Positions 1 to 64,000 of a stretch of DNA of 64,000 bases are shown in pieces. Source of the DNA: Chitinophagales bacterium (lineage in GTDB: Bacteria; Bacteroidota; Bacteroidia; Chitinophagales; Chitinophagaceae); the NCBI GenBank assembly GCA_015654595.1, contig JAATGQ010000155.1, forward strand, positions 81,817 through 145,816, read 5' to 3'. Numbering within the stretch: the first letter of the stretch is position 1; every line of letters begins with the position of its first letter. Under the pieces are notes generated by a model. It searched no databases and was not told the origin of the DNA. It worked only from the letters and a program-made list of their open reading frames with translations. The position numbers and the translations under genes were made by a program.

Positions 1-3000
1 AGGCGATAGTCCTGGTCGTTCTTAATATTACTGGCAGCAAGCGCCATCATCGCCAGCTGGTAGGCGTCCTTACTATCGAGCGCTTTTTTGACGGCGGCGG
101 CATATTCCGGCTGTATCTCCTGTCCATAGCCTGCCTGCGTAAGCGCATATACGATATAGATATTGGCTATTTTATCGGGTACGGAAGCAAAGCGGTCGTA
201 GCCGCCGGATTTGAGCGTGAAGCCGCCGTGTCCATTTCTACGGTTCAGCAGGAAGTCTTTTGTCCGTTGGAGCATCTTTTTGTCGACGTCGAGAAATTCC
301 TGCATGGCGGTGAATTCCAGTAAGCCGTAGGCGGTCAGCGCTTCGTGTGCGGGGGCTTTGCCAAACCACTCGAAGCCGTTCTCGGAGGTTTCGAAGCCGA
401 TCAGTTTTTTATAGCCGTGCTCGATATAACTCATCGCCTTCTTTTCTATTTCGGGGTTGGATTTGCCTGTCTGCCGCAGGTACTTCAGGATAAATATATT
501 GGGATAGGTTGTCGATGAAGTTTGTTCAAAGCAGCCGTAGGGTTCCTGCAGCATGGATTCGATGCCGTTGAGCAGCTGGCCTTCAACGTCTTTATAGACG
601 TGAAGGGTAGCATGAAGGCTGCCGGGGATCGTTTTGTTGATGACGAGGTTTTGATTGGTTGAAGTATTTCCGGAGATCGTTTTTCTGATCGGAAAGCCTT
701 TTGCTGCTGCAGTAATGGGCAGAGTGACCGATTCATTGCCGAGATTGCCGGTGACTTTGAATTCTATTTGTCCGGTGGTCGGGTTGGTTGCGGAGAGTGG
801 GACGAGTAATTGTTGGGTGGCGTCTGGGCCAAGGTTGAAGGTGGTTGCGGGTGTGCTGCTTTGGATGTTGGGGGGCAGCGAGAGGGTAAGGACGCCGTCT
901 AAGGGCTGGCTGGCGTTATTCTTTATGACGACAGGAATAAGCGCTTTGTCGCCGACGGTCAGGTAGGGGGGGATCTTGACGTCTACGCTGAGGGCGGCTT
1001 TTGCGGCATAGGTTGTTTCGATACGACCGGGTTGTCCATTGAAGCCTATTCCTTCGGCGATGGCGCGGAAGGTGGTAGTAGCGTCGGAGTTGTAGAATTC
1101 CAGTGTGGCTTTTCCATCGCGGTTGGTTTGTACTACCGGATTCCAGTAGATGGTCTCGCGGTAGTCGTTGCGGGTTTCGGGCGCGATGGAGGTATATTTT
1201 GGAGCGTAGAATCGGCGGGCAACGGTATAAGAAGGGGTGTTGACGATGAAGTTTTCCGAAGCGTAGTGGCTGTTCCTTGTCAGATCTATGTGTATTTTGC
1301 CGTAAAGGGCGGTTTTTGTGGTGATCAGGATGACGCCGTTGGCGGCCCGGGATCCGTATATCGAGACGCTTGCTGCGTCTTTTAATACCGAGATGCTGGA
1401 AATGTCGTTGACGTTGATTCCGCTGAGGTTGTATTTTTCCTGTGGTATGCCGTCTATTACGAGCAGCGGGTCATTGCCGTTGTGTAGTATTCCGGCTCCC
1501 CTTATGGCTATACGGTTCTCTTGTTCATTATTGGCGAAGTGGTTGATCTCTAGTCCTGCGGCTCTTCCTTCCAATGCTACGGGCATATCATTGACCGGAA
1601 CGGCGGCGAGGTCATTTCCGGTGACAATGGTGACGGACCCGGCGATGCCTTTTCTTCTTTGGACGCCATAGCCTATGACTACTACTTCATTTAACGCCTG
1701 GTTCTTGTTGATATTCAGGGCGGGGAACTCTGCCTTTGTCTTAAGGCCGACTGGCGGGAGGTGCTGTTCATTTGGTTGTTGCGGGTGTGGGACAGGTTGT
1801 GGGAGGGGCGCTTTTAATGGGGGTGCGAAGGGGTCATCGGGGGTTAATTTTTTTATGGCGTCGTCTTTGAGCGGGTTATATCCGATCCCGTTGTTGATCA
1901 CTTTGATCGAGATCTTATCTTTTTTGTGTAGAGACTGTGCCAGCAGCATATAGCTATCCCTACCCTGTAGATCGGGGAAGAAGAACTGGCCGTCTTTCAG
2001 CTGTTGTTTGATCACTTTGCCGTTGTAGATATTGTGGATCAGCAGGATGGTAGAGGGGATGGGCTGGCCTTTTTCGTTGGTGACCATACCGCTGACTATA
2101 TTCGTTTCTTCGGGCGTGTATTTTAGCTGGCGTGCCTGTGTGACCTCGTCGATAAAGTCAAAATAGCGATAGCCATTGGTGAGCATTACGAGGTCGAGGG
2201 CGGCGAGCGCTTTTGGCTCCTCCTTTTTAAAATAGAATTGCGGTTCTTCTATCCTGCCTTGCAGTTCAGAGCTCATCAGCAGCCAGGAGAGGATATGATC
2301 CTGTTTGTCGTCTGCGAGGGTCCAGAGTTTGTCGTCTACGACAGAAAGAGAAAGATTCGAGGGGATAGCGGTTCCCTTTTCATCGGTCGTCGTAATGGTC
2401 ATCGATACCTTTTCTCTGGGCAGATAAGTTTGTTTGTCGGGGGTGATCGTGATGTGCAGCTGGCGGTCGGGGTTCAGGAATACGATCCTTTCGGCCAGCG
2501 GAGTTTTGTTTTCGTCGTAGAGGGTGAGACGGGTGATACCCATCGGGAAGATCTTTTCGTCGATGGGGAATTCGTTGACCCCTTTTTTGAGTGACAGTGT
2601 CTTAGAATAGTAGGGGACGCTCTTTGCCTGGCCCGTGAGGTGGATGGCGGCCGCGTTCGAGGCGATGAGTTTTACATGGATTAGGCCGTTTTTTTTACTG
2701 ACATTCATCACGATACCTTGTGGGGCTGCTTTTGGAAGCACGTACTGTTCCTTTATGCCGGCTGGGGAGGTGATGGTCGCGGAGTATCTTTTACCAGGCA
2801 GAGGAGTAAAGGTAAGCTGGCCCATTCCAAACTTATAGCTGCTGAAGGAGTCGATCATGTTGCCTTCATCGTCTTTTATTATCCCTTTTACGTCGCTGGG
2901 GTTCCCGTATTCATTGATGGCTTTAAAGGCGAGGTTGGTGGCGAGGCCTTCGACAAAGGTTCCTCCTTCGGGCATGAATTGCAGGTCGATCTTATTCAGT

Positions 3001-3704
3001 GTGATCGGGATGGATCGCGCTATTGATTCCGTGTAAGAATCGTAGGAGACCGTTACGTTTAGCAGCCCGTCGGTTGTCTTTAGCGTGGCAGGGAGCGTAA
3101 AGGAGAGTCGGGCTTTTCCGTTAGTGTTTGTCGTAAAGGGGTGGGTTGCCTGGACGTCGCCTGCCAGGGCAACCGTAAACTGCCCGTTGTGGTTGGCGAT
3201 GGGTTTGTCGTCGAGGCTGCGCATCGAGAAGTCTGCGCTTACTTCGTCGCCTGCGCCGTAACCCTTTTTCGGAAATTCCAGTTTCATCAGTACGCGGGGG
3301 GCGATGATCTTCTGTACGGTAAACTCCTTTGTAAAGAACAGGCTGTCTTTTTCGTTCAGCATCCAGCCCGTATAGCCTTTTAGCTTGTAGATGCCTCCCG
3401 CAGCGTCGGGGTCGAGGGTAAAGGAGCCTTCGCAGTAGCCGTCTTCTACTCGGTAGGTTTGTTTTTCTACGACCGTTCCGGCGGGACCGTATACGTCGAC
3501 GTGGGCGGTCGAGCTGATCCTTGAGGGTTTGTTGCTGGCGCCTCTTACCAGATAAAGTTTGAAGAACACCGTTTCTCCGGGGGAGAAGAAGACGTGGTTG
3601 GTTTGTATATAGATCTTTTCCTTGTCGTAGCTAAAGGAAGGGGATTGCGCTTTGAGAGCAGCAATGCCGGATAAAAGAATGAGCAGGGGGAGTAGACGTT
3701 TCAT
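1..3704 (-). CDS. Alpha-2-macroglobulin-like protein with an inserted TonB-receptor plug domain (C-terminus outside window)
   Basis: About 1,234 codons are present and the 3' end lies beyond the window. It begins with a signal peptide (MKRLLPLLILLSGIAALKAQ) and MG-type beta domains (YIQTNHVFFSPGETVFFKLY). A carboxypeptidase-regulatory-like repeat lies near residue 535 (VSGMVTNEKGQPIP). Residues about 672-790 are a SusC-type plug: NEVVVIGYGVQRR, then DPLLVIDGIP, then ISVLKDAASVSIYGSRAANG. The chain then returns to macroglobulin sequence (YRETIYWNPVVQTNRDGKA) and a thioester-type motif, YGCFEQTSS, with Cys1058. I checked that the start, plug and thioester lie in one frame, so this is a fusion and not a frameshift. 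Bacterial alpha-2-macroglobulins trap proteases through the thioester; the plug implies coupling to TonB and an outer-membrane barrel. The gene lies 5 bp downstream of a plug-less barrel gene, its likely partner. The domain assignment is firm; the function is inferred. Confidence 0.85.
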   Translation of the reverse strand, partial: MKRLLPLLILLSGIAALKAQSPSFSYDKEKIYIQTNHVFFSPGETVFFKLYLVRGASNKPSRISSTAHVDVYGPAGTVVEKQTYRVEDGYCEGSFTLDPDAAGGIYKLKGYTGWMLNEKDSLFFTKEFTVQKIIAPRVLMKLEFPKKGYGAGDEVSADFSMRSLDDKPIANHNGQFTVALAGDVQATHPFTTNTNGKARLSFTLPATLKTTDGLLNVTVSYDSYTESIARSIPITLNKIDLQFMPEGGTFVEGLATNLAFKAINEYGNPSDVKGIIKDDEGNMIDSFSSYKFGMGQLTFTPLPGKRYSATITSPAGIKEQYVLPKAAPQGIVMNVSKKNGLIHVKLIASNAAAIHLTGQAKSVPYYSKTLSLKKGVNEFPIDEKIFPMGITRLTLYDENKTPLAERIVFLNPDRQLHITITPDKQTYLPREKVSMTITTTDEKGTAIPSNLSLSVVDDKLWTLADDKQDHILSWLLMSSELQGRIEEPQFYFKKEEPKALAALDLVMLTNGYRYFDFIDEVTQARQLKYTPEETNIVSGMVTNEKGQPIPSTILLIHNIYNGKVIKQQLKDGQFFFPDLQGRDSYMLLAQSLHKKDKISIKVINNGIGYNPLKDDAIKKLTPDDPFAPPLKAPLPQPVPHPQQPNEQHLPPVGLKTKAEFPALNINKNQALNEVVVIGYGVQRRKGIAGSVTIVTGNDLAAVPVNDMPVALEGRAAGLEINHFANNEQENRIAIRGAGILHNGNDPLLVIDGIPQEKYNLSGINVNDISSISVLKDAASVSIYGSRAANGVILITTKTALYGKIHIDLTRNSHYASENFIVNTPSYTVARRFYAPKYTSIAPETRNDYRETIYWNPVVQTNRDGKATLEFYNSDATTTFRAIAEGIGFNGQPGRIETTYAAKAALSVDVKIPPYLTVGDKALIPVVIKNNASQPLDGVLTLSLPPNIQSSTPATTFNLGPDATQQLLVPLSATNPTTGQIEFKVTGNLGNESVTLPITAAAKGFPIRKTISGNTSTNQNLVINKTIPGSLHATLHVYKDVEGQLLNGIESMLQEPYGCFEQTSSTTYPNIFILKYLRQTGKSNPEIEKKAMSYIEHGYKKLIGFETSENGFEWFGKAPAHEALTAYGLLEFTAMQEFLDVDKKMLQRTKDFLLNRRNGHGGFTLKSGGYDRFASVPDKIANIYIVYALTQAGYGQEIQPEYAAAVKKALDSKDAYQLAMMALAASNIKNDQDYR

Positions 3705-3709
3705 ACTTT

Positions 3710-6130
3710 TTAAAATTGTATGGAGGCGTTAAGGCCAAAACTTTTTGAAGAAGGGAGGTTAAAGAAATCGAGACCGCTGGCATCGGATTGGTCGAACAGG
3801 TGCTGGCTGGGGTCTGCGCCTTTGTAGGCGGACCATAGTATCAGGTTTTCAGCATAAGCCGTGAGTCGTATCCGTTGTAAGTATTTTTTTATATTGATCG
3901 TATAGGCCAGCGAGAGCAGATGCAGCCGGATATTGTCTGCCTTTTGAATGTAGGATTCCGCCACGCCTGTGTAGCCGTATCGTACCCATTTGTTTTGCTG
4001 GACGGGTAGTTGCGGGTTGTAGTTGGCGAGGCTTCGTTCTGCGCCGGTAATGGCGCTTCGGCCGTAGTAGTCGAGCACGGCCTGGGCGCCGTTCCAGACA
4101 TCACCACCCTTTCTGTATTCCCATTCGATGTCGAGGGCTAACCTGCTCCAGGTGATCATATGGGAGAATTTTAGCGTATAGGCTGGTGTCGGGTTGGCGA
4201 TGACGGAAGGTTTATCGCTGGCCAGGGGGAAGCCGTCGGGGCCGATCAGCTTTTTATGATTGGCGTCTCTCAGCCAGGTATTGCCTGTGATCACTCCAAG
4301 CGGCTGTCCCTTTATAAGCGTGTTATGAACCGTGCTAAAGCCTGCTATGGCCAGGCTGTCCTGGCCGTTGTCGATATGCGTTACCGTGTTGGAGTAAGTG
4401 TAAAACGAAATATTGTTGCTGATGCTAAGGTCCCCGTTTATTGCAAAGATGGTTTTGGGGATAAGTGTCAGCTCAAGGCCTTTGTAGCGGATGTCGGCGA
4501 GCGTATTGAGCAGCAGCTGGTGGTTTTCATAGGTTGGGAATGGATTGTTCTTATTGTTGCGGAGAGATAGATCTGCGAAGATGCAGAACCATTCTTGGAC
4601 ATCGATCTCCGCTTTTGCTGTAAACTCCTGGTGTTGTATGGGGGAGGCGAGCATAAAGCTTTGCAGCTCTGTCGTCGGCATAAAAGAGAAGAATTGTTGA
4701 GGGGACAGTTGTGTCAGCAGGTAAGGAGTGTATGAATGGTTCAGGTTGGGTTCACTATAAAAAGCGCTGTAGGTGGCTGCGAGCTTTATCCAAAGGCCGC
4801 GCAGATTGTGGCCGGCTGCAAAGGCACCGAGTTCTGGAAGGAACCAGCTGCTTTTTTGGGTGGTGGTGGAGTGGTAAACCTTATCGCCGATGTTCAGGCC
4901 TGTATTGAAATAGTCTCTTTCATAGGTGGCATTGAAAGAAAGCGTTCCCTCGTTGGAAGCCCTGGTATAGTGATAGAAGGCTGCTGCGTCGGGATAGGCA
5001 ATCTTTATGTCGTCGTTGTTGTAGTGATAATTGATGGTGGCGCTGGATTGCAGGTGGTCTATGGGGTGCTGGATCTTATAAGTGCTGTAGGCGGCGGCGG
5101 TATAGTGTTTTTCGTTTTGTTGCCGGGTGTAAGGAAGTCCTGTTGGATAGAAGGCTGTGCCTGGTTTTAGCGATTGGTTGCTGTTTTGGTCGATCGCGTC
5201 TAAGGACGAACTAAGGCCAAAGTTGAAGGTCCCTTTTGCTTTTTCTAAGGCGAGGCTGCCTGTCTGTTGCGTAAGCCGGTCGTAATGGCCGTTGTGATTT
5301 AACAGGAATAGCGGGTTGTCGGCCTGGTTGCTATAGGCTTTTTGCGGGTTTTGTGCGTTGCCATAGCTGATCGGCGTAAGCAGTGCGTTCTCATAGACGC
5401 GGTTCAGAAAGCCGTTGCCGTTGTCGTTGGAGAAGTCGGATGAGAAATAGTTGTATGCCCCTTTTATCGAGATCTTTTTGATGAACTTTTCGACGGATAG
5501 CGAGAGCCTGTCCTCGTTATTGGTGTTGTCGGGTATTGTCTTGTTTTCATGGATGTGGTTCGTGGCAAGAAAAAAGGACCAAAGGGGGGTGTATGAATTT
5601 GCCAGTATGTTTGCCTTTGCAGAAAGCGAGTGGCTGAGCAGATAGCCTTTGCGGAACAGGTTGTTGTTGTATACCGGGCCATCGTAGGCGGCGGTGTGGA
5701 TGGCGGGGCCATAGCTGAATAGTTCGTTTGTTTCCGGTCCAAGCCAGGTTAGTTGTCCGTTGCGGCTTTCGCCTTGTACGTATTCATTTTGCAGTGCGGG
5801 TTTTTTGTTGGTTGTCCGGACGGCGGCAGCGATTGTGTAATCGCCGCTGATCCTAAGGAATCGATTGTCGGCGGGAATGAGGTCTATGCCGCCATTATGT
5901 ATACTAACGGTTCTTATTCCCCGATAAAAGATATTGTTGTAGTTGGTGAAGGCCTTTTTCAGGCGGAGTGGTTTTGTGGTGTCTTTATTTGCCTTGGTGA
6001 TGGTTGGAAGACTATCGGTTTCGATCAGCGATTGATAGTCTGATGAGGTGATGGGGGTTACGGGTTGCTGCGCGACTGCGGGTGGTAAGGCCAGCAGAAG
6101 GATGAGCAGGGTGTGTAATAGTTTGTGCAT
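3710..6130 (-). CDS. SusC/RagA-type outer-membrane beta-barrel lacking a plug domain
   Basis: About 806 residues if it starts at the ATG at 6130 (MHKLLHTLLILLLALPPAVA, a clear signal peptide); a TTG two codons upstream is less likely. The C-terminal part is typical SusC barrel: AENLILWSAYKGADPSQH followed by a closing strand SKSFGLNASIQF ending in Phe. What is missing is notable. After the signal peptide and about 55 linker residues the barrel sequence starts, with none of the usual plug motifs (VVVGYG, VLKDASATAIYGSRGANG). Normal SusC proteins are about 1,000 residues and carry both plug and barrel. Those plug motifs occur in the next gene of the operon, 5 bp downstream, inside an alpha-2-macroglobulin protein. 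The two are probably made together and assemble as a split receptor. The substrate is unknown. Confidence 0.82.
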   Translation of the reverse strand: MHKLLHTLLILLLALPPAVAQQPVTPITSSDYQSLIETDSLPTITKANKDTTKPLRLKKAFTNYNNIFYRGIRTVSIHNGGIDLIPADNRFLRISGDYTIAAAVRTTNKKPALQNEYVQGESRNGQLTWLGPETNELFSYGPAIHTAAYDGPVYNNNLFRKGYLLSHSLSAKANILANSYTPLWSFFLATNHIHENKTIPDNTNNEDRLSLSVEKFIKKISIKGAYNYFSSDFSNDNGNGFLNRVYENALLTPISYGNAQNPQKAYSNQADNPLFLLNHNGHYDRLTQQTGSLALEKAKGTFNFGLSSSLDAIDQNSNQSLKPGTAFYPTGLPYTRQQNEKHYTAAAYSTYKIQHPIDHLQSSATINYHYNNDDIKIAYPDAAAFYHYTRASNEGTLSFNATYERDYFNTGLNIGDKVYHSTTTQKSSWFLPELGAFAAGHNLRGLWIKLAATYSAFYSEPNLNHSYTPYLLTQLSPQQFFSFMPTTELQSFMLASPIQHQEFTAKAEIDVQEWFCIFADLSLRNNKNNPFPTYENHQLLLNTLADIRYKGLELTLIPKTIFAINGDLSISNNISFYTYSNTVTHIDNGQDSLAIAGFSTVHNTLIKGQPLGVITGNTWLRDANHKKLIGPDGFPLASDKPSVIANPTPAYTLKFSHMITWSRLALDIEWEYRKGGDVWNGAQAVLDYYGRSAITGAERSLANYNPQLPVQQNKWVRYGYTGVAESYIQKADNIRLHLLSLAYTINIKKYLQRIRLTAYAENLILWSAYKGADPSQHLFDQSDASGLDFFNLPSSKSFGLNASIQF

Positions 6131-6223
6131 AAGCAATCTGTTAATGTGGATCGGCTTCTGGTTTAAGACAGGATGCTTTTGCGAATTCGATTACACACGA
6201 AGGAGAAATAATTTTTTAAATGC

Positions 6224-6252
6224 AAAGAGCCTCTGACTATCAGAGGCTCTTT
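6224..6252 (-). terminator. Rho-independent-type hairpin between two minus-strand operons
   Basis: A perfect 12-bp stem (AAAGAGCCTCTG and its complement) closes a 5-nt loop, and each arm has an A/T flank. It lies 18 bp beyond the stop codon of the esterase gene (6271) and upstream of the barrel gene at 6130. It therefore separates the xylan operon from the macroglobulin operon. The remaining 90 bp up to 6130 should hold the barrel gene's promoter, but I found no clear TAnnTTTG box. Confidence 0.85.
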
Positions 6253-6270
6253 GTGTTTGTCGTGTTTGCC

Positions 6271-8136
6271 TTATTTGTCGGTTCGGAAGGGGGCGGCGGG
6301 GAGACCTTCCTTATTATATAGATTGGGATTGACGGGATCATCGGCCCAGGCGTAGCGAATGTATTGCGGTGCTTTTACTGCGTCGCTGGAGAGAATGATC
6401 TTGTTGCCTTCGATGCGGGCTTTTGCCCAGACAAATTTTTTGTCTTCGCCTGCGATCGCAAATTCATGCGGGGCTTCGCCATCGCTGGTGGTTAGTCCGC
6501 TGCCGGTATTGTTAAAGGATATGACGATCCTGTCGCTATCGATGGATGCCGATTGAAAGAGGGGCCCGGCGGCGAGGATGTTTTCACCGTAGGCGATCTT
6601 TTCGGCGGCGAGGGCGAGGCGGTTTCCCACTTCTTTTTTATGGTCGGGGTGTACGTCGTTCCATTCTCCGAGGTCGATTGCGACGGCCATGGCGGTGTTG
6701 GGGACAGAAAGGGTCTGGGTCTGCGCTTCCCTGAAGAGGGCCCAGTTACTTTCCGAGGGAGCATAGTTATAGTCCATGAAGCCGGGGAGCTGGACGAAAA
6801 GGAAGGGGATATTGCCTTCTTTCCATCTGTTGCGCCAGTCGGCGATCATCGCGGGCAGCAGCTTGCCGTATGCTGTGGGTTTGCCCGTGTTGCTTTCACC
6901 CTGGTACCAGACAAAGCCTTTTATCGTGTAATTCGTGAGGGGGGCGATCATCGTGTTGTAGAGGGCGGTTGGCTGGTTTTGGGTGGCTGTGCCGGCGGGG
7001 GCGCGGAAGTCCTGGCCGGGGGTGGAAATAAAACCCGCTTTATATTGATAGTAGCCGGTAAGATTGAGGGTGTCATTGCCGGCGATCAGCTGGTAAGGTT
7101 TATCGGGGACGAATCCGCCTTTTCCCGAGTAGTTGGATACACGGATCACGATCAGGTTGCGGCCTGGTTCGAGGAGGCCTTCGGGGATCGCGTATCGGCG
7201 TTGCGGATAGAGGTAGGTGGTATTGCCGATCTTTTGTCCATCGATATATACTTCGTCTGCGTCTACGATACGGCCGAGGAAGATTTTTGCGGGTTTGCCG
7301 GTCATCGAAGCCGGTACGTCGATTTCACGGCGGTACCATACGATGCCATGCAGATTGCGTGCGCCCTGGTCTTCCCAGAAGCCGGGTATGGCGATGGTAT
7401 GCCAGCCTTTTGGGCTGTAGCCGGGGTCATACCATTTCTCTGTCATTCCAAGGTCCTCGACTGGTGTGGGGCCATGCGGCGCGTCGGTGACTTTGGGATT
7501 GGGTGTTATGCCGGGAAATGCCGAGAGGCTTTCCGGGCTCATCATCGCTTCGATGGGGATGCCGCCCCAGCTGGAGTTGATGATGCCGATGGGAACATGG
7601 TATTTTTCGTAGAGGGCCTTTGCAAAAAAATAAGCTACGGCGGAGAAGTCCTTTACATTATCGGGGTTTGCATCGCGCCAGGCGCCGCCGGGAAGGTCGG
7701 CTTTTGGGCCTGAGAGGCTGGTGGTGTTGGGGACCTTGAACTGCCGGATGTTCGGGTTGTTGGCATTTTTGATCTCGTCGGCGTAGAGGATGTCGTGCAG
7801 TTTTAGCTGGTGCTCCATATTGGATTGACCCGAGCAGAACCACACGTCGCCGATAAGGATATCTTTTAGCGTGATCTTGTTGATCTGCATCGAATAGGGA
7901 CCGCCGGCTTTTTGCGGCGCCAGCTGCAGGGTCCATTTACCGTCTGTTCCTGTAGTGGTGTGATAGGTTTTACTGTTGAACCTTATCGTTACCTTCTCCG
8001 CAGGCGCCGCCCAGCCCCAGATGCCGATCGGCGTGTTCCGCTGCAGTATCATGCTGTCACGGATGATGGCGGGCAGTTTTATCTGCGCTTGGGCGGCGGA
8101 AGTAAATAAGAGGGCGGCGGCTATCAATCGTTTCAT
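6271..8136 (-). CDS. Sialate O-acetylesterase-family carbohydrate acetylesterase (SGNH fold with jelly-roll insertion)
   Basis: A secreted enzyme of 621 residues with signal peptide MKRLIAAALLFTSAAQA. It likely removes acetyl groups from plant cell-wall glycans. The nucleophile block is FCSGQSNMEHQL (Ser near residue 104). A second SGNH block is FVWYQGESNTGK, and the Asp/His block is WNDVHPDHKKE (near residue 492). The SGNH core is interrupted by a carbohydrate-binding jelly-roll-like segment at about residues 225-345 (WEDQGARNLHGIVWYRREID), as is common in this family. Despite the family name, the neighbours (GH115-GH10 xylanase and GH43) make acetyl-xylan or acetyl-xyloglucan more likely than sialic acid. 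It is the last gene of the operon, 7 bp after the symporter-GH43 gene and just before a terminator. The family is sure; the substrate is inferred. Confidence 0.88.
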   Translation of the reverse strand: MKRLIAAALLFTSAAQAQIKLPAIIRDSMILQRNTPIGIWGWAAPAEKVTIRFNSKTYHTTTGTDGKWTLQLAPQKAGGPYSMQINKITLKDILIGDVWFCSGQSNMEHQLKLHDILYADEIKNANNPNIRQFKVPNTTSLSGPKADLPGGAWRDANPDNVKDFSAVAYFFAKALYEKYHVPIGIINSSWGGIPIEAMMSPESLSAFPGITPNPKVTDAPHGPTPVEDLGMTEKWYDPGYSPKGWHTIAIPGFWEDQGARNLHGIVWYRREIDVPASMTGKPAKIFLGRIVDADEVYIDGQKIGNTTYLYPQRRYAIPEGLLEPGRNLIVIRVSNYSGKGGFVPDKPYQLIAGNDTLNLTGYYQYKAGFISTPGQDFRAPAGTATQNQPTALYNTMIAPLTNYTIKGFVWYQGESNTGKPTAYGKLLPAMIADWRNRWKEGNIPFLFVQLPGFMDYNYAPSESNWALFREAQTQTLSVPNTAMAVAIDLGEWNDVHPDHKKEVGNRLALAAEKIAYGENILAAGPLFQSASIDSDRIVISFNNTGSGLTTSDGEAPHEFAIAGEDKKFVWAKARIEGNKIILSSDAVKAPQYIRYAWADDPVNPNLYNKEGLPAAPFRTDK

Positions 8137-8143
8137 TGCATTT

Positions 8144-10567
8144 TTATTTTTGATAAGGGTAGATCTCTTTTATCGTTCCATCGCTGTTATAGGTCAGTTC
8201 TGTGACTTTTACGGAGCGTAGATGAGTGACGCCGTCAGATAATGAGGAGTCGTGATAGAAAAGCCACCATTTGCCTTTAAATTCTACGATAGAATGATGG
8301 TTGGTCCAGCCGATCACGGGATGGAGGAGGATGCCTTTATAGGTAAAGGGTCCATAGGGGTTGTCGCCGATCGCGTAGCAGATATAGTGCGTATCGCCTG
8401 TGGAGTAGGAGAAATAGTATTTACCGTTGTATTTGTGCATCCAGGAAGCTTCGAAGAATCTTCTGTTGTTGTCGCCTTGCAGCAGCGGGTTGCCATTCTC
8501 GTCGAGGATCACGACGTCTTTTGGCGTCTCGTCGAACTGCAGCATATCGTTTGTCAGCCGGGCTACTTTTGCGGTGAGGGCGTGGTCGTGTTCTGCGGGC
8601 AGGTGCGAATAGGGGCCGGGTTCGGATGCGTCAAAGCTGCCGGTTCGCCAGCGTTGGAGCTGTCCGCCCCAGATGCCGCCGAAATAGAGATAGACTTTTC
8701 CGTCGTCGTCGGTGAAGACAGCCGGATCGATCGAGAAGCTGTTCCTTATCGCTTCGGGCTGCGGGATGAAGGGGCCTGTTGGCGAATCGCTGACGGCGAC
8801 GCCGATCTGGAAGATACCGTCGGAGCGTTTGGCGGGGAAGTAGAGATAGTACTTGCCGTCTTTTGTCGTTGCGTCGGGGGCCCATAGTTGTTTTTCTGCC
8901 CAGGGTACGTCCTTTACGTGGAGTGCGATGCCATGGTCTGTTGTTTCGCCATTGGGGCTGTCCATCGATAATACGTGGTAGTCTTCCATGGCGAAGTGGC
9001 TGCCGAGGTCATCGAAGGGGATGTCGTTTTCGATATCGTGCGAGGGGTAGATATAGATCTTGCCGTTAAAGACGTGGGCGGAGGGATCGGCGGTATAGAT
9101 ATGTTTGACGAGGTGCTGGGGGCCGGTATTGGCTTGCCCTTCGGATCGGGCGCTTTCCCGGCTGGAGGTGCGGCGGTCTTTCAGGTCGCCCTCGATCTTT
9201 ACTTCCATTTTCTTATCGATCTCATAAAAGAATAAGAGGGCTGCGCCGATCAGGAAAGGGATCGAGGGATAGATGCTCACGAGCAGTTTGGTTCCCTGAA
9301 TGGCGCCTTCTGTCTGGACCGCGCTGTTTGGCGCGTAGTGGTACAGTCCAAGTATCCAGGTGAGCAGGGCGCTGCCGATACTAAGACCCGCTTTCAGACC
9401 TACCATCATCGCGGAGAAGATGATCGCTGTTGCGCGGCGGTTGTTCTTCCATTCGCTGTAGTCGGCGACGTCGGCGATCATTGCCCATAGTAGAGGGATG
9501 GTGATACCGTAAAAGAAGCCGTGCAGGATCTGGGAGAGAAAGATAAGGGCAATGGCGTTTGGAGGAAAGAAAAAGAACACAAGCAGAAAAGCGGTTGATA
9601 GAAATAGCCCTATGCCATAGACGTCTCTTTTGCCGTATTTGTCGGCCAGTCTTTTCGAGAAGGTGATGCCGACGATCATGAAGATGATGCCGCCAGCGTT
9701 GAACAGCCCAAAACTTGCAGAGACGGGGTCTTTTCCAAAGATGGTCAGCGTAGTGATAACGGGTGTCATCACGCGGGTCAGGCTATCCTTGTCGACGTAG
9801 TTTTGGAAGTAGTAGACATAGGCGCCGCCTTTCATCGCCAGCGTGATAAAGATCATGGTGGTGAGCACCAGCATGATGACCCAGGGTTTATTCCGGAACA
9901 GGTCGCCGAGGTCTTCTTTGAGGCTTGACTTCTGTTCCGGTTTTGGTACGATCCTTTCCCTTGTCGTAAAGAAGGTGATCAGCAGCATTCCGGCGCCGAT
10001 AACGGCGAGCCAGGTCATTACCTTTTCGATGCCTATGGCTTTGTTGCCGCCGCCTGCCGTCTCGATGATAGACAGCATAAAGGCCTGTACAAAGAACTGC
10101 GCAAACATTACGGCTACGAACCGGTAGGCGGAGAGGCTGTTGCGTTCTTTCATATCGCCGGTGATCACGCCGCTGAGCGCGGAGTAGGGCAGGTTGTTGG
10201 CGGCATAGAGTAACAGCAGCAGCGAGTAGGTAACGACAGCGTAGATCACTTTTCCTTTATAGGAGAAATGAGGGGTGGTAAAGGCGAGGACGGCTATCAC
10301 GCCAAGGGGTATGGCGGTAAACAGTATCCATGGTCTGAACTTGCCCCATCGGGATTGTGTGCGGTCAGCCAATGCGCCGATGATCGGGTTAAAGCCAAAG
10401 GCTGCGACGAGGCCCACGGCAAGGATGATGACAGAGGAGTGAGCGGGAGCGAGGTGGTATATATCCGTATAAAAGTAAGCGAGGTAGGTTACGAGGGTTT
10501 GGAAGACCAGGTTGGCGGCGAGGTCGCCGAGGCTATAGCCGATCTTCTCCAGGATGGACATCTTCAT
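8144..10567 (-). CDS. GPH-family sugar:cation symporter fused to a GH43 glycoside hydrolase
   Basis: An 807-residue continuous frame with two parts. Residues 1 to about 450 are a glycoside-pentoside-hexuronide (MelB/XynB-like) MFS symporter: KIGYSLGDLAANLVFQT at the start, GALADRTQSRWGKFRPWI between early helices, and about 12 membrane segments. After a charged linker (residues about 455-480) comes a GH43 five-bladed propeller. Its acids are Asp near 491 (YTADPSAHVF), the Asp of FSIDPAVFTDDDGK near 612, and the acid Glu near 705 (RFFEASWMHKYNGK). There is no second signal peptide, and symporters of this family have cytoplasmic ends, so the hydrolase should sit in the cytoplasm at the exit of the transporter and cut imported xylo- or arabino-oligosaccharides. 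The start codon overlaps the stop of the upstream GH115-GH10 gene (ATGA type). These are usually separate adjacent genes in Bacteroidota; here they are one chain. Confidence 0.88.
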   Translation of the reverse strand: MKMSILEKIGYSLGDLAANLVFQTLVTYLAYFYTDIYHLAPAHSSVIILAVGLVAAFGFNPIIGALADRTQSRWGKFRPWILFTAIPLGVIAVLAFTTPHFSYKGKVIYAVVTYSLLLLLYAANNLPYSALSGVITGDMKERNSLSAYRFVAVMFAQFFVQAFMLSIIETAGGGNKAIGIEKVMTWLAVIGAGMLLITFFTTRERIVPKPEQKSSLKEDLGDLFRNKPWVIMLVLTTMIFITLAMKGGAYVYYFQNYVDKDSLTRVMTPVITTLTIFGKDPVSASFGLFNAGGIIFMIVGITFSKRLADKYGKRDVYGIGLFLSTAFLLVFFFFPPNAIALIFLSQILHGFFYGITIPLLWAMIADVADYSEWKNNRRATAIIFSAMMVGLKAGLSIGSALLTWILGLYHYAPNSAVQTEGAIQGTKLLVSIYPSIPFLIGAALLFFYEIDKKMEVKIEGDLKDRRTSSRESARSEGQANTGPQHLVKHIYTADPSAHVFNGKIYIYPSHDIENDIPFDDLGSHFAMEDYHVLSMDSPNGETTDHGIALHVKDVPWAEKQLWAPDATTKDGKYYLYFPAKRSDGIFQIGVAVSDSPTGPFIPQPEAIRNSFSIDPAVFTDDDGKVYLYFGGIWGGQLQRWRTGSFDASEPGPYSHLPAEHDHALTAKVARLTNDMLQFDETPKDVVILDENGNPLLQGDNNRRFFEASWMHKYNGKYYFSYSTGDTHYICYAIGDNPYGPFTYKGILLHPVIGWTNHHSIVEFKGKWWLFYHDSSLSDGVTHLRSVKVTELTYNSDGTIKEIYPYQK

Positions 10568-13500
10568 AATGAGGTTTTGGTTGCGATGACGTTGAAGTAA
10601 ACAAGTTTTGGCTGAAAGTCCCGGTCGAACAGTAAGGGGTAGTTGGTCCGGCCAAGGATTGGCCAGTCGTTAAGCCAGGACTGGCTGTCGTTTACGCCCC
10701 AGAACGTGACGCGGCTGATATTCCTGCGGTACTTCAGGAAGAGTCTGAACAGGCTGACGTAGGCGTCTGACTGGATGGCTGCGATCGAGTCCGGAAGGTT
10801 ATCCGGGTAGGGGTTCATCGCTGCGCTGCCCCTGGCTATTGCGTTGACGTCGGCGGTATTGCCGTTCTTAGGGTTGGGCAGGACGCTGAGGTCAAGTTCC
10901 GTGAACATCACTTCGATGCCGAGCGCCGAGAAGGCTTTTATACTTTCCTCGATCTCCTTTAGCGGGACATTGCGGGCATTCCAGTGGCCCTGGATACCGA
11001 CCCCGTCGATGCGGACGCCAGCGGCCTGGATCTTTTTTATCAGCGCGATGGCGCCTGCTCTTTTTGCCGGTTGTTCGATATTATAGTCGTTGTAATAAAG
11101 CTTGGTATGCGGCGCCGCTTTTTGCGTTAGCCGGAAGGCTTCTACGAGATAGCCGGGGCCGAGCTTTTGGAGGAAGATGGAGTTTCGGAGCGTTCCGTCT
11201 TCGTTTAGCGCTTCGTTTACTACGTCCCAGGAATAGACCTTGCCGTCATAGCGGCTCGCGAGTGTCGTAATATGGTGTTGGAAGTATTCGCGGACCGAGT
11301 CGGCGCTTTTCATTGTCTCCATGAAGGAGGGCAGCTGGCTGTGCCAGATCAGGTTATGGGCGTTGATCCTGATGCCGTTGTGCTGTCCGTAGGCGACCAG
11401 TTTGTCGGCCAGGTCGAAGTTGAACGTATTCCAGCGGGGCTCGATCACTTCCGCTTTCATGATATTTTCCGGTGTGACTGCGTTGAACTGTTGTTTGATC
11501 AGCTGGTCTGCCTCCGGATCTTTTTGTTCAATCTGTGTGGCGTCCATAGCGGTTCCGATAAGGAAGTCGTTTTTGAAGACTTCTTTCAGGCTTGAGGTGT
11601 TCTGGGGGGCGTTGTTGCCGGCTTTTGCTATTGACGGGCCAAGATAGCTGGGTTTCATGCCGCCAAAGTCGAGGACGAGTTTTTGCAGGATGATGGAAGG
11701 GCTTATCATCGTATAGTGAAGGGTGTGTGGTCCTTTTGCCGTGATAGGATGGCGGGTGGTCGTTATGATGATATTGTTGGCGACCCAGTTACTCCATTCC
11801 TTTTGGTTGTGGTCGTCCTTGTCGATGGAGACCGTTTGTGGCTGATCGTTGTCGATGGAGACCGCATATTGGAGACCTTTGCTCTCGCCCGAAAAATTCA
11901 GGGTGGGAGAGAAATAAAGGTTGACGTTGAGGTTGCCGGTATCTGTTGCGTCGAAGTCATAGTCGAGGCTGGGCGGATTGGCGGCGGGAGTTGCCGTTAC
12001 CGGAAAGGTAGTGATGCCGTCGCCGTCGCGGCCGATGTTGGGAATGATATGCCATTCGATCCCGTTGGTTTCCTTTTTCCGGCTGTAGTGGGAGGCGGGG
12101 AATACAAGAGTGGTGTTGTCGATGGCTTGTGTGGTGTCGGCGGGGCCATCTGGTATCGCCGGCATTTTCTGGTGTTCCGGTTGCTGCCAGTACGTATAAC
12201 CGATATGCGTCTGGTCCATCATGTGGTTCCACTTGCCGTTGCCGAGCTGGTTGTATTCGAGGCTGATCAATGAGTCTTCGGCATAGTATTCCCAGGCTTT
12301 GGCAGCGTTGTGTTTAGCGACGGCGGTATAAAGGTTTTGGAGGTTGGCAAAGGCTTTAACGGGGTGGAGGACCAGTTCAAAATAAGTGTCTTTATATTCA
12401 GCCGGGAGCGCTTCGTTGATGGTTTCAGCGCGGGTGACGAGTCGGTTCCAGTCGTTGGTGATGCGGTTGAGCTCGTTATAATCCTGGAGGCTGTAGGTGT
12501 TGGCGTCGAGGAGTTCCGGTTTTCGTCTCGATGCGTATTGTGCGTAGGTCCGGAGTATCCTGCCGATCCCGCTGGCGTAGGCGGGACCGAACTGGGTGGC
12601 GGCCCAGGCGGTATAGTACTGGTCGAGATTGTTTTCATTCCATTCGCCGACATTCCATGCGTAGTCGAGGAAGAAGGAGATGGGGAGTTCCATTGGTTTC
12701 AGGTCGCCGACATTGACGATCCAGATATCTTTTACCTTATGGCTGTAGGCGAGGTGCATTTGCTCCCAGACGCGGGCGATATTGTTGGTGTTGATCCATT
12801 TATAATTGCGGGGATCACCGACGTAGTCGAAATGATAGTAGATGCCATAGCCGCCGGATCTCGGTTTGGTGTCGATGGGGGGCAGTCTGCGGATATTGCC
12901 CCAGTTGTCATCGCAGAGGAGCAGGGTTACGTCGTCGGGTACGCGCATGCCTTTGTCGTAGTAGTCTTGTACTTCTTTATAGAGGGCCCAGAGTTGTGGG
13001 GTTTTGTTGGCGGGTTTACCCGTGACCGTTTCGAGTATCTTGCGTTGGTCGGCGACGATATTTTCGAGGAGTTGGATGTTGGCGCCTTCCGTCATGGGCA
13101 TGTCGCCGTCGCCGCGCATGCCGATAGTGACGATGCTTTCGTGGTGGTCCATGTTTTCGATGCCTTTTTTCCAGAAGGCCTGGAGTGTGGCTTTGTTGTC
13201 GTCATAGTTCCAGGGGCCGTGGCCGTAGCGTTTCCATTCCTGTTGTGCGCGTAGCATCGGTTCGTGGTGGTAGGTGCCCATCACGATGCCCCATTTGTTG
13301 GCGAGGACCGGATTGAGTGTGTCGTCGTCATTAAAGGCGCTGCCCCACATGGCGGGCCAGAGGTAGTTGGCTTTCAGTCTTAGCAGCAGTTCGAAGACGT
13401 GTTCGTACATGCTGTGGTTAAAGCCGCCGAACTTTTCTTTTGTCCAGCCAGAGAGGGCGGGGGCTTCGTCGTTGAGGAAGATACCGCGGTATTTGACCGA

Positions 13501-14037
13501 GGGGCCGGTGGATCGATAGGGCTCGGGCCCGATGTAGACTTCCGATTTCTTTTTGGCGGGGACGTCGGCCCACCAGTACCAGGGGGAGACACCCATCTGG
13601 CGGGAGAGTTCGAATACCCCGTAGGCGGCGCCGCGTTTGTCGCTGCCGATGATAAAGAGTTTATTGTTGAGGACCTGGATGGCGAAGGCTTCCCATTTCC
13701 CTTTTATACCGCTGACGTCGAGGTGGTTTTCTTTTATCAGGCGGTTGATGGAGGGGGATCCGTCCAGCGTGCCGATGACAATCCCGGTGGGGGTGGGGTT
13801 ATGAATGATCTCCGGTTTTTTTCCCGTTACCGTGGTGATGTCCTGCTGTAATAGTTCGGCGGTCTTTTGGACCAGCCAGTCGTCGTTCTTGTCCGTATAG
13901 ATCGATGCTGCCCTTGCGGGGCCGGCAACCGGAAAAGAGCCTGGCGTATTCTTTTGCAGCAGGTGCAGCTGTGCCTGGGCGTTAAAGGAGATAGTGGTGA
14001 TCGCCGATGCGACCAGGGGCAAGATCTTATGTTTCAT
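10564..14037 (-). CDS. GH115 alpha-glucuronidase fused to GH10 endo-beta-1,4-xylanase
   Basis: 1,157 residues with signal peptide MKHKILPLVASAITTISFNA. Residues about 20-800 are GH115, an enzyme that removes (4-O-methyl)-glucuronic acid side chains from xylan. Recognisable GH115 stretches are GVFELSRQMGVSPWYWWADV, YRGIFLNDEAPALSGW, NYLWPAMWGSAFNDDD and LLLCDDNWGNIRRLP, followed by a C-terminal beta domain. Residues about 815-1155 are a GH10 (beta/alpha)8 xylanase. Its acid/base is Glu942 in SWDVVNEAL and its nucleophile is Glu1047 in FTELDLS; INAHNLIWHSQLP and RVTFWGVNDSQSWL are also present. One secreted or periplasmic protein thus debranches and cuts glucuronoxylan. It is preceded by the SDR gene (19 bp) and overlaps the symporter-GH43 gene by 4 bp. 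The identity of both domains is secure. Confidence 0.93.
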   Translation of the reverse strand: MKHKILPLVASAITTISFNAQAQLHLLQKNTPGSFPVAGPARAASIYTDKNDDWLVQKTAELLQQDITTVTGKKPEIIHNPTPTGIVIGTLDGSPSINRLIKENHLDVSGIKGKWEAFAIQVLNNKLFIIGSDKRGAAYGVFELSRQMGVSPWYWWADVPAKKKSEVYIGPEPYRSTGPSVKYRGIFLNDEAPALSGWTKEKFGGFNHSMYEHVFELLLRLKANYLWPAMWGSAFNDDDTLNPVLANKWGIVMGTYHHEPMLRAQQEWKRYGHGPWNYDDNKATLQAFWKKGIENMDHHESIVTIGMRGDGDMPMTEGANIQLLENIVADQRKILETVTGKPANKTPQLWALYKEVQDYYDKGMRVPDDVTLLLCDDNWGNIRRLPPIDTKPRSGGYGIYYHFDYVGDPRNYKWINTNNIARVWEQMHLAYSHKVKDIWIVNVGDLKPMELPISFFLDYAWNVGEWNENNLDQYYTAWAATQFGPAYASGIGRILRTYAQYASRRKPELLDANTYSLQDYNELNRITNDWNRLVTRAETINEALPAEYKDTYFELVLHPVKAFANLQNLYTAVAKHNAAKAWEYYAEDSLISLEYNQLGNGKWNHMMDQTHIGYTYWQQPEHQKMPAIPDGPADTTQAIDNTTLVFPASHYSRKKETNGIEWHIIPNIGRDGDGITTFPVTATPAANPPSLDYDFDATDTGNLNVNLYFSPTLNFSGESKGLQYAVSIDNDQPQTVSIDKDDHNQKEWSNWVANNIIITTTRHPITAKGPHTLHYTMISPSIILQKLVLDFGGMKPSYLGPSIAKAGNNAPQNTSSLKEVFKNDFLIGTAMDATQIEQKDPEADQLIKQQFNAVTPENIMKAEVIEPRWNTFNFDLADKLVAYGQHNGIRINAHNLIWHSQLPSFMETMKSADSVREYFQHHITTLASRYDGKVYSWDVVNEALNEDGTLRNSIFLQKLGPGYLVEAFRLTQKAAPHTKLYYNDYNIEQPAKRAGAIALIKKIQAAGVRIDGVGIQGHWNARNVPLKEIEESIKAFSALGIEVMFTELDLSVLPNPKNGNTADVNAIARGSAAMNPYPDNLPDSIAAIQSDAYVSLFRLFLKYRRNISRVTFWGVNDSQSWLNDWPILGRTNYPLLFDRDFQPKLVYFNVIATKTSL

Positions 14038-14056
14038 ATTGCAAGCATTAAAAAAA

Positions 14057-14797
14057 TCAAAAGCCGATAGAGTTGCCTCCGTCTACGGGCAGGACGACTC
14101 CTGTTATATAAGCCGATGCATCCGAAGCCAGGAAAAGGGCGGCTTCGCCGATGTCAGCCGGTTTGCCAAGGTAGCCCATCGGGGTTCTGGACATTACCTT
14201 CTGTTTTCTTTCCGGGTCGCTGTCCAGCGCCGAGGAGCTCATATTGGTGGTGATAAAGCCGGGAGCGATACAATTGACGCGGATACCTTTTGGCGAGAGT
14301 TCTACGGCCATGGCCTTTGTCATCCCTTCTACGGCGGATTTGGAGGCCGTGTACGCGATCACTTTTGGGATGCCGTATTGGGCGGCCATGGAGCTTATAT
14401 TAATAATACAGCCTTTCAGGTCGTGGGCGAGCATTTGTTTGACGATTTCCCGGGACAGTGCGAATACGCTGGTGACGTTGGTAGACAGGATGCGTTGAAA
14501 TTCCTCGTCGGTCACTTCCGTAAATTCCTTTTTCAGGTGGATGCCCGCGTTGTTGACGAGAATATCTATATGTCCGTGCAGTTTGAATAGCTCGTCGACC
14601 AGGGCAGGGATGCCCGCATGGTTGCTGAGGTCGTAGACAAAAGTTTCGCACAGGCTGCCCAGTTGTTGTTTGGTGTCGGCCAGTTTCCGGGCGTTTCTAC
14701 CGACAATGATCGTACGGATATTGTTTTGGACAAGTTTCTCTGTGATAGCCAGGCCGATGCCAGAGCCGCCGCCCGTTACTAATGCGATTTTTTCCAT
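14057..14797 (-). CDS. Short-chain dehydrogenase/reductase (gluconate 5-dehydrogenase / KduD-like)
   Basis: 246 residues with the classical SDR pattern. The nucleotide-binding motif is TGGGSGIG at residues 8-15, NNAG lies near residue 83, and the catalytic Ser, Tyr and Lys fall in NISSMAAQYG and YTASKSAVEG (around residues 135-160). PGFITTNM and the C-terminal ITGVVLPVDGGNS complete the family. It has no signal peptide and so is cytoplasmic. Such enzymes interconvert hydroxyl and keto groups using NAD(P). As first gene of the xylan operon, next to an alpha-glucuronidase, it could act on glucuronate-derived keto-sugars or aldonates. FabG-type fatty acid synthesis is not excluded by sequence but is made unlikely by the context. 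The exact substrate is unknown. Confidence 0.85.
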   Translation of the reverse strand: MEKIALVTGGGSGIGLAITEKLVQNNIRTIIVGRNARKLADTKQQLGSLCETFVYDLSNHAGIPALVDELFKLHGHIDILVNNAGIHLKKEFTEVTDEEFQRILSTNVTSVFALSREIVKQMLAHDLKGCIINISSMAAQYGIPKVIAYTASKSAVEGMTKAMAVELSPKGIRVNCIAPGFITTNMSSSALDSDPERKQKVMSRTPMGYLGKPADIGEAALFLASDASAYITGVVLPVDGGNSIGF

Positions 14798-15208
14798 GTA
14801 ACAAAGTTTAGGGTTTTTTGGCTAAAAAAAAATAAAATGAAATCGGTTACATTTTTGCAAAAACTTATTACATTTGATAAACAGAGCTGAGGGTAATGCC
14901 TGATGTCCTGTGTACGGTTGATGCTGGCTATATGAAAATAACAATTGCTTGAAGAATATTGTAATGCACGTCTGATAAGGTTTATATTGATTTTTATCTT
15001 TCTTCTCCGCAAATTATTTTCATCTCAGTTTTACGATTTTCCGGTGTTGGCAGGCAGAAAACCGCTTCGTGTTTCTTCTACTACCCATCCGTCCGTTTGG
15101 CCAAGCTAAAATGGCTATTGGAATCTATTTTATGCAATCGCATGAAATGGGGATGGGGAGGTTATGCGCTCTTCGATTATGCTATATAAATACTAAAACT
15201 AAACGTTT
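14798..15208. other. Divergent intergenic region between the SDR operon and susC
   Basis: This 411-bp gap separates two operons that run apart. It contains the CG-centred operator candidate at 14838-14851, the palindrome at 14852-14863, a -7-like box TACATTTG on the plus strand at 14869-14876 without a well-spaced -33 TTG, and TAAACGTTTA at 15200-15209. I see no gene or structured RNA in it. The susC transcript may have a long leader, because nothing convincing as a promoter lies close to its start codon. Confidence 0.5.
14838..14851. promoter_or_regulatory. Probable LacI-family operator upstream of the xylan operon
   Basis: TGAAATCGGTTACA fits the CG-centred inverted repeat TGnAAnCGnTTnCA used by many LacI/CcpA-type regulators. 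It sits about 40 bp upstream of the SDR start codon (14797, minus strand). It abuts a 12-nt perfect palindrome, TTTTTGCAAAAA, at 14852-14863. A LacI-family gene lies in the same locus (23341-24369), so this is a plausible site for it. Binding is inferred. Confidence 0.55.
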
Positions 15209-15209
15209 A
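15200..15209. promoter_or_regulatory. CG-centred palindrome at the susC start, candidate LacI operator
   Basis: TAAACGTTTA is a perfect 10-bp palindrome with the AAnCGnTT core seen in LacI-family operators. It overlaps the first possible ATG of susC. If it is an operator there, translation may really begin at 15257 or 15266, where the signal peptide starts. Ten-bp palindromes can arise by chance, so this rests on the matching core at 14838-14851 and the LacI gene of the locus. Confidence 0.4.
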
Positions 15210-18200
15210 TGCAAAACGCGGTTTCTCGTTCAAGGAAGGAACAAAACCAATGCAGCATGTTGCGGATGAAGCAGTTTTTGACGACTGTGAGTTTGGCGGT
15301 GCTGTGTTTTTTCTCTTCTTCTCTTTATGCTCAGAATACCATTAAGATCATCGGTCAGGTCAAGGATGATAAGGGTCAGCCCGTTGCGCACGCGACGGTT
15401 ACCGTCAAGGGCGGTCTTAAGGCGGTTTCTGCCGACGATGCTGGTAATTTCGAAGTTACGGCTCCGGCGAATGGTGTGTTGATCATTTCATCCGTGGGGT
15501 TTGAGCGGCGGGAGATGTCCATCGGCGGGAAGACATCCTTGTCGATCGTGCTGACGCCTCAGTCTGTCACGGGAAATGAGGTTATCGTGATCGGGTATGG
15601 TACGCAGCGGAAAGAGGCGGTGACTGGTTCTGTGGCATCCGTGAAGGGGGATGTGGTGCGGGAGGTTCCGGCGGCCAATATTTCCCAGGCTTTACAGGGG
15701 CGTGTGGCGGGTATCAATATCCAGCAGACCGATTCCAAGCCGGGAGCGACTACGCAGATCCGTATCCGTGGTACGCGTTCGCTGAATGCGACCAATGACC
15801 CGTTGATCGTATTGGATGGAATCCCATTTCCTGGTACGATTGCCGATATCGATCCAAACGATATAAAGAGTGTGGACATCCTGAAGGATGCCTCTGCAAC
15901 TGCTATTTATGGTTCACGCGGCGCCAATGGCGTGCTGCTGATCACCACGAATAAAGGGCAGCAGGGTTCGAAGCCGCATATTGCAGTTAACAGTTATTTC
16001 GGGATAAAGAAGGCGATCAAGATCCCGATGATGAACTGGCGGGAGTTTACCACTTTGAAAGAGACGGCGAAGCAATTCCTGCCGCTTGGTTCCGATGAAG
16101 ATTCTTCCGGAAAGGTAAATACCGACTGGCAGGATCTGTTGTATCAGACGGGGAAGGTAACGAACGAAGACGTCACCGTTTCCGGTGGTTCAGAAAAGGG
16201 AAGTTATAGTTTTGGCATGTCTTATTACAGGGATGAATCTCCATTGCCTTTACAGAACTACACCCGTTATTCCTTGCACGGGTCTGTCGATCAGGGGGTG
16301 GGGAATTATGTCCGGATCGGTTTTACGACGAATGACAACTATGGTATCAATAATGGGGACACCCTGAATACGTATACTGCGTTGACGACTTCTCCTATCA
16401 CCAATCCGTATAATGCGAATGGTACCTGGAAGAGTGTGGTTACGATGAGTAATGACCAGGAGTGGGTGTATACAAAGCATGCCTTGAAGAATCTGGGCAG
16501 CAACTATGCCGACAGGAATACCGCTTTCAGCAGCTACAATTCCGTTTTTGGCGAGTTAAAGATCCCCGGTGTGCAGGGTTTGAAATACCGGGCTAATATC
16601 GGTTTGAATTATCGGCAGTCCAACTATGGCTATTATCAGGGTTATGGCGTTTTTGGGACTAACCCGGCCGCGATCTCCACTGCTGCGATCAGCAACAGTA
16701 ATACCACCAACTGGGCGATCGAGAATCTGCTGACTTATGACCGGACTTTTGCGGAGAAGCATAAGATCGGAATAACAACCTTGTATTCTTCCGAGAAGAC
16801 GACTACCTGGTATTCGGCGGAAAGCGCGACGGGTATACAGAATTCCGACTTCGAATATTATAACCTGGGCGCGGTAACCGATCCCAATGGCTCGACTACG
16901 ATCAACCCTTCGAACCAGGGTTATTGGCAGAGAGGGTTGGAATCCTATATGGGGCGTGTCTTGTATTCTTATGATGACCGGTACATGATCAGCGGTACGC
17001 TTCGCAGTGATGCTTCTTCCGTGCTGGCGGCGGGACATAAATGGCACACCTATACGGCGGTATCCGGCGGCTGGAATATTACAAAAGAATCGTTCATGCA
17101 GAATATCAGGGCGATCGACAACCTGAAACTGCGGGTTGGTTATGGAGAGACTTCCAATCAGTCTATTAGTCCTTATCAAACGCTCGGACAGCTGACTTCG
17201 GCGCCGTATAATTTTGGCGGGACCAATTCTGCGGGTTATAGCGTAACCTTATCGCCGAATTCAAGTTTGGGTTGGGAGTTTTCCAAGACCTGGAACTTTG
17301 GGGCTGACTTTGCGTTGCTGAAGAACCGGCTTACCGGTACCATCGAGTACTATGTTCAGAAGACGGACAACGTCTTGCTGTATGTTTCCCTGCCTGCTAC
17401 TGCGGGTGTGGGTTCCGTGCTGGAGAATATCGGCAATACCCAGAACAAGGGTGTTGAGCTTTCGCTGAATGGCGCGATCATTCAAGACCTGAATGGCTGG
17501 TCCTGGGATATGGGCGTCAATATCTATGCTAACCGCAACAAGCTGACCCATCTCGCTTCGGGCGAAACGCAGGATCAGACCAACTGGTGGTTTGTGGGGC
17601 ATCCGATCGACGTGATCTATGATTATCAAAAGCAGGGTCTCTGGAACACGACTGACAAGGATTATCCCTATCTGTCGACGCTGGAACCTGGCGCAAAGGC
17701 TGGCGACATCAAGGTCAAGTATACAGGAACCCGCGATGCGAATGGCGCTCCGACGAGAGCTCTTGGCGCTGCCGACAGGGTGATCCAGAATATCCAGCCG
17801 ACCTTCCAGGGCGGTTTCAATACGCGTGTAGCCTATAAGAATATCGATCTGGCGGTGGTGGGTGTCTTCCAGGATGGCGGTACGCTGATCAGCACCCTAT
17901 ACGGCAGCAACGGCTATCTGAACATGGAGAGCGGTCGTCGTAACAACGTAAAGATCGACTACTGGACGCCGACGAATACCGGAGCTAAATATCCCAATCC
18001 TGCGGGGCTTGTGAACAGCAATAACCCTCAATACGGAACGACGCTGGGTTATTTCAATGCTTCTTATTTAAAGGTTCGTACGATGACACTGGGGTATAAT
18101 TTCAAGCAGCAGGCCTGGATGAAGAGGGCTGGTTTTGAAAGATTGCGCATCTATGTTACGGCGCAGGACCCTTTTGTTTTCTTCTCCCCTTATCATAAGC

Positions 18201-18343
18201 AGTCTGGTATGGATCCCGAGCCAAACTCTTATGGTACGCAGAACCAGGCTGTAAATACGACCTATCCTACCCGTCTGCTGGTTATCGGTACGAATACGCC
18301 GAATACAAAGAATTATCTTATTGGTCTTAACTTAAATTTTTAA
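15209..18343 (+). CDS. SusC/RagA-family TonB-dependent outer-membrane transporter (xylan locus)
   Basis: Up to 1,044 residues. The signal peptide MKQFLTTVSLAVLCFFSSS starts at codon 20 (15266), so 15257 or 15266 may be the true start; 15209 gives an N-terminal extension of 16 to 19 residues. A carboxypeptidase-regulatory-like domain follows (KDDKGQPVAHATVTVKGG). The plug carries EVIVIGYGTQRKEAVTGSVA, DPLIVLDGIPFPG and VDILKDASATAIYGSRGANG. The rest is the 22-strand barrel with closing strand NYLIGLNLNF. With the SusD 11 bp downstream it should form the lidded import complex that brings oligosaccharides into the periplasm, powered by TonB. The flanking GH10, GH115, GH43 and GH2 enzymes make xylan-derived oligosaccharides the likely cargo. 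The family is certain; the cargo is inferred. Confidence 0.93.
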   Translation: MQNAVSRSRKEQNQCSMLRMKQFLTTVSLAVLCFFSSSLYAQNTIKIIGQVKDDKGQPVAHATVTVKGGLKAVSADDAGNFEVTAPANGVLIISSVGFERREMSIGGKTSLSIVLTPQSVTGNEVIVIGYGTQRKEAVTGSVASVKGDVVREVPAANISQALQGRVAGINIQQTDSKPGATTQIRIRGTRSLNATNDPLIVLDGIPFPGTIADIDPNDIKSVDILKDASATAIYGSRGANGVLLITTNKGQQGSKPHIAVNSYFGIKKAIKIPMMNWREFTTLKETAKQFLPLGSDEDSSGKVNTDWQDLLYQTGKVTNEDVTVSGGSEKGSYSFGMSYYRDESPLPLQNYTRYSLHGSVDQGVGNYVRIGFTTNDNYGINNGDTLNTYTALTTSPITNPYNANGTWKSVVTMSNDQEWVYTKHALKNLGSNYADRNTAFSSYNSVFGELKIPGVQGLKYRANIGLNYRQSNYGYYQGYGVFGTNPAAISTAAISNSNTTNWAIENLLTYDRTFAEKHKIGITTLYSSEKTTTWYSAESATGIQNSDFEYYNLGAVTDPNGSTTINPSNQGYWQRGLESYMGRVLYSYDDRYMISGTLRSDASSVLAAGHKWHTYTAVSGGWNITKESFMQNIRAIDNLKLRVGYGETSNQSISPYQTLGQLTSAPYNFGGTNSAGYSVTLSPNSSLGWEFSKTWNFGADFALLKNRLTGTIEYYVQKTDNVLLYVSLPATAGVGSVLENIGNTQNKGVELSLNGAIIQDLNGWSWDMGVNIYANRNKLTHLASGETQDQTNWWFVGHPIDVIYDYQKQGLWNTTDKDYPYLSTLEPGAKAGDIKVKYTGTRDANGAPTRALGAADRVIQNIQPTFQGGFNTRVAYKNIDLAVVGVFQDGGTLISTLYGSNGYLNMESGRRNNVKIDYWTPTNTGAKYPNPAGLVNSNNPQYGTTLGYFNASYLKVRTMTLGYNFKQQAWMKRAGFERLRIYVTAQDPFVFFSPYHKQSGMDPEPNSYGTQNQAVNTTYPTRLLVIGTNTPNTKNYLIGLNLNF

Positions 18344-18354
18344 AAACCATAACA

Positions 18355-20340
18355 ATGCAACGGATATATCTTAAATCTTTTATAGGATCGACATTGCTTA
18401 TGCTGTTTTTAGGCGGCTGTAAGAAGGTCCTCGATGAAACGCCGCGCAGTACGTTTACTCCGCAGTATTTTGAAACCCTTGATGGGGTACAAAGCGGCAT
18501 AACGTCTCTGTATTCCGGCATGCGCAACATATACGGTAATGGCTATTATCTCAATTCCTGTCAGACGGGTACAGATGAAACCACTTATGGTCAGAATGGG
18601 GATGTGAATTTCAAGAGCATGGATCTTTCCGGCGCTGCGACATTTGACGCTACGAGCAGCAACAGCAGCGTTTTATGGAATGCCATGTTTCCGAATATCA
18701 ATACAGCCAGCGGGGTAATTCAGTATGGCGTTACAGCGGGTGCTTCCGCTTCGCTGATTGCTGAAGCGCATTTCTTCCGGGCCTTTGATTACTTTATGCT
18801 GGTTCAGACCTTTGGCGGTGTGCCTTTGGATCTGGGCAGCGGCGTGCTGAAGTTCAATACCTCTTCGGTGGCGACTTCTACGCGCAATACCGTTCCTGAA
18901 GTTTATACAAAGGCTATCTTCCCGGACCTGGATACGGCGATCAGCAATCTTCCGACGACGGGGCGGTTGACGGGGGCGGTCACGCAGACGTTGGCGAGGA
19001 CGATCCTGGCAAAGGCTTATCTGACATACGGATGGTGGTTGGAAAACCCCAATGGCATCCCGACCTATCCTGCGGCCGACAGGACCGATCCCAATGGTCA
19101 TAATGCCCAGTGGTATTACCAAGCGGCTTATGATCTGGCGACAACGGCTATCGAAAACCCAGGGCCTTTCGGGCTGCAGGCCACGTTTTATGATGTGAAC
19201 CTGGCGACCAATGACCGGAATAACGAGATACTCTTTTATGCCGATCACTCGAGCAGCTTATTGTACGGCGGTATTACCAGTACTTCTTATTCTACCGGCA
19301 GCTCACCGGATAACTTTGCCGGGTGGATGGAACAGATCAACTATCCGACGATCACCAATGCTACCTCTCCGGACTGGTCAAAGGTGGTCAGCTCTGTACA
19401 GCGTGCTTCGACGCAGGATCTGGGACGTCCCTGGTATGAGATGGCGCCGCCAACTGCTGTGTTGACAACGACCTTTGCCGACAAGAGCAATGATTCCCGT
19501 TATGATGGCACTTTTGATGCGGTCTATCGTTGTAATATGAACGAGGCGGGGTTAAACGCTACTTATTCCAGTCTGTATGGCGCGAATGGAATGCCTATCG
19601 GCGAGGGAGATCCCGTATTGACCTTCCTGGATTCAGATGTTACGAGCGGGGATACCGTCAATTACACGAACAGCACCTATAAGAGCAGTGTTGGGGCAGG
19701 TTATCTGCCTGGAAGAGCCGATTTTGTGGTGGAGCCGCATATGATCAGCCGCATCCTCTATCCGGGTAACTGGAAGCTCGGGCCTTATCGTACGGATAAC
19801 GGGACAGGGTTGGGCAATCCTAATGCCGGCAGTTATCGTCCGTGGAATATCGTGAAGTTCTCCGAGTTGTTCTTTATTGCTGCGGAAGCTGCGGTAAAGG
19901 GGGCCACTACGACAACTGTCACGGGAGCTTATGCCAATGACGGTACGGCAAGGGGATTGATCAATGTGCTCAGGGCGCGTGCCGGTAAATGGCGTTTCAG
20001 CCGTAAGGATAACACGACCTATATTGCAGATAACAGTGCTGCGATGACGGCGGCGACACCGGCTACGGTCGATATCAATTATATCCTTGCGGAGCGCAGC
20101 CGGGAGTATTTTGGCGAAGGTTATCGCTGGTATGATCTCGTTCGTACGCAGAACTGGATGCAGTATGCCGGAAGCTATACCATCGGGGAAGGTAAAGCAT
20201 TTGGAGACAGGGTGGTGTCGAATGTGACGCGCACGATAACAACGGCGAATTATCTTCGTCCGATCCCGCAGACGCAGTTGGATGCGATGCAGACCGATGC
20301 GGCGACGAAGGCAGCTTATCAAAATCCCGGTTACAACTGA
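18355..20340 (+). CDS. SusD/RagB-family surface glycan-binding lipoprotein (xylan locus)
   Basis: 661 residues with a lipoprotein signal ending in LFLGGC (Cys23), followed by KKVLDETPRSTFTPQYF, a typical SusD beginning. Internal SusD features are AEAHFFRAFDYFMLVQTFGG (the TPR-like helices) and the C-terminal ILAERSREYFGEGYRWYDLV with YLRPIPQTQLD. It is the lid of the SusC barrel encoded 11 bp upstream and captures glycan fragments at the cell surface. At 661 residues it is longer than the usual 500-600, the extra lying mid-protein in the substrate-facing part. Its stop is 5 bp before the GH2 gene, so the three genes form one operon. Confidence 0.93.
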   Translation: MQRIYLKSFIGSTLLMLFLGGCKKVLDETPRSTFTPQYFETLDGVQSGITSLYSGMRNIYGNGYYLNSCQTGTDETTYGQNGDVNFKSMDLSGAATFDATSSNSSVLWNAMFPNINTASGVIQYGVTAGASASLIAEAHFFRAFDYFMLVQTFGGVPLDLGSGVLKFNTSSVATSTRNTVPEVYTKAIFPDLDTAISNLPTTGRLTGAVTQTLARTILAKAYLTYGWWLENPNGIPTYPAADRTDPNGHNAQWYYQAAYDLATTAIENPGPFGLQATFYDVNLATNDRNNEILFYADHSSSLLYGGITSTSYSTGSSPDNFAGWMEQINYPTITNATSPDWSKVVSSVQRASTQDLGRPWYEMAPPTAVLTTTFADKSNDSRYDGTFDAVYRCNMNEAGLNATYSSLYGANGMPIGEGDPVLTFLDSDVTSGDTVNYTNSTYKSSVGAGYLPGRADFVVEPHMISRILYPGNWKLGPYRTDNGTGLGNPNAGSYRPWNIVKFSELFFIAAEAAVKGATTTTVTGAYANDGTARGLINVLRARAGKWRFSRKDNTTYIADNSAAMTAATPATVDINYILAERSREYFGEGYRWYDLVRTQNWMQYAGSYTIGEGKAFGDRVVSNVTRTITTANYLRPIPQTQLDAMQTDAATKAAYQNPGYN

Positions 20341-20345
20341 TAAGG

Positions 20346-23252
20346 ATGAGATATTTTGGGTTCATCATAGGACTGATCAGTATGAGCGGGCTTGCAGCGC
20401 AGCAGCCCGGGGACGCGAGTGCAGGGCGGGCCGATGGCATGCATGGTTCGAGCGTTGCGGCTGGATGGGACGCTTCGCATGGTTCGAGCGTTGCGTCCGG
20501 ATGGGATGGTTCGCGTGGTACAAGTGCTTTGGCTGTCGCGGCTGGTTGGGATGGTTCTCGTGGTTCGCGTGGTACGAGTGCTTTGGCTGTCGCGGTTGGT
20601 TGGGATGGTTCGCGTGGTACGAGCGTTGCGCGGCCGGTAAGAGAGCGGATCAATATCGACGAAGGCTGGCGGTTTATGCGTTATGCCGGAGCTGCGGACA
20701 GTCTTATCTACGATCTGCGTCCGGTGGTTGCCGATAGGAATGACAGCAAGGCTGCCGATACCAGGGCGTCGGAGACGGCGGTTGGCGGCGGATCGGACAA
20801 GGCATTAAAAGCGTGGATATTGCCCTCTGCGAACGACTTTATAAAAGACCTTTCAAAACATCATCAAAGGCCGCCGGGTTCTCCCGGCGGCAATTTTCCT
20901 TTTACGGGGGCCGCTTTTGACGACGGGGCCTGGGAGTCCGTTGATCTGCCGCATGACTGGGCGATAAAGGGGCCTTTCTACACCGAAGAAAATGCGGTTG
21001 TGGGCGGCGGTATGGGACGGCTGCCGGTGCAGGGTGTGGCTTGGTATCGCCGTCGACTGGATATCGATGTGACCGATCGTGGTAAGTCGATCTACCTGGA
21101 TGTGGAGGGCGCGATGAGTTATGCGATGGTCTGGCTGAACGGGCAGCTGGTTGGAGGATGGCCTTATGGGTATAATTCTTTCAGACTGGATCTGACGCCT
21201 TACGTTCACTTTGGCGGCGTGAATCAGTTGGCGATACGGGTAGACAATCCGACGAATTCTTCCCGGTGGTATCCCGGGGCCGGACTTTATCGGAGTGTAT
21301 GGCTGGAAAAGCTGGCAGCGGTTCATGTGGCGCAGTGGGGCACAAGGGTTGTGACTTCTCATGTGTCTGCGGAGTCTGCTGATGTAGGGGTGGAGGTGTC
21401 TGTTGAAAATAAGGGCCTGGCGGCTGTGGAGGTGAAAGTGGAGACCGAGATCCTGTTCGACGGCAAGCGGGTTGGTCTGCTGGCGCCTGTTACCACGGCG
21501 ATCGAGGCCGGGAGTACGGCCGCGGCTACCCGATGGATACGATTGGACAAGCCGATGTTGTGGGGACCGCCGCCCGGGCAGAAGCCGAATGAATACACTG
21601 CTGTCACCAGGGTGTATGTGAAGGGGCGGCTGGCTGATGAATATCCAACGGCTTTTGGCATCCGCTCCGTTGTGTTTGATCCCCTGAAGGGGGTATTGGT
21701 GAACGGGGTTCCGGTCCGGATACAGGGTGTGAATCAGCATCATGACCTGGGCGCTCTTGGGGCGGCCTGGAATGAGCGGGCGGCTCAGCGTCAGCTGGAG
21801 TTGTTGCGGGAGATGGGTTGTAATGCGATCCGGCTGGCGCATAATCCGCCGGCGCCCGAGTTGTTGGAACTGACCGATCGGATGGGTTTTCTTGTGATCG
21901 ATGAGATCTTTGACTGTTGGGCGAAGGGGAAGAATCCGCTCGACTTTCATTTGATCTTTGCCGACTGGCATGAAGCCGATCTTCGTTCCTTTGTACGGAG
22001 GGACAGGAATCATCCATCGGTGATCGAATGGAGTTTTGGAAATGAGGTAGGAGAACAATATACCGATACGGCGGGCGCGGCCATTGCCAGGGAGTTGCAC
22101 GATATCGTGCGGGAAGAAGACAGTACGCGGCCTGCTACGGCGTCGATGAACTATGCCAAGCCGGATATGCCTTTCCCTGTGGTGATGGATGTATTGAGTT
22201 TGAACTACCAGGGGGAAGGGATCAGGGATGCGCCGGCTTATGCGCAGCTGAAGGGTATCCGGACGACTCCTTTGTATCCTGCGTTCAGGGCCAGGTTTCC
22301 GTCTAAAATGATACAAAGCAGCGAGACGGCGTCAGCGCTTAGTACGCGGGGAACCTATATCTTCCCGGTGACGGGTGGGATCAGTGCGCCGGTGAGCGAC
22401 TCGACGGGCGGTGATCCTGTCGATCGTTGGGTAAGCGCGTATGATCTGTATACGGCGGCTTTTGGGGCTTCCCCCGATAAAGTCTTTGCGGCGCAGGATC
22501 ACAATCCGTATGTCGCGGGTGAGTTTGTCTGGTCGGGTTTTGATTATATCGGGGAGCCTACGCCTTACTATATGGCGCGTAGCTCTTATTCCGGTATCAT
22601 TGACCTGGCGGGTTTTCCAAAGGATAGGTTCTATCTCTATCAGTCGCGATGGAGGCCGGAACTGCCTATGGCGCATATCCTGCCGCATTGGACCTGGCCT
22701 GACAGGATAGGTAGGATAACGCCCGTCCATGTCTATACTTCCGGGGATTCCGCTGAATTATTCTTGAATGGGCGGTCGCTTGGAGTCCGGCACAAGGCTG
22801 CTGTTGAATATCGGTTGAGATGGGATAGCGTCGTGTATGAGCCGGGCTTACTGAAGGTAGTAACCTATCGGGCTGGCAAAGTCTGGGCGATGGATAGTGT
22901 GCTGACGGCGGGTTCCGCGGCTCGCCTGGAGGCGGCGGCGGATAGATCGGCCATCGCGGCAGATGGAAGCGACCTGAGTTTTATAACTGTCCGGGTGGCC
23001 GACGGCCATGGCGTTGCGGTCCCCGGGGATAGCCGTCTTGTCCGGTTTTCGTTAAGCGGCCCCGGTGAGATCGTCGCGACGGACAACGGGAATCCGGCGG
23101 ATATGGCCGCTTTTGGGGATACACAGCGTCGGTTGTTCAGCGGGATGGCGCTTGTTATTGTACGAGGCAGGAAGGGGCAGGCGGGCGAGATCAGGGTGCG
23201 GGCGGAAGCCGATGGCGTGTCGCCGGCGGTAGTAGTAGTGCGTAGTCGATGA
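20346..23252 (+). CDS. GH2 family glycoside hydrolase (beta-galactosidase type) with an N-terminal repeat tract
   Basis: 968 residues. Signal peptide MRYFGFIIGLISMSGLAAQ is followed by about 65 residues of low-complexity repeats (GWDGSRGTSALAV-like), then a normal GH2 protein. The sugar-binding domain has VDLPHDWAIKGPF and YNSFRLDLTPY. The catalytic barrel has GVNQHHDLGALGAAWNE and CNAIRLAHNPPAPELL. The acid/base is Glu567 in WSFGNEVGEQY and the nucleophile is Glu726 in YVAGEFVWSGFDYIGEP. The tail contains beta domains (DUF4982-like and Ig-like). The FDYIGEPTPYY signature fits beta-galactosidases. In a xylan locus it could remove galactose caps from complex arabinoxylan or xyloglucan side chains. 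It is last in the susC-susD operon. Family and catalytic residues are certain; the substrate is open. Confidence 0.9.
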   Translation: MRYFGFIIGLISMSGLAAQQPGDASAGRADGMHGSSVAAGWDASHGSSVASGWDGSRGTSALAVAAGWDGSRGSRGTSALAVAVGWDGSRGTSVARPVRERINIDEGWRFMRYAGAADSLIYDLRPVVADRNDSKAADTRASETAVGGGSDKALKAWILPSANDFIKDLSKHHQRPPGSPGGNFPFTGAAFDDGAWESVDLPHDWAIKGPFYTEENAVVGGGMGRLPVQGVAWYRRRLDIDVTDRGKSIYLDVEGAMSYAMVWLNGQLVGGWPYGYNSFRLDLTPYVHFGGVNQLAIRVDNPTNSSRWYPGAGLYRSVWLEKLAAVHVAQWGTRVVTSHVSAESADVGVEVSVENKGLAAVEVKVETEILFDGKRVGLLAPVTTAIEAGSTAAATRWIRLDKPMLWGPPPGQKPNEYTAVTRVYVKGRLADEYPTAFGIRSVVFDPLKGVLVNGVPVRIQGVNQHHDLGALGAAWNERAAQRQLELLREMGCNAIRLAHNPPAPELLELTDRMGFLVIDEIFDCWAKGKNPLDFHLIFADWHEADLRSFVRRDRNHPSVIEWSFGNEVGEQYTDTAGAAIARELHDIVREEDSTRPATASMNYAKPDMPFPVVMDVLSLNYQGEGIRDAPAYAQLKGIRTTPLYPAFRARFPSKMIQSSETASALSTRGTYIFPVTGGISAPVSDSTGGDPVDRWVSAYDLYTAAFGASPDKVFAAQDHNPYVAGEFVWSGFDYIGEPTPYYMARSSYSGIIDLAGFPKDRFYLYQSRWRPELPMAHILPHWTWPDRIGRITPVHVYTSGDSAELFLNGRSLGVRHKAAVEYRLRWDSVVYEPGLLKVVTYRAGKVWAMDSVLTAGSAARLEAAADRSAIAADGSDLSFITVRVADGHGVAVPGDSRLVRFSLSGPGEIVATDNGNPADMAAFGDTQRRLFSGMALVIVRGRKGQAGEIRVRAEADGVSPAVVVVRSR
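20445..20632 (+). repeat. In-frame minisatellite at the start of the GH2 gene
   Basis: Imperfect tandem units of 36 and 45 bp (GGTTCGAGCGTTGCG..., GGTACGAGTGCTTTGGCTG...) encode repeats such as GSSVASGWDGSR and GTSALAVAVGWDGSR. All spacings are multiples of three, so the frame is kept. The tract lies between the signal peptide and the sugar-binding domain, where a variable-length linker would be tolerated. It could vary in copy number by slippage. Confidence 0.85.
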
Positions 23253-23290
23253 TCGCTGGAACACCACCGGACACCGGCTGACCAAAGTGC

Positions 23291-23322
23291 TTGCGCAGTA
23301 GGGGATCGGTTTCTTATATTTG
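23291..23322 (+). promoter_or_regulatory. Bacteroidota-type promoter of the lacI-type gene
   Basis: A -7 box TATATTTG at 23315-23322 matches TAnnTTTG exactly. A -33 TTG at 23291-23293 is 21 bp upstream, the expected spacing. The start codon follows at 23341. GGATCGGTTTC, between the boxes, resembles a weak CG-centred operator half and might allow autoregulation. Confidence 0.7.
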
Positions 23323-23340
23323 TGAGATGCTAACTAAAAG

Positions 23341-24369
23341 ATGGATATGAACGGAGAGAAAGAAGTCACCATATACGATCTTGCGAAGATCCTGAACATT
23401 TCCATCGCAACGGTAAGTCGTGCGCTGAAGGATGATCCTGTTGTTAGCAAGAAGACGCGCAAGAAGATCTTCGAATTGGCGGAGCAGATGGGGTATCGTG
23501 CGAATAATTTTGCGCGGAACCTGCGCAATCAGCGTACGGATACCATTGGGGTGATCGTGCCCAGGCTAAACAGTTACTTTGTGGCTACGGTGATTGCGGG
23601 TATAGAAAGCGTGGTGAACCAGGCGGGTTATAACCTGATCATCAGTCAGTCTTCCGAGTCCGTCGAAAAGGAGATGCAGAATGTCCGGTCGATGTTCAAC
23701 AACCGGGTGGATGGACTGCTGGTCTCTCTGGCTTATGATACGACCGATATTTCTCATTTTGATATCTTCTACAACAAGAATATCCCGCTTATCTTTTTTG
23801 ACCGGATATCCGAGCATAAGAACAGCACGAACATATTGATCGATAACCGGAAGGCGGCGTACCAGGTGACGAGTCACTTGTTGAGCCGCGGGTGTAAACG
23901 CGTGGTGCATGTAACGGCGGATTCGGGGAGCAATGTTTACAAGGATCGTTTGGCGGGGTATAAGGACGCGTTGGTGGAAGCGGGGCTTTTGTTTCGTGAA
24001 GAGTATGTGATCTACAGCGATCTGAGCCTGGAGGCGGGGGAAGAGACGGCGAAGAAGATATTGAGGATGAAGCCGCGTCCGGATGCCGTGTTTGTCGCGA
24101 ATGATAACTGCGCGGTGGGCTGTATGTTAGGGATGAAGCAGGCGGGGATACGGATACCGGAGGATGTCGCTTTTGCGGGGTTCAATAATGATCCCGTCTC
24201 GAAGGTGATAGAGCCGAATCTGACGACGATCAATTATCCGGCGTATGAGATGGGGGAGGCGGCGGCGAGGCATCTGATCAGTCATTTGAATGGAACGGAG
24301 TCGATACAGTCGATGAAGACGATATTGTTACGATCCGAGTTGATCGTGAGGGCTTCGTCGGAGCGGTAG
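23341..24369 (+). CDS. LacI/GalR-family transcriptional regulator
   Basis: 342 residues. The N-terminal helix-turn-helix and hinge are clear: TIYDLAKILNISIATVSRAL, then VSKKTRKKIFELAEQMGYRA and NNFARNLRNQRT. The periplasmic-binding-protein-like effector domain starts with TIGVIVPRLNSYFVATVIAG. Later blocks are RVDGLLVSLAY, PLIFFDRI, DAVFVANDNCAVGCMLGMK and PEDVAFAGFNNDPVS. It should bind a sugar effector and a CG-centred palindrome. It follows the GH2 gene by 88 bp and has its own promoter. The probable targets are the two divergent operons at 14797 and 15209, where matching palindromes occur. Xylan-derived sugars or uronates are the likely inducer; this is inference from position. Confidence 0.93.
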   Translation: MDMNGEKEVTIYDLAKILNISIATVSRALKDDPVVSKKTRKKIFELAEQMGYRANNFARNLRNQRTDTIGVIVPRLNSYFVATVIAGIESVVNQAGYNLIISQSSESVEKEMQNVRSMFNNRVDGLLVSLAYDTTDISHFDIFYNKNIPLIFFDRISEHKNSTNILIDNRKAAYQVTSHLLSRGCKRVVHVTADSGSNVYKDRLAGYKDALVEAGLLFREEYVIYSDLSLEAGEETAKKILRMKPRPDAVFVANDNCAVGCMLGMKQAGIRIPEDVAFAGFNNDPVSKVIEPNLTTINYPAYEMGEAAARHLISHLNGTESIQSMKTILLRSELIVRASSER

Positions 24370-24514
24370 AACGGGGGCGGGCGGTTGTCGGTGCAGGGTG
24401 GTGCGGCGCGGGCAGTTGGCCGGAGGGTGGCAGCCTAAAAATGCATATTTTAGCGGCATGGTTGTTAAAATACCGGCGATAGGCGCCTGGTTTCGGTTGG
24501 AGTGGGGGCTTGGG

Positions 24515-24760
24515 ATGGTCACGTGGCTTCCGACCATGGCGGGATGGATAGGGACGGCTAGTTATCTGGCCGCTTATCTGTTGCTGAGCATCGGGAAGCT
24601 AAAGGCGGACAGGCCGTTGTATCATATCCTGAATGTGGCAGGCGCGGCGGGGCTGGTTTACAATGCGATCGCGCTCAAGGATCTCCCTAACGTCATCGTC
24701 AATATCGCATGGGCGATCATCGCTTTTTTTGCGCTGGGCGCCATAGGGAGGAAAAAATAG
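24515..24760 (+). CDS. Small membrane protein resembling the CBU_0592 family
   Basis: 81 residues from the ATG at 24515, which has a purine-rich GGAGTGGGGGCTTGGG just upstream; ATGs at 24458 and 24536 are alternatives. The core MAGWIGTASYLAAYLLLSIG, the middle LNVAGAAGLVYNAIAL and the last segment NIAWAIIAFFALGAIG form three membrane helices, with IGRKK at the cytoplasmic end. The pattern of a short three-helix protein with Tyr and Asn in the first and second helices resembles the CBU_0592 family, whose role is not known. It stands alone, convergent to the tetR gene, with a minisatellite between them. Confidence 0.65.
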   Translation: MVTWLPTMAGWIGTASYLAAYLLLSIGKLKADRPLYHILNVAGAAGLVYNAIALKDLPNVIVNIAWAIIAFFALGAIGRKK

Positions 24761-24784
24761 CCAGGCGCTGTTCGAGGTGGAAAA

Positions 24785-24936
24785 CGCTGCTGTTCCGGGT
24801 GCAAGGGCTGTTGTTCCGAGGGTAGAGGTTGTTGTTCCGGGAAGCAAAGGTTGCTGGTCCGGAGGGTAAAAGTTGCTGTTCCGGGAAGCAAGGTTGCTGG
24901 TCCGGGAAGCAAAGGTTGCTGTTCCGGAGGGCAAAA
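24785..24936. repeat. Seven-copy 22-bp tandem repeat between convergent genes
   Basis: About seven tandem units of 21-22 bp, with consensus GTTGCTGTTCCGGGAAGCAA plus AG or AA. The copies alternate between two variants: TTCCGGGAAGCAAAG, containing the palindrome TTCCGGGAA, and TCCGGAGGGTAAAA. The array fills the gap between the membrane-protein gene (stop 24760) and the tetR stop codon (24940). Copies are directly adjacent, so there are no CRISPR-like spacers. TTCCGGGAA could form small hairpins in transcripts from either side. Confidence 0.85.
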
Positions 24937-24939
24937 CCA

Positions 24940-25542
24940 CTATTCGGAAGAAAAGCTCAGCAGCGTAAGCGCCCGCTGTTTATACTGCATTAATTTCTTC
25001 TGATATTCATTTTTGTCGCTTACCAGGCTGAGGTAGTAGTAGGCGCCGTCGACCAGTACAAAGATCAGGTCGGCGGTAAGGGCCGGATCTTCGACCTTCA
25101 ATACTCCCTTTTTATTACAATCGATGATGACCTGGCAAAGCGTCTCGCGCAGCGCGTCCAGCAGCGCCTTGAATTTCCCTTTTATCGCTTTGTCCCGGAA
25201 GGCCAGGGCGTAACAGCTGTAGGATACGCTGTCGTCGAACAGCGTGTTCCATTTGCCGGAGAAGATATTGTCGATCACGGTCAGCAGCATCGTTTTGGGG
25301 TCTTCGGACGCTTCTGTCGGAACCTTATAGATCTGCATCCATTTGTCAAGGATATATTCGATCAGTCCGTAGACGAGGTGGTCTTTGCTTTTGAAGTAGT
25401 GGACGACGAGGCTCGGATTGATGCCGATGACTTCGGCGGTCTTTGCGATGGAGGCGTTTTCCAGACCTTCCTTACGGGCGACTTTATAAAAGGCTTTTAT
25501 GATTTCTTTCTGGCGAGGTTCTTTTAGACTTTTTCTTCCCAT
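24940..25542 (-). CDS. TetR/AcrR-family transcriptional regulator
   Basis: 200 residues. The N-terminal helix-turn-helix is typical of TetR: RQKEIIKAFYKVARKEGLEN, then ASIAKTAEVIGINPSLVVHY and FKSKDHLVYGLIEYIL. The C-terminal half is a helical ligand-binding domain (DALRETLCQVIIDCNKKGVL). The gene is divergent from the susC2-susD2-phosphodiesterase operon, and a 30-bp imperfect palindrome (25641-25670) lies between them, so it probably represses that operon. A -7-like box lies just upstream of its own start. TetR control of a SusCD pair is unusual; ECF sigma/anti-sigma or hybrid two-component control is the common arrangement. Confidence 0.9.
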   Translation of the reverse strand: MGRKSLKEPRQKEIIKAFYKVARKEGLENASIAKTAEVIGINPSLVVHYFKSKDHLVYGLIEYILDKWMQIYKVPTEASEDPKTMLLTVIDNIFSGKWNTLFDDSVSYSCYALAFRDKAIKGKFKALLDALRETLCQVIIDCNKKGVLKVEDPALTADLIFVLVDGAYYYLSLVSDKNEYQKKLMQYKQRALTLLSFSSE

Positions 25543-25567
25543 TGGAGGTCTGCGATATTAGTTAACG

Positions 25568-25575
25568 CAAATATA
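25568..25575 (-). promoter_or_regulatory. Possible -7 box of the tetR gene
   Basis: On the minus strand TATATTTG matches TAnnTTTG and ends about 25 bp before the tetR start codon. I did not find a -33 TTG at the expected 19-21 bp, so only half of the promoter signature is present. Confidence 0.35.
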
Positions 25576-25640
25576 TGATTGAGGATCAAATGTGCTACAC
25601 ATCTATGGCAAGTTAAATTTTTGTGTCCCCTATATTAAGT

Positions 25641-25670
25641 AAATATTAATTGAACGTTCATTCAATATTT
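25641..25670. promoter_or_regulatory. 30-bp imperfect palindrome, probable operator between tetR and susC2
   Basis: Two 15-bp arms match at 13 of 15 positions around the perfect core TGAACGTTCA (25651-25660), with AAATATT at the outer ends. It lies 66 bp upstream of susC2 and about 100 bp upstream of tetR, in the shared control region. The length and symmetry suit a TetR dimer or pair of dimers. The CG-centred core could also suit a LacI-type protein, but the adjacent regulator is TetR. Confidence 0.65.
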
Positions 25671-25735
25671 ATTCCATTTTTGTGAACGACATTGCGTCCG
25701 CTCTGTAAACATTTTTATTCCAAAATTCTTCTGCG

Positions 25736-28700
25736 ATGAAAAAAGTAGCGATAGCGCTTTCTTTATTACTGGCGTTGACATACGCCGGGTTCGCCCAAAA
25801 AAGCCGGTTGACGGGGATTGTCCGTTCGGCGAAAGACAGCAGTATACTGGCTGGTGTCTCTATTCAAATCAAGGGTTTGACAAAAGGCGGCGGCGTGACC
25901 GATATGGAAGGTCAGTTTGTCATTACTGCGCCGGATGACGCGGTGCTGGTCTTTTCTGCGGTTGGTTATTCCGCGGCCGAAGTTCCGATGTCCGGCAAGA
26001 CAAAAGTTACCATATTCCTTGTTCCCGGCGAGAAGACCCAGCTGAATGAAGTAGTCGTTACGACGGCATTGGGTATCAAGAAGCAGCAGAAGACCCTGGG
26101 TTATGCTGTCCAGGAGGTCAATGGGGATGTGCTGGCCAAGACCAAGACGCCTACGGCGGCTGGTGGGTTGACCGGTAAGGTTGCGGGTCTGGACATTACC
26201 AATACCACCGATCTTTTTCAGAATCCGGGTATTACGCTGCGTGGTGTAACGCCGTTGATCGTTATCGACGGGATACCCGATCCCGACGCCGATCCGTACA
26301 AGCTGAATGCCGATGATATCGAGAGTATTTCCGTGTTGAAAGGGCCTGCTGCCGGCGCTTTGTATGGTTCGATGGGGATCAATGGAGCTATCCTGTATAC
26401 AACAAAAAAGGGTAAACGCAGCCAGCTGAACGTGGAGGTAAATTCCTCCACCCTGTTCCAGACTGGTTATACCGTTGTCCCTAAGGTTCAGCATACCTAT
26501 GGTGACGGCGACCAGGGTACTTATGCTTATGTCGACGGTTCCGGTAACGGAACAGAGGGCGGCGGATGGATCTGGGGGCCAAAGTTGGATCAGAAGGATG
26601 CCAGCACGCCAAGCGGTTATTATGAAACGACGCAGTACAACAGCCCGGTCGACCCGGCTACTGGTAAGCTACTGCCTTTGCCCTGGCTGTCGAGGGGTAA
26701 AGACAATATCAAGAATTTTTTCGAGACGGGTATCCTGTCGACGAACAGCGTTTCTGCGACGATGGGCGGGGACAAAGGGTCGTTCCGTATCTCCGCTAAC
26801 AATATCTATCAGAAGGGGGTTGTGCCGAATACCGGCGTGAACAATACCTCCTTTTCTGTTGGCGGCAACTATGCTTTGTCTCCGAGACTGAACGTGGACA
26901 CCAAGCTGACCTTTGACAAGGAGTATTCCAATAACTATCCGACGGTTGGTTATGGACCGCAGAACTATCTTTATAACCTGATCCTGTGGATCGGTCCGGA
27001 TATCGATATCCGTGATCTGAAGAACTATTGGATCAAGGGAGAAGAGGGGCTGCAGCAGCGCAACTATAACTTATCCTGGTATAACAACCCGTATTTTATG
27101 GCTAACCAGCTGTTGAACGGGTACAGAAAAAACAACATGTTCGGCCAGGCGACATTTGATTACCGGATCTACCGGGATCTGTCTTTGAAATTCCGCAACG
27201 GCTTTAACCAATACTCCGTGGACCAGGATTATAAGGAGCCTTATAGCTATGTCGCATACTCCTATATTTCGAAGGGTAACTACAGCGAAACCAATTCGAA
27301 CTACTTCGATATCAACAGTGACCTGATCCTTAGCTACCATCACACGATCAATGACAATCTGAAGGTCAATGCAACGGCAGGGGCGGCAAACAACTACCGG
27401 AACTACAAGTCGGCCTACACGACCACGGATGGGCTTACGATCCCGGGTTTCTATAACCTGGCGAACTCTACGAATCCGTTGAAGGCTACGAGTACGCTGC
27501 AGGAGCGTCGTCAGGCCAGCGGGTATGGCATGCTGGATATCGAGGCGTTGAACTTCCTCTATCTTTCTTTGACGGGCCGGTATGACAAGACCAGTACGTT
27601 GCCGACCAGTCACAATGGTTATTTCTATCCTTCTGCGGGTATTGCTGCGGTTCTTTCCGATGTGCTGAAGCTGCCCGAGGTCATCTCTTTCTTAAAGGCA
27701 AGGGCTTCCTGGGCAAAGGTGAACTCCGGGTCGATCGATCCAAACAACCCCTATGCGCACCTGATGACCTATTCGATCGGCACCAAGTGGAACACAACGC
27801 CATCGCTGACCTGGCCTTCTACTTTTGTACCTTCCAATCTTATTCCGAATACGGTAGTATCCGGCGAATATGGAGTAGTGCTGGGGTTGTTGAAAAACAG
27901 GATCAATATCGATGCGACCTGGTTCCGGAATGTAGAATCCAACAACTTTATTCCTGTAAAGTTTTCGCAAGCCAGCGGGTATACCAATTCTATCGAGAAT
28001 GCGGATGTTTTTGTCAGGAGGGGCTGGGAGTTTGTGATCAGCGGTACGCCGGTGAAGACCCGTGATTTCAAGTGGGAAACCGGCTTCAACTTCAGCAACA
28101 ACCATGAGTGGCTGAAGAAGTCGACCGAGTCTGCGGATGGCTGGGTTGCCAGCTATACGGATCACTACAGCGGCGTTGCGCACCAAGTCAAGGAAGGGCA
28201 GCGGACAGACATCATTTACATTTCGCAGGCTCGTACGCCGGATGGCAAGGCTATCTACGGTACGAACGGGATGCAGGCAACGGCTGCATTTGCGCAGCCT
28301 TATGGTACTGCCGCTCCCAAGTGGATCTATGGCTGGCAGAATACCTTTTCCTATAAGAGCGTGTCGCTTAGCGTTTCTGTCGATGGTCGTCTGGGCGGTC
28401 TGATCTATTCTACGACCAACCAGAAAATGTGGTGGGGCGGTACGGCGCCCGGAACGGTCAATAAATACCGGGATGACGCGAATGCGGGGAACAGCACGTA
28501 TATCGGACCTGGCGTTGTGGTTACCGGTGGCAGCGTATCGTATGACAGCCATGGCAAGATCATCTCCGATGACCGCAAATACGCCACGAACACGACGGCT
28601 GTCAACTATATCAGCTTTATGCAGACGACCAGCGGCGCGATGCTGAATCACTATTACTACTACAGCGGCACTTATCTGAAACTTCGGGAGATCGTGCTGA

Positions 28701-28879
28701 CCTACAACCTGCCTTCGAGCTGGGTGAAGGGCGCGTTCAAGTCTGCATCAGCATCCTTCGTTGCAAACAATCTTTTTATCTGGGCAAAGCTGCCGAACGT
28801 AGATCCGGATGCAACGGCCGATAACCTGCAGACGCCTTCGATGAGAAGTCTTGGTTTTAACATCAACTTTAAATTCTAA
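25736..28879 (+). CDS. SusC/RagA-family TonB-dependent transporter (second locus)
   Basis: 1,047 residues with signal peptide MKKVAIALSLLLALTYAGFA. The carboxypeptidase-regulatory-like domain (LTGIVRSAKDSSILAGVSIQ) is followed by the plug with LNEVVVTTALGIKKQQKTLG, TPLIVIDGIPDPDAD and ISVLKGPAAGALYGSMGING. The barrel ends with PSMRSLGFNINFKF. In the plug the usual LKDASATAIYGSRG is LKGPAAGALYGSMG, a variant seen in one SusC branch. It pairs with the SusD 5 bp downstream and is transcribed with a phosphodiesterase-like gene. The cargo may therefore be a phosphate-containing compound, but that is only inferred from the neighbour. Confidence 0.92.
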   Translation: MKKVAIALSLLLALTYAGFAQKSRLTGIVRSAKDSSILAGVSIQIKGLTKGGGVTDMEGQFVITAPDDAVLVFSAVGYSAAEVPMSGKTKVTIFLVPGEKTQLNEVVVTTALGIKKQQKTLGYAVQEVNGDVLAKTKTPTAAGGLTGKVAGLDITNTTDLFQNPGITLRGVTPLIVIDGIPDPDADPYKLNADDIESISVLKGPAAGALYGSMGINGAILYTTKKGKRSQLNVEVNSSTLFQTGYTVVPKVQHTYGDGDQGTYAYVDGSGNGTEGGGWIWGPKLDQKDASTPSGYYETTQYNSPVDPATGKLLPLPWLSRGKDNIKNFFETGILSTNSVSATMGGDKGSFRISANNIYQKGVVPNTGVNNTSFSVGGNYALSPRLNVDTKLTFDKEYSNNYPTVGYGPQNYLYNLILWIGPDIDIRDLKNYWIKGEEGLQQRNYNLSWYNNPYFMANQLLNGYRKNNMFGQATFDYRIYRDLSLKFRNGFNQYSVDQDYKEPYSYVAYSYISKGNYSETNSNYFDINSDLILSYHHTINDNLKVNATAGAANNYRNYKSAYTTTDGLTIPGFYNLANSTNPLKATSTLQERRQASGYGMLDIEALNFLYLSLTGRYDKTSTLPTSHNGYFYPSAGIAAVLSDVLKLPEVISFLKARASWAKVNSGSIDPNNPYAHLMTYSIGTKWNTTPSLTWPSTFVPSNLIPNTVVSGEYGVVLGLLKNRINIDATWFRNVESNNFIPVKFSQASGYTNSIENADVFVRRGWEFVISGTPVKTRDFKWETGFNFSNNHEWLKKSTESADGWVASYTDHYSGVAHQVKEGQRTDIIYISQARTPDGKAIYGTNGMQATAAFAQPYGTAAPKWIYGWQNTFSYKSVSLSVSVDGRLGGLIYSTTNQKMWWGGTAPGTVNKYRDDANAGNSTYIGPGVVVTGGSVSYDSHGKIISDDRKYATNTTAVNYISFMQTTSGAMLNHYYYYSGTYLKLREIVLTYNLPSSWVKGAFKSASASFVANNLFIWAKLPNVDPDATADNLQTPSMRSLGFNINFKF

Positions 28880-28883
28880 ACAT

Positions 28884-30365
28884 ATGAGAAGTTTAAAGAT
28901 AATTTCTATCCTTGTATTTATTGCGGCGCTTAGTTCGTGCAAGAAGTTCTCGGACTTTCAAACCAATCCGAACAGTCCTACACAGACGGACCCTGCCTTG
29001 TTGCTGACGGCAATTGAAGAGAATGCGTTCAACACGATCGATGTGGAGGCCAGCCTTGCCTGCCGGCAGCTGGATTATACCCTTTCCGCTGATGACGATC
29101 AGTATTATAACTGGCAGCGGGGCAGCTATAGCTATACCTGGGTGAGCCAGACGGTGCGGATGGAGCAGGAGGCTGCGCGGGTTGGCAAGACGAACTTTCG
29201 TTATATTGCCAAGTTCCTGAGGGCTGTTTATATCATCAATATGACGCAGCAGTTTGGGGATATTCCTTATTCTCAGATGATGAAAGCGCTGACTACCGGC
29301 AGCACCGATTCTTCGGCGATAAAGCCTGCCTATGACAAGCAGGAGAGCATTTACCTGGCGGTGTTAAATGACCTGAAGATTGCCAGCGATTCTTTGTCCA
29401 CGACGGCGACTGTGATCAATGGCGATATCATTTATAACGGGGATATCACCTCCTGGAAGAAGCTGATCAATTCCTATACCCTTCGGGTCCTGATGAGTCT
29501 CTCCGGAAAGACGTCGGATGCGACGTTGAATGTCCAGCAGCGTTTCAACGATATCGTTTCCAATCCTACGCAGTATCCGGTCTTCGCGTCCAATTCCGAT
29601 AATGGCCAGCTGCCTTTTTATAATATCACGGGTAACCAGTATGTGTATTATAACAACAATGCGATGAAGACGAACTATTACCTGGATAGCTCGTTTGTAA
29701 ACATATTGAAGGATCTGAACGACCCCCGCCTCTTTACTTTTGGAGCGCCGACGACGGCTTCCAATCTTCCCGGTCGTGACTTCAGCGCTTATGACGGCCT
29801 GGTGGGCAGTGCGCCGCTGGCGTACAATATCGCGAAAGCGGGTGCAGGCAAGGCTTCGCAGATCAATCACCGGTATGCATATGATCCGATCAATGAGCCC
29901 AGCGTGTTGATGGGGTATCCCGAACTGCAGTTCATCCTGGCGGAGGGTGCGTTTCGTGGTTGGATCACAGGAGACGCCAATACCTATTACAAGCAGGGAG
30001 TACAGGCGGCGCTGAATTTCTCCAATTACAACGATACCTCGTATACGGCTACGGATATCTCCAATTACCTGGCACAACCGGCTGTCGCCCTACAGCCGGG
30101 TACAGAATTGCAGCAGATCATCACGCAGAAGTATATCAATATGTTTATGAACACGGGCTGGCAGCCTTTCTTCGAGCAAAGACGGACGGGATATCCTACC
30201 TTCGACGTGTCGGGCGCAGGGGTATTGAACGGCGGAAAGATCCCCAAGCGTTGGATGTATCCTTCGGATGAGTATACGACCAATGCGACCAATGTTCAGA
30301 ATGCGGTGAATAGTCAATACAATGGCTCGGATGATGTCAACGGGGTCATGTGGTTACTCCAATAA
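28884..30365 (+). CDS. SusD-like surface lipoprotein (second locus)
   Basis: 494 residues from the ATG at 28884, 5 bp after the susC2 stop. An in-frame TTG at 28851 would overlap susC2 and add residues before the signal. The lipoprotein signal is MRSLKIISILVFIAALSSC (Cys19), then KKFSDFQTNPNSPTQTDPAL, the start typical of the SusD/RagB-like group 2 (SusD_2) family. The C-terminal half has ILAEGAFRGWITGDANTYYK and a final QRRTGYPTFD/IPKRWMYPSDEYTTN block, also typical of that group. It captures substrate at the cell surface for the SusC encoded just upstream. Confidence 0.9.
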   Translation: MRSLKIISILVFIAALSSCKKFSDFQTNPNSPTQTDPALLLTAIEENAFNTIDVEASLACRQLDYTLSADDDQYYNWQRGSYSYTWVSQTVRMEQEAARVGKTNFRYIAKFLRAVYIINMTQQFGDIPYSQMMKALTTGSTDSSAIKPAYDKQESIYLAVLNDLKIASDSLSTTATVINGDIIYNGDITSWKKLINSYTLRVLMSLSGKTSDATLNVQQRFNDIVSNPTQYPVFASNSDNGQLPFYNITGNQYVYYNNNAMKTNYYLDSSFVNILKDLNDPRLFTFGAPTTASNLPGRDFSAYDGLVGSAPLAYNIAKAGAGKASQINHRYAYDPINEPSVLMGYPELQFILAEGAFRGWITGDANTYYKQGVQAALNFSNYNDTSYTATDISNYLAQPAVALQPGTELQQIITQKYINMFMNTGWQPFFEQRRTGYPTFDVSGAGVLNGGKIPKRWMYPSDEYTTNATNVQNAVNSQYNGSDDVNGVMWLLQ

Positions 30366-30375
30366 ATTATAAATT

Positions 30376-31632
30376 ATGAAGAAAAGTATTTTATTTATAG
30401 GCGTAATGCTGGCTGGTCTGGCCGGCATTGCGCAGCCGGTACAGAAAGTAGTGTTTGTGATCGCCGACGGCATTCCCGCCGATGTTATCCGGAAACTGCA
30501 TCTGCCGCACCTGGATAGTATTGCCGCGTCTGCGCGTTTCCTGGATGGACGCGTGGGCGGAGGTTTGACCGATGCGCATGTTGGCGGCGAGAAGGGCGGC
30601 TATTCGCAAACGCCGACGATCTCTGCGGTTGGATATAACAGCCTGCTGACGGGGACATGGGTCAACAAGCACAATGTGTGGGACAATGATATTGCGGCCC
30701 CGGATTATAACTACTGGACGATCTTCCGCTTTTTCAAGCAGCAGTATCCGCAAAAGAAGGCGGCGGTTTATTCCAGCTGGGAAGACAATCGCACGAAGCT
30801 GGTTGGCGAAGGGCTTGCGCAGACGGGCGGTCTGAAGCTGGACGGTCATTATGATGGTCTGGAGCTGGACACGGCGCATTTCCCGCATGACAAGGGCCGG
30901 GATTTTATGCACCGGATAGACGAGTCGGTCGTAGATCATGCATCCGAAGGCATTCGTCAGGATGCGCCCGATCTGTCGTGGGTTTATCTCGAGTATACCG
31001 ATGATATGGGGCACATGTATGGGGACAGTCCCCAGTTCTATACCGCGGTTGAGATGATGGATGCGCAGATGGGAAGGCTTTGGGCTGCGATAAAGTACCG
31101 GGAAGCGAATTTCAACGAGAAGTGGACCATCTTTATAACAACCGATCATGGACGCACGGCTTCCAATGGAAAGGGGCATGGCGGCCAGAGTGATCGCGAG
31201 AGAGGAACCTGGATCGTCACCAATGCCTCGGGCCTGAATACCTACTTTGCCACGGGCAATCCGGGTATCGTGGACATCATGCCGTCGATGGCAAAGATCC
31301 TCGGCGTTAAAATTCCACGTGAACAGCTGATGGAAGTCGATGGCATTTCGCTGGTCGGTCCTTTGTCTGCCATTCATCCGAATGCCGTTTTGCAGGACGG
31401 AAAGATCACGGTGAGCTGGGAGACGGTTAAGCCAAAGGGAAAGGCGAAGATCTGGCTGGCGACGACGAATCAGTTCAAGACCGGCGGAAAGGACGAGTAT
31501 GTGCTGGCGGCAACGGTACCGGTGGCACAGGGCAGGGCGGTGATCGGCGTTAAGCCTGGCGGGATCTATAAGGTGGTCGTTGAGGCGCCGGATAATGACC
31601 TGAATCGCTGGATCGTGGTTGGCGCGAAATAG
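30376..31632 (+). CDS. Alkaline-phosphatase-superfamily (NPP-type) phosphodiesterase, secreted
   Basis: 418 residues with signal peptide MKKSILFIGVMLAGLAGIAQ. It has the metal-binding layout of the alkaline phosphatase superfamily: VVFVIADGIPADVI near residue 30, a nucleophile region SQTPTISAVGYNSLLTGTW, EYTDDMGHMYGDS, TIFITTDHGRT and GKGHGGQSDRERGTW. This fits nucleotide-pyrophosphatase/phosphodiesterase-like enzymes, which split phosphodiester or phosphate-ester bonds using two zinc ions. The C-terminal 90 residues form a beta domain (KITVSWETVKPKGKAKIWLA). It is the last gene of the TetR-controlled susC2-susD2 operon and is followed by a strong terminator. It probably processes in the periplasm what SusCD2 brings in. 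Confidence 0.85.
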   Translation: MKKSILFIGVMLAGLAGIAQPVQKVVFVIADGIPADVIRKLHLPHLDSIAASARFLDGRVGGGLTDAHVGGEKGGYSQTPTISAVGYNSLLTGTWVNKHNVWDNDIAAPDYNYWTIFRFFKQQYPQKKAAVYSSWEDNRTKLVGEGLAQTGGLKLDGHYDGLELDTAHFPHDKGRDFMHRIDESVVDHASEGIRQDAPDLSWVYLEYTDDMGHMYGDSPQFYTAVEMMDAQMGRLWAAIKYREANFNEKWTIFITTDHGRTASNGKGHGGQSDRERGTWIVTNASGLNTYFATGNPGIVDIMPSMAKILGVKIPREQLMEVDGISLVGPLSAIHPNAVLQDGKITVSWETVKPKGKAKIWLATTNQFKTGGKDEYVLAATVPVAQGRAVIGVKPGGIYKVVVEAPDNDLNRWIVVGAK

Positions 31633-31658
31633 TTTGACAGGATCACGTTACATATAGC

Positions 31659-31690
31659 GGCCCCCGGGTTTGTCCCGGGGGCCTTTTATT
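31659..31690 (+). terminator. Strong intrinsic terminator after the susC2 operon
   Basis: A 10-bp perfect G+C stem (GGCCCCCGGG with its complement) closes the loop TTTGT and is followed by TTTTATT. It lies 27 bp after the phosphodiesterase stop codon and just ahead of the UvrA-like gene (start 31706), so that gene needs its own promoter; I see no clear one. Confidence 0.9.
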
Positions 31691-31705
31691 TGCGATATTT
31701 GCAGT

Positions 31706-34273
31706 ATGGAAAAAAGATTGGATCCGGATAAAGGCTTTGTGGTGGTAAGGGGTGCAAGGGAGCATAATTTGAAGAACGTTAGTCTGAAGATCCCGAGGGA
31801 TGCGTTGGTGGTATTTACTGGGGTGTCGGGTTCGGGGAAGTCGAGTCTGGCGTTTGGGACGCTGTACGCGGAAGCGCAGCGTCGCTACTTAGAGTCGGTA
31901 AGTCCTTATGCGAGGCGGTTGTTTCATCAGATGCCTGTTCCTCAGGTGGATGCGGTGGAAGGGCTGCCGCCGGCGGTTGCTTTGCAACAACAGAAGGGGG
32001 GTGTGTCGACAAGGTCTTCTGTTGGCTCGGTGACGACGATCTCGAATTTGCTTCGGATGCTTTATTCCCGTGCGGGCGATTATCCAAAGGGGCAGGGGAT
32101 TGTTTATGCGGAGGGGTTCTCACCCAATACGCCGGAGGGCGCCTGTCCGAATTGTCATGGGTTGGGGAAGGTTTATGAGGTGACGGAGCAATCGATGGTG
32201 CCGGATGATTCATTGACGATACGGGAGAGGGCTGTAGCCGCCTGGCCGACGGCCTGGCAGGGGCAGAACCTTAGAGATATCCTGACGACGATGGGGTATG
32301 ATGTGGATGTACCCTGGCGGCAGCTGCCGAAAAAGGTTCGGGATTGGATCCTGTTTACGGAGGAGACGCCGACGGTGCCGGTTTATCCGGGGTTTACGAA
32401 GGAAGAGGTACAGCAGGCGATCAAGCGGAAGATGGAGCCGGGGTATATGGGGACGTTTACGGGCGCGAGGCGGTATGTGCTGCATACCTTTAGTAATTCC
32501 CAGAGCGCGCTGATGAAGAGGCGGGTGTCGCAGTATATGGTTAGTAGTTTGTGCCCGGTTTGTAAGGGGAAGCGGCTGCGCGCGGAGTCGCTGGCGGTAA
32601 AGTTTGCGGGGTTGGATATTGCGGATATGTCGAGATTGCCGTTAAAGGGGTTGGTGGAGATCTTTCGGCCTTATGCGACCGGGTCGGCTGCAGGGCCTGG
32701 CGGTGCTGCTGCGACGATTTCCGGCGGGGAGGCAACGGATGTTGTGGCCGGCGCGAGGAATGAAAAGACGATCGTTGCGGAGCGGATCGCCGCGGATATG
32801 GCGGCGCGGCTGAACGTGTTGCTGGATCTGGGGCTTGGTTATCTGAGTCTGGAGCGCAGCACGCCTACTTTGTCGCCGGGCGAGTTGCAGCGGCTGCGCC
32901 TGGCAACACAGGTGTATAGTAATCTTTTTGGGGTGGTATATGTTTTGGATGAGCCATCTGCGGGTCTGCATCCTTCGGACACGGAGGCTTTGCTACGGGC
33001 TTTGGACAAATTGAAAGCATCGGGTAATTCCTTATTTGTCGTGGAGCATGAGATCGAGATCATCCGTCATGCCGATTGGGTGGTGGATGTGGGTCCGAAT
33101 GCGGGCGAGAATGGCGGGGAGATCCTTTATAGCGGTCCGTTGGAGGGGCTGCGAAACGTGGATGCATCCTATACGCGGGAGTATTTGTTCGATGAATCGG
33201 GTCTGGAAAAGCATTCGTATCGCGAGCCCCGCGGCTGGCTTCAACTTGACGGCGTTCGGATCAATAATCTCGATGGCCTTTCCGTTTCGTTTCCTTTAGG
33301 GGTATTAACGTCGGTAACGGGCGTATCGGGTTCAGGTAAGTCGAGCCTGGTGAGTCATGCGTTGGTGAACCTGGTTGCGGAAGGGCTTGGTCAGTCGGTG
33401 GAGGCTGTCGCTGAGGTTTCTTCGGAGGATGTGTTACAGGAGGATACGGCGCCATCGGCGGAAGGAAAGATTGCGGCGGGGATGGAGGCGATCAGGCGGC
33501 TTGTTGTTGTCGATCAGAAGCCCATCGGTCGGACGCCGAGGTCTAACCTGGCAACGTATACCGGGTTGTTTGACGGCGTTCGTAAGCTCTTTGCCGCGAC
33601 GAAGATGGCGAAGGCAAGGCATTATGATGCGGGACGCTTTTCCTTTAACGTGGGCAAGGGGCGCTGCAGCAATTGTGAGGGCGAGGGGTTTGTGATGGTG
33701 GAGCTTTTGTTTTTGCCGAGCGTATATGCGCCTTGTCCTGTCTGCGGGGGAACCCGTTACAATGCGGAGACGCTGGAAGTGACCTATAAGGGTAAAAATA
33801 TTGCCGAGGTGTTGCGGTTGAATGTAGACGAGGCGAGGGCCTTCTTTGTCGATGATGCGGTGATCAGCCGGGGGCTGGAGACCTTACAGGAGGTTGGGCT
33901 TGGCTATCTGCGGCTGGGGCAGCCGGCGACGGAGCTTTCCGGCGGCGAGGCGCAGCGGATCAAGCTGGCCACAGAGTTGCAGCGGCTGAGCCGGGGCAAT
34001 ACCTTGTATGTATTGGACGAGCCGACGACGGGGCTTCATCCTTCCGATGTGCGAAAGCTGGTGATCCAGCTGGATCGGTTAGTCGATGCCGGGAATACCG
34101 TGATCGTGGTGGAGCATGATATGGATGTGATCGGACGAAGCGATTGGGTGATTGATATCGGGCCCGGGGCCGGCGATGAAGGTGGAAAGGTCGTGGCGGC
34201 CGGGACGCCGGCGGAAGTGGCGAAAGCAGCGGGGAGTAAGACCGCGGGGTATTTGAGGAAGGTGGTGGGTTGA
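31706..34273 (+). CDS. UvrA-like excinuclease ATPase lacking the UvrB-binding domain
   Basis: 855 residues from the ATG at 31706; a TTG at 31670 would start inside the terminator stem. It has two ABC ATPase halves, each with Walker A GVSGSGKSSL. The ABC signatures are TLSPGELQRLRLA in the first half and LSGGEAQRIKLA in the second, with Walker B VLDEPSAGLHPSD and VLDEPTTGLHPSD. Zinc-finger cysteines lie in CPNCHGLG/CPVCKGK and CSNCEGEG/CPVCGGT. Normal UvrA is about 940 residues. Here the region right after SVTTISNLLRMLYSRAG runs directly into FSPNTPEGACPNC, so the UvrB-binding domain is missing. That matches UvrA2-type paralogues, which are linked to tolerance of DNA-acting compounds rather than standard UvrABC repair. 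A true uvrA is expected elsewhere in the genome. Confidence 0.88.
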   Translation: MEKRLDPDKGFVVVRGAREHNLKNVSLKIPRDALVVFTGVSGSGKSSLAFGTLYAEAQRRYLESVSPYARRLFHQMPVPQVDAVEGLPPAVALQQQKGGVSTRSSVGSVTTISNLLRMLYSRAGDYPKGQGIVYAEGFSPNTPEGACPNCHGLGKVYEVTEQSMVPDDSLTIRERAVAAWPTAWQGQNLRDILTTMGYDVDVPWRQLPKKVRDWILFTEETPTVPVYPGFTKEEVQQAIKRKMEPGYMGTFTGARRYVLHTFSNSQSALMKRRVSQYMVSSLCPVCKGKRLRAESLAVKFAGLDIADMSRLPLKGLVEIFRPYATGSAAGPGGAAATISGGEATDVVAGARNEKTIVAERIAADMAARLNVLLDLGLGYLSLERSTPTLSPGELQRLRLATQVYSNLFGVVYVLDEPSAGLHPSDTEALLRALDKLKASGNSLFVVEHEIEIIRHADWVVDVGPNAGENGGEILYSGPLEGLRNVDASYTREYLFDESGLEKHSYREPRGWLQLDGVRINNLDGLSVSFPLGVLTSVTGVSGSGKSSLVSHALVNLVAEGLGQSVEAVAEVSSEDVLQEDTAPSAEGKIAAGMEAIRRLVVVDQKPIGRTPRSNLATYTGLFDGVRKLFAATKMAKARHYDAGRFSFNVGKGRCSNCEGEGFVMVELLFLPSVYAPCPVCGGTRYNAETLEVTYKGKNIAEVLRLNVDEARAFFVDDAVISRGLETLQEVGLGYLRLGQPATELSGGEAQRIKLATELQRLSRGNTLYVLDEPTTGLHPSDVRKLVIQLDRLVDAGNTVIVVEHDMDVIGRSDWVIDIGPGAGDEGGKVVAAGTPAEVAKAAGSKTAGYLRKVVG

Positions 34274-34275
34274 TG

Positions 34276-34809
34276 TTACCAGATCTCTTTAAAATCAACA
34301 AAAGCGGAGCAATGGCCAAAAGAGAATTGATAAGAAAAATCCTTTCCTTTTTGGGCAAGCGAATACACGCCTTCCTTTAATTGGTAGACTTCTATCTCTT
34401 CGGTATCTGGGGCAATGATCAGATAATAGGGAATGCCTTGTGATTCGTAAATCGAATATTTTGTGTGCCTGTCTTTGACTGTTGTAGCTGGCGAAAGAAT
34501 CTCCACTACAAGAGCCGGAGCAAAATCAAGATATTTTTTGGATATCTCACCGCAAACGATCAGCATGTCGGGTTGCAGGATTGTGTCATCCGAAATTCGA
34601 TAATCTATAGGCTGATATGCCGAGCATTGCTTACAACTTTTAAGCTGAATGGTGAATTCTGTTCCCAGCGCCATAGCTATTTTTTGATGTTTTGGCACTG
34701 GCAAAGGACTCATGGCATAAGGAATTCCGTCAATTAACTCCCACTGCCCTTCCCACTGTTCGTAGTCGGCGTATGTATAATTTGGTAGTATTCTAACGGC
34801 GGATGGCAT
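34276..34809 (-). CDS. Uma2-family (DUF820) putative endonuclease
   Basis: 177 residues. Typical Uma2 features are YADYEQWEGQWELIDGIPYA at the start and PVPKHQKIAMAL. The PD-(D/E)xK-like active-site set follows: Asp in ILQPDMLIVC, Glu in LVVEILSPATTVKDR, and Lys in RHTKYSIYESQGIPYYLI. The family has a restriction-endonuclease fold and is very common in Cyanobacteria and Bacteroidota, but its biological role is unsettled. It is convergent with the UvrA-like gene, with only 2 bp between stops. A -7-like box TAATTTTG (minus strand, 34824-34831) lies 15 bp upstream of the start. Confidence 0.88.
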   Translation of the reverse strand: MPSAVRILPNYTYADYEQWEGQWELIDGIPYAMSPLPVPKHQKIAMALGTEFTIQLKSCKQCSAYQPIDYRISDDTILQPDMLIVCGEISKKYLDFAPALVVEILSPATTVKDRHTKYSIYESQGIPYYLIIAPDTEEIEVYQLKEGVYSLAQKGKDFSYQFSFGHCSAFVDFKEIW

Positions 34810-34868
34810 ATATTCAATTTAAGCAAAATTACTGGATAATTATGGTCTTTATCCTCGTTTGTTTGTCC

Positions 34869-34923
34869 ATCTGGATAGGTGTTCCGGCTATCCGGATGGG
34901 GTTGGTTATCAAGACGATAACCA
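34869..34923 (-). terminator. Two consecutive hairpins downstream of the aldo/keto reductase gene
   Basis: Hairpin one pairs TGGTTATC (34903-34910) with GATAACCA (34916-34923): an 8-bp perfect stem and 5-nt loop, 9 bp past the stop codon at 34932. Hairpin two pairs ATCTGGATAG (34869-34878) with CTATCCGGAT (34888-34897), with one mismatch. There is no clear U-tract, so this may be a weak or factor-assisted terminator. It ends the minus-strand operon from 40466. Confidence 0.5.
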
Positions 34924-34931
34924 GTGATATA

Positions 34932-35954
34932 TTAAGACCGCGGGACAATCTTATCGTAAAACCCACCATAATTATTTTGCCGCACGCCTTCTTCGCGGAA
35001 GAATTTGTGGGGGAACCCGAGGTCGATGGCGCTGGCTTCGTCGAGAATGCGTAGGTCTTCGGGGGAGAGGGTTAGATCGAGGGTCCGAAGGTTTTCCTGA
35101 AGCTGTTCGAGACGGGTGGCGCCGACGATGGGGATGGATTCGAAGCCTTGCTGGCGTGTCCATTGGAGGGCGACGTGGCTGGGTTCGACGCCCAGTTTTT
35201 CGGCGATATCCATCACGACGCGGGTGATGCGAACGCTGTTCTCATCACGTCGGTTGGATTCGGGTTTAACGCGGCCTTGTCCGCCTTTGAGGTATTTGCC
35301 GGTAAGCGCGCCGCCGGCGAGGGGCGCCCAGGGCGTAACGGTCATGCCATAGTGTTTGGCCATCGGTGTGAGGTCGCGTTCGGGAGAGCGCTGCAGCAGG
35401 CTGTATTCGACCTGCAGGGCGATGAAGGGACTCCAGCCCATCAGTTCGGCCATCGTATTGCCCTTGCTGACGATCCACGCGGGTGTGTCGCTGATAGCGG
35501 CGTAGTTGACCTTTCCCTGGCGGACCAGGTCGTCGATACCCCGCAGGATCTCATCGATGGGCGTGAGGTCATCCCAGATATGCAGATAGAGCACGTCGAT
35601 AAAGTCTGTCTGGAGTCTTTTCAGACTGGCTTCCACGCTGCGCATCATGTTCTTGCGGTTGTTGCCGCTGGCATTGGGATTGGTCGTGTTGTCCTTTAAG
35701 GAATATTTTGTTGCGATCACGAAGAAGTCGCGGTCGCGCGGCTGGATAAATTCTCCGATGATCTTTTCGCTGGTGCCCAGCTTGTAGATATTGGCGGTGT
35801 CGAGGAAATTGCCGCCGGCATTGGCAAAGGCTTCCATGATGGCAAAGCTGGCGGCTTTATCGGCGCCCCAGCCGGCCTCGGTTCCAAAGCCCATCGTTCC
35901 CAAACAAAGCTCGGATACCTTTAAGCCGCTGCGGCCAAGTAATTTATATTTCAT
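34932..35954 (-). CDS. Aldo/keto reductase
   Basis: 340 residues from the ATG at 35954 (MKYKLLGRSGLKVSELCLGT), preferred over an upstream TTG. It has the AKR catalytic tetrad in the usual places: Asp and Tyr in NFLDTANIYKLG, Lys in VIATKYSLKD and His in DVLYLHIWDDL. The NADPH-binding end is SIPIVGATRLEQLQENL. It is a cytoplasmic (beta/alpha)8 oxidoreductase. It is most like the subgroup acting on varied carbonyls (YajO/Tas-like), with no specific substrate visible. It follows the stand-alone condensation-domain gene by 59 bp on the same strand, so a tailoring role in the nearby lipopeptide cluster is possible but not shown. Confidence 0.85.
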   Translation of the reverse strand: MKYKLLGRSGLKVSELCLGTMGFGTEAGWGADKAASFAIMEAFANAGGNFLDTANIYKLGTSEKIIGEFIQPRDRDFFVIATKYSLKDNTTNPNASGNNRKNMMRSVEASLKRLQTDFIDVLYLHIWDDLTPIDEILRGIDDLVRQGKVNYAAISDTPAWIVSKGNTMAELMGWSPFIALQVEYSLLQRSPERDLTPMAKHYGMTVTPWAPLAGGALTGKYLKGGQGRVKPESNRRDENSVRITRVVMDIAEKLGVEPSHVALQWTRQQGFESIPIVGATRLEQLQENLRTLDLTLSPEDLRILDEASAIDLGFPHKFFREEGVRQNNYGGFYDKIVPRS

Positions 35955-36013
35955 GCACTCTTTTTTATGGTCTGAAGGTACAGAGATTGGCTGGAAAGCC
36001 AAGGGCCCGACGG

Positions 36014-37603
36014 CTACAGGGATAGTATCCGGTCTCCGGGATTGTGGATGACGCTTCGCAGCAGCGCTATGAATTCGTCTATCAATTCCGTTATCGTCTG
36101 TTCGTTGTAGAGGGTAAGGTCATATACGCACATCAGTTCGATACCGTTGACGAAGCGCTGGACGTGTATATCCAGCCGGAAGTAGCTGAGCGTATTGTTG
36201 TAATAATGCCGCCGGGAGAAGTTTTTGAGCGTTTCGCCGGAGGGAGTGGGAAGCATGTTGAGGTAAAGCGTGTCAATCGCATTAAAAGGAATATTCATGT
36301 CTTTCAGCACTTTTGCGAGGGGATAGTATTTAAAACAGGATGCGATCGAGGTATTGATCATCGCGTCGTTGAGCAGGTCGTTGAAAGAGTCTTCCGGGTT
36401 GATCTGCGTTCGGATGAGTACCGTATTGACGAGCAGTCCGATAATCTTTTGCAGGGGTACCTGGTCTCTGAGGGCCATGTGGGCGCCAATGACGAGATCG
36501 GGGATGCCGGTACGCTGGTAGAGCAGCGTATTGAGCGCTGCAACAAAGAGTGGGTAGAGCGTGGTGTTTTTGCGTCTGCAGAAGTTGTTACATTTTATAA
36601 ACGTGTCGTTGTCGAGCGCGACCCAGTAGGTATTGGCGGGTGTGCGTCCCGGTTTTGCGGTGACGCCATAGAGGCGGGGTATGTTCTTTTGCTGTGTTTC
36701 CTTTATATAAGGCAGGATCTCCTTGTGGAGCGAGTCCTGGTAGTCGAGGTCCGTCAGCGTCAGGCCGCTGGCTTTGGTGGTAAGGTTTTGTATTGGAAAG
36801 GCGGTTTTGTTATTGGCAAACCACCAGGCTTTATAGGCTTCCCGGATGGCGGGGGTATCGAGCTGCTGTTCCCAGTGGCAAAAGTCTTTGTATTGTATCG
36901 TCAGCGGGGGCAGGCGATAAGGTTGGCGCTGGCTGCAAGCCTGGTAGATCGTGATGAACTCCTTTTCGAAGAGTTCTTTGGAGAAACCGTCGAATATGGC
37001 GTGCGCTATATTGAAGATGACCAGATGCTGTTGTTCTGCGAGCCTTAGTACGATGAACTGAAGCGGCGGCCCTTGTTCGAAGTTGAAGACGTGTCTTTTG
37101 GCTTCGTTGATATGGACCTGGATTGCCGCGTCCTTGTCGGGATGGTTATGAAGGTCTATTTGTTGGATGAGCATGCCGGGATCGATCCCGGGAAGGATAT
37201 GCTGGTCTGCGGCTGCGTAGTCATCGGAGTATCGGGGGATGGTCCGAAGGAGCTCGTGTCGCATAAGGATGGTCGAGACGGTTTCTTTGAACACCTCGGA
37301 GTCGAAGGCTGAGATCGGGTAGTGAAGGGTTATGTTATAGGGGATATGCGTTTTTTCATAGGCATAGCTCAGCCATAGGTGTTTTAAACTTTGGGAGGCG
37401 GGGTAGAAGGGTTGCGGCGGTATCGGATGGAGGTCGGGTTTTGTCGTGTTGAGCTCCATCCAGCGGGTCCAGGCAAGCAGTCTGCTTCGTTGGGTCTGCA
37501 GGGCGGCGATGCGGGCCGGATCGGGCTGGCTGGCGTTGGTCTGTTTTTCGAGCTCGTGATCGAGGAAGGACAGCGCATTGTCCAGCTGTAATTTTTCAAT
37601 CAT
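36014..37603 (-). CDS. Stand-alone NRPS-type condensation-domain protein
   Basis: 529 residues. After a helical N-terminus (ALSFLDHELEKQTNASQPDP) comes a condensation/acyltransferase fold: HLWLSYAYEKTHIPYNITLH, VSTILMRHELLRTI, the active-site motif FNIAHAIFDGFS, PPLTIQYKDFCHWEQQL and IGLLVNTVLIRTQ. The motif HHxxxDG is present as A-H-AIF-DG, so the catalytic second His and the Asp are kept and only the first His is replaced. There is no adenylation or carrier domain. Such free-standing domains can release, link or acylate products carried by separate carrier proteins. It lies 5 kb from the lipopeptide NRPS genes on the opposite strand, 36 bp after a TonB-barrel gene. Its link to the NRPS product is inference. 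Confidence 0.8.
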   Translation of the reverse strand: MIEKLQLDNALSFLDHELEKQTNASQPDPARIAALQTQRSRLLAWTRWMELNTTKPDLHPIPPQPFYPASQSLKHLWLSYAYEKTHIPYNITLHYPISAFDSEVFKETVSTILMRHELLRTIPRYSDDYAAADQHILPGIDPGMLIQQIDLHNHPDKDAAIQVHINEAKRHVFNFEQGPPLQFIVLRLAEQQHLVIFNIAHAIFDGFSKELFEKEFITIYQACSQRQPYRLPPLTIQYKDFCHWEQQLDTPAIREAYKAWWFANNKTAFPIQNLTTKASGLTLTDLDYQDSLHKEILPYIKETQQKNIPRLYGVTAKPGRTPANTYWVALDNDTFIKCNNFCRRKNTTLYPLFVAALNTLLYQRTGIPDLVIGAHMALRDQVPLQKIIGLLVNTVLIRTQINPEDSFNDLLNDAMINTSIASCFKYYPLAKVLKDMNIPFNAIDTLYLNMLPTPSGETLKNFSRRHYYNNTLSYFRLDIHVQRFVNGIELMCVYDLTLYNEQTITELIDEFIALLRSVIHNPGDRILSL

Positions 37604-37639
37604 AGCGCTTTTTATTGGCAGGTTAATGGTAGAAGAAGA

Positions 37640-40123
37640 TTAGAGCGCTCCTTTGTTGCTCATCAGGTCGTTGTTGTTAATGGCGCGTTTGTTTTTCTTT
37701 ATGCTGTTGTCTTTCAGCTTGCCAAAGCGGAAGTTGGCGTTGAAAGCAAACTGCCGGAAGTAGAGTCTGTTCACGTCCGTCTCTGTGAAGTCGGCGCCCG
37801 ATGTGACGATCCGGTTGTCGCGGAATTTCGTAAAGGGGTTGCTGACGGTGGCGGAGAGCGAAAGCTTGTCGTTGAACAGGCTTTTGGAAAGCGCGACAGA
37901 AGAAGAGAACAGCGCGTTGGAGGTGGCTTGCAGCGAGACTACGTTGGGGCCAATGCCGGTCATGTTGACGATGGCGCGCCAGGTTTTTGCGATGCGGATG
38001 CTGTTGGACAGGTTGATATTGTACATGACCGTATTCGTCTTTATCGTGCTGCCGCTGCTTGTTCCTTTCAGGTCGAGATAGGTGACGTTGCTATTGAGGC
38101 TGGCATTCCAGCTTTTTGTAAAGGGGTAAGACAGATAGATATCGCTGGAATAAGCGGCGCCTTTTCCCGTGTTGCGGTAGGTGGTGACGGTGATATTGTT
38201 GGCAGGGTTGTATTCCGAGACCTGCAGGGTCATGTTGTTGAAGAATGCGTAACCCAGGCCGACGTTGATATTCAGTTTTCCCGACTTGCCGTAACCGAGC
38301 ATCAGGCTGTTGACGATGGAGGGTTTGAGGTCGGGATTGCCGGTCGTTTCGTAGCCGGGGTTGGAACGGTCTACGTAGGGGTTCAGCTGGATAATACCCG
38401 GGCGTTTGATGCGGCGGCTGAATCCGAAGTTGAAGGCGTTGATATTGTCAGGTTTATAGCCGATCGCGACATTGGGTATAAAATTATAGATGTTCTGGTG
38501 GACCTTTTGGGTCGTGTTGGAGAAGGTGGCGTCGGTGACCGTTTCTTCCAGCCGGCCGCCGGCTTTGAAGGCCCATTTGTTTATATTAAAATTATACGAG
38601 TTGTAGAGGCTGTAGACGTTTTGCGTATTTCTGAACGCACTGCTGCTGGCGGAGTCTATTTTGAACTCGTTGGATGTCGAGTCGAGGTTGTAGTAGTCGT
38701 AGTCGCTGTGGTTCTTCCGGAAGATGCCTTTTACGCCGGCTTCGATGGTGACTTTTCCGGGGCGGACGAAGTCGATCTGCCCGGTCTGTTCGCTGTAGCG
38801 GCTTTTGTCGTATTGATTGTAGTCTGGCAGCGTATCATTTATACGGTTGGATATAGCCGTTGTATTTGTCTGGTTGTTGTGGTTGTTCCTGTAGTTATAC
38901 GAGAAGGTAAGCAGCGTATTCTTGTGATGCCGGAAGCCAAGCTGGTAGTTGAGACCGGCGTCGATGCCGTTGACGCGATCTTTGGACCGGTTGAGATAGC
39001 TATATCCTTGTGTGGTCGATTCGCTGGTGAACAGGGACTGCTGGTCGTTGTGGCCGTCGGTCGAGTTGCCAAAGAGGTTGAAGGAGCCGAAGAGATAGTG
39101 GAGGCTGTCTATTTCGTAGGTCAGTTCTGCGCCGCCGTAGGCGGTCTTGTTGTCGGTTTTCGTATGGCCGTTCTGTATCAGGCTTGTGGGTGGAGTGTCG
39201 AAGGTGTAGCGGCTGTTGGATATCTGCGTAGAAGGCGTGTTGTTGATGCTGCCGCCGCCGATGATCGAGATGCCGAATCTGCCTGCTTTTGCGGAGAGCG
39301 AGCCGCCTGCGCCAGGGCCGCCTTGCGGGAATTTTTCGGATGCGTTCAGCGTGCCGGTGATGCCGTCCGATTCCTTTTTGATCAGCACGATATTGATGAT
39401 GCCGGCGAGACCTTCTGCGTCGTACCTGGCAGGCGGGTTGGTGATAACTTCTATGCTTTTGATGCTGGAGGCGGGCATGCTGTTGAGGACCTCTTTGGGA
39501 TTGGAGGACAGCATGCCGGAGGGGCGGCCGTTGATAAATATTTTGAAGTTGGAATTTCCTTTCAGCATGATATTGTTGCTGGCGTCGAGTGAAAGGAAGG
39601 GAACTTTGCGCATCATGTCGAGGACGCTGTTGGACCGGCTGTCGGGATCGGCCTGCAGGTCATAGGTGATGCGGTCTACTTCCTGTTTGATCACAGGCCT
39701 GGCGGCGGTCACGCTTACCGCTTTGAGCATTTTTGTATTTTTTTCGAGGCTAAGGCTGCCCAGGTCCCAACTTTGGCGAGTGGTGTCAGTGAGGTCGATA
39801 TTGACTACCCTCGACTTATAGCCGACGGAAGAGAGGGTCAGGTGATAGAGATGCCGGTCGAGTCCCGTAAAGGAGAAGCTGCCGTCGGGGCCGGTGACGG
39901 TGCTTCTCAGGGAGGAAGGGCTGTCGCATTTCAGAGATAAGGACACGAAGGGGGCAGGGTCGTGTGTCGTCGAGTCTTTTATAAGGCCAGTTAGCTGCAG
40001 GCCGTTACTGCTGGCTGTGGTGCGGATAACCGTAGTGTCTGTCTGCGCAAAGGAAGGAGTTGCGAGGAAAGGGGCAATAAGACACAATGCCGTCGTTAAA
40101 AGGCCAAAGGATAAGCGTTTCAT
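37640..40123 (-). CDS. TonB-dependent receptor / outer-membrane beta-barrel family protein (non-SusC)
   Basis: 827 residues with signal peptide MKRLSFGLLTTALCLIAPFL. A carboxypeptidase-regulatory-like domain (LTGLIKDSTTHDPAPFVSLS) is followed by a plug: VDRITYDLQADPDSRSNSVL, NFKIFINGRPSGML and IKSIEVITNPPARYDAEGLA. The barrel belongs to the family often annotated as outer membrane beta-barrel (OMP_b-brl_3): NAFNFGFSRRIKRPGIIQLN, ETTGNPDLKPS and the terminal FNANFRFGKLKDNSIKKNKR tail. It is not paired with a SusD. It lies between a small membrane protein gene (10 bp upstream) and the condensation-domain gene. Uptake or export-side handling of the nearby lipopeptide is one possible role; the ligand is not visible in the sequence. 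Confidence 0.88.
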   Translation of the reverse strand: MKRLSFGLLTTALCLIAPFLATPSFAQTDTTVIRTTASSNGLQLTGLIKDSTTHDPAPFVSLSLKCDSPSSLRSTVTGPDGSFSFTGLDRHLYHLTLSSVGYKSRVVNIDLTDTTRQSWDLGSLSLEKNTKMLKAVSVTAARPVIKQEVDRITYDLQADPDSRSNSVLDMMRKVPFLSLDASNNIMLKGNSNFKIFINGRPSGMLSSNPKEVLNSMPASSIKSIEVITNPPARYDAEGLAGIINIVLIKKESDGITGTLNASEKFPQGGPGAGGSLSAKAGRFGISIIGGGSINNTPSTQISNSRYTFDTPPTSLIQNGHTKTDNKTAYGGAELTYEIDSLHYLFGSFNLFGNSTDGHNDQQSLFTSESTTQGYSYLNRSKDRVNGIDAGLNYQLGFRHHKNTLLTFSYNYRNNHNNQTNTTAISNRINDTLPDYNQYDKSRYSEQTGQIDFVRPGKVTIEAGVKGIFRKNHSDYDYYNLDSTSNEFKIDSASSSAFRNTQNVYSLYNSYNFNINKWAFKAGGRLEETVTDATFSNTTQKVHQNIYNFIPNVAIGYKPDNINAFNFGFSRRIKRPGIIQLNPYVDRSNPGYETTGNPDLKPSIVNSLMLGYGKSGKLNINVGLGYAFFNNMTLQVSEYNPANNITVTTYRNTGKGAAYSSDIYLSYPFTKSWNASLNSNVTYLDLKGTSSGSTIKTNTVMYNINLSNSIRIAKTWRAIVNMTGIGPNVVSLQATSNALFSSSVALSKSLFNDKLSLSATVSNPFTKFRDNRIVTSGADFTETDVNRLYFRQFAFNANFRFGKLKDNSIKKNKRAINNNDLMSNKGAL

Positions 40124-40133
40124 TGGTTCGTTT

Positions 40134-40466
40134 TTAAGAATTGTTCTTAAGAGTAAGCATATAGTAGACGAGGAATCCGATACCGATGCTGATCAGTTCG
40201 ACACCCCATGGTATCGGTGATTTTTCCGGATCGAAGGGGAGACAGCCTATCACGATGAGGCCTAAGCCGGCGAAGAGGGCCAGTATTCCCCATTTAAATG
40301 CGTTGGTTTGTTTTGACTTCTTTGTCAGCAGCTCGAGGTAGTTCTGATCGAGCCGGCCGGATTTTATGATCCTTCTTTTCAGAAGGAAGTTCATGACTTC
40401 CATTGCGGTCACGGCCATGATCGCCGTAACTGCCGTTATCATTATGTGTGCAAATAATTCCTGCAT
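40134..40466 (-). CDS. Small inner-membrane protein of unknown function
   Basis: 110 residues with three likely membrane helices: MITAVTAIMAVTAMEVMNFL, FKWGILALFAGLGLIVIGCL and VELISIGIGFLVYYMLTL. A basic loop, KRRIIKSGRLDQNYLELLTK, lies between the first and second. The pattern resembles small proteins often found near ECF sigma genes in Bacteroidota (possibly DUF6249-like; not certain). It is divergent from the ECF sigma gene at 40610 and is first in the operon with the TonB barrel (10-bp gap). That divergent position next to a sigma/anti-sigma-like pair makes co-regulation plausible. No function can be stated. Confidence 0.7.
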   Translation of the reverse strand: MQELFAHIMITAVTAIMAVTAMEVMNFLLKRRIIKSGRLDQNYLELLTKKSKQTNAFKWGILALFAGLGLIVIGCLPFDPEKSPIPWGVELISIGIGFLVYYMLTLKNNS

Positions 40467-40510
40467 GGTATTTGATTTTCGATTTATCTATTGGTCACGG
40501 GATTGAAGCG

Positions 40511-40550
40511 AAAGGTTTCAAAAAAAATAAAATAATTTAATGAAACCTTT
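40511..40550. promoter_or_regulatory. Inverted repeat AAAGGTTTCA-N20-TGAAACCTTT in the divergent control region
   Basis: Two perfect 10-bp arms (40511-40520 and 40541-40550) flank 20 bp of A/T-rich sequence. They lie between the small membrane protein start (40466) and the sigma factor start (40610). Either the arms are two protein sites or the whole forms a hairpin in both divergent transcripts. Further down, TAACTTTA at 40577-40584 resembles a -7 box for the sigma gene (one mismatch to TAnnTTTG). Confidence 0.5.
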
Positions 40551-40609
40551 TTGACGGGGTTGGTGTCCAATCTGTTTAACTTTAGTGGAGTAAACCTTAA
40601 CTATGTCTG

Positions 40610-41173
40610 ATGTTCAATGAAAGGGAGGTAGTTGCAAGCATACTGGCCGGCGATGTACAGGCATTCGAACGAATGGTAAACGAGTATCAGCGATTGGTTT
40701 ATCATGTCATCGACAGGCTGGTTAAGGATGGTATGGATCGGGAGGATATCTGTCAGGAGGTGTTTATAAAGGTTTACCGCAATCTGCGCAGTTTTCAGTA
40801 CCGGTCGAAGCTTTCAACGTGGGTGGCCAGTATTGCTTATCGGACGGCTTTGAACTATACGCGGGACAATAAGAGGGTGGGGCAGATCTCTTTGGACGAC
40901 TATGAGGGAGCAGGAGAGCAGGATGATCCCGAGCGGATCTTTACCAATAAGGATACGGCAGGTTATTTGCGTCGGCTGATCGAAGAATTGCCTCTTCCTT
41001 ATAAGAGTGTGCTGGTTCTCTATCATATAAATGAGTTTTCGTATCCCGAGATAGGGCAGATCACCGGAATGCCGGAAGGGACGGTGAAGAGTCATTTATT
41101 CAGGGCGAGAAAATTTCTGAAAGACAAACTTAAATCCCAATATAAAGATGAGTACGTCAAAAGACCAGGATGA
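40610..41173 (+). CDS. ECF-type RNA polymerase sigma factor
   Basis: 187 residues. Region 2 is REVVASILAGDVQAFERMVN through MDREDICQEVFIKVYRNLRS and STWVASIAYRTALNYTRDNK. Region 4 is ELPLPYKSVLVLYHINEFSY and GMPEGTVKSHLFRARKFLK. There is no extension, so it is a plain ECF sigma factor. The next gene overlaps its last 26 bp and encodes a membrane protein in the position of an anti-sigma factor, so the pair is probably a signal-responsive switch. Possible targets are its own divergent region (inverted repeat 40511-40550) and perhaps the adjacent TonB-receptor operon. Confidence 0.93.
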   Translation: MFNEREVVASILAGDVQAFERMVNEYQRLVYHVIDRLVKDGMDREDICQEVFIKVYRNLRSFQYRSKLSTWVASIAYRTALNYTRDNKRVGQISLDDYEGAGEQDDPERIFTNKDTAGYLRRLIEELPLPYKSVLVLYHINEFSYPEIGQITGMPEGTVKSHLFRARKFLKDKLKSQYKDEYVKRPG

Positions 41174-41573
41174 GCGTTTACAGCAGTATATAGAGCAGGG
41201 GTTGGAGGAAGAGGCGCTGCTGGCTTCCTTTGAAAAGGAGGACATCGGCTTATACCGGGATGTATTTCAGTCCTTAGCGGAGCCGCGGGAGGTGGTACTT
41301 TCTCCTGGGTTTACGCAGCGGGTTGCTGCTGCGGTTCAGGCGGAGCAGGACCAGTTGTATTCTGCGAAGTGGGCGCTGGTGGCGCTTATGGCCTGCGGGT
41401 TTATTTTGCTCGATATCGGCGTGTCGGCTTATGGGTTTCATGCGGGCCCGTCGGAGCATATGCTGGGTTTGGTTTGGCATTTCAGGTGGTATGCCCTTTT
41501 TGCGCTATGTTGTATCTTTTTGATACAGGCTTTGGATCAGTTCCTGTCAAGAAGGCGTTTGGCTGCCTTTTAA
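41148..41573 (+). CDS. Membrane protein overlapping the sigma gene, putative anti-sigma factor
   Basis: 141 residues, overlapping the sigma factor gene by 26 bp, which suggests translational coupling. The N-terminal half is acidic and helical (DERLQQYIEQGLEEEALLAS, PGFTQRVAAAVQAEQDQL) and should be cytoplasmic. Two membrane helices follow (WALVALMACGFILLDIGVSA and WYALFALCCIFLIQALDQFL), ending RRRLAAF. There is no zinc-binding HxxxCxxC motif of ZAS anti-sigma factors and no FecR domain. The anti-sigma role is therefore deduced from position, coupling and topology only. The 162 bp to the next gene (41574-41735) hold no clear promoter box or terminator. Confidence 0.7.
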   Translation: MSTSKDQDERLQQYIEQGLEEEALLASFEKEDIGLYRDVFQSLAEPREVVLSPGFTQRVAAAVQAEQDQLYSAKWALVALMACGFILLDIGVSAYGFHAGPSEHMLGLVWHFRWYALFALCCIFLIQALDQFLSRRRLAAF

Positions 41574-41735
41574 ATCTTTCGGGAACCCACATAAATTCTG
41601 CGGATATTACTATCGATGAATTCTCTGGCCTGACTTAATTTTCCTGCCGATAAACTTCTTCTATATCACTGACGGGCTTGTCGCTGGCTGTAGCGATAGC
41701 TGTATTCCTTTTTCTCAATTTACCGGTTTTCATTT

Positions 41736-42452
41736 ATGGGTAGGGTTACTGTCTTCTGTTTTCCTTATGCGGGAGGATCGGCGGCTGTCTATAACAGGTG
41801 GAAGGCGTATTTGTCGCCGGAGCTTGTTCTTGAGCCAGTGGAGCTCGCGGGGCGTGGGCGTCGGATGAACGAAGATCTGTATGGCTCTATCGATGAGGCT
41901 GTGGAAGATGTGTTTCAGCAGACGGCGGGGATGCTTAATAGGGGTCCTTATGTTCTTTTCGGGCATAGTATGGGCGCCGCGATCGTCTTCGGACTGGTGC
42001 ATAAGCTACAGGCGATGGGTCATCGGATGCCGCTGCACGTCTTCTTTTCGGGCAGGGGCGCGCCTCATATCCGTAAGAGCAATGAGAAGAAGTATCACCT
42101 GATGGGGGATGCCTTGTTCCGGGAAGAGATCATACAGCTTGGCGGTACGCCGGCCGAATTCTTTGAGTATCCCCAATTGCTGAGCATGTATATGCCGGTA
42201 TTGCGGAATGATTTTCGAATCGTGGAGACGGAGGAGCTCGTCAATACTATTCTTCCTTTAAACGTATCTATCTCTGTTTTTCTGGGTAAGGACGATCATC
42301 TTACGTCCGAGCAGTGTACGGGCTGGAAAGATCATACCCAAAAGGACTGCGTGCTTTACTATTTCAACGGCGGGCATTTTTTTCTGCAGGAGCAGACAGC
42401 GGAGGTGGTGGCTCGTGTCAATTCAATTACGCTATGTTATTTCAGACCTTGA
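41736..42452 (+). CDS. Type II thioesterase of the NRPS cluster
   Basis: 238 residues, alpha/beta-hydrolase. It starts VFCFPYAGGSAAVYNRWKAY. The nucleophile is Ser78 in LFGHSMGAAIVFGL, the Asp lies in FLGKDDHLTSEQ, and the His is in YYFNGGHFFLQEQ. Enzymes of this type are external, cytoplasmic proofreaders that clear wrong acyl groups from NRPS carrier domains. It is the first gene of the cluster, and its last 19 bp overlap the start of NRPS1 (ATG at 42434), so the two are translationally coupled. It is a stand-alone enzyme and does not replace the chain-releasing thioesterase, which is not in this window. Confidence 0.93.
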   Translation: MGRVTVFCFPYAGGSAAVYNRWKAYLSPELVLEPVELAGRGRRMNEDLYGSIDEAVEDVFQQTAGMLNRGPYVLFGHSMGAAIVFGLVHKLQAMGHRMPLHVFFSGRGAPHIRKSNEKKYHLMGDALFREEIIQLGGTPAEFFEYPQLLSMYMPVLRNDFRIVETEELVNTILPLNVSISVFLGKDDHLTSEQCTGWKDHTQKDCVLYYFNGGHFFLQEQTAEVVARVNSITLCYFRP

Positions 42453-45400
42453 ACGAAATGCTTTCGGAACGAAGCCGGCTGGAACGGACCGGCATATCGT
42501 TTATTGTTGCGAGTGAGCGGGAGGAATTCGTCTCCTATTCCTCTTTATATGAGAGGGCTTGCCGTGGGCTTGGCTTTTTGCAGGCGCAGGGGATCAGGCC
42601 GGGGCAGGAGCTTGTCCTGCAGGTAAAGGACAACGAGTTGTTTGTTGTCACCTTCTGGGCTTGCGTATTGGGAGGGATTGTAGCTGTCCCGGTTGCATCG
42701 GGAAAGAATGAAGATCAGAAACAGAAGCTGTTCAATATATGGGGGATGCTGAAAGCGCCTTTCTGGATCACTTCTTCCGGGCAACTGGCGGAGATAAGAC
42801 AGTATGCGGTACAGCAGGGGTTGCAGGAAGAGCTGGCGGCCATCGAAAGCCGGTTTGTCGCGGAGTCGGGGATCGCTTCTTACGCGGATAAGGGCAGCCT
42901 GTATACCGCTGCCGCGGATGATATTGCCTTTGTCCAGTATTCTTCCGGTTCGACGGGGCGTCCAAAGGGCGTTGTCCTTCGTCATCGGCAGTTGCTGGCG
43001 AACCTGGATGCGATAAGTCTTAAGTCGGGTTATAACGAGGCGGACAGCATGATCAGCTGGATGCCGCTGACGCATGATATGGGGTTGATCGGGTTTCATC
43101 TGAATCCCCTTTACAGCGGCGTGGATCAATACCTGATGACGCCGGAACTATTTATCCGCCGGCCTTTGTTATGGCTGGACAAGGCGAGCGAGCATAAGGT
43201 GACGGTCCTGTGTTCGCCCAACTTCGGGTATCATTACCTGTTGAAAAATATCAGGGACGGGCAGCAGTACGAATGGGACCTGTCTTCGGTCCGGATCGTA
43301 TACAATGGTGCGGAGCCTGTGTCGGCTCGGCTTTGTCGTGAATTTACCGACAGGCTTGCCGTCTATGGTTTGTGGGAATATGCGGTGCGGCCTGTCTATG
43401 GGCTTGCGGAGGCGTCGCTGGCAGTGACGATGACGAGTCCGGGGCAGCCGGTGAAGACGACGGATCCCGCCGTATCAGGCGGCATGACGCTTGTGACGGT
43501 TGGTCGTGCTATAAACTATTGTGAAGTCAGGATAGAAGACGAGGCGGGTATTATATTGCGGGATGGGCAGCCGGGGCGGGTGATGATCCGCGGGGAGAAT
43601 GTGACGGAGGGGTATTACAACGATCCCGAGGCTACGAGTCGTGTTGTTGGGGCTGATGGCTGGCTGGATACGGGCGATATCGGTTTTCTTATAGAGGGTG
43701 AGTTGACGATTGCCGGGCGTGCAAAGGATATTCTTTTTGTCAACGGACAGAATTTTTATCCGCATGACATCGAACGGGTTTTGGAAGACCTGGCAGACAT
43801 CGAGCTCAATAAGGCGGCGGTTACCGGTTGTACCGGTTCCCGGTCTCAGCGGGAAGAGGTCCTGGTCTTTGTTGTACATAAGGGAGATCTTTCCGTTTTT
43901 ACCGAAAGGGTAAAGGAGATCAGAGCGGTGATCGGGCGGCGGTATGGTTTCGAGGTAGAGGCGGTGATCCCTGTAAAGGAGCTCCCAAAGACTACCAGCG
44001 GAAAGCTTCAGCGGTACAAGCTGGCTGAGCAATACCGGCAGGGCGTTTTTGATGCCGTACTGACAGAGCTGTCGGCGCTGAATCAGGATTGGCAGGAAGC
44101 GGCCGTTCCGGCGGCCAACGTCTCCCAGCAAATCATCCTCGATATCTGGAAACAAGTTTTACAAAAGGATGCGCTTGGGATCCGGCATAACTTTTTTGAG
44201 GCGGGGGGCGGTTCGATACAGGCTATTGCGGCGGGGTTGAGGATGCAGGAAGCATTGGGGATCGTGTTGCCGGGTGATCTGCTGCATCGTTGTCCGACGG
44301 TGGAGGAAGCAGAAGCCGCTATCGGCAGTGCGCATTACCAGGCATTGCAGCCTTTGCCCGTATCGGAAACAAAGACTTACTATCCCGCTGCGTCTGCACA
44401 GCGTCGGCTTTATTATATCTGGGAAGCCGACAAACAATCGACGGGGTATAATATGCCTGTTGCGTTGGAGTGGTATGGTCAGCTGGATGTAGCAAAGCTG
44501 GAAGATACTATCGGGCGTCTTATTGATAACCACGATCTGTTGAGGGCTCGTTTCCGGCTTGAAGAGTTCCCCGTATTCCGGATCATGGAAGATCATTCTT
44601 TTTCTTTGGACGTGGCGCATTGCGCGGAAGATGGATTGGATGGGGTGTTGAGGAGTTTCATTGAGCCGTTAGATTTATCTGAAGGGCCCTTATTTCGTTT
44701 AAAGCTGGTCCGGGTGGGAGAAGAGCGTTACGTGCTTTTCCTGGATCTTCATCATATTATTTCCGACGGCTGGTCGGTCAGCGCTTTTTTACGCGAGCTG
44801 CTGCAGGTCTATACGGGTCAGGAGTCTGTCCGTCCCTTGCTGCAGTTTAAAGATTATGTGGGTTGGGAGGGGGATAAGACGTATGATCCGGCGCTGCTTG
44901 ATTTCTGGAAGCAGGCAATGGGCGGGGAGCTTCCTGTGCTGGCTTTGCCGGCGGACTTTCCACGGCCTGCGCTTTTTCAGGCGGTGGGTGGACATCTTAC
45001 CTTCGCTTTTGACAGCGTCAGTACGCAGCAGCTAAGAGAGGCGGCTGCGGCCAATGGCGTCACCCTTCATGTTTTACTACTTTCTCTTTATACGATCCTG
45101 CTTTATAAATACAGCGGTCAGTCCGAAGTGGTGGTGGGTATTCCTGTAGCCGGGCGGGAGCATCCCGCTTTGCTGGAGATGCAGGGGATGTTTGTCAATA
45201 ACCTTTGTATCCGGACGAGTGTTTCCGGTGGGGAGTCTTTGGCGGAGTATCTCCGGTATTGCCAGGCGGTTGTTGCGGCTGCGATGGAGCACCGCGAGTT
45301 GCTTTTCGAAGATCTTGCGGGGATGCTGGGGGTAAAGCGGGATGCGAGCAGGAATGTCCTTTTTGACACCATGTTTATCTTCCAGGACATGGGGATGCCG

Positions 45401-48400
45401 GACAGCGGACGTTTGAAAAGACATTTTTTCGATACCGGGATTGCGCGGTTTGATCTGTCGATGGAGGTGTTTGATGAAAAGACGCATCTCGATGTGGTTG
45501 TAGAATATGCCAGCAGTCTTTTTCAGAGAGATACGATCCAGCGGATGGCGGATCATTTTGTCAATCTTGCCGGAACGATAGCGGAGAACCTATCGACGCC
45601 GGTTGGAGCGCTGGAACTGTTGTCGCCGCAAGAGTATCAGGAGCAGGTAGTCTCATTTAACCAGACCGGGCAGGCTTATCCTGAAGATAAGACGATCGAC
45701 CAGCTTTTCCGAGAGCAGGTTTTGTTGACGCCGGAGCGGACGGCTCTTTTTTATGAAGATCGGCAGATGAACTATGCCGGGCTGGAAGAAGAAGTGAACA
45801 GGCTTGCTTCAGGGTTGCGCAGACGGGGGATAGGTCAAGGGGATATCGTTGTGATCTGGATGCCTTTGTCGATGGAGCTTGTCATCAGCATCCTGGCGGT
45901 GTTGCGGGTTGGGGCTGCGTATGTTCCGCTGGACGAGGTGATCCCGGAGAAAAGGGCGCAGTATATCATCGAAGACAGCCGGTCGCGGCTGGTGATCACC
46001 GCTTCCGTATATGCGCAATTGAGACAGGAAGGGGAGGGAAAGAGGTTGGAGGATATTACCGGTCCGGATGATCTGGCTTACGTTATTTATACATCGGGGA
46101 CAACGGGGACGCCAAAGGGCGTTTGTATCGGGCACCGGTCCCTGGTGAATTATATTTATTGGGCGGCGGGGGAATACATGGGGCGGGAGAGTGGAGAGAT
46201 GCCGCAGAAAGAAAGGACGATGCCTCTTTTTACTTCTGTCGCCTTTGACCTTACCGTGACGTCTATCTTTACGCCCTTGATCACGGGTGGTGCGATCCGT
46301 ATCTATCGGCAGGCGGAAGAAGGGACGCCGTTGATGCGTATCCTCGAAGAAGGCCTTGTCGATGTGGTCAAGCTGACGCCGGGGCATCTCCGGCTGATAG
46401 CAGCCAGTGACTGGCGGGCTGGCGGGGACTGCAGGATCAAGCGGTTTATCGTGGGAGGCGAAAATCTGACGACTGCACTAGCCTGTGAGGTGGTGCAGCG
46501 GTTTAATGGCAGGCTTACTATTTTTAACGAATATGGACCTACGGAGGCTACTGTGGGTTGTATGATACATCGGTTTGATGTGGCCGACGGCGGTTTTAGC
46601 GTTCCGATCGGGAAGCCCGCAGCGAATACCCGGTTAGTTATCCTGGATAGGTATGGGAAGCACTGCCCGGTCAATGTTGCCGGTGAGCTTTATATATCTG
46701 GGGACGGGCTTGCAAAGGGGTATTTGTACAGACAGGAGTTGACGGATCGCCATTTCATCCTGAACAGGGATGGGGTAAAAGTATACCGAACGGGCGATAT
46801 GGTAAAACGTCTTCCGGACGGTATGATCACGTTTGTCGGGCGGCGGGATCAGCAGGTAAAGATCAATGGCTACCGGGTTGAGCCGGTGGAGGTCGAACGT
46901 CAGCTGATGACGTGTGAGGGAGTGTCGGAGGCGGTGGTTGTACTACGGGGCGATAAAGGCGGACAGTCTTACCTCTGCGCTTATTATACCGGTGTGGAGC
47001 AAGTGCCGGAAGGCGTACTGAAGGGGATGCTGGCCGACAGACTACCTTACTATATGATACCTGAGCGATTGGTGTGGTTGAAAACCTTTCCTTTGACGGG
47101 GCATGGGAAGGTCGATCTTGCAGCTTTGCCTGAGCCGCTGACGGAGGATAGGAGTGAGGGGGAAGGAAATTGGGTGGAGGGGCTGTGTATGCGGGTCTGG
47201 AAAGAAGTGCTGCAGTTGGAGACCGTAAGCCGGAAAGACAGTTTTTATCAGCTGGGCGGGGATTCGATCAAGGCGGTCCAGATCGTTGCCAGACTGGGGC
47301 AGGCGGGTATCCGGGTCAGCGTAAAACAAATACTTACTTATCATACGATAGAGCAGATTGCGGTTGTCGCTGTGACAGAGGCGGATGTTTTTGTGCGGAG
47401 TGGTCCTCTTGTCGGGGAGAAGCCGTTATCGGCTATCGATCGCTGGTTTTTTGGGCAGCGATTTTACCATCCCGATCATTATAACCAGTCCGTATTGCTG
47501 CGGCTGGTCCGGCCTTTGGACCGGGTGTTGCTGGAAAAAGCGTTTACCATGCTGGTCCGGCATCATGATGGATTGAGGTTGAACTATGATAACGAGAAAG
47601 ACATCCTCTTTTATAATCCAGTACACCTGGAGATCTTGTTTACTATTCCGACGCTTTACTCCGAGGCTGAGATGGAGGCTTTTAAAGCCGGGTTCAACCT
47701 GGGCAGCAGTTTGCTGATAAGGGCTGCAATCGTTCAGGGAGCGTATGAAGGAGATTGCCTGTTGATCACGGCTCATCATCTTGTCGTGGATGGCGTTTCC
47801 TGGCGGATACTGTTGGAAGGTCTTTATCATGGCTTCCTGGCGCTCGAGCGTGGGGAGGAATACCAACTCCCCGCCAGCACGAATCCCTGGACTGCGACCG
47901 GCAAGGGGTCGATACAGGTGATGGATTTTCTTCTTCCTTTTGACCATAACGTTTCTGACTGGCGCGTGTGTCATGCGCGTGTCCAGACCTTTAAACTGGA
48001 GCAGGAGCAGACTGCTTTTTTATTAGGGCCTGCCCAGGGTGTCTACCGGACCAATGTTTCCGACTTGCTGAATGTTTCGCTGCTGCTGGCTTTGCGCGAG
48101 TGGACGGGTCAGCGAGAGGCTCTTGTCGTGCAGGAGGGACATGGTCGTGATGGGGATGGGTCGGATGTATCTCTGACGGTAGGATGGTTTACCCGGATGG
48201 TTCCTGTCTTGCTGCATCTGCCGGAGGGTTCGATCGGCGATCAGTTGAAATCCGTGAAGGAGCAGCTGCGGCGGGCTTTTAAAGAGGATAGCGAACCGGA
48301 GGGGATGGCGCCGGTGAGGTTGAACTACCTGGGCGATTTTGGAAATGTTCTCGAGAACGATCTGTTTGCTTATATCGCCGATGCGCGGCAGGACGATGTC

Positions 48401-48652
48401 GATAAAGACAATGCGCTGACGGCCTGCATCGATCTGACAATTATCGTCGTCCATCGGAAGCTGCGAGTAGATATACAATACAATAGCCTGGCTCATCGTG
48501 CCGAAACGATCGGCTTATTGGGGAGCAGGCTGATCGATAACCTGGTGCAGATCCTGGATCATATCCGGCGGGAAGACCAGCTGCATTTAACACCTTCCGA
48601 TTTCGATCTGGCGCCTTTGGATCAGGCTGACCTGGACGAAATATTTGCGTAA
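42434..48652 (+). CDS. NRPS1: FAAL-PCP-C-A(Asn)-PCP-E, lipo-initiation module
   Basis: 2,072 residues from the ATG at 42434; an upstream in-frame GTG at 42314 would add out-of-family residues. Domain order: (1) fatty acyl-AMP ligase, residues about 1-570, with YSSGSTGRPKGV at 169 and the FAAL-typical SWMPLTHDMGLIGFHLNPLY; (2) carrier domain, AGGGSIQA, Ser594; (3) condensation domain, HHIISDG at 773-779; (4) adenylation domain, YTSGTTGTPKGV from 1219; (5) carrier, LGGDSIKA, Ser1611; (6) epimerase, HHLVVDGVSWR from 1781, VVQEGHGRDG, LTVGWFTRMVPV and LNYLGDFG. Hand alignment to GrsA gives code D-L-T-K-I-G-E-V-G-K, one change from the known Asn code DLTKLGEVGK. The protein should load a fatty acid, couple it to Asn and epimerise to acyl-D-Asn. 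It overlaps the thioesterase gene and is followed by a hydroxylase gene. Confidence 0.92.
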   Translation: MLFQTLNEMLSERSRLERTGISFIVASEREEFVSYSSLYERACRGLGFLQAQGIRPGQELVLQVKDNELFVVTFWACVLGGIVAVPVASGKNEDQKQKLFNIWGMLKAPFWITSSGQLAEIRQYAVQQGLQEELAAIESRFVAESGIASYADKGSLYTAAADDIAFVQYSSGSTGRPKGVVLRHRQLLANLDAISLKSGYNEADSMISWMPLTHDMGLIGFHLNPLYSGVDQYLMTPELFIRRPLLWLDKASEHKVTVLCSPNFGYHYLLKNIRDGQQYEWDLSSVRIVYNGAEPVSARLCREFTDRLAVYGLWEYAVRPVYGLAEASLAVTMTSPGQPVKTTDPAVSGGMTLVTVGRAINYCEVRIEDEAGIILRDGQPGRVMIRGENVTEGYYNDPEATSRVVGADGWLDTGDIGFLIEGELTIAGRAKDILFVNGQNFYPHDIERVLEDLADIELNKAAVTGCTGSRSQREEVLVFVVHKGDLSVFTERVKEIRAVIGRRYGFEVEAVIPVKELPKTTSGKLQRYKLAEQYRQGVFDAVLTELSALNQDWQEAAVPAANVSQQIILDIWKQVLQKDALGIRHNFFEAGGGSIQAIAAGLRMQEALGIVLPGDLLHRCPTVEEAEAAIGSAHYQALQPLPVSETKTYYPAASAQRRLYYIWEADKQSTGYNMPVALEWYGQLDVAKLEDTIGRLIDNHDLLRARFRLEEFPVFRIMEDHSFSLDVAHCAEDGLDGVLRSFIEPLDLSEGPLFRLKLVRVGEERYVLFLDLHHIISDGWSVSAFLRELLQVYTGQESVRPLLQFKDYVGWEGDKTYDPALLDFWKQAMGGELPVLALPADFPRPALFQAVGGHLTFAFDSVSTQQLREAAAANGVTLHVLLLSLYTILLYKYSGQSEVVVGIPVAGREHPALLEMQGMFVNNLCIRTSVSGGESLAEYLRYCQAVVAAAMEHRELLFEDLAGMLGVKRDASRNVLFDTMFIFQDMGMPDSGRLKRHFFDTGIARFDLSMEVFDEKTHLDVVVEYASSLFQRDTIQRMADHFVNLAGTIAENLSTPVGALELLSPQEYQEQVVSFNQTGQAYPEDKTIDQLFREQVLLTPERTALFYEDRQMNYAGLEEEVNRLASGLRRRGIGQGDIVVIWMPLSMELVISILAVLRVGAAYVPLDEVIPEKRAQYIIEDSRSRLVITASVYAQLRQEGEGKRLEDITGPDDLAYVIYTSGTTGTPKGVCIGHRSLVNYIYWAAGEYMGRESGEMPQKERTMPLFTSVAFDLTVTSIFTPLITGGAIRIYRQAEEGTPLMRILEEGLVDVVKLTPGHLRLIAASDWRAGGDCRIKRFIVGGENLTTALACEVVQRFNGRLTIFNEYGPTEATVGCMIHRFDVADGGFSVPIGKPAANTRLVILDRYGKHCPVNVAGELYISGDGLAKGYLYRQELTDRHFILNRDGVKVYRTGDMVKRLPDGMITFVGRRDQQVKINGYRVEPVEVERQLMTCEGVSEAVVVLRGDKGGQSYLCAYYTGVEQVPEGVLKGMLADRLPYYMIPERLVWLKTFPLTGHGKVDLAALPEPLTEDRSEGEGNWVEGLCMRVWKEVLQLETVSRKDSFYQLGGDSIKAVQIVARLGQAGIRVSVKQILTYHTIEQIAVVAVTEADVFVRSGPLVGEKPLSAIDRWFFGQRFYHPDHYNQSVLLRLVRPLDRVLLEKAFTMLVRHHDGLRLNYDNEKDILFYNPVHLEILFTIPTLYSEAEMEAFKAGFNLGSSLLIRAAIVQGAYEGDCLLITAHHLVVDGVSWRILLEGLYHGFLALERGEEYQLPASTNPWTATGKGSIQVMDFLLPFDHNVSDWRVCHARVQTFKLEQEQTAFLLGPAQGVYRTNVSDLLNVSLLLALREWTGQREALVVQEGHGRDGDGSDVSLTVGWFTRMVPVLLHLPEGSIGDQLKSVKEQLRRAFKEDSEPEGMAPVRLNYLGDFGNVLENDLFAYIADARQDDVDKDNALTACIDLTIIVVHRKLRVDIQYNSLAHRAETIGLLGSRLIDNLVQILDHIRREDQLHLTPSDFDLAPLDQADLDEIFA

Positions 48653-48669
48653 ACAAAAAGCCAAAAAAA

Positions 48670-49623
48670 ATGATAGCATCTTCGATGAAGCCCTTGTCGG
48701 GGCGGAATATCCTGCTGGAAGCAGCGGCGGGCAGCGATGACCCTTGTGCGTGGGCGGAAGAGAACAAAGAAAACGTGGGAAGGCTGCTTGCGTCTGAGGG
48801 GATCGTGTTGATCAGGGGGGTTGGTATACCGGGCGGGGAGCAGTTTTCCGGGATGCTGACGAGTTTCTTCGGGCAGGGGCCTGCTCATTATGTGTATCGT
48901 TCTACACCCAGGACGGAGAAGCATAAGAATATCTATACCGCTTCCGAGTATCATCCATCCGAGACTATCCCGCAGCATAACGAGAATTCCTATTCCAGGA
49001 GCTGGCCTTTGCATATTGGTTTCCTGTGTCGTCAGAAGGCGGCTTCGGGCGGTAACACGCCGGTGTCGGACAGCAGGGAGGCTTACTTGCAGATCCCGCG
49101 CGAGATCAGGGAGGAATTCCAACGGAAGAAGGTGATGTATGTCCGGAACTATTCCGATGTAGATCTTCCGTGGACCGAGGTGTTTCAGACCGAGAGTCCC
49201 GAAGCCGTGGAGAAGTTCTGCGAGGAGCATGCGATAGAATATGAGTGGGCGTCAACGGGACTGCGTACCTGGCAGGTAAGCCAGGCCGTCATGGAGCATC
49301 CGGCAACGGGAGAGTCCCTTTGGTTTAACCAGGCGCATTTGTTTCATGTGAGCAGCCTCGGTAAAGAAATGCAGGATGACCTGGTAGATCTTTTGGGAGA
49401 AGAGAACCTTCCGAGGAATGCTTATTTCGGGGATGGGACACCGATAGATACCGAGGTGCTTGATGTGATCCGGTCTGTTTATGACCGGACTAAATTCAGT
49501 TTTCAGTGGGAGAACGGCGACATCCTGTTGCTGGACAATATGCTTTATACCCATGGACGGGAACCTTTTACCGGTGCGCGTGAGGTGTTGGTCGGGATGG
49601 GGTTAGAATATTCAAAAAAATAA
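48670..49623 (+). CDS. SyrP/TauD-like Fe(II)/2-oxoglutarate-dependent hydroxylase
   Basis: 317 residues, jelly-roll dioxygenase. The iron ligands are His103 and Glu105 in PQHNENSYS and His295 in LYTHGREPF. The 2-oxoglutarate-binding Arg lies in GAREVLVGMG. Other family blocks are GIVLIRGVGIPGGEQF and LHIGFLCRQKAASGGNTPVS. Relatives such as SyrP hydroxylate the beta carbon of amino acids while bound to an NRPS carrier domain. Here the gene lies between NRPS1 and NRPS2 (17 and 5 bp gaps), so beta-hydroxylation of Asn, or another residue of this product, is expected. The usual HxD iron motif is HxE here, as in SyrP-like enzymes. The target residue is inferred. Confidence 0.88.
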   Translation: MIASSMKPLSGRNILLEAAAGSDDPCAWAEENKENVGRLLASEGIVLIRGVGIPGGEQFSGMLTSFFGQGPAHYVYRSTPRTEKHKNIYTASEYHPSETIPQHNENSYSRSWPLHIGFLCRQKAASGGNTPVSDSREAYLQIPREIREEFQRKKVMYVRNYSDVDLPWTEVFQTESPEAVEKFCEEHAIEYEWASTGLRTWQVSQAVMEHPATGESLWFNQAHLFHVSSLGKEMQDDLVDLLGEENLPRNAYFGDGTPIDTEVLDVIRSVYDRTKFSFQWENGDILLLDNMLYTHGREPFTGAREVLVGMGLEYSKK

Positions 49624-49628
49624 TTGCT

Positions 49629-52600
49629 ATGGATAGCAGGATCGCAAAAGAAAATGTCGAGGATATTGTTGGGCTGAATGGGATGCAGCGGGGGATGTTA
49701 TTTCATTACCTGATGACGCCGGATGAAAGCATCTATAATGTCCAGTTGGTGTTAGGGATCGAGGGGCGTATCGATGAGCGTCGGTTTGAAGCGGCGGCGT
49801 TGAAAGTGCAGTCTGAGAACGAGGCGTTGAGGTCCGTGTTTCACTGGGAGCGAAGCGAACAGCCCTTGGGGGTCATTTTGAAGAATGCCCAATTATCCTT
49901 TGAAGTAAGGGACCTATCCGATTTTGACGAGGCGAGTGCGATGCTGATGGAAGAACAGTTGATCCTGGAAGCCAGGAATGCCCGGTTTGTGTTGACGGAG
50001 GTACCGGTGCGTATTCTGTTGATCAAATTGTCCGGTCTGCGTTGGACTTTGGTATTGACGCATCATCATATACTTTATGACGGGTGGAGTACGGCTTTAT
50101 TTGTGAAGGCCTTGTTTGTTGCCTATAACGGGACAAATTTGTCGGTTAGCCGGAAGGCCTTGTACAGGGATCTTTATAAGAGTTGGCGGCAGCGGGTGGA
50201 AGATCCCGCCGGGGAGGCGTTCTGGAAGGACTGCCTGCAGGGGCGTATGCACATGCCTTCTCTTGCGGATGCGGGTATTCCTGTTCGGACCGGTGAACTC
50301 TCTTTTGAGCGGGCCCAGGCGGGGCCTTCTGCCGAGATTAATCGAACGGTCAGGAGAACGCTTCCGGGAACTCTCGTTGAAAAATATTCCCAAGAGCATA
50401 GCGTTACGAAGGCTGCGGTGGTCTATGCTGCGTTTGCGGTCCTGCTGCATAAGTACCTGTTGGTTGACCAGGTTGTATTTGGAATAACCGTTTCGTGCAG
50501 GGAAGGGGTGGAAGGATATGAAGGGGTTATGGGGAATTGGATCAATACCGTACCATTGGCTGTCACGATAAAAAAGGACGGGTCTTTGTCTGATCTTATC
50601 GGGGAGATTGCCGGCTTGCTGCCGGACATCAGTCGTCATGGCGTTTTTTCCTATTTCGATATTCGTCAGCTGACGGGGACTAACGTTCAGCAGGAGCTTT
50701 TCGATACGATGGTAGCGATCGAGAATTACCCGGTGGACGAGGATGTGCTGCCTGACAATGCAGAGTATAGCGTCCGGTTAAAAGATACGTATGAGCATAC
50801 GAGTCTTCCGCTGGCTTTGTATGTGTTCTTTAAAGAGGATCTTGAGCTTTCCTTTGTTTACAAGACGGCCCGGTTTAGCGGGGATCGGGTGGAAGGCCTG
50901 ATGGATGCTTTTGTGACGATTTTGCAGCAGCTGGATACCAAAGTAATTGCCGAGCTGCGGTTGACGACAAAGGAGGCGCTCCGGGAAATTTTTTGGCGGG
51001 AGTTGTCGAGCCAGCCTGTAAAGCCCCTGGATCTGCCGTTGGACAGGAGCCGTCCGGCGGTGCTTTCTTATGAGGCGGGAGTAGTAGAACTGTTCTTGCC
51101 GGAGGGGTTGGTTAGTGTGCTGCGGTCGTATGCGGCGGTGAAGAAGACAGCTATACCCGTTGTGCTGCTGGCGGTGTTTCATGTATTGCTTCGCAAGTAT
51201 TGCAGGCATGACGAGATTGTTACGGGGATGCCGGTTGAAGGCGATGATGCAATAGACTTTTTGGTGATCAGGAGCTTTGTCGAAGGCGCGGTTAGCTTTG
51301 ACGAGCTGGTGGGGCGTATCGGGGCGGCGTATCGGGACGGAATGGCATACGGCGCGATGTCTGTCGAGGGGTTGAGGAAGGCGTTGAACATTGAAAACGA
51401 CAGGAGCCGAAATGCCGTTTTTGATGTCATGTTTTCTTATGATACCCATGGGGTAGAGATTGGGGGGTATGATTTGAATTTATCGTTGACTTATTCCGGT
51501 GATGGGATCGGCGGACGGCTTATCTATAATAGACTGCTTCTTGAAGAGGCGACCATCGGGGCCTTGGTGTTGCATTATCAAACCCTGATGGGTAATCTGC
51601 TGTCGGCTTCTTCTGCGCCGGTTTCCGAGATGGAACTTGTCAGTGACGAGCAGCGGGAGCAGCTGCTGCATCTGTTGGATAATAGCCGGGTTTCTTATCC
51701 CGATAGCAGTACGATCCTGGATCTGTTCCGGGAGCAGGTGAAGGCAAGGGACAGTGCGATTGCCGTTTGTCTGGGTGCGCGTACATTAAGCTACAGAGAA
51801 CTGGATCGGTTGTCGGACAGGGTGGCTGTGGCTTTGTCGAAGCGGGGGGTGGGGCCGGATGTTATTGTCGGTTTGTTGACCGATCGGACGATCGAGATGC
51901 TGGTTTGTATGTTTGGTATCTTAAAGGCGGGAGGCGCATATCTGCCTATCGATGTGGACTATCCCGCAGACAGGATACAATATCTTGTCGGGGATAGCGG
52001 AACCCGGATCGTGCTGGCAACGGGGGAAGCTGCTGCGATGGTCTTTCCGGGTGTGGAGGTATTGGAGATCGAAGCAGCGCTTGAGGAAGAGGGTGTTTTA
52101 CAGCATGCGGCGATCGGGCCTTCGAACCTTTGTTATGTCATTTATACTTCGGGTACGACGGGTAATCCGAAGGGGGTTATGGTGGAGCATAAGAATGTTG
52201 TGCGGCTTTTGTTTAACGATGAGTTCCAGTACGATTTTTCTGCCGCGGATGTCTGGACGATGTTTCATAGTCATTGTTTTGATGTCAGTGTGTGGGAGAT
52301 CTATGGTGCGTTGCTGCGGGGCGGGAGGATCATCATTATTCCGAAGCGGGCAGCGAGGGAGCCGATGGCGTACTGGAATATTCTTTTGTCGGAGGGGGTG
52401 ACGGTGTTGAACCAGACGCCGAGCGCTTTTTATAGTCTGATGGCTTATGATCTCGAAAGAGAGGAGCGATTGGCCGTCAGGTTTGTCGTCTTTGCGGGCG
52501 AGGCGCTTAGCCCGGGAAGGCTGGCGGCATGGCATCAAAAATATCCGCTGGTAAAGCTGGTGAATATGTATGGGATCACCGAGACGACGGTGCATTCTAC

Positions 52601-55600
52601 CTATAAAGAAGTTGGTTTAGAGGAGATCCGCCGCAACCTTAGCAATGTAGGAAGGCCTTTGCCGACCTTGTCGATCTACTTACTGGATGAATACAGGAAG
52701 GTTGTGCCGCGTGGGGTGATCGGGGAGTTGTATGTGGGCGGGGACGGGGTGACGCGCGGGTATCTGCACAAGCCTGGGTTGACGGAGAAGGTCTTCCTGT
52801 CCGATCCTTATCGCGTGACGGAGCGGGTGTATAAGTCGGGTGATCTGGCGCGTATCCTTCCGAATGGGGAGTTGGAGTATATCGGCAGGATCGATCATCA
52901 GATACAGTTAAGAGGATTTCGGATAGAGTTGGGCGAGATCGCCAGTCATCTTGGGAAGCATCCAAAGATAAAGGAGGCGGTGGTGCTGGATAAAGGCGAA
53001 GATGAGAACAAGTTCCTGGTCGCCTATTATCTTTCCGATGAGATGCCCGATGCGAAGGAGCTTAGACAGTATTTGTCCGTTTTGTTGCCTGAGTATATGA
53101 TCCCTTCCTTTTTTGTCCGGCTGGATAAGATGCCGTTGACATCAAATGGGAAGCTGGATCGGAGAGCGTTACCTGTGCCGCAAGTGGCAGCGGGAAGCGT
53201 TCATCTATCAGCGGTCAATGAAACAGAGGCTGCGTTAGTGGGTATCTGGGCCGATCTGTTAAAGCTGCCGAAAGAAGCAATCAGCACGGATCGGAGTTTT
53301 TTCGAGCTTGGCGGACATTCGTTGAATGCGGCGGTACTGGTCAACAGGATCGCGAAGATCTTTCAGCTGCGTATCCCTTTACAGGAGATCTTCCGGAGGC
53401 AGGATATCAGGGGGCTTTCGGACTATATCGGGGGTCAGAAAAAAGAGACATTTATTCCTTTAACGCCGGCCGGGGAGCTTGCCTCTTATCCCGTCACATC
53501 GGCTCAAAAAAGACTTTTCTTTCTTTATGAACTGGAGCCTGATTCCCTGGCTTATAATATGCCTTATTGCCTGTCGGTCAGCGGGGCGCTGGATATTCAA
53601 AGGCTGGAGGGGGCGTTTTGCCGACTGATTGAGCGACACGGAATATTGCGTACCGCCTTTAAGGTTTTGGATGGCCAGCTGGTGCAGGAGATCAGGGAGG
53701 GCGTGGAATTCAAAATGGAGGTATTGGCTGACGGTCCTGTCGATGAGCTGGTCCGGAGTTTTGTAAGACCTTTTGATCTGGCTGAACCGCCGCTGGTCCG
53801 GCTTGGCGTTTCTCAAGTGTCGGGAGGCGAGTGGTTGGTTTTGATCGATGTGCATCATATTGTCAGCGATGGCGTCTCGCAGCGGCTGATGGTGGATGAC
53901 CTGCTTGCTTTTTACGAGGGGCGGGATCTGCCGGTCTTGCCGCTGCAATATAAAGACTATGCGTTGTGGCAGCAGAGTAAGGCGCAGCGGGAGTGGGTGG
54001 AGAAGCAGGAGCGTTTCTGGCTGGATAAGTTCTCCGGGGATATTCCCGTGTTGAGCTTACCGTTAGATCGGCCGAGGGCGGCGGTGAGGAGTGAGGCGGG
54101 GGCCATTCTCGAATGCCGGTTTTCTGCCGAGGAAAGTCTGCGGATCAGGGCCTTGACCAGGCGGGAGGGTTGTACCCTTTTTATGACGCTGCTGGCGGGT
54201 TATTATATCTTATTGAGCAGGCATTCCAACCAGGAAGAGATTGTGATCGGCGTGCCTGTCTGGGGGCGGAGACATCCCGATCTCGAGGATATGGTGGGCG
54301 TGTTCATCAATTTACTGGCGTTGAAGGGCCAGGTCCTGCCCGAGCAGCGACTGAGCGACTTTCTTTCGGGGCTAAGGGCGGATACCCTTGCCGTCATGGA
54401 ACACCAGGACTATCCTTATGAGCAACTGGTCGAGCGGCTTGGGGTTGGTCGGGATACGAGTCGCAATCCGTTGTTCGACGCACTATTCTTTTTCCAGAAT
54501 TTCGATGATAAGGATCTGGAACTGCCGGGGACGGTTGTGAGGTCTTATCCTTACCGGCATCCTGCGGCCAAGGCCGATCTGACCTTGCTGGCTTTTGAGA
54601 AGGGGGAAGATATTTGTCTGCAATTCGAATATGCGACTGCGTTGTTTGATGGGACGACGATCGGGCGTCTTGCGCAGGAGCTGAAGCATGTTGTTCTGGA
54701 TATGGCGGATGGCGGGAATAAGCTGATCGGCGATCTGGAGCTGCTGTCCGAAGAGGAGAAGGAGCAGATCGTGGACCAGTTGAATCAGACCTGGGGGAGC
54801 TATCCGCGTGAAGAAACGATCGTGTCGATATTGGAAGCGGTGGTGGATCAGCGGCCGGATGCTATTGCGCTGGTATTTGAACAGGAAAGGATGACTTACC
54901 GGCAGCTGGATGAAGAGGCGAGCAGATTGGCCAGGCAGCTGCGGGAAGAATATAAGATTGTGGAGGGGGATCTTGTGGCGGTAATGATGCCTCGATCCGA
55001 GCGGCTGGTGGTGGGGTTACTGGCGGTGATGAAGGCGGGGGCGGGTTATGTCCCGGTCGATCCCGCGTATCCGGCGGAGCGCATTGCGTATATGCTGCAG
55101 GACAGCGGAGCCCGGCTGTTGTTGACGGATGGAGAAGGGGAGGAAAAGGCGGGGGTGATCCGGCTTGCGTTTGACAATCCCCGAAGGAAAAAATATAGCG
55201 CTGCGCGCCTTGAGGCGGGCCCTTCTGCGGAGAGCTGCTGTTATATGATCTATACTTCGGGATCGACGGGGCTGCCAAAAGGGGTGGTCATTCGTCACCG
55301 GAATGTGGTCAATTTCTTTTATGGGTTGGATCGTGTGCTGGCGATCGAAGAGGGAGAGGGATTGCTGGCGGTTACGAGTACTGCGTTCGATATATCCGTG
55401 TTGGAGCTGTTCTGGACCTTGAGCAGGGGGATCGTGGTGACGGTATCGCCTTCCGATAAAGAGTTGACGGGGCTGAACAGGTATGCGACTGCTGCGCAAA
55501 AAAACATAGGTTTTAGCCTTTCCTTCTTTTCCAGTTATAAGGCGGAGGAAAAAGACAAGTACAGTCTGCTGCTGCGGTCGACTGGTTTTGCCGATGCGGC

Positions 55601-58600
55601 TGGTTTTGAAGCCGTGTGGATACCTGAGCGGCATTTCCATGAGTTTGGCGGCTTGTTCCCCAATCCGTCGGTGCTGGGGGCTGCGTTGGCGGCGGTGACG
55701 AAGAACATTGCAATCCGTGCGGGGAGTGTCGTGGCGCCCTTGCACGATTCATTGAGGATTGCTGAAGAGTGGTCGGTGGTGGATAACCTTTCTGGCGGAA
55801 GGGTCGGTATATCGTTCGCGTCGGGCTGGCAGCCCGACGACTTCATCCTGTCGACCTCCGATTTTTCGCAGCGGCATGAAAAGATGTATAATCAGATGGC
55901 GGAGGTGATGGCCCTGTGGCGTGGGGAAAAGGTGAGCAGGAAGAATGGCATTGGAAAGGAAATATCGGTTGGCGTATTTCCGAGGCCTGTACAACGCGCA
56001 TTGCCCGTCTGGGTAACATCGGCGGGTAGTCCTGATACTTTCCGAAACGCAGGGGAGAGGGGGGCAAATGTACTGACGCATTTTCTTGGACAGGATATCG
56101 GGATGTTGACCAGCAATATCCGGATCTATCGCGAAGCAAGGCGGAAGGCGGGTTTTGATGCGGGGAAGGTGACGCTGATGGTGCATGCCTATGTGGGGCG
56201 TTCCGCAGCCGAAACAGAAAGGCTGGTAAAAGCGCCATTTATCCATTACCTGAGAAGTGCTGCAGGGTTGGCAAGGGTGATCTTTGAGCAGGCCGGTTTT
56301 AAAGAAGGAGAGTTGACGGAGGAATTGAAGGACCAGTTGTTTGAAAATTCCTTTCGTCGTTACTATAAAGAAACTTCGCTTATTGGTACGGTGGAGAGTT
56401 GTGCGGTAATGGTCGGCAGGTTAAAAGAAGCCGATGTGGATGAGCTGGGTTGTCTGGTCGATTTTGGGCTTGAGCCCGATATCGTACTGGAGGCGCTGGA
56501 CAGGCTTGCGGAAGTAAAGCGGTATTCCGGTAACAGGACGAGTCAGCCTGTCACCGTATTGCAAAGCACGCCGTCGTATCTGCAGGCTTTGTTGGCGGAC
56601 AGAGGCTCCGGGTTATTCCTGCGCGGGCTTAAGACCTTGCTGGTCGGGGGCGAGGCTTTGCCGCAAGCGTTGTTGAAGAAGATCAGAGAAAGCAACCGGG
56701 AGCTGGTTGTCTACAATATGTATGGGCCGACAGAGACGACGATCTGGTCTTGTGTCCATCGGTTCGATGGTGAGCCGGAGGTGATCTCCATCGGAAAGCC
56801 GATCCTGAATACCCAGGTCTATGTGTTGGACCGGCGGTTGAAGGTTGTGCCGGTTGGCGTGACGGGTGATCTTTATATTGGCGGGGATGGCGTATCCACC
56901 GGATATTGGAAAAGGCCGGAGCTTACGGCCGACAAGTTTATTCCCAATCCTTTTGTGCCGGGGGCGTTGCTGTATGCGACGGGCGATCTGGCGCGGTGGC
57001 TGCCGGGTGGGGAACTAGTATATGAGGGAAGAAAGGATTTCCAGATAAAAATACATGGTTTCCGGATCGAGACGGGGGAGATAGAAAACTGTCTTCGTTT
57101 AATGGAGGGGGTGACTGATGCGGTGGTGGCGGCGCGGAAGGAAGAAGCGACGGGGCAATTGCAGCTGGCTGCTTATATCGTGGGCAGGGGGCTTTCAGAG
57201 ACAGCGGTTCGAAGCTGGCTGGGCGGAAGGCTGCCTTATTATATGATACCTGTCTATGTCGTTTTCCTGGACGCTTTGCCGTTGACTGCGAATGGCAAGC
57301 TGGACAGGAAGGCATTGCCCGAGCCGCGGCACGTGGCTGTATCCGGTTATGCTGCGCCGGAGACGCCGGAAGAAGATCTGTTGGTGTCTATATGGACAAG
57401 CGTTATCGGCGGGAGGGCTATTGGAGTGACGGATAACTTTTTTGCTGTTGGCGGGGATTCGATCAAATCCATACAGATCATTGCGAAGCTGAGGGAGGCG
57501 GGTTATACCCTTTCGGTAAAGGATATTTTTACTACGCAGCATATACGGCAGTTGAGCATGCGGCTACGGACTGCGGCGTCGACGGGTCGGGAGGGCAGAA
57601 GCGGAAGATTCGAGTTGACGCCGATACAGCGTTGGTTTTTTGATCAGTCCTTTTATTATCCGCATCATTATAACCAATCCGTGCTGCTGGATTTTTCCGA
57701 TAGGTTGAAGGAGGATGCGATGCTGGAGATATTTGGGAAGCTGCAGGAGCATCATGATATGTTGAGGGCGGTGTTTACGAGGGGTGCGGCCGGGGGCGGG
57801 ATCGCGAGCGAGAATGGACGCACGGCGGGGAACCTGGCCGTTGGCGTGGTTGGTGGCGAGGTCGCGGCTGAAAGTGAGATTGGCGACGGAGGCTTTGTCG
57901 CGGCTGGAGGGGTGATAACGGGCGAAGTGCTTGCGGGGGCGTCTGTTGTTGCGCTGGAGGTTTTTGAGGGATTATCGGATGAGCAGGCACTTGCCGTTTG
58001 CAACAGGATACAGGGGAGTATTCAACTGGAGAGGGGGCCATTGATGAAGCTGGCCTTGTTCCAGAGGGAAAGCCGGAGCAGGCTATTGGTTGTTATCCAT
58101 CATCTGGCGGTGGATGGTATATCCTGGCGGATATTGTTTGAAGATATCGAAACCTTATATGGGCAATGGAAGACGGGGTCGGAGCTACGGCTGCCGGCAA
58201 AGACGGATGCGTATATGTCGTGGGCGGAGCAGCTGGAGAAGTATCGGCAAACGGATGCGTATGAGCGCGGAAGAGATTATTGGAGGGCGGTGATGCGGCA
58301 GCCGGTGGTGGCGATACCCGCGGATAGGGTGGGTGGGCTTGTGGACGCCGGGGCGGCAGCTGGCGGCGGATTGGCGGCCGGCGGTGCGGTTGTAGATGCC
58401 GGATTGGCGGCCGGGGGCGGAGTTGAGGCTGACGGCGGAGTGGATAAGCAGGAGGAATATTTTGAGCTGGATGAAGAAGTGACGGGATTGTTGTTGACGA
58501 ATGTTCATGGGGCATACGGCACCCGTATGAATGATATTTTATTGGCGGGTCTGTTGATGGCTATACGGGGCGTTCATGGAAAGGTGACGGCGGTGATCGA

Positions 58601-61600
58601 TATAGAGGGGCATGGGAGGGAGGAGATCTCGCCGGATGTGAATGTGAGCCGGACCGTGGGGTGGTTTACCAGTATCTTCCCGGTATTGTTGGATGCCAGG
58701 AGTACCGATATTCCGACGGTGATCAAATATGTGAAGGAGTCGCTTCGTGCTGTTCCGAATAACGGCATCGACTATTTACTATACCGGTATATGGATCAGG
58801 CGGGTCAAGGGGAGGCCGATATGACCTGGAAGCCGCAGCTTTTCTTTAATTATCTTGGCCAGTTTGATGCCGATGTAGCGGGCAAGTCCTTTTCAGCCGA
58901 TCACCGGAATGCCGGTCATCCTGTTGCGGCAGGAGAGAAGCTGCTTTATGACTGGGATCTGCTTGGGTGGGCGTCGAACGGGCGGTTTTCGATGCGGCTG
59001 GTTTTCGATCGCAATCGTTATAACACGAGCACGGTGCAGCAGCTGATGCTGGCGTATAAGAATTCACTGGAGGCCATCGTAAAGCTTTGCAACTGGCAGA
59101 AAGAAAGAATATTGACTCCTTCCGATCTGACCTATAAAGGGTTATCGGTTAGTCAGACCGACCAGCTTCAAAAGCAATATTCTATCGAGGATGTCAGTCC
59201 GCTGGCGCCGATGCAGGAGGCTATCCTGTTTTATTCGGCGGCTTACCCGACCTCTTCCAATTACTTTGTGCAGATCTCTTATAAGGTGAGCGGGGCGTTG
59301 GATATCCCGGATATGGAAAGGAGTTTTCATGAATTGACGAAGCGGTACGCCATCTTCCGTACGGTCTTCCTTTATCAGGGTTTTGCGCAGCCGCTGCAGC
59401 TGGCGTTAAAGAATACCCGGCTGGAGTTCCGCTATCTCGAGAGTGATCAGGCGGTGGATTACAAGGCAGCGGACAGGAGCAGGGTATTTGATCCGACGAG
59501 CGGGCAGCTGTTGCGGTTGACAATCTTGCATCTTGCCGATGGAGAATATGAGTTTGTGTGGAGTTACCATCATATCATCATGGATGGCTGGTGTCTTGGC
59601 ATTATCCTGCAGGATCTCAAGACGATCTACCGGTCTTTGCGCCGAGGCAATGCCTTGCGGCTTCCCGAGGTCGTTCCGTATGCGCATTATCTCGACTGGC
59701 TGAGCCGAAAGGATAGAGAAGAGCAGCGGCGGTTCTGGAGGAGTTACCTGGAGGGGTATGAAAGCGTTGCGGTATTGCCGGGCAGGGGAGGCTGGATAGC
59801 GGAAGATAAAGAGAACGAGATCCATTCCCATGCTTTGTTCTTTGGCCGTCAGAGAGCCGAGGCGGTCAGGCGTCTATCGGTGAAATCAAAGGTGACGGCG
59901 GGTACGATCATACAAACGGCGTGGGGTATCCTTTTATCCAAATACAATAATGGCCGGGACGTGGTCTTTGGGATGGTAATCTCGGGCCGTCAGGCGGAGG
60001 TTTCGGATATCGGATCGATGGTAGGGTTGTTTATGAATACGATCCCGGTCCGGGTCCTGTACGAGGATGGAGAGTATGCCGGGGATCTGCTGGAGCGTCG
60101 GCAGGCCGAGGCTTTACAGGCTGAGCAGAATAGCTATATCCCTTTGGCTGAGATCGAAAAGTCGAGCGTGGTAGGCAGAGGTTTATTCAACCACCTGCTG
60201 GTCTTCGAAAATTTTCCCGTTGGCGAGGCATTGGAAGGAATGCGTTGTGAGGGCGCCGTTGGAGAAGAATACAGTATCCGGGAGGTGCAAATGGTGGACA
60301 GGAACAACCATGACCTTTATGTGATCATTGTTCCGGGTGAGGACACCCTGATCCGTATCGATTACAATCCTGGTCGCTATGATAAAGCGATGGTGGAAAG
60401 ACTGGGCGGGCACCTGCTACATGTGATCGATCAATTGTCGGGAGAATCAGATATGCTGTTGTCGGATATTTCGTTGACGACAAAGGAAGAGCAGCGGGTG
60501 ATCCTGACCGAATTTAATAATACCGGTACCTATTTTCCAAAAGAAGAAACAGTCATATCCCTTTTTGAGCGACAGGTGATCTCCTCTCCTTTGGCCATGG
60601 CCGTATCCTGTGGGGAGGATCAAATCACATATGAACAGTTGAATAACCTGTCGAACCGGGTAGCGATGCGGATCAGGGAAAAGCTGCCGCAGGCGCGTAA
60701 CCAGGTGGTTGGGCTTTGTTTCGATCCATCTATTGAACTGATCGCGGGTATGCTTGGGGTGTTGAAAACGGGTTATGCGTATATCTGTCTTTCGCCTCAA
60801 GGCCCGGTAGAGCGTAACCGGTTTATCCTTTCCGACTGTGCGGCTTCTTTGTTGCTGACAGATGAAGCGCACCGGTCTGACGAATTGAATGCGGAAGGCC
60901 CCGTGGTTGTGATCGGATCGGAGGATCGTGTTGCCGAAACTGCCAACCCGGAGAACCTGACGGCGCCCGAGGATCTGTTGTATATCATCTATACGTCGGG
61001 GACTTCCGGCAGACCGAAGGGAGTGGAGATAGAGCATAGAGGTATTGTAAATATGCTGGCTTATCATAAAAAGGCGTACGGGTTGTCGCCGGGTATGCGT
61101 GCCAGTCAGGCTGCGAATCCCATCTTTGACGCTTCCGCTTTTGAAATATGGCCCTGTCTGACGCAGGGAGCTTGTTTGTATATCGCCCCGGCGGAAGCAA
61201 GGCTGGATGGCGATAGGATGAGGCAGTGGCTGATCGCGAACAAGATCGAGATAGCGTATACGCCGACGGTCATTGCACGGCATCTGCTTCATACCGATTG
61301 GCCGGCGGGAGGATCGGCGTTGAAAGTCCTGAATATAGCAGGGGAAAGGCTGAACCATATACCCGTCAAGACCTATCCTTTCCGCGTTTATAACCTGTAT
61401 GGTCCCACCGAGGATTCCATCTGGACGACTTCGATACAGCTGCCCTACGAGGGTATGGAGCACACCTATAGTATCGGCAAGCCGATCGGCAACAAGCGTA
61501 TTTATATCCTGGATGCCAATGATCACGTGCAGCCTGTGGGCGTCCCGGGCGAGATCTGTATTGCGGGTGAGGGGCTTGCAAGGGGGTATCTGCATTCCGA

Positions 61601-62321
61601 AGAGCTGAATAAACAGAAGTTCTTTGTCCATCCCGGTATTCCCGAGACAAGGCTTTACCGGACGGGGGATGCGGGGTTGTGGTTGGAGAATGGAAATATC
61701 GGTTTCCTTGGAAGGGTGGATGCACAGGTAAAGCTCAATGGTTATCGTATCGAACCTTCCGAGATCGAGTGGCAGTTGTCTACCTATCCCGGTTTGCTGG
61801 GGGCTGCTGTCGTGATCCGAGAGAAGGGGGGGATCCCTATGCTGGCGGCTTATTATTCCTCTTTGGAGAAACTGGATGAAGGCAGGATCCGGGAGCATTT
61901 GTCGAGCCGGCTTCCCGCTTATATGCTGCCTTCTTTCCTGGTGCGGCTGGATCAACTGCCGTTGACGCGGAATGGCAAGGTAGACAAGGCGGCGCTGCCC
62001 GATCCATGGGCTGCGGTTGAAGACGACATACAACGTGCTGCCAATACCCTTGAGCGGGAGATGGCGGTCGTCTGGGGAGAGGTGTTGTCGATTGAGCCCG
62101 AGCAGATCGACGTAACGAGGAGTTTTTTCCAGATGGGCGGTCATTCCTTGCAGCTGGTGGCGCTTGTCAATAAGATCAATTTACATTTTCAGGTCAGTCT
62201 TTCTCTGAATGATGTCTTTGAGCGCGATAATGTCCGGGAAATAGCCGATTTCCTGGTGACGCTTGGTAAAGATCCTGCCGAGGCGGCGGGGGATGCCTAC
62301 ACTATCAATATAGCTTTATGA
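49629..62321 (+). CDS. NRPS2: C-(half C)-A(Thr-like)-PCP-C-A(Gly)[LLM]-PCP-E-C-A-PCP
   Basis: 4,230 residues. C1 (HHHILYDG at 145-152; the start LNGMQRGMLFHYL fits acceptors of D-residues). Half C at about 452-690, lacking HHxxxDG. A1 (YTSGTTGNPKG near 839), code D-V-W-N-V-A-M-V-H-K, closest to Thr (DFWNIGMVHK). PCP Ser1231. C2 (HHIVSDG from 1409). A2 (YTSGSTGLPKG from 1875) with a luciferase-like monooxygenase at about 1958-2300 inserted after FDISVLELFWTLS; code D-I-L-Q-L-G-M-I-W-K, one change from Gly DILQLGLIWK. PCP Ser2611. Epimerase (HHLAVDGISWR from 2824, EGHGREE, TVGWFTSIFPV) with two Gly/Ala-rich insertions. C3 (HHIIMDGW from 3314). A3 (YTSGTSGRPKG from 3788), code D-A-F-A-N-A-L-I-W-K, unassigned. 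PCP GGHSLQL. No thioesterase. Its stop overlaps the NRPS3 start. Domain identity is firm; substrates are predictions. Confidence 0.92.
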   Translation: MDSRIAKENVEDIVGLNGMQRGMLFHYLMTPDESIYNVQLVLGIEGRIDERRFEAAALKVQSENEALRSVFHWERSEQPLGVILKNAQLSFEVRDLSDFDEASAMLMEEQLILEARNARFVLTEVPVRILLIKLSGLRWTLVLTHHHILYDGWSTALFVKALFVAYNGTNLSVSRKALYRDLYKSWRQRVEDPAGEAFWKDCLQGRMHMPSLADAGIPVRTGELSFERAQAGPSAEINRTVRRTLPGTLVEKYSQEHSVTKAAVVYAAFAVLLHKYLLVDQVVFGITVSCREGVEGYEGVMGNWINTVPLAVTIKKDGSLSDLIGEIAGLLPDISRHGVFSYFDIRQLTGTNVQQELFDTMVAIENYPVDEDVLPDNAEYSVRLKDTYEHTSLPLALYVFFKEDLELSFVYKTARFSGDRVEGLMDAFVTILQQLDTKVIAELRLTTKEALREIFWRELSSQPVKPLDLPLDRSRPAVLSYEAGVVELFLPEGLVSVLRSYAAVKKTAIPVVLLAVFHVLLRKYCRHDEIVTGMPVEGDDAIDFLVIRSFVEGAVSFDELVGRIGAAYRDGMAYGAMSVEGLRKALNIENDRSRNAVFDVMFSYDTHGVEIGGYDLNLSLTYSGDGIGGRLIYNRLLLEEATIGALVLHYQTLMGNLLSASSAPVSEMELVSDEQREQLLHLLDNSRVSYPDSSTILDLFREQVKARDSAIAVCLGARTLSYRELDRLSDRVAVALSKRGVGPDVIVGLLTDRTIEMLVCMFGILKAGGAYLPIDVDYPADRIQYLVGDSGTRIVLATGEAAAMVFPGVEVLEIEAALEEEGVLQHAAIGPSNLCYVIYTSGTTGNPKGVMVEHKNVVRLLFNDEFQYDFSAADVWTMFHSHCFDVSVWEIYGALLRGGRIIIIPKRAAREPMAYWNILLSEGVTVLNQTPSAFYSLMAYDLEREERLAVRFVVFAGEALSPGRLAAWHQKYPLVKLVNMYGITETTVHSTYKEVGLEEIRRNLSNVGRPLPTLSIYLLDEYRKVVPRGVIGELYVGGDGVTRGYLHKPGLTEKVFLSDPYRVTERVYKSGDLARILPNGELEYIGRIDHQIQLRGFRIELGEIASHLGKHPKIKEAVVLDKGEDENKFLVAYYLSDEMPDAKELRQYLSVLLPEYMIPSFFVRLDKMPLTSNGKLDRRALPVPQVAAGSVHLSAVNETEAALVGIWADLLKLPKEAISTDRSFFELGGHSLNAAVLVNRIAKIFQLRIPLQEIFRRQDIRGLSDYIGGQKKETFIPLTPAGELASYPVTSAQKRLFFLYELEPDSLAYNMPYCLSVSGALDIQRLEGAFCRLIERHGILRTAFKVLDGQLVQEIREGVEFKMEVLADGPVDELVRSFVRPFDLAEPPLVRLGVSQVSGGEWLVLIDVHHIVSDGVSQRLMVDDLLAFYEGRDLPVLPLQYKDYALWQQSKAQREWVEKQERFWLDKFSGDIPVLSLPLDRPRAAVRSEAGAILECRFSAEESLRIRALTRREGCTLFMTLLAGYYILLSRHSNQEEIVIGVPVWGRRHPDLEDMVGVFINLLALKGQVLPEQRLSDFLSGLRADTLAVMEHQDYPYEQLVERLGVGRDTSRNPLFDALFFFQNFDDKDLELPGTVVRSYPYRHPAAKADLTLLAFEKGEDICLQFEYATALFDGTTIGRLAQELKHVVLDMADGGNKLIGDLELLSEEEKEQIVDQLNQTWGSYPREETIVSILEAVVDQRPDAIALVFEQERMTYRQLDEEASRLARQLREEYKIVEGDLVAVMMPRSERLVVGLLAVMKAGAGYVPVDPAYPAERIAYMLQDSGARLLLTDGEGEEKAGVIRLAFDNPRRKKYSAARLEAGPSAESCCYMIYTSGSTGLPKGVVIRHRNVVNFFYGLDRVLAIEEGEGLLAVTSTAFDISVLELFWTLSRGIVVTVSPSDKELTGLNRYATAAQKNIGFSLSFFSSYKAEEKDKYSLLLRSTGFADAAGFEAVWIPERHFHEFGGLFPNPSVLGAALAAVTKNIAIRAGSVVAPLHDSLRIAEEWSVVDNLSGGRVGISFASGWQPDDFILSTSDFSQRHEKMYNQMAEVMALWRGEKVSRKNGIGKEISVGVFPRPVQRALPVWVTSAGSPDTFRNAGERGANVLTHFLGQDIGMLTSNIRIYREARRKAGFDAGKVTLMVHAYVGRSAAETERLVKAPFIHYLRSAAGLARVIFEQAGFKEGELTEELKDQLFENSFRRYYKETSLIGTVESCAVMVGRLKEADVDELGCLVDFGLEPDIVLEALDRLAEVKRYSGNRTSQPVTVLQSTPSYLQALLADRGSGLFLRGLKTLLVGGEALPQALLKKIRESNRELVVYNMYGPTETTIWSCVHRFDGEPEVISIGKPILNTQVYVLDRRLKVVPVGVTGDLYIGGDGVSTGYWKRPELTADKFIPNPFVPGALLYATGDLARWLPGGELVYEGRKDFQIKIHGFRIETGEIENCLRLMEGVTDAVVAARKEEATGQLQLAAYIVGRGLSETAVRSWLGGRLPYYMIPVYVVFLDALPLTANGKLDRKALPEPRHVAVSGYAAPETPEEDLLVSIWTSVIGGRAIGVTDNFFAVGGDSIKSIQIIAKLREAGYTLSVKDIFTTQHIRQLSMRLRTAASTGREGRSGRFELTPIQRWFFDQSFYYPHHYNQSVLLDFSDRLKEDAMLEIFGKLQEHHDMLRAVFTRGAAGGGIASENGRTAGNLAVGVVGGEVAAESEIGDGGFVAAGGVITGEVLAGASVVALEVFEGLSDEQALAVCNRIQGSIQLERGPLMKLALFQRESRSRLLVVIHHLAVDGISWRILFEDIETLYGQWKTGSELRLPAKTDAYMSWAEQLEKYRQTDAYERGRDYWRAVMRQPVVAIPADRVGGLVDAGAAAGGGLAAGGAVVDAGLAAGGGVEADGGVDKQEEYFELDEEVTGLLLTNVHGAYGTRMNDILLAGLLMAIRGVHGKVTAVIDIEGHGREEISPDVNVSRTVGWFTSIFPVLLDARSTDIPTVIKYVKESLRAVPNNGIDYLLYRYMDQAGQGEADMTWKPQLFFNYLGQFDADVAGKSFSADHRNAGHPVAAGEKLLYDWDLLGWASNGRFSMRLVFDRNRYNTSTVQQLMLAYKNSLEAIVKLCNWQKERILTPSDLTYKGLSVSQTDQLQKQYSIEDVSPLAPMQEAILFYSAAYPTSSNYFVQISYKVSGALDIPDMERSFHELTKRYAIFRTVFLYQGFAQPLQLALKNTRLEFRYLESDQAVDYKAADRSRVFDPTSGQLLRLTILHLADGEYEFVWSYHHIIMDGWCLGIILQDLKTIYRSLRRGNALRLPEVVPYAHYLDWLSRKDREEQRRFWRSYLEGYESVAVLPGRGGWIAEDKENEIHSHALFFGRQRAEAVRRLSVKSKVTAGTIIQTAWGILLSKYNNGRDVVFGMVISGRQAEVSDIGSMVGLFMNTIPVRVLYEDGEYAGDLLERRQAEALQAEQNSYIPLAEIEKSSVVGRGLFNHLLVFENFPVGEALEGMRCEGAVGEEYSIREVQMVDRNNHDLYVIIVPGEDTLIRIDYNPGRYDKAMVERLGGHLLHVIDQLSGESDMLLSDISLTTKEEQRVILTEFNNTGTYFPKEETVISLFERQVISSPLAMAVSCGEDQITYEQLNNLSNRVAMRIREKLPQARNQVVGLCFDPSIELIAGMLGVLKTGYAYICLSPQGPVERNRFILSDCAASLLLTDEAHRSDELNAEGPVVVIGSEDRVAETANPENLTAPEDLLYIIYTSGTSGRPKGVEIEHRGIVNMLAYHKKAYGLSPGMRASQAANPIFDASAFEIWPCLTQGACLYIAPAEARLDGDRMRQWLIANKIEIAYTPTVIARHLLHTDWPAGGSALKVLNIAGERLNHIPVKTYPFRVYNLYGPTEDSIWTTSIQLPYEGMEHTYSIGKPIGNKRIYILDANDHVQPVGVPGEICIAGEGLARGYLHSEELNKQKFFVHPGIPETRLYRTGDAGLWLENGNIGFLGRVDAQVKLNGYRIEPSEIEWQLSTYPGLLGAAVVIREKGGIPMLAAYYSSLEKLDEGRIREHLSSRLPAYMLPSFLVRLDQLPLTRNGKVDKAALPDPWAAVEDDIQRAANTLEREMAVVWGEVLSIEPEQIDVTRSFFQMGGHSLQLVALVNKINLHFQVSLSLNDVFERDNVREIADFLVTLGKDPAEAAGDAYTINIAL
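50982..51698 (+). other. Half condensation domain inside NRPS2
   Basis: Residues about 452-690 of NRPS2 match only the C-terminal lobe of a condensation domain: REIFWREL, LDLPLDRSRPAVLSYEAG, VLLAVFHVLLRKYCRHDEIV, IENDRSRNAVFDVMFSYD. The N-terminal lobe with HHxxxDG is absent. It directly follows a complete C domain, and the join reads LTTKEALREIFW, as if the end of one C domain were spliced to the middle of the next. Confidence 0.75.
55500..56529 (+). other. Luciferase-like monooxygenase domain embedded in the glycine adenylation domain
   Basis: About 345 residues (NRPS2 1958-2300). They start NIGFSLSFFSSY and contain GFEAVWIPERHFHEFGG, NIAIRAGSVVAPLHDSLRIA, VGISFASGWQPDDFIL and LPVWVTSAGSPDTFRNAG. 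This is the FMN-dependent luciferase-like family used in natural-product enzymes. The domain interrupts the A domain between core motifs A4 and A5. The same layout is known for glycine-activating A domains of myxothiazol and melithiazol synthetases, where the glycine alpha carbon is oxidised. Confidence 0.85.
57778..57950 (+). repeat. Gly/Ala/Val/Glu-rich low-complexity insertion in the NRPS2 epimerase (first)
   Basis: About 58 residues (GAAGGGIASENGRTAGN, then GVVGGEVAAESEIGDGG) interrupt the N-terminal part of the E domain, between DMLRAVFTR and the normal LSDEQALAVCNRIQG. Epimerase relatives have only a short loop here. The DNA is G+C-rich with no exact unit. Confidence 0.7.
58327..58449 (+). 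repeat. Ala/Gly-rich imperfect tandem repeat in the NRPS2 epimerase (second)
   Basis: About 40 residues built from units like DAGLAAGGG (VDAGAAAGGGLAAGGAVVDA, then GLAAGGGVEADGG). The DNA repeats the block GCCGGATTGGCGGCCGG. It sits in the loop between VAIPADRVG and the conserved YFELDEEVTGLL, away from the catalytic His residues. Confidence 0.75.
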
Positions 62322-64000
62322 GGATCGAAGAATATATCAGTTCGCTGCGCGAAAAGCATGATATCATCGTCACGGCGGATGGCGAGTCGGTAAAGGTGCG
62401 TTCCTCCCGGGAGGAGGTGCAGGCGCATGTGATCGATGAGATCCGTTCGAGGAAGGCGGAGATCATCGAATTCTTTAAAAAGGCCAGGAACAGCAAGGGC
62501 GTTGCCGGAATTCCGAGGGTGAAGGAGAAGCAGTCGTATGCTGTTTCTTCGGCGCAGCGACGGCTTTACCTGGCCTGGCAGATGAATCCCGATAGTATGG
62601 CCTATAACCTTCCGCAGCTGGTTTGCCTGGAAGGGGACGTGGATGTGGAGCGGCTTGTAAATGCTTTTCGGTTGCTGATCCAACGGCATGAAGCGCTGAG
62701 AATTTCTTTTGCGATGTTGGATGAGACGCCGGTACAGCGGATCGCCGGAGCTGTTGAGTTTACGGTCGATCTGTTTTCTGTCGTGAATGATCCGGCGGCT
62801 GCTATCAGGGACTTTATCCGGCCTTGGGATCTGGAGAGGGCGCCGTTGATGCGGGCCGGTCTTTTTTCGGTGGCGGCCAGAAAATATGTGCTGGTAGTGG
62901 ATATGCATCATATCATCGCCGACGGATTGTCGCAGGGGATCATCGTGCGGGATTTTGTCGCGTTTTATAATGGGCAGGTGCAGCCTCCGCTGGCGTTGAC
63001 GTATAAAGACTATGCCGAATGGCAGCAGGGCCCGGAGCAAAAAGAGCTGGCCGGGTCGCATGCAAGATTCTGGCTGGATGAATTTAAAGCGCTGCCATCG
63101 TCGTTGGATCTTCCTTTTGATCGCCAACGCCCTTCGAATAAAAATTATACCGGGCGTCGGTATTCCTTTAGTCTGAGCAGAGAAGAATCGATGGCGGCAA
63201 AGCGGCTGGCTACGGCGGAGAATGTATCCTTGTATACCCTGCTGCTAAGCGTTTATGCGGTGCTGCTGTCTAAGATTGGCGGGACGGAAGACGTGGTGGT
63301 TGGTACTTCTGCTGTGGGCAGAGAAAGCCCGGAGTGGGATGGTATCGTCGGAATATTTCTGAACCTCTTGCCCTTGCGGATAAGACCCGGGCGGGGGATG
63401 AGTTTCCGGGATCTCCTGGCGGCGACAAAGGCAAAGACGGTCGAGGCTTTCCGGCATCAGCGTTTTCCGTATGAAGAGCTGGTACAGCAGTTGGATATCC
63501 AACGGGACGCTTCGCGGAATCCATTGTTTGACGTGATGTTTGACTTTTACAGTTTTGACAGGAGTCTGCCCGAGATACCGGGTGTGGTTGTCAGTGAGTA
63601 TCCGTTTGAGTACGAGATCTCCAAATTCGATCTGACGTTGTCGGGGTACGAGTCGGAGGGAAGGTTATGTTTTGCGTTGGAGTATGCGACGGGTTTGTTT
63701 GATCAGGCGACTATTCAGCGGCTGTCGGGTTATTATAGAAGGATACTTGCCGCAGTGGAGGGAGATGGTACTATTCGCCTCGGGGATATCGGGATCATGG
63801 AAGAGACGGAGAGGCGGATGTTGGTGGAAACGTTCAATGCGACGGAAGTGGATTATGGCGGAGGAACGGTGTTGTCATTGTTTGGCCAGCGGGCAAAGGA
63901 TCCGGGTCTGGCTGTTGGGGAGATGTCTTATGCTGTCGTGGATCAGGTATCGGATGGGGTTGCCCGTTATCTGATGGAAGTATGCGGGGTAAAGCGGGGG
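62318..64000 (+). CDS. NRPS3: TubC-type docking domain, C domain, start of an A domain (continues beyond window)
   Basis: 561 codons are present and the frame is open at the window end. The ATG overlaps the NRPS2 stop (ATGA). Residues 1-60 (RIEEYISSLREKHDIIVTAD, later SRKAEIIEFFKKARN) have the pattern of TubC-type N-terminal docking domains, which recruit the upstream NRPS. A complete condensation domain of the L-L type follows: SSAQRRLYLAWQMNPDSMAY, active site DMHHIIADGLSQG (His197), IVGIFLNLLPLRIRPG, and RDASRNPLFDVMFDFYSFD. From about residue 505 an adenylation domain begins (LSLFGQRAKDPGLAVGEMSY) and is cut off, so its substrate cannot be read. The L-L type C domain fits a preceding NRPS2 module without an epimerase. 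Confidence 0.9.
   Translation, partial: MRIEEYISSLREKHDIIVTADGESVKVRSSREEVQAHVIDEIRSRKAEIIEFFKKARNSKGVAGIPRVKEKQSYAVSSAQRRLYLAWQMNPDSMAYNLPQLVCLEGDVDVERLVNAFRLLIQRHEALRISFAMLDETPVQRIAGAVEFTVDLFSVVNDPAAAIRDFIRPWDLERAPLMRAGLFSVAARKYVLVVDMHHIIADGLSQGIIVRDFVAFYNGQVQPPLALTYKDYAEWQQGPEQKELAGSHARFWLDEFKALPSSLDLPFDRQRPSNKNYTGRRYSFSLSREESMAAKRLATAENVSLYTLLLSVYAVLLSKIGGTEDVVVGTSAVGRESPEWDGIVGIFLNLLPLRIRPGRGMSFRDLLAATKAKTVEAFRHQRFPYEELVQQLDIQRDASRNPLFDVMFDFYSFDRSLPEIPGVVVSEYPFEYEISKFDLTLSGYESEGRLCFALEYATGLFDQATIQRLSGYYRRILAAVEGDGTIRLGDIGIMEETERRMLVETFNATEVDYGGGTVLSLFGQRAKDPGLAVGEMSYAVVDQVSDGVARYLMEVCGVKRG

Follow-up and report, generated by a model that had tools for sequence, protein, structure and literature searches.

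To our knowledge, TonB-dependent receptors have been described as single chains that contain both the plug and the barrel, and the separately made plug and barrel of FhuA have reportedly been rejoined in laboratory work. In the plug of such a transporter, the end with the Ton box and the end that leads to the first barrel strand both face the periplasm, and without a plug a SusC barrel would stand open as a wide pore. Bacterial alpha-2-macroglobulins belong to another line of work. According to PMC5764988, macroglobulins of type I are linked with PBP1c, and the type II macroglobulin MagD of Pseudomonas forms a complex in which it is held by MagB. In Myxococcus, according to PMC6434023, the TonB-dependent transporter Oar is needed for the TonB-dependent secretion of the protease PopC.

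Here, we analysed a 64,000-nucleotide stretch of DNA of a Chitinophagales bacterium (contig JAATGQ010000155.1; hereafter, the window), one end of which carries adjacent genes for a plug-less SusC-type outer-membrane barrel and for an alpha-2-macroglobulin with a SusC-type plug. Like the SusC/RagA transporters (Bt1763, BT2264, and RagA), this pair has a 22-strand barrel fold (predicted), a Ton box, a plug, and candidate lock residues. Unlike them, it has the plug and the barrel on two chains and the plug inside a macroglobulin, and no SusD gene was found adjacent to it with three phmmer queries of limited sensitivity. The macroglobulin shares its MG domains, its TED domain with a CxEQ thioester, and its C-terminal MG domain with the type I proteins ECAM (YfhM) of E. 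coli and SaA2M of Salmonella. It differs from them in having an NTE-like domain, a Ton box, and a plug between the BRD and A2M domains, and in lacking a general lipobox-like pattern. The partner in the pair is an outer-membrane barrel, while it is PBP1c for the type I proteins (PMC5764988). As in the MagD complex, the macroglobulin would be held at a membrane by its operon partner, but the MagD complex is at the inner membrane and lacks a thioester (PMC5764988). The pair also resembles Oar/PopC in that a TonB-dependent barrel handles a large protein linked to proteolysis; Oar, however, has its own plug and its partner differs. The barrel and the macroglobulin are each of a known kind and, as far as we have searched, their combination in trans is undescribed: judged by title and abstract, none of the matches listed in a search of the full-text literature dealt with macroglobulins that bear a plug or with a plug supplied in trans. 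We consider it probable that the two proteins make up one two-chain TonB-dependent receptor, in which the plug of the macroglobulin docks into the neighbouring barrel from the periplasm.

The barrel gene lies at 3710..6136 on the minus strand and codes for 808 aa, or for 806 aa when read from the ATG at 6130. The protein gave no Pfam match at E<=1, and its match to the SusC/RagA model TIGR04056 (69 bits, below the full-length threshold of 368.25) was confined to residues 533-808 on model positions 694-981, which corresponds to the C-terminal third of the barrel. The predicted model had a mean pLDDT of 88.8, a pTM of 0.83, and 22 long strands, as counted from the listed elements. In the structural alignment to SusC chains, the barrel proper (ORF residues 92-808, equal to model residues 90-806; 3713..5863, minus strand) starts just past the plug of these chains and ends near their C-terminus; in the best row, residues 92-806 align on residues 210-1016 of Bt1763. 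The protein is thereby predicted to form a complete 22-strand barrel of the SusC fold. The sequence-only reading had claimed that this barrel has no plug, which was confirmed by Pfam, TIGR04056, and the predicted model alike. A plug hidden in the N-terminus, the alternative that this reading had raised, was looked for and rejected, as none of the three showed one. The N-terminus has a short conserved segment, for which a helix is predicted at low confidence, and some relatives carry an NTE domain there.

The macroglobulin gene (1..3704, minus strand) is complete only past the left edge of the window; in the assembly it corresponds to L009:9163-13704 and codes for 1513 aa, beginning with a signal peptide that was recognised by eye. 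Its domains are all encoded on the minus strand. The MG2 domain (residues 30-110; 3375..3617), which is over the Pfam cut-off, is followed by a partial A2M_BRD match (residues 378-459; 2328..2573) with 20.6 bits against a Pfam cut-off of 22.7 and by a weak, below-cut-off Pfam match to a carboxypeptidase-regulatory-like (NTE-like) domain (residues 537-592; 1929..2096). After a linker come the Ton box NEVVVIG (residues 672-678; 1671..1691), which was placed by alignment to SusC, and the SusC-type plug domain (residues 686-791; 1332..1649), for which the Pfam Plug score was 59.6 bits against a cut-off of 23.9. Then follow the A2M domain PF00207 (residues 851-938; 891..1154), also over the Pfam cut-off, and the TED domain (residues 1037-1318; Pfam, 102.6 bits), of which the start lies at 1..596 and the remainder outside the window. 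The thioester motif GCFEQ of the latter (residues 1057-1061; 522..536) is invariant in the 82 pairs compared below (82/82). The NTE-like domain, the linker, the Ton box, and the plug thus lie between BRD and A2M, which we take to be the place of the bait region in animal macroglobulins. As the NTE-like domain precedes the plug, the macroglobulin contains almost all of the N-terminal half of a SusC protein.

The assignment of the plug to SusC was borne out by several comparisons. Residues 667-817 matched positions 74-224 of TIGR04056 with 161.5 bits (below the full-length threshold of 368.25), the TIGR04057 signature scored 60.6 bits against a cut-off of 46.2, and the plug region aligned by sequence to Bt1763 (5t3r_D 86-263 in chain-sequence numbering). 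The Ton box aligned with LDEVIVTALG of an unsplit SusC from locus L096 and with DEVVVTG of Bt1763 (82-88, with an inferred numbering offset of 25). According to PMC7782687, deletion of the Bt1763 Ton box or its replacement with alanine led to a defect of growth on levan like that caused by deletion of SusD. The predicted model of macroglobulin residues 22-1035 had a mean pLDDT of 71.1, with MG domains of moderate to good confidence and a disordered linker ahead of the plug; the pLDDT of the plug block was about 43-59, and 30 at its start. This low confidence may come from a shallow alignment as well as from the missing partner. A Foldseek search with this model returned, among the 50 matches listed, complement/A2M folds only, with TM-scores <=0.46.

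The gap between the two genes is 5 bp (3705-3709) and the barrel gene is translated first. Since the macroglobulin covers TIGR04056 positions 74-224 and the barrel aligns by structure on Bt1763 210-1016, the two chains together cover one SusC. The earlier claims that the genes are 5 bp apart in the same order of translation, and that a SusC plug lies between the MG and thioester regions of the macroglobulin, therefore agree with the gap found and with the Pfam and TIGR04056 matches, respectively.

The conservation of this arrangement was examined at the protein and genome levels. The protein search, in which the best 7994 candidates were scored, gave 86 rows: the window's own barrel, 83 related barrels (P0002-P0084), all without Plug among their precomputed Pfam matches, and two SusC proteins of the ordinary plug-bearing kind (P0085 and P0086). 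A genome search with the barrel alignment found 229 stretches, the best 80 of which were taken as related loci; they come from Chitinophagaceae, Chryseobacterium, Cloacibacterium, Desertivirga, and several MAGs. A plug-matching macroglobulin adjoins the barrel downstream on the same strand in 79 of these 80 loci (best 80 of 229), and in the remaining one (L067) the contig ends inside the barrel. The gap between the genes is 3-5 bp in 71 of the 79 loci, with a crude choice of start codons, and the macroglobulin of L052 is broken into two frames. The pairing, whose absence in other genomes would have spoken against the sequence-only reading, is thus kept.

In a sample of 395 Bacteroidota genomes, scoring was limited to the best two candidates of each genome, and weaker cases may thus have escaped. 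Four of the 395 genomes (G000, G210, G226, and G021) had a full-length plug-bearing macroglobulin of the subfamily; these four were also the ones with a full-length plug-less barrel, and the two genes were adjacent in all of them. The long barrel matches of G088 and G253 were rejected as split barrels, being unsplit SusC proteins with their own plug. A profile of the C-terminal, plug-free part of the macroglobulin found five strong members above 600 bits in this phylum sample (G000, G210, G226, G021, and G133), the next match having 110. The macroglobulin of G133 lacks the plug, and no barrel match at E<=1e-20 was listed for this genome. This protein (L152:6173-10879) has two carboxypeptidase-regulatory stretches and a long linker where the plug would be.

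The second sample consisted of 394 genomes of the family, in which the thresholds were E<=1e-100 for the macroglobulin and E<=1e-90 for the barrel. The macroglobulin was present in 24 of the 394 genomes and the barrel in 23, all within those 24; a plug match was found in all 23 macroglobulins paired with a barrel (window included). Both genes lay on one contig in 22 of the 23 genomes, 21 of these 22 at the spacing of direct adjacency; about 1.2 kb extra separates them in G628, and in G531 the pair is split over contigs. In G634, the barrel ORF is split over two frames. The twenty-fourth genome, G640, holds a remnant with part of the TED and the C-terminal domain only, without a barrel or plug match. 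It should be noted that 12 of the 24 family stretches share DNA with the first 80 loci, as judged with a 200-base probe, so the two samples are not independent. The two proteins are complementary: each has what the other lacks, and in the genomes compared barrel and plug are present or missing together, from which the plug is predicted to close the neighbour's barrel.

The residues that would hold the plug in the barrel were compared in 82 pairs, namely 78 of the 79 loci (L052 was left out), the window, and three genome stretches. The plug residue R735 of the IRG motif (1500..1502, minus strand) is R in 82/82, and K775 (1380-1382, minus strand) is K/R in 81/82. The candidate lock residues of the barrel are E555 at the 'GxE' position (4472..4474, minus strand), acidic in 82/82 (E in 71, D in 11), and E504 (4625..4627, minus strand), which is E/D in 76/82 (E in 72, D in 4). 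We place E555 at E571 of FhuA and E504 presumably near E522, with a register uncertain by two residues, and we take R735/K775 of the plug and positions 504/555 of the barrel to be the residues that lock plug to barrel in known receptors. The other signature arginine of the plug, R786, is R in 64/82. For comparison, 29 MG-plug proteins without TED were drawn from genomes that had no full-length split barrel in the phylum search. In these proteins the first arginine is kept in 21/29 and K/R in 21/29, and the Ton box is mostly degraded. A few Ton boxes are degenerate among the paired macroglobulins. The mean pairwise identity of the plug is 0.42, versus 0.48-0.57 for the MG, TED, and C-terminal parts of the macroglobulin. 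From the lock residues in the 82 pairs and in the 29 MG-plug proteins, the paired plug still looks constrained in the way expected of a barrel-seated plug, although overall it is less conserved than these other parts of the macroglobulin. The mirror-tree correlations of barrel distances with MG1-6 (r 0.97), the C-terminal part of the macroglobulin (0.94), and the plug (0.78) reflect common descent rather than docking and were left out as evidence. The assignment of the macroglobulin plug to the neighbouring barrel in the sequence-only reading thus draws support from adjacency, from joint presence and absence, from the candidate lock residues, and from the unsplit relative described below.

The barrels of G226 (L161), G021 (L162), and P0084 have an N-terminal carboxypeptidase-regulatory (NTE) domain, as in SusC, with no Plug match after it. 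Meanwhile, the unsplit SusC of L096 has the NTE domain, the plug, and the barrel in one chain, and just after its plug it resembles the start of the split barrels, with 48% over 48 residues shared with the window barrel. On the simplest reading of these sequences, the plug would have been removed from a SusC protein and then carried by the macroglobulin. In the plug tree, the A2M plugs do not form one clade; they lie among SusC and anti-sigma-type plugs, with a support of 0.485 for the common node, and the MG-plug proteins without TED are mostly apart. The latter make up a family of MG-domain proteins of ~810-940 aa (~810-900 aa in L153-L160, L165-L167, and L169) that carry a plug and end soon after it, without TED. 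In the loci fetched, no barrel of the split-barrel family lies beside the examples of this family. Its genes stand in tandem in L153 and L159, and one L159 copy has no plug match.

A second plug protein was found near many of the pairs. In 45 of the 80 loci (best 80 of 229; WEEKSELLACEAE), there are genes for an ECF sigma factor and for a plug protein with an anti-sigma-like N-terminus. These are 45 of the 46 loci assigned to Chryseobacterium, Cloacibacterium, or UBA1937, which we take to be Weeksellaceae. The two genes are upstream of the barrel in 44 loci; in L087 they lie downstream of the macroglobulin. Pfam confirmed the sigma domains in one locus, L039. The anti-sigma-like plug protein has a hydrophobic peak fit for one membrane helix in 34/45 and is long in 33/45, with a VWA or YfbK part in the examples scanned. 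No Pfam anti-sigma domain was found in the proteins scanned, and the label comes from their position and layout. Ten further loci of the 80 have a sigma match without the plug protein. An ECF sigma gene and a membrane anti-sigma-like gene near a barrel recall FecIRA-type signalling; unlike in FecIRA, the anti-sigma-like protein itself bears a plug, and with one sigma and one anti-sigma query no such neighbour was found beside the window pair, the only sigma match being at 40610. Membrane anti-sigma-like proteins with a Ton box and a plug are exemplified by L033:7144-9699, L038:7183-9462, and similar Chryseobacterium loci; some of the Chryseobacterium proteins have VWA/YfbK parts, and those of L038 and L168 have a T9SS sorting tail. 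In G226, a 156-aa protein with a signal peptide recognised by eye and two partial plug matches (L161:7622-8092) lies between the barrel on one side and an ECF sigma gene and a 144-aa neighbour of this gene on the other.

In the window, the pair stands at the end of a group of carbohydrate genes. At 8144-10567 (minus strand), one 807-aa ORF fuses an MFS_2 sugar transporter and a GH43 domain, and the 1157-aa ORF at 10564-14037 (minus strand) has, by eye, glucuronidase-like and GH10-xylanase-like parts. Further along the window, two neighbouring very long ORFs of 4230 and 2112 aa lie at 49629-62321 and 42314-48652 (both plus strand).

Since both ends of a docked plug face the periplasm, both halves of the macroglobulin would be in the periplasm, under the barrel. 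The sequence-only reading had suggested that the trap could be tethered to the outer membrane, or that TonB could drive its export or conformational change; a periplasmic body would fit tethering better than surface display or export. In the proposed mechanism, the plug would close the neighbouring barrel from below, leaving the macroglobulin body suspended below the outer membrane where the barrel opens. TonB would attach to the Ton box of the macroglobulin and pull on this protein, which would couple the opening of the gate to the macroglobulin. Any protease coming in through the pore, or cutting the flexible linker before the plug, would meet an armed thioester trap. The machine would likely be a pore gated by TonB, with a cork that belongs to a protease trap.

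Several other explanations were weighed against the two-chain receptor. A frameshifted or misassembled SusC beside an ordinary macroglobulin, for which only the oddity of the arrangement itself speaks, has a practically negligible probability: the two open frames speak against a frameshift, and the same arrangement recurs in 79/80 loci of other organisms, including a complete genome (L042). We also consider it quite unlikely that the plug does not dock at all and serves the macroglobulin as a repurposed periplasmic domain, for instance as a handle for TonB, the barrel having another partner. In favour of this, a plug is present in the MG-domain proteins of ~810-940 aa, with no such barrel next to the examples fetched, and also in VWA/YfbK or anti-sigma-like proteins; because plugs occur on other proteins without an adjacent barrel, the plug alone is no proof of docking. 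This explanation, however, has to contend with the joint presence and absence of plug and barrel, with the lock residues being stricter in the barrel-paired plugs, and with the open pore that a plug-less SusC barrel would leave. The adjacency of the genes could also come from another task shared by the barrel and the macroglobulin. Further points against the two-chain receptor are the low pLDDT of the plug, its lower identity and the few degenerate Ton boxes, distances that follow those of the barrel less closely than the rest of the macroglobulin does, the scatter of the A2M plugs in the plug tree, and the uncertain register of E504.

The remaining alternatives concern what such a pair does. 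It might be a two-chain importer of peptides or proteins, in which the macroglobulin mainly captures or processes incoming material and does not serve in defence. The barrel is SusC-like, RagA, a homologue of SusC, is part of a peptide transporter (according to PDB titles), and the window pair lies beside carbohydrate genes; nevertheless, we regard an importer as unlikely. With three phmmer queries of limited sensitivity, no SusD-like ORF was found in 78 of the 80 loci, and the two loci that have one carry it >7 kb away. The thioester kept in 82/82 points to covalent capture, and by eye no consistent carbohydrate neighbours are seen in the nine loci listed, among which L048 has a fucosidase-like ORF at 21699. 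A barrel that helps the macroglobulin to the cell surface by means of its plug and with TonB power would have a parallel in the secretion of PopC by way of Oar (PMC6434023). Such an export conduit is very unlikely, as both ends of a docked plug are periplasmic and would hold the macroglobulin body inside; moreover, the three plug-bearing macroglobulins scanned have no Por_Secre_tail (T9SS), and a lipobox-like pattern is present in 2/82 only. Finally, the Weeksellaceae loci suggest a receptor with the plug in trans, in which one barrel takes interchangeable plugs on other proteins and the springing of the macroglobulin trap acts as a protease alarm across the envelope, an idea that we put forward tentatively and hold to be doubtful. 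As the second plug there belongs to an anti-sigma-like protein with an ECF sigma factor next to it, the barrel would be contested by two plugs; once the macroglobulin trap is sprung, the barrel would become available to the anti-sigma plug, and the sigma factor would be released. In the window, the sole plug beside the barrel would be that on the TonB-pulled thioester protease trap.

If the two-chain receptor proposed here is true, it would physically connect the TonB motor with an outer-membrane pore and a complement-like thioester macroglobulin. It would be a natural two-part system in which the movement of the plug could be followed separately from the barrel, and it would point to a way in which some bacterial macroglobulins are kept at the outer membrane.
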